Virus record (IMG/VR): IMGVR_UViG_3300021341_000070
Location: 1-35,790 of that record
DNA: 35,790 nucleotides
Strand: one strand, 5' to 3'
Source: a virus
Shown: piece after piece, positions 1 to 35,790 of the stretch
Layout: every line of letters begins with the position of its first letter
Numbering within the stretch: the stretch's first letter is position 1
Program-made: the position numbers and the translations under genes
Notes under the pieces: model-generated
The model's database searches: none
Told to the model about the DNA's origin: nothing
What the model saw: the letters and a program-made list of their open reading frames with translations, nothing else

Positions 1-1173
1 TCTCTTTTGAGAAAGCAGCTCAGTATTATTCAACTGATTTACTACTCGAATAACATACTTCAAGGTAGTATCAGCAATCTCCAATTGAGCAGGACCGGCC
101 GGCAGCAAAGCCACCTCATCGGCAGCAACTACCAAAACAGGATCCACCACTAATGTTCGAGTATTGGGTACCGAGCTATCTGCTCCATATTCCTGAATCT
201 GCAGGGTAACTTGTTTATCCCCTCCGGTATAATTAAACCAAGCAATCCACTCTGGTTGATTAGCACTAACAGTTTTACTTAGGGGATACCAACTCAAAAG
301 ACTGTTCAGGCTGTTTAAGGAAGCAAAGAATTCTCCGCCAGCAAAGAGCGCTTGAGAGATGCCGCCACAAAGTACCGAGCGAATTGAGGAGTTGATCCAA
401 TTAGTATCAGCCCCCTCATAGCTTTCTCGATAGCGAAAGTAGAATCGGCGGAGGATATCGGCCTTTAAAGGAGCATCAGCATCAAAAGCAGGGAGCATCA
501 GTTCTGGCAAGGTTTCTTGTAAAGCTGGATCCAGGATGGAAGAAAGGTCTACCACAGCCTCACTCGCTGAATTGAGATAGAGATCTAATGATGCAATTAA
601 TTCAAAATCACCCCCCAGATACGTAGTCTCAAAGACTATATCCAGAAGGATTTTATAGTCAGTTGGAGCATTGGTGGTTAGTACCTCGGAATAGTCGATT
701 ACACTATAATTGTTATCACTGATCCCACTAATATCCCAACTGGCTGACCAGCCATTGGTTAGCTCTCTGGTCTCTAGCCAAATACTGGCTTGATTGGTTC
801 CCAGTTGAGCATAGACTTTAAAGTGAGGTTGGATCTGATGATGAGCCTGGATCTGATTAGCTATAGTAATGAAATAGCCATAGACCTGAGAGTAGCCAAA
901 GAACACATCAGACACACTTGCTGAAATTTCATCCTCAGCTACCGGGTTTGTTTTAGCTGTAAAAGTCAACTCATTAATGGATCCATTTGGTTCTACCCAG
1001 TTAATGGTCAATTGCTCCTCAGCAAGAATGCCATCCAGTCCAATATTGCGAAGCTCCGACCGAATGCCCTGCTGGCCATAAGGCTGTCCAGAACCATCCA
1101 AAGCCCGAAAGCTCAACAGCATCTGATTTCTACTCAAAGAAATCTCACTCGGTTGTTGGAGAATCGTCAGCAT
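1..1173 (-). CDS. Phage tail-type structural protein, N-terminal 391 residues (runs off left edge)
   Basis: An open frame reads from ATG at 1173 to the window edge without a stop. The protein begins MLTILQQPSEISLSRNQMLL and is rich in beta-forming residues, Asn, Gln and aromatics, with no signal peptide or membrane segment and no enzymatic motif. It starts in a TAATG overlap with the stop of the preceding gene, so the two are translationally coupled. The size, beta-rich composition and position after another structural-type gene suggest a receptor-binding or tail-tip protein, as often follows tail genes in Bacteroidota phages; that role is inference. The C-terminus lies outside the window. 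Confidence 0.7.
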   Translation of the reverse strand, partial: MLTILQQPSEISLSRNQMLLSFRALDGSGQPYGQQGIRSELRNIGLDGILAEEQLTINWVEPNGSINELTFTAKTNPVAEDEISASVSDVFFGYSQVYGYFITIANQIQAHHQIQPHFKVYAQLGTNQASIWLETRELTNGWSASWDISGISDNNYSVIDYSEVLTTNAPTDYKILLDIVFETTYLGGDFELIASLDLYLNSASEAVVDLSSILDPALQETLPELMLPAFDADAPLKADILRRFYFRYRESYEGADTNWINSSIRSVLCGGISQALFAGGEFFASLNSLNSLLSWYPLSKTVSANQPEWIAWFNYTGGDKQVTLQIQEYGADSSVPNTRTLVVDPVLVVAADEVALLPAGPAQLEIADTTLKYVIRVVNQLNNTELLSQKR

Positions 1174-1724
1174 TAGAGTTGATGATGAGTTAAACCGCCA
1201 TCCAGCCAGGTTGGAGCCTCGGATGAGTCAATGCAATTGCGCCAATGCTGGGAAAAGCTAAAGGTGCAGATCTTGGCGGCATAGGAGGTACCACTGGCCT
1301 TAGGTGAAGTGATCACAGTGATATCCTGATCACGATCCAAGCTGTAATAAAACAGGGGATGGCCTGCCTGACTATCGGCCAGCATCTTCTCGATGATCTC
1401 ATCCGTCACCCGCTCTGCTTCTCGCAAAGCCAAGCGATACTCCGCCGCATCATCCTCCCGCACACTAAACTGCTTGGCCAGCATAAATCCACCCTGGATG
1501 ATCTTGCGCATCTCTCCCTTGATAAATCCAATGCGATAGGTGTAGTGAAACAAACGCATCATAAAGGCATCGGGTCGCACCCCAGAGCGCAGCCCTACCA
1601 GCATCCCTTGCTCGATGTCGATGACATCGAAGACTTGTTCGCCTTGTTCGGCATCATGAACTAGATCAGGGTGGTTTTCGGCCTGATGGCGAAAGTAGTT
1701 GATGTAGAGGTCTTCGAAAGTCAT
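1173..1724 (-). CDS. Hypothetical phage protein, 183 aa
   Basis: This is a soluble, mixed helical protein starting MTFEDLYINYFRHQAENHPD, with an acidic N-terminal third and a C-terminal beta-type segment (around 127-165). I do not recognise a named family. It is coupled by TAATG to the tail-type gene that follows it and lies on the same strand as the other structural genes, so a tail-completion or connector role is plausible but unproven. Its codon use and GC level match the phage modules rather than the AT-rich HxlR/oxidoreductase pair upstream of it on the transcribed strand. Confidence 0.65.
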   Translation of the reverse strand: MTFEDLYINYFRHQAENHPDLVHDAEQGEQVFDVIDIEQGMLVGLRSGVRPDAFMMRLFHYTYRIGFIKGEMRKIIQGGFMLAKQFSVREDDAAEYRLALREAERVTDEIIEKMLADSQAGHPLFYYSLDRDQDITVITSPKASGTSYAAKICTFSFSQHWRNCIDSSEAPTWLDGGLTHHQL

Positions 1725-1769
1725 GCCCCAAAGGTGGGGAAGGATGAGGGGAGAAAAAAGGACAGGTGT

Positions 1770-1792
1770 TTAGAAGGATATTAAGCTTCTAA
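1770..1792. repeat. Short inverted repeat TTAGAAG/CTTCTAA
   Basis: Arms TTAGAAG (1770-1776) and CTTCTAA (1786-1792) surround a 9-base loop, just upstream of the 183-aa gene on the minus strand. No clear T-run follows, so it may be a protein site or leader hairpin rather than a terminator. Confidence 0.35.
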
Positions 1793-1836
1793 ATGATATG
1801 GCATTATTTGGATGTTGAAGAGTATCAGAGGAGTGG

Positions 1837-1872
1837 ATATAGCGGGTTATATTAGAGAATAAACCGCTATAT
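1837..1872. repeat. Inverted repeat at edge of the HxlR/oxidoreductase cargo
   Basis: Arms ATATAGCGGGTT (1837-1848) and AAACCGCTATAT (1861-1872) match at 11 of 12 paired positions across a 12-base spacer. The repeat sits about 40 bp beyond the HxlR stop codon, at the transition from phage-like to AT-rich sequence. It could be a terminator stem shared by both sides or a relic of the insertion that brought in the cargo. Confidence 0.5.
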
Positions 1873-1911
1873 TGCGGTATACATAAATGTTAGTCACAAT
1901 ACATCGGTCAC

Positions 1912-2286
1912 TTAAGGTCTTTGCTCAATTTCGTTTCCAGACTCTCCAAAGACATCAGTTCTATGTTGAATTCCCCATTCTACCATGGCTCCAAAAATCG
2001 GTTTCAACATGAAGCCCGATTCGGTGAGCTCATATTCAATTCGAACAGGTCTTGAATCATAAATTTTTCTACGAACAATATTGTTCAATTCCAACTCTTT
2101 AAGCTCCTTTGAAAGCATTCTTGGCGTGATCTTCTCAATCACATTCTCCAAATCTTTAAAGCGTTTCGGACCAGATAACAACGTTCCTATTATAGGCGCC
2201 TTCCACTTTCCGTTCATAACGGTTAGGCAGTCGTTTAGGGCTAAAACAGTACTTGTCGGACAATTTAGAATATTATCGAAGTTCAT
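1912..2286 (-). CDS. HxlR-family transcriptional regulator
   Basis: At 124 aa this is the normal length for the HxlR family, which are dimeric winged-helix regulators, several of them redox- or electrophile-sensing. Family hallmarks are visible: an N-terminal Cys9-Pro10, the NGKWKAPIIGTLLSGPKRF segment (about 25-43), ITPRMLSKELKELELNNIV (recognition helix region, about 53-71), and the beta-wing RPVRIEYELTESG. It is divergent from a NAD(P)-binding oxidoreductase, the usual HxlR arrangement, and three palindromes lie between them. A TACATTTG -7 element (2312-2319 complement) is 26 bp upstream of the ATG. It probably regulates itself and its neighbour, with Cys9 as possible sensor (inferred). 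Confidence 0.92.
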   Translation of the reverse strand: MNFDNILNCPTSTVLALNDCLTVMNGKWKAPIIGTLLSGPKRFKDLENVIEKITPRMLSKELKELELNNIVRRKIYDSRPVRIEYELTESGFMLKPIFGAMVEWGIQHRTDVFGESGNEIEQRP

Positions 2287-2306
2287 AATATGCGTCTTTT
2301 ACTTTA

Positions 2307-2374
2307 CTATACAAATGTATAGTACTATTTAATAGTAATTCGCTATACAATATATAGTAAAGGTAGTAGTTTTG
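2307..2374. promoter_or_regulatory. Divergent promoter/operator region between hxlR-type and oxidoreductase genes
   Basis: Three palindromes occur in 51 bp: CTATACAAATGTATAG (2307-2322), ACTATTTAATAGT (2324-2336, perfect around a central T) and CTATACAATATATAG (2343-2357). The first contains the minus-strand -7 element TACATTTG. The third lies where the -33 region would be for the plus-strand promoter, whose -7 element TAGTTTTG is at 2367-2374, 17 bp before the ATG. The layout fits HxlR dimers repressing both promoters. Confidence 0.65.
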
Positions 2375-2391
2375 AAGAAAAATTCTACACA

Positions 2392-3285
2392 ATGATTAAG
2401 AAAATAGCATTTATTGGAGTAACGGGTAATTTGGCACCTTTTACTTACAAAGAGTTGATTAAAGAGGGCATTCATATTAAGGCCCTGGTTAGAAATCGTG
2501 AGAAGGTCAATCAACTAACCGATTTCCCATCCGAGATTGAAATTATTGAAGGAGATTTGAGTAATCTTGATCGTTTGAGGACATTAGTGGATGGCGTTGA
2601 TGCCATCTTTTTAAATCTATCAACTAAAGATGCCAAGGCAACGTTTCAGCCTGAAATTGACGGTGTCAAAAATGTAATAACCGTTGCCAAAGAGAAGAGT
2701 ATCGGTCGAATCTTTCATGTTTCAGCGGTAACGGCTGCATTTCCAGAATTCGCTCAGGGTGCAGACTTCTACCCTAACACAATTAGACAAAAGGGGTATC
2801 GTCTTTTGAAAGAGTCTGGTATTCCTTGTACTTTCTTTCATTGCTCCTGGATTATGGACACTCTTGAATTTGCCATGAGAAAAGGTGACAGCCTTCAAGC
2901 TTTTAAACCTATTCATTATCCAATGTACTGGCTAGCTGGTAAAGACCTTGGGCGCATGGTTGCCAACGCGGTTCTTAAATCTGACCATGAACAGACCAAG
3001 GACTACATTATGCAAGGTAAGGAGGCTATTTCTTTTGAAGATGCGCTTACACGATACGCTGCCACTCATTCCCCAAAACTAAAAGTTCAAATGGCTCCAA
3101 TTTGGTTACTCAAGATAATAGGGCTTTTTGATAAAGAAGCGCGTTTTGCCTCACAACTAGGATCCTTTTTCTCCAACTTTAAAGAAGAATTCAGAGCAGA
3201 ACAAACTTGGAAAGAGCTCGGCGAGCCAGTTCACAGCATTGAAAACTTTATGCTAGAAACACCTACTGTGACTAACAACAACTAA
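2392..3285 (+). CDS. NAD(P)-binding Rossmann oxidoreductase, NmrA/SDR-like
   Basis: This 297-aa protein begins with a beta-strand and the dinucleotide-binding motif GVTGNLAPF (residues 9-17), a variant of the GxxGxxG found in atypical short-chain dehydrogenases. It continues with ALVRNREK, EGDLSN and VDAIFLNLS, the typical NmrA/NAD(P)H-binding pattern for quinone or aldehyde reductase-like proteins. No Tyr-x-x-x-Lys pair is clearly placed, so catalysis or a sensor-only role is unresolved. It is divergent from the HxlR gene, which presumably controls it. It is not a phage structural gene; it looks like stress-response cargo carried by the element. Confidence 0.88.
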   Translation: MIKKIAFIGVTGNLAPFTYKELIKEGIHIKALVRNREKVNQLTDFPSEIEIIEGDLSNLDRLRTLVDGVDAIFLNLSTKDAKATFQPEIDGVKNVITVAKEKSIGRIFHVSAVTAAFPEFAQGADFYPNTIRQKGYRLLKESGIPCTFFHCSWIMDTLEFAMRKGDSLQAFKPIHYPMYWLAGKDLGRMVANAVLKSDHEQTKDYIMQGKEAISFEDALTRYAATHSPKLKVQMAPIWLLKIIGLFDKEARFASQLGSFFSNFKEEFRAEQTWKELGEPVHSIENFMLETPTVTNNN

Positions 3286-3567
3286 AGAGCATAAGGGATT
3301 TTATTGCTTATGATGACGTGCTTGATTTGAAATCTATGCGTAACTTTAGAAAAACACATAGTAAAGAGGCACTTACGCTTTTTAGCCAGAACGTTATATA
3401 AAAAACGACTCTTTCAAATCCAAAACACCAATTCCTTGACAATCAGCTTCATAAGCTATTAAAAACGTGCGCTAATGTTTCACGTTCGACGCTCGAGTCC
3501 GCCTGTCGCCTGAGGTCTGAAACAATTGTTCGGACAAAAAAAGGGAAATATGCAGGGAGAGATTCGA

Positions 3568-5175
3568 TCAGCTCGATCGCATGATTAGCTGTGGGTTGAT
3601 CATACCTGTGTTGTTGAGGTAGTAGCGGAACATGCCCCAGATAGGGTTGTCATTGGCGTCGCTGAGGTCGGTGGCTTCCTGACGTGGGCGGCCACTCTTC
3701 TCGCTGCTCTTGTCCTTCTTGATTTCTCCATTGGTACCTTGCTTGGTCCTGGCATTGCGCATGCTGAGGTAGAGCTCTCGGCAGTTGTCTTTGTTCATCC
3801 GATAGCGGATGAGGCGAGGATCATTTTCCTTGAGGATGCGGCCCCAGAGGAGGAACTTTTCGTAGTGGTGAGGATTAATGGTGCCGATGGTCATGAGGTT
3901 GACGCGCCAGCCTAGGGCGCGCAGTTGGTTGCGGGCTTGCTCTGCTCGGGTTTGTTTGGTGTGACCGGTCTGTTGGTTGCCACTCTTGTCATAGTAGAGG
4001 TAGAGATCTTTATTATCATGATGGCGATAGTATTCATGGAACTCCTTGAAGAGATCATCTTGTAACTTCTGCTCATCACCTAGCACATACATGGATTTGA
4101 GAGTACGGAATTCATTGATGGATTTCAGGTGTTGATTGACGGAGAGGCAATTGATGGCGGCGCCCCAGTCCACTCCTAGGATCAAAGGCGTGCCCTTCAC
4201 CAGGTCGGCATCGCCTCGGCAGTCGATGCTTTGGCCAGGGGTGTTGTAGTAGCCGTAGTCGTAATTGCTGTAGAGATGGATATCCGGATCTAGGAGACTG
4301 TAGAAGCTATCCTTGGTCCACTTGGGGCGGACGTTGAGATATTCGGCGAGGTAGACCCAGTACTGATAGGCATTGCGCTCGGCTTGCTCCAGGTATCCCT
4401 CCATAAGGTTCTCTAGATTGTGCTTGCAGGTGGCTTTGATGAAGGCGATCTGGTCTGGGTACTCCATGGCTTTCTCCTCGAAGTCGACGAACCATTGGCC
4501 TTCCGGTGCTAGCGGGGTTGAGCTGGTATAGAGCTTGCTTCCGAAGTATCGGCTCTTTTTGAAGACCTCTTTTTTGGTACCCCGGAGGGTAGGATCGGTA
4601 TTCTCTTGTAGTTTTTCAATATTGAGTAAGCCAGCCTCATCGCCATCTACCCAATCCGAGTTTAAGCCTCGACCATCACCCTGTACATCATGACTAATCA
4701 GGTGTACCCCGACGCCATTCCAAAAGCTGATGTATCGATCATACTTACCTGGTGGCTGATAGGCTTTGACCCAAGACTTTCGCCAGGACCGAGGCGGCTG
4801 TTGGCCAATGAAGTAATGAAGGCCCTGATAGATGCCCATCATCTCAAGGCCCTGCACAAGAGAGGGAATGATACGAGTGAGAATGAACTGATAGGAAGGC
4901 CCAATAAATAAGCCGGTGCTGCGTGGTAGCTCGTTGAGGATCTCCGACCAATGGAAGCCTCGAAAGGTAGTTTTACCGGTACCCCGACCCCATTCCAGGT
5001 ACTTCTCCTTGGCTTGCGAGATAGCAGCCATATACTGAGGAAGATTGAGCGGAACTACTTTTTGATGCTTTTGGACCTGTCGCATCAGCGTTTCATAGTC
5101 GCCGCTACCTTTCTCATGTAGGCGCTTAATTTGCTCCTTTAGTTCCAGTTGTTGTTGGGCTGTCAAGCTCTTCAT
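3568..5175 (-). CDS. terL: Terminase large subunit (packaging ATPase/nuclease)
   Basis: At 535 aa it is of normal length for TerL. The N-terminal ATPase has a Walker A EWGRGTGKTT (GRGTGKTT at 63-70), a Walker B-type SDWVDGDEA (173-181) with the catalytic acidic pair, and a TSST coupling segment (217-220). The C-terminal RNase H-like nuclease is suggested by LILGVDWGAA (Asp336), a second acidic strand LYLYYDKSG (Asp396) and DLSDAND near the end. It drives DNA into the prohead with the small subunit, whose gene it overlaps by 50 bp. It is the last gene of the head module before the HxlR/oxidoreductase cargo. Confidence 0.93.
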   Translation of the reverse strand: MKSLTAQQQLELKEQIKRLHEKGSGDYETLMRQVQKHQKVVPLNLPQYMAAISQAKEKYLEWGRGTGKTTFRGFHWSEILNELPRSTGLFIGPSYQFILTRIIPSLVQGLEMMGIYQGLHYFIGQQPPRSWRKSWVKAYQPPGKYDRYISFWNGVGVHLISHDVQGDGRGLNSDWVDGDEAGLLNIEKLQENTDPTLRGTKKEVFKKSRYFGSKLYTSSTPLAPEGQWFVDFEEKAMEYPDQIAFIKATCKHNLENLMEGYLEQAERNAYQYWVYLAEYLNVRPKWTKDSFYSLLDPDIHLYSNYDYGYYNTPGQSIDCRGDADLVKGTPLILGVDWGAAINCLSVNQHLKSINEFRTLKSMYVLGDEQKLQDDLFKEFHEYYRHHDNKDLYLYYDKSGNQQTGHTKQTRAEQARNQLRALGWRVNLMTIGTINPHHYEKFLLWGRILKENDPRLIRYRMNKDNCRELYLSMRNARTKQGTNGEIKKDKSSEKSGRPRQEATDLSDANDNPIWGMFRYYLNNTGMINPQLIMRSS

Positions 5176-5677
5176 AAGGTAGGCTTTGTGCTATTTCATT
5201 GAGATCGATCACTCCGCCTTTGACTTGCTGCGGCAGTTGACCCTGCGGAGGCATAATGATCAAGGTGTGCGGCTGAATCTTACTCCAGTCTGGTGCATCG
5301 ACATCGTCCAGGTGCAGACCGGTAGCTTCATTGTAGGCGCGAGTAGCAGCGATCATGGATTTCACATCTCCTTTGGCTTCCGCTTTGGCATAGGCCTTCA
5401 GGGCCATCTCAGAAGAGATTTGGCGATGGAATAGCTTATCCACCTTCTCCATATTGGAAAAGATGAGCTGGGTTTCCTTGACTGTGCGCCAGGCCTGGAC
5501 TCGACTGAGGCCATGCAGCTCCTGGAGCATGCCCATCACCAGCTTACTGGGCTGGCCATCGACCATCATATCATAGGCGGCACTGACTCGATCCCAGTAC
5601 TCTCGCTGATGGGGCGTGAGCTCACTCTTGGTAATTTCTCCATTGAGTAACTCAATGATCACTTCATGATTTCGCAT
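5126..5677 (-). CDS. Terminase small subunit-like DNA-binding protein
   Basis: The 183-aa protein lies immediately before, and overlapping, the large terminase gene. Its N-terminal half holds a helix-turn-helix-like stretch (about 47-70, GMLQELHGLSRVQAWRTVKE), as expected for recognition of viral DNA. A helical middle (about 85-120) could form the oligomerisation core. The C-terminus, with MPPQGQLPQQ and a tail of Thr/Gly, is probably the flexible part contacting the large subunit or portal. The assignment rests mostly on position and the HTH-like segment; sequence alone is divergent. Confidence 0.7.
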   Translation of the reverse strand: MRNHEVIIELLNGEITKSELTPHQREYWDRVSAAYDMMVDGQPSKLVMGMLQELHGLSRVQAWRTVKETQLIFSNMEKVDKLFHRQISSEMALKAYAKAEAKGDVKSMIAATRAYNEATGLHLDDVDAPDWSKIQPHTLIIMPPQGQLPQQVKGGVIDLNEIAQSLPYEELDSPTTTGTKGAN

Positions 5678-5715
5678 GGAACAAAACTAGGTAGTAGGGG
5701 AAGGCTTTGCCAGGA

Positions 5716-6390
5716 CTAGGCGTTGAGGCCTAGCTCGATCTCCAGTTCTTTGAGCTCGATTTCTTTGTCGAGTAGCTCTTGCTCGTATTGGCGGCGTTTG
5801 GAGGCAGTAAGGCCCTTCTTTTTCAGCCAAGCCTTTAGCCGGCTGATGCGAGGGCGCAGACTATAGACCTTTTGCATCTTTTCTACGGTCTGAGCCACGA
5901 TAGGATTATCAGGCTCAGTAGGGAGATGGCCATCGATTTCCCAGCTGCGGATCTGATCATAGATGGCATCGGTTTCAGGAAGTACCTCGCCCATGATCTC
6001 CTGAGCAATGGCATAGCGATCGGCATCACTATACTTATCCTGATCGATGGCCATTTGATGTAGTTGAGCCTTTAAATGGCTGTAACGCTTATGAAGAGGA
6101 ATGGCTTGTTTTCGAAGTTCTTGGACGGGAGCAGGCTCCGGCGGCGGTGGATCCACTATAATATCTGCGATAAGCTTGGCAGTTAGCTTTGTAGCTGGAT
6201 GTTGCCTGAGAAAGTCTTTGAGTAGTTTTCTTAGGTGAGCTTTGGCATCGCTATCCACATAAGGTCGATCAAGCAGGCGCTCAAAGCGAGTAGCATAGAT
6301 AGGCTGATCAGTGAGCTTGTAGAGCCGCACACCTTGCAAAAAGCTACCATCAGTTTGCAGCCATTGATCGATCAGGTTAGATAGATTCAT
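5716..6390 (-). CDS. Hypothetical phage protein, 224 aa, helical
   Basis: I place the start at 6390 (MNLSNLIDQWLQTDGSF). The longer frame to 6495 would add 35 Arg/Lys-rich residues that overlap the preceding gene out of frame. The protein has a proline-rich hinge (PPPPEPAPVQ, about 100-110 from this start) and a long helical, coiled-coil-prone C-terminus rich in Glu/Lys/Leu ending IELKELEIELGLNA. No family is recognised. It lies between head genes and the terminase small subunit on the same strand, so a morphogenesis role is likely but unspecified. Confidence 0.65.
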   Translation of the reverse strand: MNLSNLIDQWLQTDGSFLQGVRLYKLTDQPIYATRFERLLDRPYVDSDAKAHLRKLLKDFLRQHPATKLTAKLIADIIVDPPPPEPAPVQELRKQAIPLHKRYSHLKAQLHQMAIDQDKYSDADRYAIAQEIMGEVLPETDAIYDQIRSWEIDGHLPTEPDNPIVAQTVEKMQKVYSLRPRISRLKAWLKKKGLTASKRRQYEQELLDKEIELKELEIELGLNA

Positions 6391-6433
6391 ATAAAAGAAG
6401 TGCCGGCACCATTCAAGACAGTGCCGGCGAAGT

Positions 6434-6673
6434 TTATTTTGCTTTGGCCACGGCAGTGGTGGTAACTTTGACCTCCTTCTTTTTGATCTTCGCAAACTTT
6501 AAGCCTACTAGTCTTTCGGCTTGCTGAACAGTCAGCGTAGATAAATCAATGGTGCCAAATCGGCCAAATTTTTGTCGATGACTGCCTACCCAACCTGGGA
6601 ACTCGAATTGTTCCTTAACTTCCTTGGATAGGGTCTCCAAGCCATACGGCCCTTTTGGTTTTTGCTCTTTCAT
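6434..6673 (-). CDS. Hypothetical small phage protein, 79 aa
   Basis: A small basic protein, MKEQKPKGPYGLETLSKEVK onward, with a Lys/Val-rich tail (KIKKKEVKVTTTAVAKAK). It starts 10 bp after the preceding structural gene and ends 43 bp before the next start, so it belongs to the head operon. There is no recognised domain. The basic tail could contact DNA or another virion protein; this is speculation from composition. Confidence 0.6.
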   Translation of the reverse strand: MKEQKPKGPYGLETLSKEVKEQFEFPGWVGSHRQKFGRFGTIDLSTLTVQQAERLVGLKFAKIKKKEVKVTTTAVAKAK

Positions 6674-6683
6674 GATTCAAGGA

Positions 6684-7259
6684 TTAAGGGTTAGGCGTAA
6701 TATCGATTCCGTGCGTATCTGCGTCGTACACGTATGGCATAAAGCCAGTATTGCAAACAAGGGTGTATTGATGACCTACCCGGTCACCGCCAGATCCTCC
6801 TTCTCCAGACTCTACAAAGCAAGGATTGTTGAGATCACCCATCACAATGTATTGTCCCGCTTTTAAGGGGATGAGAGGGATCAAGCAACCACTATAGCCA
6901 AGGAGATCATCGCCCCATTCTAAGGCTTCCGCTTCCATTCCTGGGATAAAGAAGTCGACCCGTTGGCGTACCGCTTGTCCTCCAACCTCTCCTTCGATCG
7001 CATTACGAAGTTGCCCCGTATCGAGTAAAATTTTTACCCTGCGAAAAAAGCCTGCTCCACTAGGAGCTGCACTGAAATCAAAAGGCTCACCCAGGCGCTT
7101 TTTATCTCCTGGAACAGGATCGCCGGCGGCTGCCAAGGTTAGGGCATATTGCGTTTGTGGGAATGCGCTGAGCTCATGGTCCAGGGTGAAGTACAAGAGC
7201 GCTTCGGTACCTGGAGGGCGCTGCTGACCGCATTGTCCCACCAAATCATTCAATGGCAT
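6684..7259 (-). CDS. Probable phage structural (head-tail or tail) protein, 191 aa
   Basis: The protein is Gly/Pro-rich and predicted largely beta, starting MPLNDLVGQCGQQRPPGTEA, without transmembrane or catalytic motifs. Two features fit a folded virion component: regularly spaced hydrophobic strands in the middle (FDFSAAPSGAGFFRRVKILL, then GQYIVMGDLNNPCF) and the placement two genes downstream of the capsid gene. It could be a decoration, head-completion or tail-tube protein; I cannot tell which from the sequence. Confidence 0.6.
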   Translation of the reverse strand: MPLNDLVGQCGQQRPPGTEALLYFTLDHELSAFPQTQYALTLAAAGDPVPGDKKRLGEPFDFSAAPSGAGFFRRVKILLDTGQLRNAIEGEVGGQAVRQRVDFFIPGMEAEALEWGDDLLGYSGCLIPLIPLKAGQYIVMGDLNNPCFVESGEGGSGGDRVGHQYTLVCNTGFMPYVYDADTHGIDITPNP

Positions 7260-7290
7260 ATGATAGATTTGAAAAGATTAAACAATAGGA

Positions 7291-7698
7291 TTACTTAGGC
7301 TTCCGAAGGAATGCAACGCCTCGTTTGACCAATTCGGTTAGCCATTTGGCGGCATCCTCCTGGCTGACAGAAGCTAGATGAGGAGAACGCTTCAGCGCCT
7401 CAGCACTCAGTGTCTCCTTAGCCTTAAGGTTTGCCAGGCTCATCAAATCTTCACTCCATACCTTCTCCCCATTCTTTAGACGGCACTTTACGTAGCCAGG
7501 CTTAAACTCTACCGTTTTTTTCTCTTCTTCGCCATCAGTAGTCTCCAGCGTAGCGGTGAACTTCCCTTTTACGACAGTCCCCGTATGGTCTTCGCCTTTA
7601 ATCTTCTCTTTGCGGAGAATCTGGTTTTCTTCCTTCAAGGCGGAGAGCTCCTGCTGCATGGCTGCTATTTGCTCGGCAGATAATTCTTGATTAGCCAT
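7291..7698 (-). CDS. Hypothetical phage protein with N-terminal coiled coil, 135 aa
   Basis: Residues about 5-35 (ELSAEQIAAMQQELSALKEE onward) form a clear heptad-type coiled coil. A charged beta-type segment (VVKGKFTATLETTDGEEEKK) and a helical C-terminus follow. The gene starts 48 bp after the capsid gene stop and reads in the same direction. It may be a head-associated or connector protein; no family name is supportable. Confidence 0.6.
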   Translation of the reverse strand: MANQELSAEQIAAMQQELSALKEENQILRKEKIKGEDHTGTVVKGKFTATLETTDGEEEKKTVEFKPGYVKCRLKNGEKVWSEDLMSLANLKAKETLSAEALKRSPHLASVSQEDAAKWLTELVKRGVAFLRKPK

Positions 7699-7746
7699 GG
7701 TATTAATTGATTTTAAACATTTACAAATAAGATGAAGACCAGGCGC

Positions 7747-8712
7747 TTAGGCCTGATCATTGACAAAAAGGTTATCCCAGTGACGGAAACCGAAGAACCG
7801 GCTGAATTCACTAAGCACCTTGAGCTTCCGATCGAAGACCTGGAAGCGCATGCGAGGATAAACACTTTGCCCTCGGCGGGTACCTACAATCATATTGTTG
7901 GTCTTGGCCGGATAGAATATCATGCGATCACTACCCTCCATGGCCTTGATTGGCACAATGGTCTTATTGAAGTGATCAACTCGGTAAACCAACTGATCAG
8001 GGTTAGAAATCACCTGGATGGTTCGTGGTTTGTTGGCAGCATAATCTTCTGCATATTCGACCGCTCGAGTCGCAGACATAAAGATCACACCACTCAACAT
8101 CCGGTAGTGCTTGGGCAAGCTGCGACAGAAATCACGTACCTGATCATGCATGGTATTGGAAGCCAATGCACCGGTGGCGATGGTCGTCAATTGCCCCGCC
8201 GTGATCGCATCCGCAATTTTCTTGGCAAATCCATCAAAAGAGGCTAAGGCAGTACCTGGAGTACCCGCTACAGGTTCAACACGTTGGCCATTGTAGCTGG
8301 CTTCATTCAGGTTGTCCATAAATCGAGGCAATACCAATTGTTCGATCACTACGCGAGAGTAATCCCACATACTAGGATCCTTGTCCAGTTCGAACCAATT
8401 CGGCGCCCAAGTGTCATAGAATTTCTCCAGTTCATCAGCCGTAAATTCTAAATCGACCTTACCGTGTTGGAGCACGTTTTCGACCGCATCCCAGTTCTCG
8501 GTATTGTTGGGTGTAAAAGCAGGCTGGTAGGGCTGCATAGGGTCAGAGACCTCGGCATTAACGGCGGTGAAAGTGTGATCTGCTTGCACCATGGGCAAGC
8601 GAGACTCAAATTCCAGGCTGCCCTTTATCGTTTGATGAATCTGTCGATCGTAAGCCGCTGCAACCTGGTTGAGCGTACCGACCGCAGCTTCAATAGTAAT
8701 AGCATGGGCCAT
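7747..8712 (-). CDS. Probable major capsid protein
   Basis: At 321 aa, it directly follows the prohead protease/scaffold gene, the standard place for an HK97-fold capsid protein. It starts with a helical N-terminal arm (MAHAITIEAAVGTLNQVAAA), then extended segments and aromatic-rich loops. The C-terminal stretch (RMRFQVFDRKLKVLSEFSRF, then FGFRHWDNLFVND) resembles the P-domain strand and tail of Bacteroidota phage capsids. No N-terminal delta-domain is obvious, which fits scaffolding being supplied by the upstream gene. The call relies on context plus overall character, not a diagnostic motif. Confidence 0.75.
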   Translation of the reverse strand: MAHAITIEAAVGTLNQVAAAYDRQIHQTIKGSLEFESRLPMVQADHTFTAVNAEVSDPMQPYQPAFTPNNTENWDAVENVLQHGKVDLEFTADELEKFYDTWAPNWFELDKDPSMWDYSRVVIEQLVLPRFMDNLNEASYNGQRVEPVAGTPGTALASFDGFAKKIADAITAGQLTTIATGALASNTMHDQVRDFCRSLPKHYRMLSGVIFMSATRAVEYAEDYAANKPRTIQVISNPDQLVYRVDHFNKTIVPIKAMEGSDRMIFYPAKTNNMIVGTRRGQSVYPRMRFQVFDRKLKVLSEFSRFFGFRHWDNLFVNDQA

Positions 8713-8763
8713 TTTTCAATAGTTTTAGTTCTAGCTTTAAAAAATCAATTCCGGATCCGGTCC

Positions 8764-9144
8764 TTACGAAGTTGTAATCTTCAGCCCTTCTCCTTTTTTC
8801 ACTGACTCGGCGAAGGCTTTGTCTGCCGCACCATTTTGAGCCAACCAGGCCGCCTTAGCAGGATCCCCTTCTTTGGCAGCAGGATCATGGACGGGAGCAG
8901 CATGGGTCTTGGTATCACCCGGCTGATCACCGATCTGCTGTACATTACCCTCCAGCTTGGCTACTTTGTCCGCTAGGGGTTTGATAGCGTCAGCAACCAC
9001 CGTTTTCAGGGTATCGGCTAATTGTTGTTGGGCCAATTGTTCGGGCGTCTCCACTTTAAAGTTGCGACCGGTGAGCTCAGCCACCAGGTCATCTACTTTC
9101 AGATCGCCATTCTGCAAGCTTTCTCTTAATTCAGCTGCATTCAT
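8764..9144 (-). CDS. Possible nested scaffold protein from an internal start in the protease gene
   Basis: An in-frame ATG at 9144 (protein MNAAELRESLQNGDLKVDDL onward, 126 aa) is preceded on the coding strand by an A-rich stretch (AAAACGAAAAAAATC). Such stretches are the typical translation-start context in Bacteroidota. The resulting product is the helical C-terminal domain alone, comparable in logic to the nested scaffold genes of phage lambda and relatives. Whether it is made is unproven. Confidence 0.35.
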   Translation of the reverse strand: MNAAELRESLQNGDLKVDDLVAELTGRNFKVETPEQLAQQQLADTLKTVVADAIKPLADKVAKLEGNVQQIGDQPGDTKTHAAPVHDPAAKEGDPAKAAWLAQNGAADKAFAESVKKGEGLKITTS

Positions 9145-9909
9145 GATTTTTTTCGTTTTAATATTAGTAATCGGGTCCTGCTCTACCTGGTGGCGAGTAG
9201 TTCCCATGAAAAATCGGTCACGTAGACGGTAGAGTAACCCTTTGGATTGGCTGTCATCTTTCGAGCTGAAGTGTCGAACCATTTCTGCATAGGTCATGCG
9301 CTCCACATCGGCAGGCACATCCTGAGCATCATAGTCTTCTACCTTTTCGATCAAACCCAAGTCTTCCACTTCATCAGCGGTCAACCAGTGATCATCATAG
9401 TCGTAGAAGCTGGTTCGAATCTCATCTCGATCCATACCAGTAGCCTTGGCCATGGTAGCGATAGCTGCTTGGTCGAATTTCTTCAATCGCTCAGCTTCTT
9501 GCTCCATGTCTTTAGCTGTACCCATGGCAAAAGAAGAGGTGGCATGGATCATCAATTTGGCATTGCCCGCCATATGTCGATGGGGGGCAGCCAACCAGAT
9601 ATCGGCAGCCATGCTGGCGGCCATACCGTCATTGTAAGTATGAATTTCGGCCTTGCTGCTTTGGATAGCAGCAATGATGGGATCGCCATGGTATACGGAG
9701 CCTCCGGGGCTATTAATGCGTATGTTGATACGCTGGAAGCGGCTTTCCAGCTCGCGTAATTGCCGTATCACAGCAATGTCGGTCAGACTTTCCTCCTTGA
9801 GGTCATCATCCCACCAATAATCCTGGCCGATGAAGCCATATAATAGAAGATCCGCCGAGCATTCTCCCTCGACGGCTACTACTTTGAAGTAGGTTAAAGG
9901 CTTTTTCAT
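8764..9909 (-). CDS. ClpP-like prohead maturation protease fused to C-terminal scaffold-like region
   Basis: Residues 1-230 form a ClpP/S14-type serine protease: INIRINSPGGSVYHGD (61-76) precedes the GMAAS nucleophile (Ser99) and MIHATSS carries the catalytic His122, with an HWLTADEVEDLGLIE segment (about 173-187) supplying the family-typical acidic region. Residues 256-381 are helical, Glu/Lys/Ala-rich and end with GEGLKITTS, typical of an internal scaffold. The enzyme processes prohead proteins, including its own scaffold, during capsid maturation. It is immediately upstream of the capsid gene. The 381-aa length fits protease-scaffold fusions of tailed phages. Confidence 0.9.
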   Translation of the reverse strand: MKKPLTYFKVVAVEGECSADLLLYGFIGQDYWWDDDLKEESLTDIAVIRQLRELESRFQRINIRINSPGGSVYHGDPIIAAIQSSKAEIHTYNDGMAASMAADIWLAAPHRHMAGNAKLMIHATSSFAMGTAKDMEQEAERLKKFDQAAIATMAKATGMDRDEIRTSFYDYDDHWLTADEVEDLGLIEKVEDYDAQDVPADVERMTYAEMVRHFSSKDDSQSKGLLYRLRDRFFMGTTRHQVEQDPITNIKTKKIMNAAELRESLQNGDLKVDDLVAELTGRNFKVETPEQLAQQQLADTLKTVVADAIKPLADKVAKLEGNVQQIGDQPGDTKTHAAPVHDPAAKEGDPAKAAWLAQNGAADKAFAESVKKGEGLKITTS

Positions 9910-9948
9910 ACAACAAAAATGAGGTTAAGGCCCCAGCTGATCCAGGAC

Positions 9949-10443
9949 CTAGTAAATTGGTGCATAACCCGCGGCTCGCTGCTTGGACTGACTTAGAAAC
10001 TGGATCCGATAGCTATTCAGCCCATTTTCATCGGCAGTGCCGGCATCGGCTTTAAAACGAAGCGGCGCCTCCAACGTACCCAAGAGCCAAGGCTGGCCAT
10101 TACGATCCTGGAGCTTGACCAAAAAGTCCAACTCTTCCATCTGCTGCAGCTCATAACTAGCTGCCGGCTGCAAACGAGGTACTGTGCCCGCTACTTGGCC
10201 ATTGAATCGACCTCCTTGATTGCGACGTGCGCTATTTTCTTCCCAAGTTTTTCCGCTGGGGAGTAGGGGCATTTTGAGCCAATCACCACTTGAAAAGGGA
10301 ATGGCATAGAGCCAATTACCGGTATTGGATCGCATCGGCTCATACTGGCTCGTATCGATCCAATCGACTGGCGCGTACTCGACGATCACCAGCCCACCTA
10401 AATTCCGATTTCCACAAAAATGAAGGAGGCCTTGCAGGTTCAT
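9949..10443 (-). CDS. Hypothetical phage structural protein, 164 aa
   Basis: The protein starts MNLQGLLHFCGNRNLGGLVI and is predicted beta-rich, with many Trp/Tyr and no membrane segment. It ends SQSKQRAAGYAPIY. It precedes the protease and capsid genes by 39 bp and is co-oriented, so it probably belongs to the virion morphogenesis operon. A central segment (LDFLVKLQDRNGQPWLLGTL) looks like paired beta strands of a tail- or baseplate-type fold. The precise function is not assignable. Confidence 0.6.
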   Translation of the reverse strand: MNLQGLLHFCGNRNLGGLVIVEYAPVDWIDTSQYEPMRSNTGNWLYAIPFSSGDWLKMPLLPSGKTWEENSARRNQGGRFNGQVAGTVPRLQPAASYELQQMEELDFLVKLQDRNGQPWLLGTLEAPLRFKADAGTADENGLNSYRIQFLSQSKQRAAGYAPIY

Positions 10444-10532
10444 AACTGCAAGGTAAGGGGAGCCAAAACCTTAGGAAAGGACAGGAAAAAGAGGACACGC
10501 TATTCTGACTAAATTCGACGGAAAGTCAACAA

Positions 10533-11036
10533 CTACGCGGCTTCTGGGCCGCCGCCACTATGGTCAGTGAAAAGCGTGATTTTTCGCACTTTTCTGAGCC
10601 TATAATTGCTTTTTTTTAGTGCATCGTAGGTTAAAAGCTCATCAATCTCAAATTGGCGCAAAAAATCATAGATACTCTCGATCTCTTTTTCATTGTATTT
10701 ACGCTTGGCGAAGAGTACACGATCGAGTAATAATTCATTAAGTAGCTTATGTAAGAATTGATTAAAGACGACCACATTCTGTGCACTAATGGCAATCTCA
10801 CCTCTACTGAGTAAGCGGGAACTAAGTTTGAACTGTAACTGGTCACAGTATTCTGCATTGAGCCGATATTCGTTTCGGTCAGGCATATTCATTTTGCCGA
10901 CCAGCATCATTCGGAGCACGTAGCAGATAATACCACCAGTGGTAAGGTCTAAAACGCCATCCTCATCGCAGTTTTCTAAGAGAAGCGCAAACTGCTTGAG
11001 GTGGGGCTTGATAGGGATACTTGCGATTATGTTCAT
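10533..11036 (-). CDS. Hypothetical protein, 167 aa, helical
   Basis: A mostly alpha-helical protein (MNIIASIPIKPHLKQFALLL onward) with a basic C-terminal segment (KKSNYRLRKVRKITLF) and a Gly-rich tail. No membrane segment or known motif was seen. It lies between the HEPN-type cargo gene and the structural operon, in the same direction, and starts about 100 bp after the HEPN gene. It could be a phage regulatory or assembly protein; the basic tail is compatible with nucleic-acid contact. Confidence 0.6.
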   Translation of the reverse strand: MNIIASIPIKPHLKQFALLLENCDEDGVLDLTTGGIICYVLRMMLVGKMNMPDRNEYRLNAEYCDQLQFKLSSRLLSRGEIAISAQNVVVFNQFLHKLLNELLLDRVLFAKRKYNEKEIESIYDFLRQFEIDELLTYDALKKSNYRLRKVRKITLFTDHSGGGPEAA

Positions 11037-11139
11037 GCCGTAATTTTGGTGTCAAAAAATACGGCCTATGGTTTCCTAAATACCGGTCTAGCTATGAGAA
11101 GTAGCTACCTTCTGGCAATCATGACTCTCCTGCTTATTA

Positions 11140-11649
11140 CTATTCTACCTGTTGTTTTCTACTCATGTTTGCTTGAAATAACCCAAAAACATACCCATTG
11201 AGATAACTTAATAAGTATGCAATATTACCTAAGTTTTTACGCTCATTTGGGTTTTTGAAATCTGCTTCAATGCCATTCAATGATTTAGGGTCGATTTTTT
11301 TGATACTAGCAATTAAATCTCTAAGGGTGAATTCATTATAACTCAAGCTATGAGCAAATTCATTTCGAATTTTATTCAAGAGCTTAAAAGAATATATAAT
11401 GTGTTCTCTATTCGATTTTGGTAATCTTCCGAATTCCTCCAATAAGAAGATCTTGTTCGAATACGTGTAATTGGATTTGAAAAGGTTAATTCTGTCTGAG
11501 TTGGAGATGGATTCTAAGTAACAGTTGATAGCGTATTCACTGATTATATGCCCTTTCAGTATAATGTTCTCAATCACATTAATCTGGCTGATGAATTTTC
11601 CCGCGAAGTTTGAAAATTGTTTATCAGAATAGTTTCTAATCTCCTCCAT
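11140..11649 (-). CDS. HEPN-like protein with RNEFAH motif, 169 aa
   Basis: The all-helical, AT-rich-coded protein carries LLNKIRNEFAHSL, in which Arg95 and His100 form the R-x4-H signature (Arg followed by a polar Asn) of HEPN ribonuclease-fold proteins; MltR and DUF4145-type proteins share this look. HEPN proteins often act in toxin-antitoxin, abortive-infection and other defence systems. No partner such as an MNT nucleotidyltransferase is adjacent. The gene sits alone behind a terminator and has base composition unlike its structural-gene neighbours, fitting prophage cargo. Activity depends on whether the motif is catalytic here or only structural. Confidence 0.6.
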   Translation of the reverse strand: MEEIRNYSDKQFSNFAGKFISQINVIENIILKGHIISEYAINCYLESISNSDRINLFKSNYTYSNKIFLLEEFGRLPKSNREHIIYSFKLLNKIRNEFAHSLSYNEFTLRDLIASIKKIDPKSLNGIEADFKNPNERKNLGNIAYLLSYLNGYVFGLFQANMSRKQQVE

Positions 11650-11700
11650 TTAGGTTTTTACTTTGAATTTATTTATGCATTTCACTTTCGAAATATACGC

Positions 11701-11723
11701 AAAAAGGGAACACTATGGTTCCC
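11701..11723 (-). terminator. Rho-independent terminator after the 129-aa gene
   Basis: On the minus strand the stem GGGAAC...GTTCCC (arms 11706-11711 and 11718-11723) is followed by five T residues (11705-11701). It would end the holin-side transcript before the HEPN gene, separating that cargo gene from the phage operon. Confidence 0.75.
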
Positions 11724-11756
11724 TCAACACCAAAAAAATTACTTAGACATTATTCT

Positions 11757-12146
11757 TTAGGCAGCTTCTGCAGGTGCTTTGGATCGGGCGAAAATCCGAA
11801 TCCCATGCATGATGCCTTTTACTATTCCTTTAAGATCTGTGGTCAACTCAGGCTTGCCGGTGATCTCAAAACTGGCAGCTGCCTTAACAAAGGCGATCTC
11901 AAAGTCATCGTCACTAATTGTGCTCAGTTCAGGAATGATCTGGTCGGAGTCCTCCAAGCCACGCTGGATGACGCCAGGTAGGACTAGGAAAAAGCCAGCA
12001 TCACTCCAATCCACCTTTTTGTCACCAAAGGCATTGGCGAAGGCTTCGCCGGTTTCTAGGGTAGCAGTGGTTAGCTCCTGGAAGTTGACGGCCTGCTGGA
12101 CCTGAACTTGGAGCTGCTGCATGACTTGCAATTGTGCATCTTTCAT
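11757..12146 (-). CDS. Hypothetical phage protein, 129 aa
   Basis: The N-terminus is Gln-rich and coiled-coil-like (MKDAQLQVMQQLQVQVQQAV). A helical domain with several acidic stretches follows (STISDDDFEIAFVKAAASFE), ending in Ala-rich sequence. No membrane segment is seen. It is the last gene before a clear terminator and follows the holin by 67 bp, so it probably shares the lysis-side transcript. It could be a lysis regulator or a virion-associated small protein; no family is recognised. Confidence 0.6.
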   Translation of the reverse strand: MKDAQLQVMQQLQVQVQQAVNFQELTTATLETGEAFANAFGDKKVDWSDAGFFLVLPGVIQRGLEDSDQIIPELSTISDDDFEIAFVKAAASFEITGKPELTTDLKGIVKGIMHGIRIFARSKAPAEAA

Positions 12147-12213
12147 CGTACGAGATTTTAATGATTGAAATTTCTGATAGCAAGATGCCGAGCAATTGTT
12201 CGCTAAGAAAGGA

Positions 12214-12657
12214 CTAGGTAGGGGGCTTAGGAAGCTTGCCTTTGACGTAAGAGGTGATCGCCGTTTTAACGACTTCCAATATATTGGTACCCGTAATCAC
12301 AGAGATGTTTTCCAGATTAGAATACAACTCCACTAAAGCGATATAGGAAGAAACCAGATACACCAGCCAATCGGTACCCAGCATACTCTTTTCCACAATC
12401 AACACTAGCACAATAGCCATGCTGTAAAAGACGATCTTTTCGACGGTTCGGTATAGTCCTCTGCTAGTAATCTTGTCACCACGCTTTTTGGCTGCTGTAA
12501 GGCCTGTGATCCAGTCGCAGATGACCAATACAATACCTACCGCCAAAAAGCTGGCTACAGGCATCAGGTTAACACCTATCCATCCGAGGATAATAGAAGA
12601 AATAGCTTTCCATCCATGTGCCTTTGCTAAGGCCACTAATAATTGCTCAAAACTCAT
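12214..12657 (-). CDS. Holin, phage_holin_4-type
   Basis: The 147-aa form starting MSFEQLLVALAKAHGWKAIS is preferred; an in-frame ATG at 12681 would add eight residues. Three to four hydrophobic helices are visible: ISSIILGWIGVNLMPVASFL, the segment running VGIVLVICDWITGLTA, and VFYSMAIVLVLIVE followed by WLVYLVSSYIALVEL. The ending SNLENISVITG matches the ENxxxIG region of the toxin-secretion/lysis holin family (Phage_holin_4_1). It would permeabilise the inner membrane at lysis. No endolysin gene is adjacent or elsewhere in the window. Confidence 0.85.
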   Translation of the reverse strand: MSFEQLLVALAKAHGWKAISSIILGWIGVNLMPVASFLAVGIVLVICDWITGLTAAKKRGDKITSRGLYRTVEKIVFYSMAIVLVLIVEKSMLGTDWLVYLVSSYIALVELYSNLENISVITGTNILEVVKTAITSYVKGKLPKPPT

Positions 12658-13179
12658 AAGCCGTTGTTTTGTGCCTCTCATTTCCCTTTGTTTTGCTGTG
12701 AGTGGATATTTGTTCAGGGAATAGGGAGGTAAGATAGAGGTAGACTATGGAGTTATCGAGGACTACCTACAGCACAATATTCCCGGTTAAGACTTCGGCC
12801 TGTTTGATAAGGAGGACATGTACCTTCTCTCATTAACCGCTTGCGAAAAACACTATGCCCTGATATCGCTTTTTGAGTGGACTTTTGGACTTTTGTCTCT
12901 AAGTGTACTGATTATCAATTACTTATATAGTCCACCCCTAGTGGACTCCGGTGGACTATTTCCACTTATTGTGGACTTCTGGACTTTTGGACTATCGTGG
13001 ACTACAAAGTGGACTCCGTAATTAATTGATTCATAGTGTGTTAAACACCGATAGTCCAAAAGTCCACTCCATTTTCCTTTTTTAGCATAGTCTTTTTTTG
13101 GGTTAGTGTTAATTTCTAATAATAAAATATATAATATATATAGGCTGACTTCTGGCTTTCTCCTTGGCCATCCAGGCAT
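12658..13179. other. Intergenic region with repeat cluster, no convincing gene
   Basis: This stretch of about 520 bp between the holin and the 69-aa gene is dominated by the GTGGACT repeat cluster (12875-13070). An AT-rich segment around 13120-13140 is made of TA steps. A short plus-strand frame here crosses the repeats and does not look coding. The unit probably provides promoter and control functions for the holin transcript. Confidence 0.6.
12875..13070. repeat. GTGGACT repeat cluster (direct and inverted copies)
   Basis: Forward GTGGACT occurs at 12877, 12941, 12951, 12971, 12997 and 13009. The inverse AGTCCAC is at 12929 and 13061. Longer related units are GAGTGGACTTTTGGACT (12875-12891), TGGACTTTTGGACTAT (12980-12995) and ATAGTCCAAAAGTCCACTC (13051-13069). 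AGTCCAC/GTGGACT at 12929-12947 forms a small hairpin with a 5-base loop. The 19-mer recurs exactly at 28440-28458. Arrangement upstream of the holin suggests multiple binding sites for one protein. Confidence 0.8.
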
Positions 13180-13208
13180 AAAAAAAGCCCCAGCGGGAAC
13201 GCTGAGGC
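13180..13208 (-). terminator. Rho-independent terminator after the 69-aa gene
   Basis: Read on the minus strand, GCCTCAGCG and CGCTGGGGC form a nine-base stem with one G-T pair around a TTCC loop (13187-13208). A run of seven T follows (13186-13180). It closes the transcript of the two small genes at 13251-13768 upstream of the repeat cluster. Confidence 0.85.
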
Positions 13209-13250
13209 TGAATAAGTCAAAAATATTGACAAACACACAAAAACTAAGAT

Positions 13251-13460
13251 TTAGGTATTAGGGGCCTGCTCGAGGTCGCCGAGGTATTCCTTAGCATCAG
13301 CCATATTGGTGACGATGGCCTGGCCACGGGCGAAGGCTCCATCCAATTCTTTCTTTAGCCGGGCGATCTCCTCCTGATTGCGTTTGGCTTCGCCTTCCCA
13401 GTAGTTCACCTGTTTACGGGCTCGTTTTAGATTGCGAGCTTTTACTTCTTCGTTCGTCAT
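13251..13460 (-). CDS. Small coiled-coil protein, 69 aa
   Basis: The sequence, starting MTNEEVKARNLKRARKQVNY, is almost entirely heptad-type helix rich in Lys/Arg/Glu, without a membrane segment. It lies 50 bp after the 85-aa gene on the same strand and is followed by a strong terminator, so it is the last gene of a two-gene unit. Function is unknown. Its small, charged coiled-coil nature fits a phage accessory or regulatory protein. Confidence 0.55.
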   Translation of the reverse strand: MTNEEVKARNLKRARKQVNYWEGEAKRNQEEIARLKKELDGAFARGQAIVTNMADAKEYLGDLEQAPNT

Positions 13461-13510
13461 GACTTTTTGCTGACAAGGTAGGGTTGGTGGCCAAGGGAGG
13501 AAAGGACTAG

Positions 13511-13768
13511 CTATTTGGGAGGCTGACGGAGCGTCTCCAGAAAATTATCCAACTCCCGGTAAGTATTTTGATCCTCCAGCTCGATGTTGCCTTGAGCATT
13601 GTAGACGAAGCCGTCGAAGAAGCGGCGGAAACGGGTGATGAGCTGCTCTGGAGGGATCCGGTCAATCAGTTGCTCGAGCGCCTGGATGGATGCTTCAGAG
13701 AGATGATGAGTCGCTAGCCAATGGCGGATCTCCGCATTGGCCGTCTTAGTAGTTGCTTGCTTTCTCAT
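13511..13768 (-). CDS. Hypothetical small protein, 85 aa
   Basis: The protein (MRKQATTKTANAEIRHWLAT onward) is helical, with HHLSEASIQALEQLIDRIPP resembling a small helix-turn-helix or adaptor core and a C-terminal helix ENFLETL-like ending LRQPPK. It is co-oriented with the 69-aa gene 50 bp downstream, making a probable operon. An AT-rich region with a 13-bp inverted repeat lies upstream and likely holds the promoter. No known family is recognised. Confidence 0.55.
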   Translation of the reverse strand: MRKQATTKTANAEIRHWLATHHLSEASIQALEQLIDRIPPEQLITRFRRFFDGFVYNAQGNIELEDQNTYRELDNFLETLRQPPK

Positions 13769-13819
13769 AGGACTATGATGGGTTTTTCCGGCCTCCCAAC
13801 CGGCATTCCAATTCTTTTA

Positions 13820-13878
13820 CAAATAAAACAAATTGTTTCAAATAAATCTTCTTTTTATAGAGCTTTTTGTTTTATTTG
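13820..13878. repeat. 13-bp perfect inverted repeat upstream of the 85-aa gene
   Basis: CAAATAAAACAAA (13820-13832) and TTTGTTTTATTTG (13866-13878) are exact reverse complements separated by 33 bp. It lies in the AT-rich leader of the 85-aa gene and could be an operator pair or a hairpin. Confidence 0.6.
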
Positions 13879-14014
13879 AGCTGTAGATTATTTTAAAGGG
13901 GATTGGAAGGCCTCCAGGAATGGGGGCTTTCTTTGGAAACTCAAATGATACTATTACAACAGGTTTATACCTGAAGTATTTGAAGATAAATACCCTTATC
14001 CGTTTGATAGATTT

Positions 14015-15028
14015 TTATTTCCTTTGATAGAGACTATATAGTTGTTTTAAGATTGTCTGATCTAAATTCTTTACAAGGAATTTTTCTTGCGTTTTAGATT
14101 CTAAATCCTGTAGAAATTCTTGCGCTACACTTTTATGGTAGAATTCTCCTAGAAAAAGGTTGTAGGTATTTTGTCCCTCATCAATATATAAGTGTACTAC
14201 CATATTCCAATTTTGGAATTTATCTTTTATTTCCAATCCATGAAGAAGGGCGTTGTTATAGTCATTTAAGCCTGATGCAATTTGGATCGTATATTTAAAT
14301 GATCCTTCTTGTTGTACCCAGGTAAACGTTTCTTTTATAGGTCCTTGGCTTGTATCTAGAATTTGTTCGACATTGGACTTTGGATCAATTCCTATCATAT
14401 CAGGTGATTCATGTGCTGGCAGTTCCTCATTTTCTATATGCACAGATGCCTTCTCTTGAATTTCATCCATAGACAGTCTTTTGTCAGGCCCTTCGGCTAG
14501 CGAAGCTGAATAGGTAATAGTACAAATCATCACAAAGGATGAGACGAAGACGATTTTAAGGCTTATTTCAAGTTTTGCTATTCCATCAATGGCAAAAATA
14601 GGTTTTCCATAGATCCTCCTTAGAAAACGCTCAAGATAACACATAGCTAGTATCAGGGTAGAGATGAGGAACAAAACTAAACTTACTGTAGAAATCAGAT
14701 TAGATTGTATGAATATAGAGAGATCTATGTCAGGTCTTGATAGCAGATTTTTAAGTTCATTTCCGTGTTGACTTTTGATTACTTCCCATAGTATCCATAA
14801 TAGCGCAGGAATTATAGCATTTCCAATGATTGGTGTAACAACCGGCTTGGCAACCTCAACAAAATCCATTATCCCTTGTACTATTGAGTTCCACCAATCA
14901 CCAATCTTAGAATTATGTCGTTCTTCTTCAAGTTTGATCAACCTTTTGAAAAGCTCTTCTTGAGTATCTGAAGGCTTGACATATTTTTTCATGAGATCCT
15001 TGACCTCTTGCTCATTTATTGTTTTCAT
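14015..15028 (-). CDS. Three-TM membrane protein with C-terminal SPOR-like domain
   Basis: The 337-aa protein has an N-terminal cytoplasmic helical region (1-60) and hydrophobic segments near 62-84, 105-132 and 154-176. An acidic linker (177-240) leads to a C-terminal domain (about 244-323) of the form FKYTIQIASG...YNLFLGEFYHKSVAQEFLQDLE. That spacing is typical of SPOR (sporulation-related) domains, which bind denuded peptidoglycan glycans in the periplasm. It begins 3 bp after the sigma factor stop, so the pair is one operon. In this arrangement it may sense cell-wall state and control the sigma factor, or be its main effector; both are inference. Confidence 0.72.
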   Translation of the reverse strand: MKTINEQEVKDLMKKYVKPSDTQEELFKRLIKLEEERHNSKIGDWWNSIVQGIMDFVEVAKPVVTPIIGNAIIPALLWILWEVIKSQHGNELKNLLSRPDIDLSIFIQSNLISTVSLVLFLISTLILAMCYLERFLRRIYGKPIFAIDGIAKLEISLKIVFVSSFVMICTITYSASLAEGPDKRLSMDEIQEKASVHIENEELPAHESPDMIGIDPKSNVEQILDTSQGPIKETFTWVQQEGSFKYTIQIASGLNDYNNALLHGLEIKDKFQNWNMVVHLYIDEGQNTYNLFLGEFYHKSVAQEFLQDLESKTQEKFLVKNLDQTILKQLYSLYQRK

Positions 15029-15031
15029 ACA

Positions 15032-15631
15032 TTATTTACCTTTTGTCCATTCAGTATCAATACCATTTTCTTTAAGCCAATTCCTTAAATGGACCCTGAT
15101 TCGATGAATATGACTTCTAACAGTACTTAACTTCATTTCTGTTCTTCCGTTAGTTAGATCCCGCATCCTTATGGCGACATCTAAATCGCTTAGTCCATAT
15201 ATAAAAACTAATTGGTAAATGATTTGCTTTTCTTCACTAAGTTGATTTACCCCATCTAATATCAGACTAGCCAACTCTTTGCCTTGTAATTCTAAGACAG
15301 GGTTTGAACTTGACTTCTTTCTCTGCAGTGGAATTAATGAGTCACTTTGAAAGCTCCCTTTTCTTTTTGAAGAGACTAAAGATTTATGATAATTGGAGAG
15401 AATATTACGTGCCGTAGCTTCAGCAAAGGTTGTAACCTTAGCCTTTCCTCGAAAATCCTTTACAACTGCCCGAGCAGTAGCCTCGAGAGCTTCTTCTCTG
15501 GTGTAGAAGGCTGATTTAGCCACTAGAGGAAATTTCCCATAGACCTTGTAGACAATTTCTCGGATTTCTTGCTTGATCTTCTCATACTCTTCATGGCTTA
15601 TGTCAGGATATAGTTTTCCAGAGTATTCCAT
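15032..15631 (-). CDS. RNA polymerase sigma factor, ECF/sigma-70-like
   Basis: At 199 aa this is the size of ECF sigma factors. The N-terminal half (EATARAVVKDFRGKAKVTTF, with AEATARNILSNYHKS following) matches region 2 with its DNA-melting helix. The C-terminal half (ILDGVNQLSEEKQIIYQLVF and MKLSTVRSHIHRIRVHLRNW) matches region 4 with its HTH. It is followed 3 bp later by the SPOR-tailed membrane gene. It would redirect RNA polymerase, perhaps in response to envelope signals. Its AT-rich composition separates it from the phage structural genes. Confidence 0.85.
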   Translation of the reverse strand: MEYSGKLYPDISHEEYEKIKQEIREIVYKVYGKFPLVAKSAFYTREEALEATARAVVKDFRGKAKVTTFAEATARNILSNYHKSLVSSKRKGSFQSDSLIPLQRKKSSSNPVLELQGKELASLILDGVNQLSEEKQIIYQLVFIYGLSDLDVAIRMRDLTNGRTEMKLSTVRSHIHRIRVHLRNWLKENGIDTEWTKGK

Positions 15632-15823
15632 CAGCTTTCAAGTTGATATTAATCAATAGTATTAGAGGCTTTGTATACTGAATTGGGGAAAAGTTGCAGA
15701 AAAGTTCTAAAAAATGATAAAAAAGTAAAAAGATGTCAATTGGTGGTTTCAGTTGCAACTATTTAGGTGTACAGTCTACTAACTGAATTATAACCAATAT
15801 TCGTACTGAATAAATTGGTTTAC

Positions 15824-16144
15824 ATGAAGATAACAACAAAAAAATGTAACATGTTTTTTAAAAACTTAAATAAGATTTCTGCTGCATTTGCTATTGTTGG
15901 TTTTACTGGTATGGTTATATATCAATATCAAAGAAATAAGTTTTTTGATCTATCTAAGACTGTGGAGTTTGCATTGGCTATGAGTGCTGTTCCAATCTGT
16001 TTCGGGTTAATTTATCTCGGATTTAATCAGGAGCCAATTAGGAAAAAGGAAATTGATATTACATTGTATCTAGTACTAGCTGGTCTAATCCTTCTTTTTA
16101 TTTTAGCTCAAGGGACTCTTATCGAGTTCAATACTTCAGATTAA
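15824..16144 (+). CDS. Small membrane protein, 106 aa
   Basis: ATG at 15824 is chosen over an in-frame TTG at 15815. Three hydrophobic segments are seen: ISAAFAIVGFTGMVIYQY, VEFALAMSAVPICFGLIYLG and TLYLVLAGLILLFILAQGTL, each of membrane-spanning length, with a Lys-rich N-terminus. It is divergent from the sigma factor across 192 bp that include a perfect AGTTGCAACT palindrome (15751-15760). Function is unknown; position suggests it may belong to the same regulon. Confidence 0.55.
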   Translation: MKITTKKCNMFFKNLNKISAAFAIVGFTGMVIYQYQRNKFFDLSKTVEFALAMSAVPICFGLIYLGFNQEPIRKKEIDITLYLVLAGLILLFILAQGTLIEFNTSD

Positions 16145-16260
16145 GTGAGATAGGTTTGAAGAATCAATTATAAATAGTTTTTTACTCTTTTCCTGTTTAT
16201 GGGCTCGAAATAAGAAAAGCAAGGTAGTTAAGTTTAAAACTATGTATCGATTCTGAAGTG

Positions 16261-16370
16261 GAGCCGATTCCCGGGATGCGAGAGCATCTTACTCCTAAAC
16301 CGCTTAAGGAGGTTAAAAAAGAGCGAATATATAATGCGCAGAATGCCCCGGAGGGGCATTTCTTATTTTA
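16261..16370 (+). ncRNA. Candidate structured RNA with GNRA hairpin and terminator
   Basis: GATGC-GAGA-GCATC (16275-16288) is a hairpin with a GNRA-type loop. CTCCT (16292-16296) can pair with AGGAG (16307-16311), and AACC/GGTT around it offers a competing pairing. A stem AATGCCCC/GGGGCATT (16342-16360) followed by a T-rich run then ends the unit. Part of it (16281-16300) resembles the anticodon arm of a tRNA-Arg(CCU), but the stem is broken and no T-arm is present. A regulatory RNA or decayed tRNA are the options. Confidence 0.3.
16342..16370 (+). terminator. Hairpin terminator
   Basis: AATGCCCC (16342-16349) and GGGGCATT (16353-16360) form an eight-base stem with a three-base loop, followed by TCTTATTTT. 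It lies 200 bp beyond the plus-strand membrane gene and could end that transcript or the candidate RNA. Confidence 0.65.
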
Positions 16371-17078
16371 GGTTACTCTTCTATGTATTTAGAAATAAAG
16401 ACAGCCCTTATTTTTCCTTTTAATGAAGTGATATTTAACTCCGTTTTAAGATTTTGAGTTTCCCTAATCACATCACTTTTCCACAGAAAGCAGTAGATCT
16501 GGCTTAAAGTGAAAAAAATCGGTGTTTCGCAAATGTTCGAAAAATCCTAAATTTTAACACGATTTTAGGATCGTCACTAATTTGACAGTTCTAAAATTGC
16601 AGTATAAAATCCAATATTATTGATTGAGTCAAAACAATATTCTGTGGCTCCCTCTATTTGTTATTGTAGAACTCTATCTATTTGGGTACGAGAAAATTAA
16701 AAAAACGGATTACTTGACCCTTGTGAGCGGGCTGAATTTTTTGAAAGTTAAAAAAACGTTATGGAAAAATTAACAAAAGGCTTAACTTTGAAAAGACCAT
16801 TGATCTAGAAATCAAATTTTTTCTACTACTTAAAAAGACCAACTAAATTTTGTTTTAAGGCTGAGAATCATGGGTAGATTGTTAATGTCGACCACATGAA
16901 AAAAGCGAAGGCCTTGCTTTCTTACGAAATCTACATTAGTCTTTAATTTTTCATTAATAAAACTCAAAATACATTTGTCATGGGAGTAGTATTACCCTCT
17001 ATGATCAGGAGCCCTATATCTGTATGGGATTCATTTGAACTTAATAATCTTTAACCAATGGATTGAAAATAGCTGAAC

Positions 17079-17106
17079 AAAAAAAGCCCGTTGCGCGAAC
17101 AACAGG
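17079..17106 (-). terminator. Rho-independent terminator on the minus strand
   Basis: On the minus strand GCCTGTTG and CAACGGGC pair with one mismatch around a short loop, followed by seven T. No gene clearly ends just before it on this strand; it may stop read-through from the 83-aa gene or an unseen RNA. Confidence 0.65.
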
Positions 17107-17140
17107 CCGTTCAACTACGATCCGAAAATCGTTGTGAATC

Positions 17141-17341
17141 ATGAATAAATTTAGATTATTTGTGGCTAATTCCACAAAGAAAGAAGCTCTTTTTAGAAAA
17201 TGGCTTTCATCACAGCGCAAAGTCATCTTTCAGAGAATCAAAGAATTAACGGTTCTTTTGAAATTTCTTCAGCTCTCTAAGCCGTATGTGCCAGTTATTT
17301 CTAGGTGGCTACATGTCTTAGTGTTAATCATTCTGAACTAA
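17141..17341 (+). CDS. Uncertain small basic protein, 66 aa
   Basis: The frame encodes MNKFRLFVANSTKKEALFRK onward, basic with a hydrophobic C-terminal helix (WLHVLVLIILN). It has no recognised domain. The main support is that its stop lies 12 bp before a hairpin shared with the convergent 83-aa gene, the layout expected of two genes meeting tail to tail. It could be chance. Confidence 0.3.
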   Translation: MNKFRLFVANSTKKEALFRKWLSSQRKVIFQRIKELTVLLKFLQLSKPYVPVISRWLHVLVLIILN

Positions 17342-17353
17342 GAAGACTGTAAT

Positions 17354-17392
17354 AGTGCCTCTCCAATGATTAATTTCAGTTGGAGGGGCACT
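17354..17392. terminator. Bidirectional hairpin between convergent small genes
   Basis: AGTGCCTCTCCAA (17354-17366) and TTGGAGGGGCACT (17380-17392) form a 13-base stem with one G-T pair and a 13-base loop, filling the gap between the 66-aa and 83-aa frames. Confidence 0.65.
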
Positions 17393-17644
17393 TCAATGGA
17401 AATGAATCTGAATAGCATCCCAAATCACTCCTCCAGCAATCAGAAGCCCAATTGCAAAGGCCATATAGACAATGTGTTTGATAACCCAATAAATAGGGTG
17501 CTCAGGGTAATAGGATGGTATCACAGGATCCCCACAGCTCTGGCAGTAGCAATAGTCAAAGTCCTTGCCCTCCTGGACTGGAGATTCGTATTTATCCCAT
17601 TCTTCAGCTATGAGGTGATCGTCTAGAGTGGTTAAATTTTCCAT
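17393..17644 (-). CDS. Small Cys-containing protein with one TM segment, 83 aa
   Basis: The N-terminal half (MENLTTLDDHLIAEEWDKYE onward) is acidic and contains CYCQSCGD, a possible half zinc-ribbon with paired cysteines around residues 32-37. The C-terminal half (WVIKHIVYMAFAIGLLIAGG) is a membrane segment ending in a His-rich tail. It is the last small gene in the minus-strand series downstream of the primase, between two hairpins. Function is unknown; a membrane-bound accessory factor is likely. Confidence 0.6.
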   Translation of the reverse strand: MENLTTLDDHLIAEEWDKYESPVQEGKDFDYCYCQSCGDPVIPSYYPEHPIYWVIKHIVYMAFAIGLLIAGGVIWDAIQIHFH

Positions 17645-17670
17645 CGTATATGGATTTGAATGTGAAAAAC

Positions 17671-17700
17671 GCTGAGCCTCCCTCTCACAAAAGGCTCAGC
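17671..17700 (-). terminator. Rho-independent terminator after the 42-aa gene
   Basis: GCTGAGCC and GGCTCAGC (17671-17678, 17693-17700) form an eight-base stem. On the minus strand it is followed by GTTTTTC. It ends the small-gene transcript 25 bp after the 42-aa gene stop. Confidence 0.75.
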
Positions 17701-17724
17701 AAATACGCTCAAACATGGTTCCTC

Positions 17725-17853
17725 TTATTCTTCTAATAAACTCTCCCCAGCAAGCCGATCAACATAGTACTGGAACTCCTCCAGGTTAAGGCGTAAACTG
17801 TACAGCCGGCGACCGAGCCAGCTCAATAAGTGGTATTTCATCTTGGCTATCAT
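17725..17853 (-). CDS. Small protein, 42 aa
   Basis: The frame runs MIAKMKYHLLSWLGRRLYSL onward to LLEE and a TAA stop. It is basic at the N-terminus and acidic at the C-terminus, probably an amphipathic helix. It starts 20 bp after the 45-aa gene, reads in the same direction and ends 25 bp before a clear terminator, which supports it as a real gene despite its size. An in-frame ATG at 17841 is an alternative start. No function is known. Confidence 0.5.
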   Translation of the reverse strand: MIAKMKYHLLSWLGRRLYSLRLNLEEFQYYVDRLAGESLLEE

Positions 17854-17873
17854 AATGCAATATTGTGATGTTA

Positions 17874-18011
17874 TTAAATGCTGTTTTTCTTTGCCTGACG
17901 CTGGGATCTCAGCTGGAGCCAGCGGAGGCGTGACCAGGTGATGGCGCCGCCCAGAAGGCTCATCAGGACCCCGTAGGTGATGAAGAGGATTATGTCTAGA
18001 AATGGTGTCAT
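17874..18011 (-). CDS. Small single-pass membrane protein, 45 aa
   Basis: The frame encodes MTPFLDIILFITYGVLMSLL, a hydrophobic helix, followed by a short loop and a strongly basic tail (RLRWLQLRSQRQAKKNSI), the profile of an N-out/C-in single-pass peptide. It lies 25 bp downstream of a terminator hairpin and 20 bp upstream of the 42-aa gene. Phage-encoded membrane peptides of this form include lysis regulators and superinfection factors; which applies is unknown. Confidence 0.5.
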   Translation of the reverse strand: MTPFLDIILFITYGVLMSLLGGAITWSRLRWLQLRSQRQAKKNSI

Positions 18012-18029
18012 ACGCGTAAATTTGTTTTG

Positions 18030-18059
18030 GAAAAGAGCAGCCCTGAGGGGAAGGGCTGC
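18030..18059 (-). terminator. Hairpin terminator after the 97-aa gene
   Basis: GCAGCCCT (18037-18044) and AGGGCTGC (18052-18059) pair exactly. On the minus strand the stem is followed by TCTTTT. It ends the primase-side transcript before the two very small genes. Confidence 0.7.
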
Positions 18060-18089
18060 GAGTAGAAAACCATAAACCGGTGTAGTATA

Positions 18090-18383
18090 TCAGTTGGGGA
18101 ATTTCGTTGAGCCAAACAATTGTCCCTGTTGAGACCGCGATTTGACTTGACTATTGCTCACCATATCTTTCAGCTGAGTAATAGTCAATCCCCGCTCTTC
18201 TGCAGACTCCATGAGCTCTCGAAGCTCCAGTATGATGAGGTAGCGTTTGTTAGCTTCATAGGCGCTGAGTTTCTTCTGCTGCACTTGCTTGGCGTAGACG
18301 GCCCAGCGCATGGTCAGCTCACGCTTGAGTTCTTTGATAAAATCACTGGTCTTTAGAGTTATATCTCTGCGGTTCATTTTCAT
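18090..18383 (-). CDS. Hypothetical helical protein, 97 aa
   Basis: A basic helical protein (MKMNRRDITLKTSDFIKELK onward) with a long amphipathic middle (AYEANKRYLIILELRELMES). It starts in an ATGA overlap with the Cys-rich gene before it, so translation is coupled. It ends about 30 bp before a terminator. It probably belongs to the replication operon headed by the primase-helicase. No family is recognised. Confidence 0.6.
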   Translation of the reverse strand: MKMNRRDITLKTSDFIKELKRELTMRWAVYAKQVQQKKLSAYEANKRYLIILELRELMESAEERGLTITQLKDMVSNSQVKSRSQQGQLFGSTKFPN

Positions 18384-18565
18384 GATGTAGCAGTTTTGGT
18401 GGCCCAGGAAGCCAGTTCTTCCACTTCTAGATCACTGCAAGCCTGCACACAGTCATCACAGCAGTTGCAAGTCCTGGAATCATCTTCTTGAGCAGGACAA
18501 GGGTGCTCTGCTGTAGCTGGACTTTCATTGCAGCCCTTGCAAAGTGTATCATTTGATTTTTTCAT
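18380..18565 (-). CDS. Cys-rich small protein, 61 aa
   Basis: The sequence contains CKGCNES, HPCPAQ and CNCCDDCVQAC: eight cysteines in 45 residues plus one His, suggesting one or two small metal-binding knuckles. It starts 17 bp after the primase-helicase stop and overlaps the next gene by four bases. It may be a small zinc-binding replication or transcription accessory protein. Acidic C-terminus EVEELASWATKTATS. Function is unknown. Confidence 0.6.
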   Translation of the reverse strand: MKKSNDTLCKGCNESPATAEHPCPAQEDDSRTCNCCDDCVQACSDLEVEELASWATKTATS

Positions 18566-18582
18566 TTTGATGGTTTTAAGAT

Positions 18583-21500
18583 TTAATAAGGTAGTTCTGG
18601 TTTCCTCAGGTCATCATCGGAGTTGATCGGTTGCTTGGCCATGGTGCCAGCATCAAAATCACTGTTAGCCAATAGGAAATACTCCTTGCCACTGCTCTTG
18701 ATCCGCCGGTCCTTACCGGTCGCGGTTGGGTTGAATTCCAACTGGGCATATTTGGTGTATAGCAGGAGGTGTTCCCTGAATTTCTTGGCATCGCAGTATT
18801 TGCGCTCACTGGGGTAATGCTCCAGGAACTTCATGTACAGGTAATTGCGTTCGCAGCGCTGATTGAGGAAGACGCCGGCTGGACTACCGGTGTGATCCGG
18901 CTCCTGATCATAGACCAAACTGGCCCAGTCCAGGAATTTTTCGCCCATCTTCTGGCGCATGCGGCGGCGCTCAATGTCTTGCTCGGGTATCTTGTATTTG
19001 AGGCCGTACTTCAGGTAGACCTGAATGCAGGTGGCGATCCAGTTGTAGAATAGATTCCATTGGTTGTTGTCCCACTCGTGGAAGAGCTGGTATCCGAATT
19101 CATCTCCAACCGTTCGGTATTCGTTGTAGTAGTCACTAAAGGCGATGGTGTATTGGCGACGCTTGAAGCTATTACCCTCGCCATTCAATGCATGGTTAGT
19201 GGTGATGATGAATTTTCGAGGAGGAATCTTGGAACGGCGCTCCCCTTTTGGATTGATGACCAAGCCCGTCGTGATCTGCGAGAAGAGCCATTCGAATGGG
19301 AAGTTGACGCGCACGTCGTCGAATAAAACAATGTGAGTCCGTTCATCCACCAACTCATAGATATGGTTGTCATCCTCGATATTCTTCTTCTTGCCATCAA
19401 TTACCTCGGTGGGTACCAGGTGCTCAAATTGCTTGGCCCAGATACTCTTTCCGGATCCGCCTTGACTTTTCCCCACTTCACTCTCAATACCATCCATGCA
19501 CACCACTGCCTTCATATTCCCATAGTCCAGATAGTCATGCATCACATAGCCGGCCGCGATCATCTTGGTGACAAAGTGGGCACGATGTAACTTAACATCC
19601 TTGTCCGTGAAGGGCTCTGGTTTTTTCTTCTGGGTATAGAGTTTTTGGCCATCTTCTTCTACCAGCTGCTGCGCCTTTTTCCAATGGAACATGCTGGTTC
19701 TATTGTAGAAGTTGGCCATATCGCATTGCTTGGCCGCATCGGTGTATTCCAGCTTCCAATTTTTATCTACCAAGCTCACCTCTATCATAGGCTTTCCGAT
19801 ATAGGTTGGCTCAAAGTCGATGATCTTATTGGCCCAGACATACTTAGGTAAATCGCTCAAGGGCCGCTCTGTGATCTCATCCTTGGTGATCTTCCAGTAC
19901 TTGTTCTTGAAGAACAAGTACATCGAGTTCTTTTCGCTCTCCATGAAAGGCAGCTGCCTTTCGTACATATCATTGAGCTTATCTGGACCCAAATATTGCG
20001 AACCTCCTTTCAACAGCAGATCGAGCACCTTCTTCTCTTCGATCTCCTCCGTGAAGTCGATTACATACTTGCGTATTTTTCTTGGTGTGGTCTCTTTTAC
20101 CACCTTTCCCTGAACGGAGATGAAGCGATACTTGTCCGCGTCATATTCGAACAAACCAAAGCCCCGGTTGCGTAGAAAGTATCGACAGTTGGTGTACTGA
20201 AATTTCCAACTGTAGCGCACTCGCCCACTACTATCCTCTCTAGCTTCCTTTTCCCAATACTGTTCGTGTGGCAATAGCTTCTGAGATAGTTCGAACTTAT
20301 CCTCCTCTTCGTTGTAGCGCCATTTCAGTTGACCTAAGCGAAATTCGTGGAGCTTCTTCAGTTTATCTTTATTATGCTCCATGAAAGCCGGATTGCTATG
20401 CAGCTTCCAGAATTCCTTAATCTTATAGTCGCTGAGTTCTGTGATCTTATAGATGTTCACATACTTCCCCTGGCCATCACGACTGACTCTAGCTGTATCA
20501 AAGTCTTCTTTCAGCTCTCCTTCTTTATCTTTCAGCTCTCTCACTAGCACATCATCGATACCCTTATGGACGGGGTCTTTGCCATGGGCGAAGTAGATAT
20601 TTAGGTAGATGCCAGAGTTGCTATAGGCGTAGAAGTAGGTCCTGAAACGGGAGACGGCTTTAAAGAAGGTACGTGGCCGCTGGTCAGCTGCTTTCCCATT
20701 CTTTACGCTGATATCCTGCCAATCCGAATCCAGTACAAAGACCACATTCACAATGCTGCAGCGCTTGATCAACTGCTCGAAATGATAGGGCATCTCATTG
20801 CTATGTGCGAAGTTGTTGATGCCCATTACCCCTACTGCCGGCAGGCCATGCAAGGCCATCTTATCCGCTTTCTTCTCCCCTTCACAGATGTACAGCGTCT
20901 CCAGGATCACCCCCTGCTTATAGGATTTCAGGATCTCATTCGGGATCCACAAATGAGAACCACTGCCATAAGGACTTTTATACTTGACCGGGTTACCTTT
21001 CTTATCCAGATGTAAACTGGGATTGGCCCAGCGCACGCGAATCAATTGTTGTTTCCGCGTCGGGCTGAGGTTGAAACTGATCGGCTTTCCATTTAGATCC
21101 AGGTAGTGCAGTACCATATCATCCCCAGGAACTACATTCCATAGCCGATCTACGGATGCAGCCTGATATCGATCCGATTCAATCTTAGTAGTAGAGGTTT
21201 TAGCCATCATCCACTTCTGTGACTTGACTGGAATGCCACTCTCCCGCAACTGGCGATCGCGAAACTTCTCCTTTCGATTCTTCTTCTTGGTTTTGGGAGC
21301 AGTAGGTTTCTCTTCCTCAACTGGGATATTGTATCGATCGGCCAAATATATGAGCGCCTCTACATAGGTTTTCCCCATCACATCCGTCAAGAACTTCACT
21401 GCATCCTTTCCAGACTTCTGGCAGCCGGAAAAGCACTTGTAGACCGACTTACCTGGCGTCACGGTAAACTTGTGATTGTGGCAATAGGGACAATCCCCTA

Positions 21501-21618
21501 CCAGACTACTTCCACTCTTCTTTAGGGCAGTAAAATCTTGTATCACCTGATCCAGTACGGCGGCTTCTTTAATCTTCTCAGCTATTTCCTTCGGGATGTA
21601 ATTCTTTGTGTCGAGCAT
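18583..21618 (-). CDS. Primase-helicase: zinc finger, TOPRIM-like and SF3-type ATPase
   Basis: The 1011-aa protein starts MLDTKNYIPKEIAEKIKEAA. Residues 43-66 form a CHC2-type zinc finger (C43, C46, C62, C66). A TOPRIM-like core follows: YICEGEKKADKM near 243 holds the catalytic Glu and VFVLDSDW near 294 the acidic pair. The C-terminal half has a Walker A GGSGKS near 720, a Walker B IVLFDD near 763 and the sensor-type KFIITTNHAL of superfamily 3 helicases. It would prime and unwind phage DNA at the fork. It heads the replication transcript with three small genes behind it. Fusion of all three activities in one chain is typical of phage and plasmid replication proteins. Confidence 0.88.
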   Translation of the reverse strand: MLDTKNYIPKEIAEKIKEAAVLDQVIQDFTALKKSGSSLVGDCPYCHNHKFTVTPGKSVYKCFSGCQKSGKDAVKFLTDVMGKTYVEALIYLADRYNIPVEEEKPTAPKTKKKNRKEKFRDRQLRESGIPVKSQKWMMAKTSTTKIESDRYQAASVDRLWNVVPGDDMVLHYLDLNGKPISFNLSPTRKQQLIRVRWANPSLHLDKKGNPVKYKSPYGSGSHLWIPNEILKSYKQGVILETLYICEGEKKADKMALHGLPAVGVMGINNFAHSNEMPYHFEQLIKRCSIVNVVFVLDSDWQDISVKNGKAADQRPRTFFKAVSRFRTYFYAYSNSGIYLNIYFAHGKDPVHKGIDDVLVRELKDKEGELKEDFDTARVSRDGQGKYVNIYKITELSDYKIKEFWKLHSNPAFMEHNKDKLKKLHEFRLGQLKWRYNEEEDKFELSQKLLPHEQYWEKEAREDSSGRVRYSWKFQYTNCRYFLRNRGFGLFEYDADKYRFISVQGKVVKETTPRKIRKYVIDFTEEIEEKKVLDLLLKGGSQYLGPDKLNDMYERQLPFMESEKNSMYLFFKNKYWKITKDEITERPLSDLPKYVWANKIIDFEPTYIGKPMIEVSLVDKNWKLEYTDAAKQCDMANFYNRTSMFHWKKAQQLVEEDGQKLYTQKKKPEPFTDKDVKLHRAHFVTKMIAAGYVMHDYLDYGNMKAVVCMDGIESEVGKSQGGSGKSIWAKQFEHLVPTEVIDGKKKNIEDDNHIYELVDERTHIVLFDDVRVNFPFEWLFSQITTGLVINPKGERRSKIPPRKFIITTNHALNGEGNSFKRRQYTIAFSDYYNEYRTVGDEFGYQLFHEWDNNQWNLFYNWIATCIQVYLKYGLKYKIPEQDIERRRMRQKMGEKFLDWASLVYDQEPDHTGSPAGVFLNQRCERNYLYMKFLEHYPSERKYCDAKKFREHLLLYTKYAQLEFNPTATGKDRRIKSSGKEYFLLANSDFDAGTMAKQPINSDDDLRKPELPY

Positions 21619-21802
21619 ATACGGGTTATTGTCATTCCATGGGAATAAATCAGGGAAAATGAGAAGTGGGCGAAGGAAACCCCATCTCGATCGATGGTGT
21701 GGAATTTCACTTCGCTCAATTCTGTCTAAGCCTTTTTTGGTGTTGGTATGTGTAGCTATCTAAAGTCTAAGTTGTGCTTGCCTATGGCGGTATGGTGTAG
21801 TA

Positions 21803-23119
21803 CTATGCCTCTTGTATGTCTAGTTCTTGCGTGGTTTCATTTTCGTTGATAGTCCACCCTATCTCTTCTAGTTCTGCACGCAGTCGACGGTATAAACAGT
21901 GCTGATAATGACGCGATTCTTCGGTCTTGTATTCCAAGGATCTCTTGTAAGCCGTTTTCATCCAAGACTTGAAATAGCGGGCATCCACCAGCTTGGTACC
22001 GTCTGAACCTACGTTCAACGTACGTTGAACGACGTTGAACGCCTCTTTCTCGTTTTTCTGCTGCCAGGGGAGGGGAGCGTTGAGATCATCGCGCTCCGCC
22101 TCTTCTGGGCTGTGAGGATAGGGGGACTTCATGGCCGTCCCTTTCTGCCGAAAACCAATCTGACGGCGGCTTTCATCAGCGGGAGTAGTAGGGGTAGATT
22201 GATTGGGGGGAATCTGGGTAAAGTTCTGTTGGCCACCTTGCTGCAATAGTTGCATCAGCTGAGCCATGTTTATATTCGTGGGAATGCTTGTAGCTGGAGT
22301 AGGGGAGGGGAGCGTTTGGCCTTCGGTCTTGGCTTGGCCTTTAATACCATTGTCATAGATTCCAATCAATACTAAACAGAATAGGCAGAGTACTTCGCCA
22401 AACCCTGCAAAGCCCATCGCCCATTGGCCATTCTCAGCTGTCTTTGCTTCGTGATCTTTGCGGATTTGATCATTTTCGGCTTGTGTCCGGGACAAGTCTT
22501 CCGATCGGCGTGCCTCGAGGCCTTCGATTAACCCCTGCTCCTTCATGATCATCTTCCGAGCATCGCCTACGATCTTGCCTTTCCATGTTGTTTTTTCGTA
22601 GTTCGCTATGTTGACTCTATGGATGGCCACTTGGTCATCATAATTCGCATTAATACTATCTACGTTGATATACTCAGCAGCCAAGGGTTTGTAGTGCTTA
22701 CGGAATTCCTGATTGATTACTGGGGCACCTTGAATGGAGAGATTGATGCTAAACGCCATTACAGCGATGAAGCCGAGTACTTTGACTATGAAAAGAGCAA
22801 GCCTGGGGCCGCGATCGCTAAACACGCCCGCCTGGATATCATCAACGGCCCCTTTACCGAGAAAGAACTTCGGCGCCTCTACTAGTATGACGACTAGTAT
22901 AGTGATCGCCCAAGGTAGAATACCTAAACCCAGTGATTCTTTGGTGCGCAGGTAGACGTGGCCACCTTCGGTCAATGCCGAAAAGACAGCAGCCAAAGGG
23001 TAGAGCACAAAGGCAAATACTACCCATAGCCAGTAGTTCTGAGCAATGAAGTTATCTTGATACTGCATTTTATCCTGCGCCCGTTGCGTTTCCTTAGTAA
23101 TTATGGTACTTTTGTCCAT
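21803..23119 (-). CDS. Multi-pass membrane protein with long cytoplasmic tail, 438 aa
   Basis: Hydrophobic segments lie near 28-48, 69-86, 107-128 and 243-263. A charged coiled-coil region (about 150-235) sits between the third and fourth, and a Pro/Gln-rich linker (275-325) leads to a basic helical C-terminal domain (FKSWMKTAYKRSLEYKTEES region). No transporter motif is seen. It lies between the switch and the primase on the primase strand. A role anchoring replication or DNA to the membrane, or superinfection exclusion, is possible but unproven. A 20-bp perfect palindrome lies inside its coding sequence (22012-22031). Confidence 0.65.
   Translation of the reverse strand: MDKSTIITKETQRAQDKMQYQDNFIAQNYWLWVVFAFVLYPLAAVFSALTEGGHVYLRTKESLGLGILPWAITILVVILVEAPKFFLGKGAVDDIQAGVFSDRGPRLALFIVKVLGFIAVMAFSINLSIQGAPVINQEFRKHYKPLAAEYINVDSINANYDDQVAIHRVNIANYEKTTWKGKIVGDARKMIMKEQGLIEGLEARRSEDLSRTQAENDQIRKDHEAKTAENGQWAMGFAGFGEVLCLFCLVLIGIYDNGIKGQAKTEGQTLPSPTPATSIPTNINMAQLMQLLQQGGQQNFTQIPPNQSTPTTPADESRRQIGFRQKGTAMKSPYPHSPEEAERDDLNAPLPWQQKNEKEAFNVVQRTLNVGSDGTKLVDARYFKSWMKTAYKRSLEYKTEESRHYQHCLYRRLRAELEEIGWTINENETTQELDIQEA
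22012..22040. repeat. 20-bp perfect palindrome plus half-site inside the membrane-protein gene
   Basis: CGTTCAACGTACGTTGAACG (22012-22031) is its own reverse complement and is followed immediately by another half-site, CGTTGAACG (22032-22040). Such a site within a coding region resembles an operator for a dimeric regulator or a recognition site for a plasmid-type protein. Confidence 0.75.
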
Positions 23120-23198
23120 GAACTTAATTTTACAAAGGCCTCTTATCGTGAAGGGTAGGGGCCTTTTTCTATTTGGGTAATTATTATTTATACAGGGC

Positions 23199-23228
23199 TA
23201 AAAAATCCCCCAGGGCCGAGGCCCCAGA
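23199..23228 (-). terminator. GC-rich hairpin with T-run
   Basis: On the minus strand GGGCC and GGCCC around 23213-23224 form a short GC stem, with GGGGATTTTTT following. It sits between the switch gene and the membrane-protein gene and could limit read-through. A further AAAGGCC/GGCCTTT pair lies at about 23133-23167. Confidence 0.45.
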
Positions 23229-23339
23229 GGTATGTGTAGAACCCCAAAAAACCAACAGGGAAAAGGAGGGGAGGGAGCTACCCAGTCCCCTCGGTGTTTA
23301 AGCTTTATTATGCTCAAATGGAAAATAGCCTTCGTTAAA

Positions 23340-23366
23340 GAAACCGGAGCACCGTTGTACTCCGGC
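23340..23366 (-). terminator. Terminator after the 87-aa switch gene
   Basis: CCGGAG (23344-23349) and CTCCGG (23360-23365) form a stem extended inward by further pairs. On the minus strand TTTCTTT follows. It lies 15 bp after the 87-aa gene. Confidence 0.7.
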
Positions 23367-23380
23367 CTAACCCAAACTCT

Positions 23381-23644
23381 CTAAATACAATTGCTCGTTT
23401 GTTGAGCGATTATGATCTCCAGCTGGCCAGCCAGCTGCTGTTGTCTGTTCGAGTCATTCCTCAAAATTTCAATGGTACTTTTCAATACCGCTTCTACATT
23501 TTCTTCGCTGCCGTTGTCTCCCCGTAGCATCATAGCAATGCTCTGCCGAGACTTTTCGTGCTTCTCTGCCAGCTCATTGATGGCTCCGTGTGGAAGCTGA
23601 TCGGTAAGACTAGGAGAGATGTTCTGAAGGAGGTCTTTTATCAT
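23381..23644 (-). CDS. Small HTH-type switch regulator (Cro-like), 87 aa
   Basis: INELAEKHEKSRQSIAMMLR (about 23-42) is a helix-turn-helix-like segment, followed by a pattern (ENVEAVLKSTIEILRND) common in small Bacteroidota HTH proteins. It is divergent from an XRE-type repressor with 117 bp between them, the standard layout of a lysis-lysogeny switch. A TAGTTTTG -7 element lies on the minus strand at 23698-23691, 46 bp upstream of the ATG. It is likely the early (lytic) regulator; assignment of which side is lytic is inference. Confidence 0.6.
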   Translation of the reverse strand: MIKDLLQNISPSLTDQLPHGAINELAEKHEKSRQSIAMMLRGDNGSEENVEAVLKSTIEILRNDSNRQQQLAGQLEIIIAQQTSNCI

Positions 23645-23761
23645 TGTAGTTTTCTATTAACTTTATGTGAAGTTGACACAATGTTAATTACAAAACTATA
23701 CAAATGCAACAATTTTGATGTTTTTTTGACTCAAAATTGAATAAAACACCTGTTTGCCTGT
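23645..23761. promoter_or_regulatory. Divergent switch promoter region
   Basis: This 117-bp AT-rich gap separates two HTH genes. The minus-strand -7 element TAGTTTTG (23698-23691) is clear. TGACTCAAAATTGA (23727-23740) and TTGACACAATGTTAA (23673-23687) are candidate operator halves. The arrangement matches a repressor/Cro control region. Confidence 0.55.
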
Positions 23762-24151
23762 ATGCAACTGAGTCAAAACCTTAAGCAGATAAGGAAAAAA
23801 TGGAGATTGAATCGAGATGAGTTTGCTAGCATATTCGGTATAGCTCCTGGCACAATGCTGACTTACGAAAATGGAAGAAGTGAACCTAAAGTGAAATTCC
23901 TGCTTAGATTATATGAAGTGACGGGGATACCCTTTATTGAAATCTGTACTCGCCCGCTAGATGATGCTGAGATTCCTGAAAGTCCAGGGACATTTACTTT
24001 AGCAGAGGCAAAAAAAGGGAATTCAGTACCTCTTACTCAGGACCCGCTTTATAACAATCATATGATGGTGAAAAAGGTTAGAGATATGGAAGGGGAGATG
24101 GCTGAGTTAAGAAAGAAAATAACAGATATAGAGAAGGAGAAAGGCAAATAA
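23762..24151 (+). CDS. XRE-family repressor-like protein with C-terminal coiled coil, 129 aa
   Basis: Residues 4-60 form a classic HTH_3 domain: LSQNLKQIRKKWRLNRDEFA, then SIFGIAPGTMLTYENGRSEP, with the E-x-G-R-x-x-P end typical of XRE proteins. The C-terminus (about 98-129, MMVKKVRDMEGEMAELRKKI) is a coiled coil suited to dimerisation. It is divergent from the 87-aa gene and precedes the NACHT operon on the same strand by 94 bp, so it may repress the lytic side while being co-expressed with, or controlling, the defence cargo. Confidence 0.8.
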   Translation: MQLSQNLKQIRKKWRLNRDEFASIFGIAPGTMLTYENGRSEPKVKFLLRLYEVTGIPFIEICTRPLDDAEIPESPGTFTLAEAKKGNSVPLTQDPLYNNHMMVKKVRDMEGEMAELRKKITDIEKEKGK

Positions 24152-24245
24152 GATTTATAGATAGTAGCGGCTACTCTAAGTATAAACAAAACAATTAGCT
24201 GATCGTTGTGAAAATTGCATGATTGGAATTAACACTTGATTCAAC

Positions 24246-24785
24246 ATGCTTAACCTATATACCCTAATGGACCACTACCCTTATTCAGAGAAGATGGTGG
24301 AAGACCTTGATGCCACCTTGGACGTGCTCAAGAAAAATGCTGATATACATCTCCATCCTGATTTCATTTATCCGCCCTTGGGGATTGAACGTGACGAGTA
24401 TGCGCGTTGTGCTGATATCAAGGACGCCATCCTTGCCCTTGGCAAACGCGGCTATGTACATTTGAATGAGCATGGTGATCCTAAGATTCGTCCGGAGGGT
24501 CTTGCTTTTTTGGAGGCAGGTGGGTTCACTCGGCAGCGCAAGGCTTTCTATCTAGATATAAAATCTAAGGAGGTGGATCGATTATCCAAAAAGGAACTAC
24601 AGGAATTGCAGATTGAAGATTTGAAGAAGCGCTTGGCGAGTGCGGAGAAGCAGTTGAAGTTGCAAAGTGCTTTTTGGGAGACGTCGACAACAAGAAATAG
24701 ATGGCAGGTATTTTTTATTGCGATTTCGGTGATTGCTTTGTTGTTGTCAATGGCGTCAACGATTGTGGTTCTGATTTATAAATAA
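24246..24785 (+). CDS. Membrane-anchored coiled-coil protein, partner of the NACHT gene, 179 aa
   Basis: The N-terminal part (about 40-100) is a small mixed domain of winged-helix appearance (IKDAILALGKRGYVHLNEHG, with PKIRPEGLAFLEAGG after it), a pattern seen in DUF- and YjcQ-like modules. A coiled coil (about 110-142) follows, and a C-terminal hydrophobic helix (WQVFFIAISVIALLLSMAST, about 152-177) would anchor it facing the cytoplasm. It ends 29 bp before the NACHT gene and reads in the same direction, so the two are almost certainly one operon. It could be the sensor, inhibitor or membrane effector for the NACHT protein. Confidence 0.7.
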   Translation: MLNLYTLMDHYPYSEKMVEDLDATLDVLKKNADIHLHPDFIYPPLGIERDEYARCADIKDAILALGKRGYVHLNEHGDPKIRPEGLAFLEAGGFTRQRKAFYLDIKSKEVDRLSKKELQELQIEDLKKRLASAEKQLKLQSAFWETSTTRNRWQVFFIAISVIALLLSMASTIVVLIYK

Positions 24786-24814
24786 CCTGAGTTTTACTAC
24801 AAAATAAATCTAAT

Positions 24815-27637
24815 ATGGGGATTCGTTCCAGGTGGGCATTAAAGGATAATTTGCAGATTCTTTGTGATCTGATAGGTTGGAAGATCGACACCTACAAGAC
24901 TAGTGACTTGGACAAGTATTCAGTATATCATGGTCCAGCAGGAAGTGATATTCCAATTTCTCTTTTAACATTGGCTGAAAGGGCTGATACTCCACAGTTA
25001 GTTTTAAATCATGTGGTGGCGATTGTCCATCTTGTAGTATTTGCCAATGCCCTGGACCGCTACAAAATCGACTTGAATGTCTCGGGCCAAACTAAAACTC
25101 AGTTTCAAGATAAGTTTCAAGAACTGATTCAAAAAGGAGAGATATTAGACTTTAAGGAGAAAGACCTAGAGGAGTCTCAATTATATAAAGATTACTATTT
25201 CCTTTTTTATGACCTGTTGAATGAACTTGACCTTTCAAGTGGGCAAAAAGTTAGAGTTTATAACTATCACAATGATAACTATGGGGCCAAATTTTGGAGG
25301 CTCATAACAGAGTATAAAGGCGGCCTGTCCAGGAAAATTGAAGGATTTCTACAAGGGGAGCAATTACAGGCAAGAATTCGAAACCTGAGCAGGGAAAGGT
25401 ATCTGGTTGATTTAAAGAATCAATACACAGAAATCACACTAAACGATGAAAAAGGACTAACCTTAAATCATATATATCAAGAGCCGAACTACAGCATCTT
25501 CAAAAAATGCCTCCTAGATGAAGCACATAAGAATATAGCCAAGGATAAAGTTTTTGTTAATCCAAAACTAATCCATCTAGCCAATAATGTGCATTCATTT
25601 GTCTTGAGCTGGCTAAGGTCCAGCACTAAACTTAGCAAACTTAAAAATGCTAAGGCAAGGATACTCCTGCTATATGGTTATCCTGGTCAAGGGAAAACCT
25701 CTTTTTGTAAGCGCTTGGTTTATGATTTATTGCGTGCCCAGGACTTCGCTAAACCCTTGTTTATGCTTAGGTTACGGGAATTAAGTGAACCAATAAAACT
25801 TAAATCGGAGGTTTTAGCTACTATCAGCCATCACTTGAACGAGGAATATCAATTGGAGACGAGCAAAAATAGCCTCAAAAGTTCTCTCCTTATCCTAGAT
25901 GGTTTGGACGAACTCCTCATGAAAAACAAGCTCCAGAACAATGATATCGAGGATATCTTTAGAGCCATTGTTGATGAAGTAGAGCGCTATAAAGACCTAA
26001 AGATCATTATCACCTCAAGATATGGTTACCTCAATTTAGAGCGATTGCCAGCCAATGATCTTTTGATAGCTAGATTGGATGAATTTGAATTAGAACAGCA
26101 GTTAAACTGGCTGAAGGCTTATCAAACCTTCTACCCCAAAGTTTGGCTCACTAAGGAAAAAATTACAGAAATCAGGGAGAATGGTGGGTTCATTGATGAA
26201 TTGATTCGCCAGCCAATCTTACTCCATATGATTGCCTCGCTTGATCAAGATTTCGTAGAAGGAGTAGGGAATAGGGCTGGTGTTTATTCCGCACTTTTTG
26301 ATCAGATCACCAACCCCGTCCGCTGGAAGGATGCGCAAATTAAGATCTTGAAGGGCTTAGATACTGAGGATCTTAGAGGAACCTTAAGAGAAGCGGCCTT
26401 CCATATCTTTCAATCGGGGGAGGGGTACATCCATAAAACAGGCTTGGAAAAATTACCCGCAGTTCTGGAACTTAGGGAGAAATTGCAAAAGCAAGACAGC
26501 TATTTTCGAGAGGCTTTAAAAATGATGATGGTAGCCTTCTACTTTCAAGAGCGGCCAAAAAGCCGACGATTGAGGAGTGATGATGAAGATTATGACTATG
26601 CAATAGAGTTCCTTCATAAGTCGCTGCAAGAATATTTAACAGCAGAGTACATCTGGGAAACTGTAAAGGGAGAATTGATCGACAAGAATAGAAAAAAGAA
26701 GTATATCAAGGAATCTGAGGCTGAAATACTAGAATTCTTACAGGAAATCTTTGGTAAACAACCTATGTCGCTTGAAGTTGCTAATTATTTGGTGGAGATT
26801 ATTGAGAATGATAAAAATGATGAAGAAAAGCAAGAACTAGCGAAGCGATTGGAGTATGTAATTGACTATGGTTTACAGAAGCAATTCGTCTATACCTTCG
26901 ATGCAGAGAAACAAGATTCGGTAATGGATCTCAGCAATTGGATTTTTTATGGATATTGGACGATCTACGCTCATTTGAAAGAGAAAATTGATTTATTTGG
27001 GGAAGGGAAGGAAGAGAGAAGAGGTAGTATTGTGTCAATTCTGCAATTCTTCCAGTACAAGAAAACAGCATTGAAGCCTTTGCGATTGGTTGGCGCCGAC
27101 CTCCGCGTCGCCGACCTCCGCGTCGCCTACCTCCGCGACGCCTACCTCAGCGGCGCCTACCTCAGCGTCGCCAACCTCCGCGGCGCCGACCTCCGCGTTG
27201 CCGACCTCAGCGGCGCCAACCTCAGCGTCGCCAACCTCAGCGGCGCCGACCTCCGCGGCGGCGACCTCCGCGGCGCCGACCTCAGCCACGCCTACCTCAG
27301 CCGCGCCGACCTCAGCGGCGCCGACCTCAGCCACGCCAACCTCAGCGGCGCCGACCTCAGCCACGCCTACCTCAGCGGCGCCTACCTCCGCGACGCCGAC
27401 CTCAGCGGCGCCGACCTCAACGTCGCCGATCTCAGCGGCGCCTACCTCCGCCGCGCCGACCTCAGCGGCGCCGACCTCCGCGGCGCCGATCTCAGCCGCG
27501 CCGACCTCCGCCGCGCCGACCTCAACGGTGTTAGGAATGCGACTATCAAACAACTGGCTTCTGCTAGGTCTTTAGAGGGAGCAAGAGGGTTACCTAGTAA
27601 ATGGATGGTAAAGCTTAGAAAGCTAATGGGAAGTTAG
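24815..27637 (+). CDS. NACHT-domain STAND NTPase with C-terminal pentapeptide repeats, 940 aa
   Basis: The N-terminal 260 residues have no recognised domain and may carry the effector or a protein-protein interface. The NACHT core starts with Walker A GYPGQGKTS (about 288-296), Walker B LLILDGLDEL (about 358-367) with the NACHT-type D-G-L-D-E, and sensor KIIITSRYGY (near 394-403). The following helical region includes FLHKSLQEYLTAEYIW, a conserved STAND feature. Residues about 757-905 are pentapeptide repeats A(D/N/Y)L(S/R)x forming a right-handed beta-helix, in place of the leucine-rich or TPR sensors found elsewhere. Bacterial NACHT proteins are established anti-phage sensors; this one's role in a prophage is inferred. 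Confidence 0.88.
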   Translation: MGIRSRWALKDNLQILCDLIGWKIDTYKTSDLDKYSVYHGPAGSDIPISLLTLAERADTPQLVLNHVVAIVHLVVFANALDRYKIDLNVSGQTKTQFQDKFQELIQKGEILDFKEKDLEESQLYKDYYFLFYDLLNELDLSSGQKVRVYNYHNDNYGAKFWRLITEYKGGLSRKIEGFLQGEQLQARIRNLSRERYLVDLKNQYTEITLNDEKGLTLNHIYQEPNYSIFKKCLLDEAHKNIAKDKVFVNPKLIHLANNVHSFVLSWLRSSTKLSKLKNAKARILLLYGYPGQGKTSFCKRLVYDLLRAQDFAKPLFMLRLRELSEPIKLKSEVLATISHHLNEEYQLETSKNSLKSSLLILDGLDELLMKNKLQNNDIEDIFRAIVDEVERYKDLKIIITSRYGYLNLERLPANDLLIARLDEFELEQQLNWLKAYQTFYPKVWLTKEKITEIRENGGFIDELIRQPILLHMIASLDQDFVEGVGNRAGVYSALFDQITNPVRWKDAQIKILKGLDTEDLRGTLREAAFHIFQSGEGYIHKTGLEKLPAVLELREKLQKQDSYFREALKMMMVAFYFQERPKSRRLRSDDEDYDYAIEFLHKSLQEYLTAEYIWETVKGELIDKNRKKKYIKESEAEILEFLQEIFGKQPMSLEVANYLVEIIENDKNDEEKQELAKRLEYVIDYGLQKQFVYTFDAEKQDSVMDLSNWIFYGYWTIYAHLKEKIDLFGEGKEERRGSIVSILQFFQYKKTALKPLRLVGADLRVADLRVAYLRDAYLSGAYLSVANLRGADLRVADLSGANLSVANLSGADLRGGDLRGADLSHAYLSRADLSGADLSHANLSGADLSHAYLSGAYLRDADLSGADLNVADLSGAYLRRADLSGADLRGADLSRADLRRADLNGVRNATIKQLASARSLEGARGLPSKWMVKLRKLMGS
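27092..27530 (+). repeat. 15-nt GC-rich tandem repeat encoding the pentapeptides
   Basis: About 29 units of a 15-nt consensus GCCGACCTCAGCGGC (phase arbitrary) follow in tandem. Variation is confined mainly to the second and fourth codons of each unit, and nearly every codon ends in C. Composition is far more GC-rich than the rest of the gene. The near-identity at DNA level indicates recent or ongoing expansion. Frames on both strands stay open as a by-product. Confidence 0.9.
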
Positions 27638-27664
27638 CTTGGGAGATAGATTGAACGAAAAGTA

Positions 27665-27745
27665 GAAAGCGGGTCGAACGTTTTAGCACAGACTTCCTAG
27701 GAAAAGTAGTTCGTTGCACGATCAGGCCCGTGATACCCCGCTTTC
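27665..27745. repeat. Inverted repeat between convergent NACHT and antirepressor genes
   Basis: GAAAGCGGG (27665-27673) and CCCGCTTTC (27737-27745) are exact complements separated by 63 bp. A direct repeat TAGCTTGGGA also flanks the region (27635-27644 and 27758-27767), once over each gene's end. The structure may be a shared terminator or a relic of insertion. Confidence 0.5.
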
Positions 27746-27756
27746 GATTTCTTATG

Positions 27757-28311
27757 CTAGCTTGGGAAGGGAAGGGCGGTCTGGCCAGTAAAGCGTTTCT
27801 CTCTAACTTCAGCAAGCGATAAGTCAATCTTCTTCAGATCAGACTTTAATTTTTTCAATTCGTCATTCTTCTCTGCAATCTCATCAACGGTATCCGACTT
27901 CTTCATGATCAAGTCCAATTCATACTTGTTCTCCTCTTGGAATACCTCAATCAACTTATACATGGAAAGCATCTCTTGACGAAGCCAAGCCATGAACGCA
28001 TATTGCTTGTCTACTGAGCCTTCTCTACGTTTGTTTTGAGAGATACTAGTAAGCCAAGCAAATAGGTCAAACATAGGCAAACATCTCATTTCATATTGCT
28101 TCCCATCAGCTCCAGTTGTATAGTCTAGACTATATAACTGACTAAAGATTTTGTGCTTTTTTAGCCAGTTATCTTGAGTAGGGAAGTCAACACCAATGAT
28201 TTGACATACTGTTTTAACAGGCACCATTCGATGGCCATCAGTGATAGGACAAGAAATAGAAGTGCCATGATAGTCGAGGTCGACTATCGCAAGATCTTTT
28301 ACTACATTCAT
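27757..28311 (-). CDS. P22-type antirepressor (phage antirepressor N-terminal domain)
   Basis: Residues 5-120 match the P22_AR_N pattern: MVPVKTVCQIIGVDFPTQDN, a Leu/Lys stretch, and MRCLPMFDLFAWLTSISQNK. A C-terminal coiled coil (about 135-170, ELDLIMKKSDTVDEIAEKND) replaces the usual Ant domain, so it is a short version at 184 aa. Antirepressors bind and inactivate prophage repressors. It converges on the NACHT gene and lies upstream of nothing on its strand before the switch, so it may act on the nearby XRE repressor. The 28.4-kb repeat site lies 130 bp upstream of its start. Confidence 0.78.
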   Translation of the reverse strand: MNVVKDLAIVDLDYHGTSISCPITDGHRMVPVKTVCQIIGVDFPTQDNWLKKHKIFSQLYSLDYTTGADGKQYEMRCLPMFDLFAWLTSISQNKRREGSVDKQYAFMAWLRQEMLSMYKLIEVFQEENKYELDLIMKKSDTVDEIAEKNDELKKLKSDLKKIDLSLAEVREKRFTGQTALPFPS

Positions 28312-28390
28312 GTAGTTGCGATTTAAATTAACGTATCAATTTTAAAGGGAGTGAAACAAATGTTAGTAATAAAAATCACATTGTCAAATA

Positions 28391-28458
28391 GTGGACTTTT
28401 TAATTTGTAATTGATTAATTATCAATAGTGCTTTTCTTGATAGTCCAAAAGTCCACTC
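28391..28458. repeat. Second copy of the GTGGACT repeat, inverted pair around AT-rich core
   Basis: GTGGACTTTT (28391-28400) and ATAGTCCAAAAGTCCACTC (28440-28458) face each other across a 39-bp AT-rich core containing TTGATTAATTATCAATA. The 19-mer is identical to that at 13051-13069. It is upstream of the antirepressor and downstream of the nuclease gene. Confidence 0.8.
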
Positions 28459-28532
28459 AAAATGCCAATTTTTGACATACCCTATTTGGGGTAGTAATAG
28501 TATCTATAAGACTATGGAATGAATAATTCATG

Positions 28533-28955
28533 TTAGTACCTTTCAGCAAAATCATGATCTAGTAAGAATTGACTCAAGTTAATCCAGTATTCATTCTCCT
28601 GAAAATAGATCTCGGCAATGAGTCGACCGTACTTCCCCCTTTCATCCTGATTGGTCACCGCTATGATGTTCTTGTTTAATATCAATCCTTCCACTATATC
28701 CCTGACCTGTAAGCCTTCCGGCCGTTCTTTCCCTCTGATCTCCGGCGTATCGACTCTCGCTAGTCGGATAACATCTTCATATTGCAGTCCAAATCCCAAG
28801 TCAAAGTTTAGGGTAAAAGTATCTCCATCGTATACATCGGTTACTGTAGCAGAGTAAGTGTAGGGATAGTAAATGGAGTCGATACTAGTGGTGTCTTGCG
28901 TGAAAGCAAGAGTATGAGACAACAGCAAAGCAAGGGATATTAGTAATCTTTTCAT
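28533..28955 (-). CDS. Secreted thermonuclease-like (SNase) protein
   Basis: The first 19 residues (MKRLLISLALLLSHTLAFT) form a signal peptide. The body matches the staphylococcal nuclease fold: VTDVYDGDTFTLNFD, then RLARVDTPEIRGKERPEG with the active-site Arg and Glu, and DERGKYGRLIAEIYF with the second catalytic Arg. At 140 aa it is a compact single domain. It would cut DNA or RNA outside the cytoplasm with calcium. It ends the tail module 19 bp after the tape-measure gene stop, so it may be late-expressed; host-DNA scavenging or exclusion of competing DNA are possibilities. Confidence 0.88.
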   Translation of the reverse strand: MKRLLISLALLLSHTLAFTQDTTSIDSIYYPYTYSATVTDVYDGDTFTLNFDLGFGLQYEDVIRLARVDTPEIRGKERPEGLQVRDIVEGLILNKNIIAVTNQDERGKYGRLIAEIYFQENEYWINLSQFLLDHDFAERY

Positions 28956-28974
28956 AAGTCTAAAGATTTAAAGT

Positions 28975-31908
28975 TTATAAGCTGCCTCCAGCTGCAGACT
29001 GGAGCTTATCAAATTGTTTTACAATTCCAATTACAGTATCATTATCCAGCACAGCGTGGAAGCTATCTAGCTTACTACTAATCTCACGGAGCATTTCCAG
29101 TACTTCTTGATTGGATTCTGGAGAGCTAATACTGGGAGTGGCAGGAAGCGGCTCTGTTGAACCACCATCCACGAATTGCCCTAAACGTCTTCTCCGGATA
29201 TTATCGATAGCTTGTACATAGTTGAGTACTTTAGGGTTGCGGAGATCCTTGTTGCTCACAAAATATTCCGGACCAGCTTCACTGGCCAGTACGACAGGGT
29301 GGGGGGGAAGCATACCTGTCTGTGGATCGCCGATGTAGCGGGCGCGGTATTGGCGGTTATCGTCCTTACCAGTGACGTTAAAGTAGCCACCTTCTTTTCT
29401 TTGGGCAATGCCTTGGATGGCAGTACCGGCAATCGTAGCTAGTCGGATCGCTGAGCGGACTTTAGCCGCTGCGCTGAGGGAAGTAATGACGGCAGGAGCT
29501 AATGGTCCCAAGCTGGCATTACTAGCAGAGATCGCAGCCAATTCCTTTTGTAGATTGATAATGACCTCAGCTGCAGCAATACTTTTTTCAAAAAGAAATA
29601 AGCCGGTGGCTGCGGCTTCATTCTCTCCCAATAGTTGATTGAGGCCACTGCTGAGTTCTTTGAAGGTGCTAAGTTCGGCATCGGCTCTAGCCCGGGTAAT
29701 GGCGGCGAGCTTGGCTTGGCGCTCTGTTTCTTTTTTGGCGAAGCTTTCACGGACTTTGTCCTTCTCCACTTCTCTAGCTCGAACGATATCGGTGGTATCG
29801 ATGCCAAACTGGTTGGCCAATTGGAGGAGCTGAGCATATTGTTCTTCCAACTGTAGGAGTTGCAGTCCTTGCTCATCAAGTAGGGCTTGATTGACCTGAT
29901 CTCTGATCTCCTTTTGAGCGGCTTGTTTAGCTAGTTCTAGCTCTATTTGTTTTTGAAATTTGGCCTCTTCTTCCGCTTCAATGCGGGTGAGTTCCTGGTC
30001 GAGTTGTTCCTGCCTTTTGGTGATCAGGAATTGCTCGATCTCCTCTTCTCGGAGTCGGATGAGTTCCAATTTTCTAGCGGTACCCTCCTCGATACCTTTC
30101 TCTTCTAGTTGGGTAGCTAGGTTGATTTCCTTTTGGTAGCGTTGGCGGATTCGTGCTAGTTCTTGTTCCTCTTCACTGAGGGTGTTGACTCGCAGATCTT
30201 CGCGGAATTGCTGTTCGGCTTCGCGGAGCTGCTCGAGATGTCGCTCGATTTGTTTTCGTTCCCGCTCTAGTTCTTTCTCTCTTTGCTTGGCTGCATCCTC
30301 GGCAGCTTTCTTTTGAATTTCAAGTTCAGCTGCAGCCTTTTGCTGGGCAGTGGAATCCGTATTACCGTTTGGGGTAGGAGAGGAGGCCTCCGTATCAATT
30401 CCCAATTCAGCAGCCAAGTTCTTTTTGATTTCTTCCCGAGCTAGTTTCAGTTGCTCCAATTCCTCTTTCCGAGCATCGACTCTACTTTCAATCACTTGTC
30501 TACCAGTAGCTTCCAGGGCAGCTAGATCAAGCCTCACATTACCTCCTTCTTCCTGAAAAGCTCGCAGCCCTTCCTTGGTGATATTGATTCGTTCCTGCAG
30601 GCTTTTATTGGTGAAGTCTAATCCCAATTGATATTCTTCATTGAGTCGCAGTAGCCTCTCTGTGATCTCAATATCCTTTTCTGCTAGGCTTCGCTGTTGA
30701 TTGGCTAGTTTTTCAGCTGCTCGCTGTATCTTCTCATCTTCTTTTTGCAAGGCGATTTTGAAGATATATTGATCATTGACTTCACGTAGGCGGTTGGAGA
30801 GCTCCTCATTGGTGACTGTTTCTGCATTCAAATTCCCAAGGAAATCAGGGTATTTGTTCTGCAATTGTTGGATAAGCGAATTGCGACTTTCCTGGCTGAT
30901 ATTGGCCTCCGTGATTTGAGTAACCAATAGCCCCAATGCTTGCTGTTCTTCTTCCAGTTTTTCAGAAACCGGGATAGTAGTAAAGCGAGTGATTAAATCT
31001 ACGAAAGGCTCTACAGCGCCTACTAGGCGAGTGAAGATAGGTATTAGGGCCGATGCTATATTCTCTTTGATCTGAGTGAATTTGGCTTGCAGCTCCGCCT
31101 GCTTACGCACCAAGGTATCGGTGTTATTGGCAAAGGCGGTCTGAGCATCTACCGATTTCTCGGTGATTAGCTCTAAAGTAGCCGCCGCTTTGGCCTGTTG
31201 TAGCATGGTACCGGTCAACTTATCCAATCCCTTTTCTGCGAGTCTGGCTTTCACATCGGCCTCCTGGATAGAGATGCCCAATTGCTTGAGTTCTTCCCGT
31301 TCTCCGAGGAGGGCCTTGCTGAGAATGCGAGCTACTTCTTCCGATTTGATCTGGCCACCCGTCCATTCACTCAGCGCACCACTGAGGTTGGGTAATTGTA
31401 GCGCAATGTCAGCTGCTTCTTTCCGCTGAAACTGCATCGGGATCAATAGATCCTGAATAGCAGCAGCAGCATTGATGTACTCGCTGGTCGTTAAGCCCAT
31501 GGCCGCCGCATTGGCTTCGGCCTCTGCTCGGGCTTGTGGTAGGGTATCTCCGAATACCGTTTGCGCCTTGGCTTGGAGTATCTCCATTTGGCTACTGAGG
31601 TCGAACAATTGTTTACTGTAGCCAATAATAGCATCAATAGTAAAGGCTGCAGCAGTGAGGCCTATGATATTATTCAGCCCCAGTTTCATCTTATCATAGG
31701 CAGAAGGAAGACCTCGTAGGCGTTTGTTGTGCTCTGCGATGATTTTATTGACCTTCTTCAACTCTGCCGCCTTCTTGTTATATTCCTCGGTACCAATGAT
31801 CAGATTGCGCAGAGAGTTGTTCAGCTTGCGCTTCTCTGCGGCGATGGCCTTGATGTCATTGCGAACCTCCTTGCCATTGATGAATATGGTTGCCTGCCTC
31901 CTTGCCAT
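28975..31908 (-). CDS. Tail tape-measure protein
   Basis: This is the largest structural gene, 977 aa, starting MARRQATIFINGKEVRNDIK. It has the classic tape-measure profile: a helical N-terminus, hydrophobic segments (IIGLTAAAFTIDAIIGYSKQ near 60-80 and a second hydrophobic region near 790-840), and an extensive charged coiled coil in the middle (about 520-720, repeated Glu/Gln/Leu/Arg heptads such as EKELERERKQIERHLEQLRE). It spans the tail tube and sets its length. It starts in a TAATG overlap with the preceding gene. The length would predict a long, probably non-contractile or long contractile tail. Confidence 0.88.
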   Translation of the reverse strand: MARRQATIFINGKEVRNDIKAIAAEKRKLNNSLRNLIIGTEEYNKKAAELKKVNKIIAEHNKRLRGLPSAYDKMKLGLNNIIGLTAAAFTIDAIIGYSKQLFDLSSQMEILQAKAQTVFGDTLPQARAEAEANAAAMGLTTSEYINAAAAIQDLLIPMQFQRKEAADIALQLPNLSGALSEWTGGQIKSEEVARILSKALLGEREELKQLGISIQEADVKARLAEKGLDKLTGTMLQQAKAAATLELITEKSVDAQTAFANNTDTLVRKQAELQAKFTQIKENIASALIPIFTRLVGAVEPFVDLITRFTTIPVSEKLEEEQQALGLLVTQITEANISQESRNSLIQQLQNKYPDFLGNLNAETVTNEELSNRLREVNDQYIFKIALQKEDEKIQRAAEKLANQQRSLAEKDIEITERLLRLNEEYQLGLDFTNKSLQERINITKEGLRAFQEEGGNVRLDLAALEATGRQVIESRVDARKEELEQLKLAREEIKKNLAAELGIDTEASSPTPNGNTDSTAQQKAAAELEIQKKAAEDAAKQREKELERERKQIERHLEQLREAEQQFREDLRVNTLSEEEQELARIRQRYQKEINLATQLEEKGIEEGTARKLELIRLREEEIEQFLITKRQEQLDQELTRIEAEEEAKFQKQIELELAKQAAQKEIRDQVNQALLDEQGLQLLQLEEQYAQLLQLANQFGIDTTDIVRAREVEKDKVRESFAKKETERQAKLAAITRARADAELSTFKELSSGLNQLLGENEAAATGLFLFEKSIAAAEVIINLQKELAAISASNASLGPLAPAVITSLSAAAKVRSAIRLATIAGTAIQGIAQRKEGGYFNVTGKDDNRQYRARYIGDPQTGMLPPHPVVLASEAGPEYFVSNKDLRNPKVLNYVQAIDNIRRRRLGQFVDGGSTEPLPATPSISSPESNQEVLEMLREISSKLDSFHAVLDNDTVIGIVKQFDKLQSAAGGSL

Positions 31909-32360
31909 TATCTGATGGTTGTGTCAATAACTCCCGGAATGCGAATCACGACTTCAGCAGCCACGATATCAGCGTATTCCTCCGCCAATTGATCCGCTAG
32001 GTTTTCTATCGCCGTATTTAATGCTGGATAAAGCCAAGGTTGCGAAGCGAATACAGCCGCACCAGTACCCACTGGACGGTTTTTGCCTACACCACGCTCC
32101 ACAAAGATTCCATGCCGAGCGAAGCTCCAGGCTATACCTTCCAGATCACCCTGCCGTTTTCTCAATCGGGTCCTGATGCTTTTGTACAATCGTTCTTCCC
32201 CTTCCGCCTTTTTGTATAGCACCATCTTTTCGCGCAGTCCAAACTGAGCCATCTTTCGCAACATCTCATTTCGAGTGAGTTTAGCAAAAGCCAGCAGGCT
32301 TTTTTCTAAGCTTTCCAGTCGCTCATCTAAGCGAGGGTTGGGATTATAGGGATCCGTCAT
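31908..32360 (-). CDS. Small tail-module protein, 150 aa
   Basis: ATG at 32360 (MTDPYNPNPRLDERLESLEK) is preferred because it overlaps the preceding stop in an ATGA pair; a longer frame to 32402 lies inside that gene. The protein is helical and strongly basic/acidic mixed (TRNEMLRKMAQFGLREKMVL), ending RIPGVIDTTIR. It ends in a TAATG overlap with the tape-measure start. In other phages the gene before the tape measure is often a chaperone or tail-completion protein; that identity is not shown here. Confidence 0.65.
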   Translation of the reverse strand: MTDPYNPNPRLDERLESLEKSLLAFAKLTRNEMLRKMAQFGLREKMVLYKKAEGEERLYKSIRTRLRKRQGDLEGIAWSFARHGIFVERGVGKNRPVGTGAAVFASQPWLYPALNTAIENLADQLAEEYADIVAAEVVIRIPGVIDTTIR

Positions 32361-32983
32361 AGTCCTAGCATTTTGATCAACACATTGAGATCTAGTCTCC
32401 ACCCTGCCAGTGATACAGTTATAGCCATAATCGTACTGATGATAGCGAGAATGATCCTGGCTCGAAGAGACAGACGCGGCACGCAGATATTTAGCAGCGG
32501 AATAGTGAAGGTCTTTCCAGTGGCATCATCCGTGCGATGGTCCAAAAAGAAGTCTAAGGCCTTTTTCCAGCCCAAATCTTTGATACGAGGAATGATGTTG
32601 ATGGCAGCTTTATGCAATAGGAGAGAAGGGTAAATGCTAGCAAAGATTAAATAGAGGTTCCCACCAGCTACAAACCAGGCTAAAAGAATGCCACCGGTGG
32701 CCAGCATTTCCCAGAGATGTATATCGGTAGGAAAGAGGTCATAGTTTTTGTCAAAGCTATCCTCCACGCCCCATACCCCAGCTTGACTAAGGCCCACCAA
32801 AATGAGTGCTACCGGGCATTGCCAGCCATAACCGAGTTGGTTGATGAAAATAAAGTCAGCCCAAACCAATACGATCATTAGGAGGACACTACAAATAGTT
32901 CTAGTGGTGGTATACTTGCCATACCCCAGCCCGTTTTGTACTCCACTGCCCAATCGAAAAAGAGATAGAAACCAAAATTCCAT
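32357..32983 (-). CDS. Multi-pass membrane protein in the tail module, 208 aa
   Basis: ATG at 32983 (MEFWFLSLFRLGSGVQNGLG) is chosen because it follows the preceding stop by one base; a longer frame to 33022 overlaps that gene. Several hydrophobic segments follow (ICSVLLMIVLVWADFIFINQ, WEMLATGGILLAWFVAGG, LYLIFASIYPSLLL and ILAIISTIMAITVSLAG). Such a protein between head-joining and tail genes is unusual; a DNA-injection or superinfection-exclusion role is possible. It is not similar to the holin at 12.2 kb. Confidence 0.6.
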   Translation of the reverse strand: MEFWFLSLFRLGSGVQNGLGYGKYTTTRTICSVLLMIVLVWADFIFINQLGYGWQCPVALILVGLSQAGVWGVEDSFDKNYDLFPTDIHLWEMLATGGILLAWFVAGGNLYLIFASIYPSLLLHKAAINIIPRIKDLGWKKALDFFLDHRTDDATGKTFTIPLLNICVPRLSLRARIILAIISTIMAITVSLAGWRLDLNVLIKMLGL

Positions 32984-32984
32984 A

Positions 32985-34034
32985 TTAGATGTTTTTAATG
33001 CCTTTGACTGGAGGCTTTCCATTCTTTACCCCATCGATGGGGAAGGCGCCGAAATAGCGGTCATTGCTGTACTGTTCTTCGAGTGATTCGGTTTGTGTTC
33101 CTCCGGAGGCCTCCGCCTCTGTCTCGAGGTGAGCAGCATAGAGCGGAAATACATCCAAGCGGCTTTCCAGATAGTGTCGGATGAAGCTGATATGACGACT
33201 GGCCATCAACTGATGATGTTGCCATTTGATACTAAAGGAAGTCGTGCCTGCACTGCCAGCACGTTCATAGCCCTGTGGCTCTAGTGTTTCCAGTTGTACC
33301 ACCCGGTTGCCTTCAAATTGTACCCAATGTCGCTCCAAGGCCTCCTGCATGCTGAAGTGCACCACGGCTCGCTGAATCAGATCAATCAAAGCTTGTTCAT
33401 CTGTAGTCAATGCCTTGAGGCTAATTCCTTCTTTGAGGTCATCATATTGGGCTTGGCCCAGGGTGGGGAGGACGGCAAAGTTTTCCACCTCATCGATAAT
33501 GGGGCGAATCATCTCAAAGATGTAGCGGCTCAGCAACTTCCCGTAGAGCTGCCGGAATTCAAAGGCGGTATTGATGAAATGGGCTTTATTACGAGCATAG
33601 GCAGGATCAGCCTGCCAGAGTGGATAGTCATTTTCATTGGCTTCCAGGAAGGCCAGCAATCGTTCCAGGCTTTCATAGCCATGATGTAGCATTTGTTTTC
33701 GGTAGGCAGTTTCTTGATATTTGAAAGGTCTTTTGATCCCTTCAATCTCCACTTGGAACATACCTCCTTCCCCCAATTGTACATTGCCCACTTGAACGTA
33801 TTCATACATGGTAAGGAGCGCTACGGGCCGCTGTACGTAGGGTAGGAGAGCCTCCAATTGTTCGGACAGACTTTCAGCGTTTAGTGCATCCCAAGTAGCT
33901 TGTCCAATCCAAGGAATGACATGAGACTCAGCGGCCATATCTACCCAGGGGCCAATACTGCGCAGGCTCAGCGTCTGATTCACTGCCCCGCCTACGTGTT
34001 CTTTGAACTTTGAGATATCTGCAAATAATGCCAT
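32985..34034 (-). CDS. Phage structural protein, 349 aa
   Basis: The protein starts MALFADISKFKEHVGGAVNQ. It is largely helical in the middle (EYVQVGNVQLGEGGMFQVEI and LRQLYGKLLSRYIFE-like segments) with two Trp-rich patches, and its C-terminus is acidic. It starts in a TAATG overlap with the portal stop and ends 1 bp before the membrane gene. In Bacteroidota phages the gene after the portal often encodes a head-tail joining or adaptor-type protein of this size; that is the likely role here. Confidence 0.6.
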   Translation of the reverse strand: MALFADISKFKEHVGGAVNQTLSLRSIGPWVDMAAESHVIPWIGQATWDALNAESLSEQLEALLPYVQRPVALLTMYEYVQVGNVQLGEGGMFQVEIEGIKRPFKYQETAYRKQMLHHGYESLERLLAFLEANENDYPLWQADPAYARNKAHFINTAFEFRQLYGKLLSRYIFEMIRPIIDEVENFAVLPTLGQAQYDDLKEGISLKALTTDEQALIDLIQRAVVHFSMQEALERHWVQFEGNRVVQLETLEPQGYERAGSAGTTSFSIKWQHHQLMASRHISFIRHYLESRLDVFPLYAAHLETEAEASGGTQTESLEEQYSNDRYFGAFPIDGVKNGKPPVKGIKNI

Positions 34035-35434
34035 TAGTCAGTGTTTTGCACATTCTCACCCGTCACCAGCCCAGTCTCCTGTTCATTGGTGGTGGTGTGG
34101 AAAGTATGATCGATATAGAAAGTCACATCCCAGGCGGGATCGGTGAGTCGATTGAAATTGGCCACGAACTGCAGCTGCTCCAGGATCATCTCCTGATCGA
34201 AAGTGTTGTTAGTGATCTCAGTATTGAAAACCTCGCGCTTATCGCTTCCACTGCCGGCACCCATCTTTCCACCCTCCGGAGCAAGGCCTACCATACTAGG
34301 ATGGCCACCCAAACCTTGGACGACTTGTGCATCACTTTTCTCAGAAGAGGGTACCCAGCTATCCTTTTTGATTTTATCATCGATAGCCACGATCTCGATC
34401 TTGCCTTTCTCCCCATTCACGCCATCATTTTGGAAGATGGTCGAAATGGAAACAAAAGCATTCTTTGTGCCTGAAAGTTTAGCGTTGATATCATCGACTA
34501 GCTCATCGATCTTATCCTGCCGGCCTTTATCCGTCATCGTTTGCCAGCTATCCCGGTACCGAATGGTGAAGTAATCCTCAGGGATGAGGATCTGATACTT
34601 GAGTCGCACCTGGTTATGCATCATGGCATGTACAACTTCGGATACGGCCTTGGACACATCCATCCAACCCCCATCCCGGAAGAGGCCCAGCCAAAAGGGG
34701 AGGGCATAGGGAAAAGAACCAGGTGTTTTCAAGCGACTATGCCAAGCGAATTTGAAACCCGGTAGCTTATCAATGAAGGAAGCCCCGCCAAACTTTGGGC
34801 AGAGATAAATGGCATTGATCCGATCGGGATCCACATTGCCACGGCCCAGGCTGAAGTCGGCAGAGTAGAGTAGGAAGTCAGTAGCAAAGGTGGCAGGGTT
34901 CTGCAGGCTGAGACGGCAGTATTCCGCTTCCTTATGAAAGATGTTGGTGATCTGATCCTTACGTTTATTGAGGATCATCTCACTGAAGGTATTCATAAAG
35001 AAGCGATAATTGATCAGTTGCGGCTTGAGCCATTCATTGCCCAGGAAGTTCTCCTGGATGAAGTTCTCAATCTTTGGTTCAAAATGTCGCTCAATCGTGC
35101 CACTTTCTTGACGCTGTCGGTTGCTATAGTAAGCTATCCCATTCCCATAAGCCATGCGCACCAGGTCGTAGATGGTTCGTCCAGCGATGGCCACATTGAA
35201 TACCCGCTCGCGGATTCTTCGAGGCAGGTCATCATTCCCCAGTCGATCTCCCCAAGGTGCCCACATGAAGCCCGTCTGCGTCTCTTCGGGTTGAATATTG
35301 ATGGTCGGCTTGGCCTGGGTATCCGTACCAAAAACAGGAGCGAAGCCTGCCGAAAATATTTTAGTGTAACTGAGGTGGGCTTTAGCTTGCCCATTATGTT
35401 CCACCACATCGATGATCGTATGGGTATCACTCAT
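34034..35434 (-). CDS. Portal protein
   Basis: At 466 aa it is of usual portal length and lies in the structural module. The N-terminal region contains an Arg-rich helix (RLGNDDLPRRIRERVFNVAI) and the middle has the long helical stem region (MDVSKAVSEVVHAMMHNQVR, about 255-280). Near the end, GLGGHPSMVGLAPEGGKMGA followed by GSGSDKREVFNTEI resembles the Gly-rich tunnel-loop/crown region of portal proteins. Portals form the dodecameric DNA channel at the capsid vertex. It starts by ATGA overlap with the 119-aa gene. Its distance from the terminase is unusual (see findings). Confidence 0.78.
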   Translation of the reverse strand: MSDTHTIIDVVEHNGQAKAHLSYTKIFSAGFAPVFGTDTQAKPTINIQPEETQTGFMWAPWGDRLGNDDLPRRIRERVFNVAIAGRTIYDLVRMAYGNGIAYYSNRQRQESGTIERHFEPKIENFIQENFLGNEWLKPQLINYRFFMNTFSEMILNKRKDQITNIFHKEAEYCRLSLQNPATFATDFLLYSADFSLGRGNVDPDRINAIYLCPKFGGASFIDKLPGFKFAWHSRLKTPGSFPYALPFWLGLFRDGGWMDVSKAVSEVVHAMMHNQVRLKYQILIPEDYFTIRYRDSWQTMTDKGRQDKIDELVDDINAKLSGTKNAFVSISTIFQNDGVNGEKGKIEIVAIDDKIKKDSWVPSSEKSDAQVVQGLGGHPSMVGLAPEGGKMGAGSGSDKREVFNTEITNNTFDQEMILEQLQFVANFNRLTDPAWDVTFYIDHTFHTTTNEQETGLVTGENVQNTD

Positions 35435-35790
35435 GCCACCACGATTTTGTTATTGAATGTTATGACCAATGGCGGATGGATCTTCCGCCGCTCACCAGTA
35501 GGATGGCCATTCACCAACAATTGAATATTACGTGTGTACCATTTGTGGTGATTGGGGGCACGCTTGAGGGTCTCTAGTTTAGCCTTCTTTCGTTCGATGG
35601 AAGTTGGTGCTCGATCCACCTCGCTCGCCTTTTTGGCAACCTTAGTCGTCAGCACCAATACTGCCTCACCATAGGTATGCACTTTACCGCCCTTCTTGCG
35701 TTGCCGATCGAAGGTGACAAAAGTGATGGAGAAGGGATCTCCCGATTCCATTTGCGACAGCATGGCCTTCACTGTGATTTGATTGGTCAT
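35431..35790 (-). CDS. Small structural-module protein, 119 aa
   Basis: The start codon is the last three bases of the window, so an upstream start cannot be ruled out, but MTNQITVKAMLSQMESGDPF is a sensible N-terminus. The protein is basic (AKKASEVDRAPTSIERKKAK) with a mixed strand/helix profile and no membrane segment. It overlaps the portal gene by four bases (ATGA), indicating translational coupling to head-assembly functions. No named family is assigned. Small genes of this type often precede the portal in Bacteroidota phages. Confidence 0.6.
   Translation of the reverse strand: MTNQITVKAMLSQMESGDPFSITFVTFDRQRKKGGKVHTYGEAVLVLTTKVAKKASEVDRAPTSIERKKAKLETLKRAPNHHKWYTRNIQLLVNGHPTGERRKIHPPLVITFNNKIVVA

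Follow-up and report, generated by a model that had tools for sequence, protein, structure and literature searches.

A repeat array of near-constant layout downstream of the primase-helicase gene in Bacteroidota phages: a putative replication origin

Results

Gene context of the array

The window, i.e. the whole stretch of 35,790 nucleotides analysed here, is a 35.8-kb virus fragment (IMG/VR record IMGVR_UViG_3300021341_000070). On the minus strand the order is early region, terminator, repeat array, holin and structural genes; TerL, portal and tape measure come after the structural genes, wrapping round the record ends. The features are as follows.

12214–12681, minus strand: holin, Phage_holin_4_1 (PF05105), the first clear gene downstream of the array (context)
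12875–13070, minus strand: array, putative origin core, with 12 AGTCCA/TGGACT sites, an outward-lying tandem pair at each end and eight inner sites
12878–12891, plus strand: outer tandem pair, sites 12878–12883 and 12886–12891, 8 bp apart
12913–12925, plus strand: IHF-consensus site TATCAATTACTTA, a consensus enriched in the arrays
12929–13015, both strands: inner cluster of eight sites, 12929–12934 on the minus strand and seven on the plus strand (12942–12947, 12952–12957, 12972–12977, 12980–12985, 12988–12993, 12998–13003, 13010–13015)
13019–13031, minus strand: IHF-consensus site AATCAATTAATTA, likewise of the enriched consensus
13053–13066, minus strand: outer tandem pair, sites 13053–13058 and 13061–13066, core of the repeated 20-mer at 13050–13069
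13128–13142, no strand assigned: TATATAATATATATA tract on the primase side of the array, its start 72 bp away, a putative duplex-unwinding element
13186–13209, minus strand: intrinsic terminator of the early operon
15032–15631, minus strand: sigma-like gene, in the early region with small genes
18583–21618, minus strand: primase-helicase, proposed initiator, with CHC2 zinc finger, DUF3854, SF3 helicase and C-terminal winged-helix-like domain (Pfam, AlphaFold/Foldseek)
27757–28311, minus strand: P22_AR_N antirepressor, downstream of the isolated unit (context)
28391–28457, minus strand: isolated partial unit upstream of the antirepressor, in which an outer pair and one site enclose an AT-rich centre

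No recognisable integrase is found in the window. About 12 kb of tail genes, present in the Flavilitoribacter prophage described below, are absent between the record ends (1–1173 and 35431–35790), and the record thus appears to be a fragment that was opened among the tail genes. Positions 10533–11036 and their homologues form an unannotated family with no Pfam match, which is usually the first conserved late gene and is present in all array-bearing phages examined for it. Between TerL and the next tail gene (1912–3285) are an HxlR-type regulator and an NmrA-like oxidoreductase of bacterial character; homologues were not found in related phages and thus the pair is probably cargo. In the lysogeny region, next to an HTH repressor, 24815–27637 encodes a NACHT/AAA protein with a long tail of pentapeptide repeats. 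It is a candidate STAND-type defence gene, with weak PADLOC matches.

Sites and layout of the array

The window contains 12 copies of GTGGACT, where 2.46 are expected, and none of 100 shuffles gets to 12. Eight of the copies are found within 12877–13067, six on the plus and two on the minus strand, in agreement with the first-pass annotation, which had listed at least eight GTGGACT/AGTCCAC units in both orientations at 12875–13070. Together with four further cores they give 12 TGGACT cores on both strands in 190 bp, many of them paired in tandem at 8-bp spacing. The outer arms of the array are approximately 42 bp, or four helical turns.

The 19-mer ATAGTCCAAAAGTCCACTC at 13051–13069 has an exact second copy at 28440–28458, as had been reported, and the full shared stretch is the 20 nt GATAGTCCAAAAGTCCACTC, at 13050–13069 and 28439–28458 (15.4 kb apart). 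The same annotation described two clusters upstream of lysis and switching genes. The genes are as described (holin and antirepressor), but the place at 28.4 kb holds one partial unit, made up of a pair and one further site, and not a second cluster. A scan of IMG/VR with the window 19-mer gave one other match, which looks like chance; it sits within a coding sequence of an unrelated contig (L005).

The Flavilitoribacter prophage

Relatives by TerL consist of two viral contigs and prophages, the closest prophage being in Flavilitoribacter nigricans (76% TerL). This prophage is spread over two assembly contigs. Its primase, 69% identical to that of the window, is at the end of the other contig, and the joining of the two contigs is thus by inference. 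The Flavilitoribacter array occupies the same gap as the window array, with GGGACT in place of GGACT. Positions of the 12 sites are identical in the two arrays (0<, 8<, 50>, 62>, 72>, 80>, 88>, 108>, 118>, 132<, 174>, 182>) and all 60 core bases are conserved. The sixth site base is A in 12 of 12 window sites and C in 12 of 12 Flavilitoribacter sites (AGTCCA to AGTCCC). Bases between the sites show a 40% match, where shuffling gives an expected 27%. A fixed layout with all 12 sites switched is the pattern expected of one binding protein with changed specificity. A search of residues unique to the Flavilitoribacter primase showed no obvious specificity switch that would explain the difference.

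Scatter of the motif through the chromosome like a generic repeat had been put forward as a test, and in the 11.3-Mb Flavilitoribacter host genome the corresponding 15-mer, with one mismatch allowed, is confined to the array. Across IMG/VR the spaced pattern AGTCC-N5-AGTCC-N3-AGTCC-N3-AGTCC gives four matches, all arrays of this kind, one of which (L039) is the Flavilitoribacter prophage itself.

Arrays in other Bacteroidota phages

Arrays of the same style are found in dozens of Bacteroidota phages downstream of the primase-helicase gene, with the layout kept and the letters rewritten. They are displayed by the cultured phages Leef_1 (GATTACA), laban6-1 and 6H (both CTCAAC) and BT-TP2 (GGTTAC), and by integrated prophages of four bacterial genera. 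Prophages with such an array include those of Arenibacter (GTTACA), Tenacibaculum (TTCAAC), Polaribacter (ATTACA in P. filamentus) and a Saprospiraceae MAG (AGTCCAG). Further motifs are GTACAA in MT835542 and GTACTA in G001. Arrays of the AGTCC class usually show 41–43 bp arms with predicted IHF bends, 8-bp tandem pairs and a TA tract on the initiator side.

A primase-guided scan of IMG/VR gave 79 primase loci, of which 77 were tested. In 35 of the 77 the best 6-mer cluster downstream of the primase, outside a long open reading frame, beats all 20 shuffles, the shuffles being first-order Markov samples and some of the loci coming from near-identical phages. The other 42 are without an array by this strict criterion (too degenerate, outside the DNA covered, or absent). 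All arrays found lie downstream of a gene for a zinc-finger/SF3 primase-helicase, at distances of 0 to 9.5 kb; some start 100–210 bp past the primase gene, and those of laban6-1 and the Saprospiraceae MAG are right at the gene end.

The IHF consensus WATCAANNNNTTR has 19 occurrences in 18 arrays (13 arrays carry it) versus 0.48 in shuffles. In the 36 scan-derived arrays the figure is 13, versus 1.2 expected from background. TATATAT is found within 180 bp on the primase (upstream) side in 27 of 51 arrays, mostly 54–86 bp off, and on the downstream side in 2 of 51; in background windows the figure is 2.7%.

Phage-encoded genes of the HU/IHF family are situated between primase and array in three relatives (L070 13072–13344, L033 11870–12145, L045 18228–18515); the phage-encoded HU genes are those of Flavilitoribacter, G003 and G006. 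They are suggestive, but a broader scan showed no further HU genes. Recombinase genes are also found close to the array (L042 13799–14395, L070 13779–14402, L077 28136–28999); these near-array recombinases are of the serine type in two phages and of the tyrosine type in Leef_1.

The protein that tracks the motif

Partial Mantel tests were used to relate similarity of the array motif to protein identity. The motif follows the primase: the partial r is 0.55 when TerS is controlled for and 0.48 when the first late protein is, with p 0.0005 in both cases. Once the primase is controlled for, TerS shows no association (p 0.14, partial r 0.06) and that of the first late protein is weak (p 0.013, partial r 0.11), and both were set aside as binders of the array. 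At the median, the first late gene is 126 bp from the array and the primase 2.4 kb; since the first late gene is the nearer, physical closeness does not explain the motif-primase association. The first-pass annotation had suggested that the binder may be the sigma factor or the product of one of the small HTH genes, but the sigma-like and HTH genes are absent from the shared set of the other array phages and these candidates were dropped. No shared regulator gene was found among array-bearing phages besides primase-type proteins.

Within the primase, independent motif signal comes only from the SF3 part (690–870) and the C-terminus (885–1000), with p 0.001 for each. The primase part is of the bacterial type; its CHC2 zinc finger has a clear match (PF01807, 1.4e-16) and the DUF3854 match is weak. 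An AlphaFold model of residues 560–1011 has a pLDDT of 92.5, and Foldseek places it with the SF3 helicases NrS-1, poxvirus D5/E5, the SaPI5 primase-helicase and AAV Rep40 (E about 1e-6 to D5/E5, NrS-1 and SaPI5). The C-terminal domain (pLDDT 90) has best fold matches that are mostly winged-helix regulators, weak, at E 0.08 or worse.

Discussion

The array is probably a replication origin to which the phage's own primase-helicase binds, in the manner of P4 alpha or PICI Rep/ori and with a different layout. Binding of the primase, melting, initiation and origin activity are inferred. Iterons of a replication system were among several candidates of the first-pass annotation, and this reading is the best supported here. 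The extremes of GC skew give no consistent pointer to the array.

P4 carries octamer-like sites in both orientations, plus a second site elsewhere. The window array differs from P4 ori1-crr in geometry, in its IHF sites and in the position of the TA tract, and among the array phages a counterpart of the P4 second site (28391–28457) is seen in the window phage alone. P4 alpha binds origin repeats by a winged helix, unwinds and primes (PMC4234260), and the window protein likewise combines a primase part, an SF3 helicase and a C-terminal domain (in P4 a Toprim-type primase and a winged helix; PMC4234260). In PICIs the origin is the region 3′ of rep, with two iteron sets and an AT-rich region, and the islands differ in iteron sequence (PMC6092414). 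Shared with the PICI/SaPI Rep-ori are an SF3 initiator (SaPI5 is among the best fold matches), short iterons, an iteron array 3′ of the initiator gene and an AT-rich melting region, here putative. However, the two iteron sets of PICIs flank the AT-rich region, whereas the window phage displays a single compact symmetric array; arrays of the window type carry IHF-consensus sites, with the TA tract outside and on the primase side in most; and the carriers here are full-size tailed phages of Bacteroidota.

In 22 of 24 loci the array immediately precedes the first conserved late gene, ending at most 300 bp from it, and it comes after the early-operon terminator. This position also fits a late control region, in which a phage regulator on the array would turn on the late (holin/structural) operon after early expression, possibly coupled to replication. 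This reading is unlikely. In the Saprospiraceae MAG prophage, laban6-1, 6H, L085 and L131 about 1 kb at most separates the array from the primase gene, with the first late gene 2.6–9 kb further. That the array stays by the primase despite such a distance also speaks against the earlier suggestion of a late-gene or SOS-like regulator site tied to lysis and switching. The weak association of the motif with the first late protein and the failure to find a common regulator apart from primase-type proteins likewise count against late control, and twelve sites, IHF sites and a TA tract exceed the requirements of a promoter. A dual role, origin and late control, is possible.

Lambda cosB consists of repeated R sites mixed with an IHF site, and lambda attP and cosB both resemble the array in having repeated protein sites interleaved with IHF sites, which are predicted here. 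A cos or pac packaging site, at which TerS would bind the sites together with IHF as gpNu1 does at cosB, is nevertheless improbable. TerS is found in all array phages, but motif similarity does not follow it, and G007 retains motif and layout with a TerS just 16% identical. Leef_1 has cos 3′ ends predicted by PhageTerm (PMC8776804), and its record begins just past TerL, 8 kb from its array; cos would lie there on the assumption that the record starts at it. An attP or resolution site of a site-specific recombinase would account for the arm-like tandem pairs with IHF sites and for the recombinase genes near the array in G005, Flavilitoribacter and Leef_1. It is very improbable. The Flavilitoribacter array is intact and internal to the integrated prophage, with the integrase at tRNA-Leu at the far end, and thus the array is not attP. 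In addition, no recombinase is encoded near the array in the window or in most other array phages; where one does occur, it belongs to one of two unrelated kinds. A matching recombinase is absent.

For the array as an origin, a mechanism may be outlined. The primase-helicase (18583–21618) would recognise the 7–8 bp sites singly, probably through its C-terminal winged-helix domain and the SF3 part. IHF or HU, from the host or in some relatives phage-encoded, would bend the two 42-bp arms and bring the outer tandem pairs onto the inner cluster. The complex so formed could open the TATATA tract on the primase side, where the helicase would be loaded and prime synthesis.

A literature search of open-licence papers gave no description of such arrays or origins, and for tailed phages of Bacteroidota, one of the major phyla of gut and sea, replication origins appear undescribed in the literature searched. 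With some reserve we lean toward a single origin class in Bacteroidota siphophages of several families (Helgolandviridae, Duneviridae and others), with a near-constant geometry and a joint change of sequence at all sites, which would give each phage a private initiator-origin code; in the window phage the initiator would also control the antirepressor through the unit at 28.4 kb. The array with IHF sites and TA tract 3′ of an SF3 primase offers a recognisable signature along with a candidate initiator. Natural pairs that differ by one base at all 12 sites make initiator-origin recognition and its evolution testable in cultured phages.

The unit at 28391–28457 may have an auxiliary role, as a further replication element comparable to P4 crr or as a tie between antirepressor expression and the initiator. 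Among the arrays checked for outside pairs, a pair outside the array is found in the window phage and in L142 only.

What the first reader, a model, noticed from the sequence alone, without database searches (positions are those of the whole stretch)
24246..27637. Two-gene prophage cargo: membrane-anchored coiled-coil protein plus NACHT-pentapeptide NTPase
Seen: a 179-aa protein with an N-terminal winged-helix-like part, coiled coil and C-terminal TM helix, 29 bp before a 940-aa protein with an intact NACHT core (Walker A/B, DGLDE) and pentapeptide repeats, behind an XRE repressor. Established: bacterial NACHT and other STAND proteins are anti-phage sensors. Inferred: the operon is a defence system guarding the lysogen, with the membrane protein as effector or gatekeeper and the beta-helix of pentapeptides as sensor. 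The combination with a dedicated membrane partner is not one I recognise.
Basis: partly seen in the sequence, partly recalled or inferred. Interest (0 to 1): 0.85.

Follow-up and report, generated by a model that had tools for sequence, protein, structure and literature searches.

The report
Phage-borne NLR-like NACHT gene pair
A virus of Saprospiria-type bacteria carries, right behind its repressor gene, a bacterial relative of the animal NOD-like immune receptors together with a small membrane protein; it is probably a defence gene that a dormant virus uses to protect its host, but the membrane protein is not a conserved partner as first thought.

Summary
Both genes are real and anatomically as described: a 179-aa winged-helix/coiled-coil/C-terminal-TM protein (24246-24785) 29 bp before a 940-aa NACHT-pentapeptide protein (24815-27637), 94 bp behind an XRE repressor with a divergent Cro-like gene. 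The window is a viral record; its nearest known relative is a prophage of Flavilitoribacter (Saprospiria). In relatives the interval between repressor and tape measure holds the integrase plus a small cargo slot (empty in two, a membrane-anchored exonuclease in two); here it holds this pair and no integrase is found. The NACHT protein is an ordinary modular bacterial NLR: relatives in 8-9 of ~250-300 family/order genomes share the NACHT core and pentapeptide tail but swap the N-terminus (EAD11, trypsin, AlbA_2, NNH3, NNH5), and its model matches NOD2/NLRC4/NLRP3. The 'dedicated partner' idea fails: none of 15 related NACHT loci carries the small protein, and the two families occur in disjoint genomes. 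The small-protein family instead sits beside a Schlafen-AlbA_2 gene, near an EAD11 gene, near a histidine-kinase-like gene, or alone. Most likely: a lysogeny-expressed abortive-infection NLR, with the membrane protein an opportunistic tether or bystander. New member of a known kind; defence itself untested.

The parts
23381..23644 (-). 87-aa small protein in Cro position, divergent from the XRE gene (flanking, control region)
   Evidence: ORF; no family match; position matches the small ORF divergent from XRE in G694 and G696
23762..24151 (+). 129-aa XRE-family repressor-like protein (HTH_19), first gene of the presumed lysogenic transcript
   Evidence: Pfam HTH_19 E=4.4e-7; PHROG transcriptional regulators; homologues at the same map position in phage relatives G694 and G693
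24246..24785 (+). 179-aa winged-helix / coiled-coil / C-terminal TM protein
   Evidence: ORF; AF2 model with long helix 93-178; relatives in L043, L103, L037, L079, L080
24815..27637 (+). 940-aa NACHT-pentapeptide NTPase: helical N-terminal region (1-~210), NACHT core (282-406 and helical arm to ~725), pentapeptide beta-solenoid (759-903), C-terminal helix
   Evidence: Pfam, AF2 model, Foldseek to NOD2/NLRC4/NLRP3 and pentapeptide solenoids, orthologues
27092..27528 (+). 15-bp tandem array, 29 copies, coding for the pentapeptide repeats; third codon positions 97% G/C against 42% in the rest of the gene
   Evidence: TRF, unit list, GC3
27660..27750 (.). inverted repeat (arms 27660-27673 / 27737-27750) between the convergent NACHT and antirepressor genes; possible shared terminator (weak)
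   Evidence: fold z-score only -1.2
27757..28311 (-). 184-aa P22_AR_N antirepressor-like protein, convergent with the NACHT gene; phage backbone gene, not cargo
   Evidence: Pfam P22_AR_N E=6.9e-16; homologue next to the integrase and tape measure in relative G694

Best explanation
The pair is a cargo unit in the lysogeny (repressor-side) slot of a temperate phage of Saprospiria-type hosts. It is probably expressed with the repressor in the lysogen and silenced when the phage is induced (inferred). The 940-aa protein works like other bacterial NLRs (bNACHT/STAND): at rest it is a closed ADP-bound monomer; a phage-derived or phage-perturbed ligand met by the pentapeptide solenoid and helical arm opens it; the NACHT ring assembles and the N-terminal helical region is brought together as effector or adaptor, arresting or killing the infected cell before a competing phage matures. 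The 179-aa protein is a tail-anchored, cytosol-facing winged-helix adaptor; in this phage it could tether the NACHT ring to, or let it act on, the inner membrane, but this is not a conserved requirement of the NACHT family. Shown: gene anatomy, folds by prediction, slot position, modular relatives. Inferred: operon, defence, sensor, tether.
For: Intact NACHT motifs, NLR-like predicted fold with NOD2 as top PDB match (E=2e-13). Relatives have a constant NACHT core and pentapeptide tail with exchanged N-terminal domains typical of conflict systems: EAD11 (L071), trypsin plus a separate Trypco1 gene (L077), SLFN_AlbA_2 (L070), NNH3 (L069, L075), NNH5 (L072). Cargo position: in phage relatives the interval between XRE and tape measure carries the integrase alone (G003, G696) or an N-terminally TM-anchored DnaQ-type exonuclease plus integrase (G693, G694), so this is a variable cargo slot. 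Precedents: the S. aureus Tha system is expressed from the cI lysogeny transcript and reduced on induction (PMC11087260); bNACHT proteins with N-terminal effector, NACHT and C-terminal sensor defend E. coli against phages (PMC12169576).
Against: No direct evidence for defence, expression or toxicity. The N-terminal 210 residues match no effector family, only a weak profile resemblance to an NNH3-type region (E=0.0014 but probability 18%). The membrane protein is not conserved with the NACHT. Phage carriage of this NACHT clade looks very rare: no other viral contig with it was found (L110 is a primase/helicase-like false match), nor any in 50,697 phage records.
Confidence: 0.5

Rival explanations
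1. The NACHT protein is a stand-alone phage-defence NLR and the 179-aa protein is an independent moron (for example a membrane-bound regulator, superinfection-exclusion factor or partner of something else) that merely sits in the same cargo slot.
For: 0 of 15 related NACHT loci have a family member, although five positive-control loci score E<1e-60. NACHT relatives occur with other neighbours or alone. The small-protein family occurs alone in chromosomes (L045, L079, L080, L105) and beside unrelated genes.
Against: Same strand, 29-bp gap, no terminator-like site between them, and one other family member is likewise tightly paired (72 bp) with a cytosolic AlbA_2 protein on a mobile element.
Confidence: 0.33
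2. The pair has a role in the phage's own life cycle or host fitness rather than defence (for example lysogeny maintenance, a toxin that stabilises the prophage, or a membrane-bound regulator of the lysogeny switch using the winged helix as DNA binder).
For: Position behind the repressor; winged-helix fold is often DNA-binding; several relatives of the small protein are conserved orphans in chromosomes.
Against: The NACHT clade is sporadic and diversifies its N-terminus with conflict-type domains, which fits immunity better than housekeeping.
Confidence: 0.12
3. Decaying or non-functional cargo: an NLR gene captured from a host chromosome, having replaced the integrase, in a grounded element.
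For: No integrase homologue in the window although the five relatives that cover the site have one next to the tape measure; clade otherwise chromosomal.
Against: Both reading frames are intact with all NACHT motifs; structural phage genes are intact; the window misses a tail-gene stretch, so an integrase elsewhere cannot be excluded.
Confidence: 0.05

Closest known systems
bNACHT proteins (bacterial NLR-related anti-phage proteins, e.g. bNACHT25; PMC12169576)
   Same: N-terminal region, central NACHT module with intact Walker motifs, C-terminal presumed sensor; tripartite STAND layout
   Different: C-terminus is a pentapeptide solenoid rather than the NCH1 or SNaCT regions described there; N-terminus is a helical region without a recognised nuclease; encoded by a temperate phage in its lysogeny slot
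Modular STAND/EAD conflict systems of multicellular bacteria (Kaur et al. 2020 PMC7159879; 2021 PMC8195603)
   Same: Relatives of this NACHT carry EAD11, trypsin+Trypco1 and superstructure-forming pentapeptide repeats, the vocabulary of those systems
   Different: The window protein lacks EAD, Trypco or enzymatic N-terminus; the small neighbour is a winged-helix/TM protein not named there in the passages read
Tha/Ith of S. aureus prophages (PMC11087260)
   Same: Defence gene carried in the repressor-side lysogeny operon of a temperate phage
   Different: Tha is a HEPN RNase with an antisense inhibitor gene; here NACHT-pentapeptide plus a TM protein and no identified inhibitor
Lambda RexAB (own knowledge)
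   Same: Two genes behind cI, one cytosolic and one membrane protein
   Different: No sequence or fold relation claimed; RexB is multi-spanning, the 179-aa protein has a single C-terminal TM
Cyanobacterial NACHT-pentapeptide proteins on Nostoc/Scytonema plasmids (L002-L004)
   Same: NACHT core and pentapeptide array, ~27-29% identity over the core
   Different: Different, TM-like N-terminal region; no small upstream partner

Membership tests
bacterial NACHT/STAND (bNACHT) proteins | NACHT module with Walker A, Walker B (hhhhDGLDE) and downstream helical domains | tested here: met
   Pfam NACHT 35.5 bits over a 26.7 cut-off; motifs at 288, 358, ~400; NLR folds as top structural matches
bacterial NACHT/STAND (bNACHT) proteins | Tripartite layout: variable N-terminal effector/adaptor, NACHT, C-terminal repeat/sensor | tested here: met
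   Model and alignment show helical N-term, NACHT, pentapeptide solenoid; N-terminal domains exchanged among relatives
bacterial NACHT/STAND (bNACHT) proteins | Recognised effector domain at the N-terminus | tested here: inconclusive
   No Pfam family at E<=10 for residues 1-262; weak profile similarity to NNH3-bearing relatives. Some described bNACHT clades also lack a discernible effector
bacterial NACHT/STAND (bNACHT) proteins | Protection against phage dependent on the Walker A residue | not testable with these tools
   needs bench work
EAD/Trypco conflict systems | EAD or Trypco domain in the protein or neighbouring gene | tested here: not met
   None in the window pair; present in relatives L071 and L077
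PADLOC-listed defence systems (2023) | Match to a model of the system's proteins | tested here: not met
   Only weak ATPase-type partial matches (IetA, mad8; E 5e-5 to 3e-3) and none for the 179-aa protein
Obligate two-gene system (NACHT-pentapeptide + winged-helix/TM protein) | The two genes recur together | tested here: not met
   0 of 15 NACHT loci contain the small-protein family; 6 vs 8 of 248 genomes, no genome with both. Sample is one family/order and numbers are small
Prophage lysogeny-slot cargo | Gene lies between repressor and integrase/tape measure, same strand as repressor, variable among relatives | tested here: met
   Synteny with G001, G003, G693, G694, G696; integrase itself absent in the window
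Prophage lysogeny-slot cargo | Expressed from the repressor promoter in the lysogen | not testable with these tools
   No terminator-like site between the genes on the + strand; no transcript data

The most novel reading that the evidence does not exclude
The winged-helix/coiled-coil/tail-anchor proteins are a promiscuous membrane-adaptor family of Bacteroidota that brings different cytosolic conflict proteins (NACHT-pentapeptide here, Schlafen-AlbA_2 on the G698 element, EAD11 and histidine-kinase-like neighbours elsewhere) to the inner membrane, and this phage has assembled a membrane-tethered NLR from such parts.
Probability: 0.15. Interest if true: 0.65.

Novelty: new member of a known kind. 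Interest (0 to 1): 0.4.

Why it matters
If true, it adds an NLR-type sensor with a pentapeptide solenoid to the defence genes that temperate phages carry in their repressor operon, in a bacterial group (Saprospiria) rich in such receptors and with little phage-defence work that I know of. The exchange of N-terminal domains on one NACHT-pentapeptide core makes the sensor/effector split directly testable. The small membrane protein is a lead for a possible tether of bacterial NLRs, but one that the data so far do not tie to NACHT genes.

Tried and rejected
Dedicated-partner hypothesis: rejected at family level. Diversifying selection on the pentapeptide units: pairwise pN/pS is 2.8, but a neutral simulation with gene conversion and conserved Ala/Leu gives a ratio as high in 115 of 2262 runs, and for the free codons in 1015 of 2262, so no claim is made; the link of unit identity to GC3 excess over nine arrays is not significant (rho 0.35, p 0.36). 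Long ORFs overlapping the array on both strands (27035-27553 -, 27090-27575 +) are by-products of a stop-free 15-bp repeat. Searches with the 179-aa protein in viral contigs, plasmids and phages, and with the NACHT in viral and genome contigs by exact peptide patterns, found nothing; L012/L013 are distant NACHT proteins and L110 is a primase/helicase-like false match. Bacteroidota TAnnTTTG promoter scan: matches no more frequent than chance. Terminase searches served only to identify phage relatives and the host group. The two proteins were not modelled as a complex: only single chains could be predicted.

Full report
What is there. The window is a 35.8-kb IMG/VR viral record with no integration flanks visible. 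Both genes exist exactly as described: 24246-24785 (179 aa) and 24815-27637 (940 aa), same strand, 29 bp apart, 94 bp behind an XRE-type regulator (23762-24151) that faces a small Cro-like gene (23381-23644).

Small protein. It matches no family in Pfam above cut-off, PHROGs, PADLOC or NCBIfam. The AlphaFold model (five-sequence alignment, mean pLDDT 79.6) shows a winged-helix arrangement followed by one continuous helix from 93 to 178 that contains the coiled coil and the C-terminal hydrophobic segment. PDB matches are winged-helix/MarR folds but weak (E>=0.1). By topology inference it is tail-anchored with the winged helix in the cytosol.

Large protein. NACHT (Pfam E 1.1e-8), pentapeptide array (E 5.6e-45) and a helical N-terminal region with no family. 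Walker A GYPGQGKTS, Walker B LLILDGLDEL and the TSR motif are intact. The model (mean pLDDT 72, nine sequences) has a helical N-terminus, a NACHT/helical arm, and a regular solenoid; the best PDB matches are rabbit NOD2, NLRC4 and NLRP3 plus pentapeptide solenoids. It is therefore a bacterial NLR by sequence and by predicted fold. In the viral structure library the best match is one phage protein already named NLR-like (A0A8S5V3T3).

Host and phage. The terminase is 76% identical to that of a prophage of Flavilitoribacter nigricans (Saprospiria) and 55-66% to several viral contigs. Structural genes are collinear with these relatives. In the five relatives that cover the site the gene next to the tape measure on the repressor side is a tyrosine integrase (intact, Pfam-confirmed in G001, G003, G694 and G696; a fragment in G693; G695 has one too in a rearranged region). 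Between repressor and integrase there is nothing in G003 and G696, and a protein with an N-terminal TM segment and a DnaQ-type exonuclease domain in G693 and G694. In the window this interval holds the 179-aa/NACHT pair and no integrase homologue is detected anywhere in the record. The finding thus lies in a variable cargo slot of the lysogeny region, on the repressor strand, comparable to the place of Tha in S. aureus prophages (PMC11087260). The antirepressor gene 27757-28311 is backbone: it has a homologue in the same place in G694.

Relatives of the NACHT. HMMER-level searches found it in 9 of 299 genomes of the host's order and 8 of 248 of its family (the samples overlap). The NACHT core and pentapeptide tail are conserved, the N-terminus is exchanged: EAD11 (with a neighbouring Trypco1-like gene), trypsin with a Trypco1 gene, SLFN_AlbA_2, NNH3 twice, NNH5, and, in L068, the same unnamed helical region as in the window (27% identity there). 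This is the modular pattern described for bacterial conflict systems (PMC7159879, PMC8195603) and for bNACHT proteins (PMC12169576). No other viral contig with this clade was found.

Relatives of the small protein. Profile searches found members in 1 of 299 (order), 3 clear ones of 395 (class) and 6 of 248 (family; the last three weak) genomes. Contexts: 72 bp behind an AlbA_2/Schlafen-like gene on an element with integrase and replication genes (L103), near an EAD11 protein (L044), upstream of receiver and histidine-kinase-like genes (L104), and alone in ordinary chromosomal surroundings (L045, L079, L080, L105). A six-sequence profile run over every ORF of 15 NACHT loci gave no member (best E 0.4), while the five control loci scored 1e-61 or better (they are also in the profile) and the independent L104 scored 5e-8. 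In the family sample no genome had both (6 and 8 of 248; 0.2 expected by chance, so absence of overlap is not itself avoidance, but it excludes mutual dependence).

Mechanism. The best-supported reading is an NLR-type abortive-infection gene used by the prophage to guard its host: solenoid and arm sense, NACHT assembles, N-terminal helical region acts or recruits. That it is under repressor control and shut off on induction is inferred from position and the Tha precedent. The winged-helix/TM protein may tether or assist it in this phage, or be unrelated cargo; the data favour neither strongly, though they reject an obligate pair.

Pentapeptide array. 29 units with 97% G/C at third codon positions versus 42% in the rest of the gene, nearly all variation at the three residues other than the conserved Ala and Leu. 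This resembles the internally conserved repeats of fungal NLRs (PMC4986451), but a neutral gene-conversion simulation does not exclude chance, so I only record it.

Verdict. Observation confirmed; interpretation half right. A new member of the bacterial NLR kind in a known type of phage cargo slot, with an interesting but unproven neighbour.

Noticed in passing
window 17366-28400 region; G001, G003, G693, G694, G696 relatives: All five relatives that cover the site carry a tyrosine integrase next to the tape measure (intact in four, a fragment in G693); the window has none detectable. The phage may be grounded, use another way to persist, or the gene lies in the missing stretch.
   Followed up: partly
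L082 (G694) 19174-19926 and L090 (G693) 2221-2931: Related phages carry, in the same repressor-integrase slot, a protein with an N-terminal TM helix fused to a DnaQ-type (RNase_T) exonuclease: possibly another membrane-anchored lysogeny-slot defence gene.
   Followed up: partly
L103 5782-7371: SLFN_AlbA_2 protein followed 72 bp later by a winged-helix/coiled-coil/TM protein of the same family as the 179-aa protein, beside integrase and replication genes of an integrative element.
   Followed up: partly
window 27092-27528: Pentapeptide array with 15-bp units, third codon positions 97% G/C against 42% in the rest of the gene; near-clonal units with variation confined almost entirely to the residues other than Ala and Leu.
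   Followed up: yes
window 1912-3285: HxlR-type regulator and a divergent NmrA/NAD(P)-binding oxidoreductase gene inserted between tail and terminase genes: metabolic cargo absent from the relatives.
   Followed up: partly
window 14015-15631: Sigma-70 region 4-like protein followed by a 337-aa protein with two TM helices: looks like a phage-borne sigma/anti-sigma pair, absent from relatives.
   Followed up: no
window 28533-28955: Secreted staphylococcal-nuclease-like protein next to the tape measure.
   Followed up: no
window 21803-23119: 438-aa membrane protein with weak DUF4407 similarity before the DnaG-like primase; counterparts in similar position in G003, G693 and G696.
   Followed up: no
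L071 6182-9802, L077 4701-8118: NACHT-pentapeptide genes with an adjacent Trypco1-like small gene; L071 also has a second EAD11 gene with a TM segment directly downstream.
   Followed up: partly
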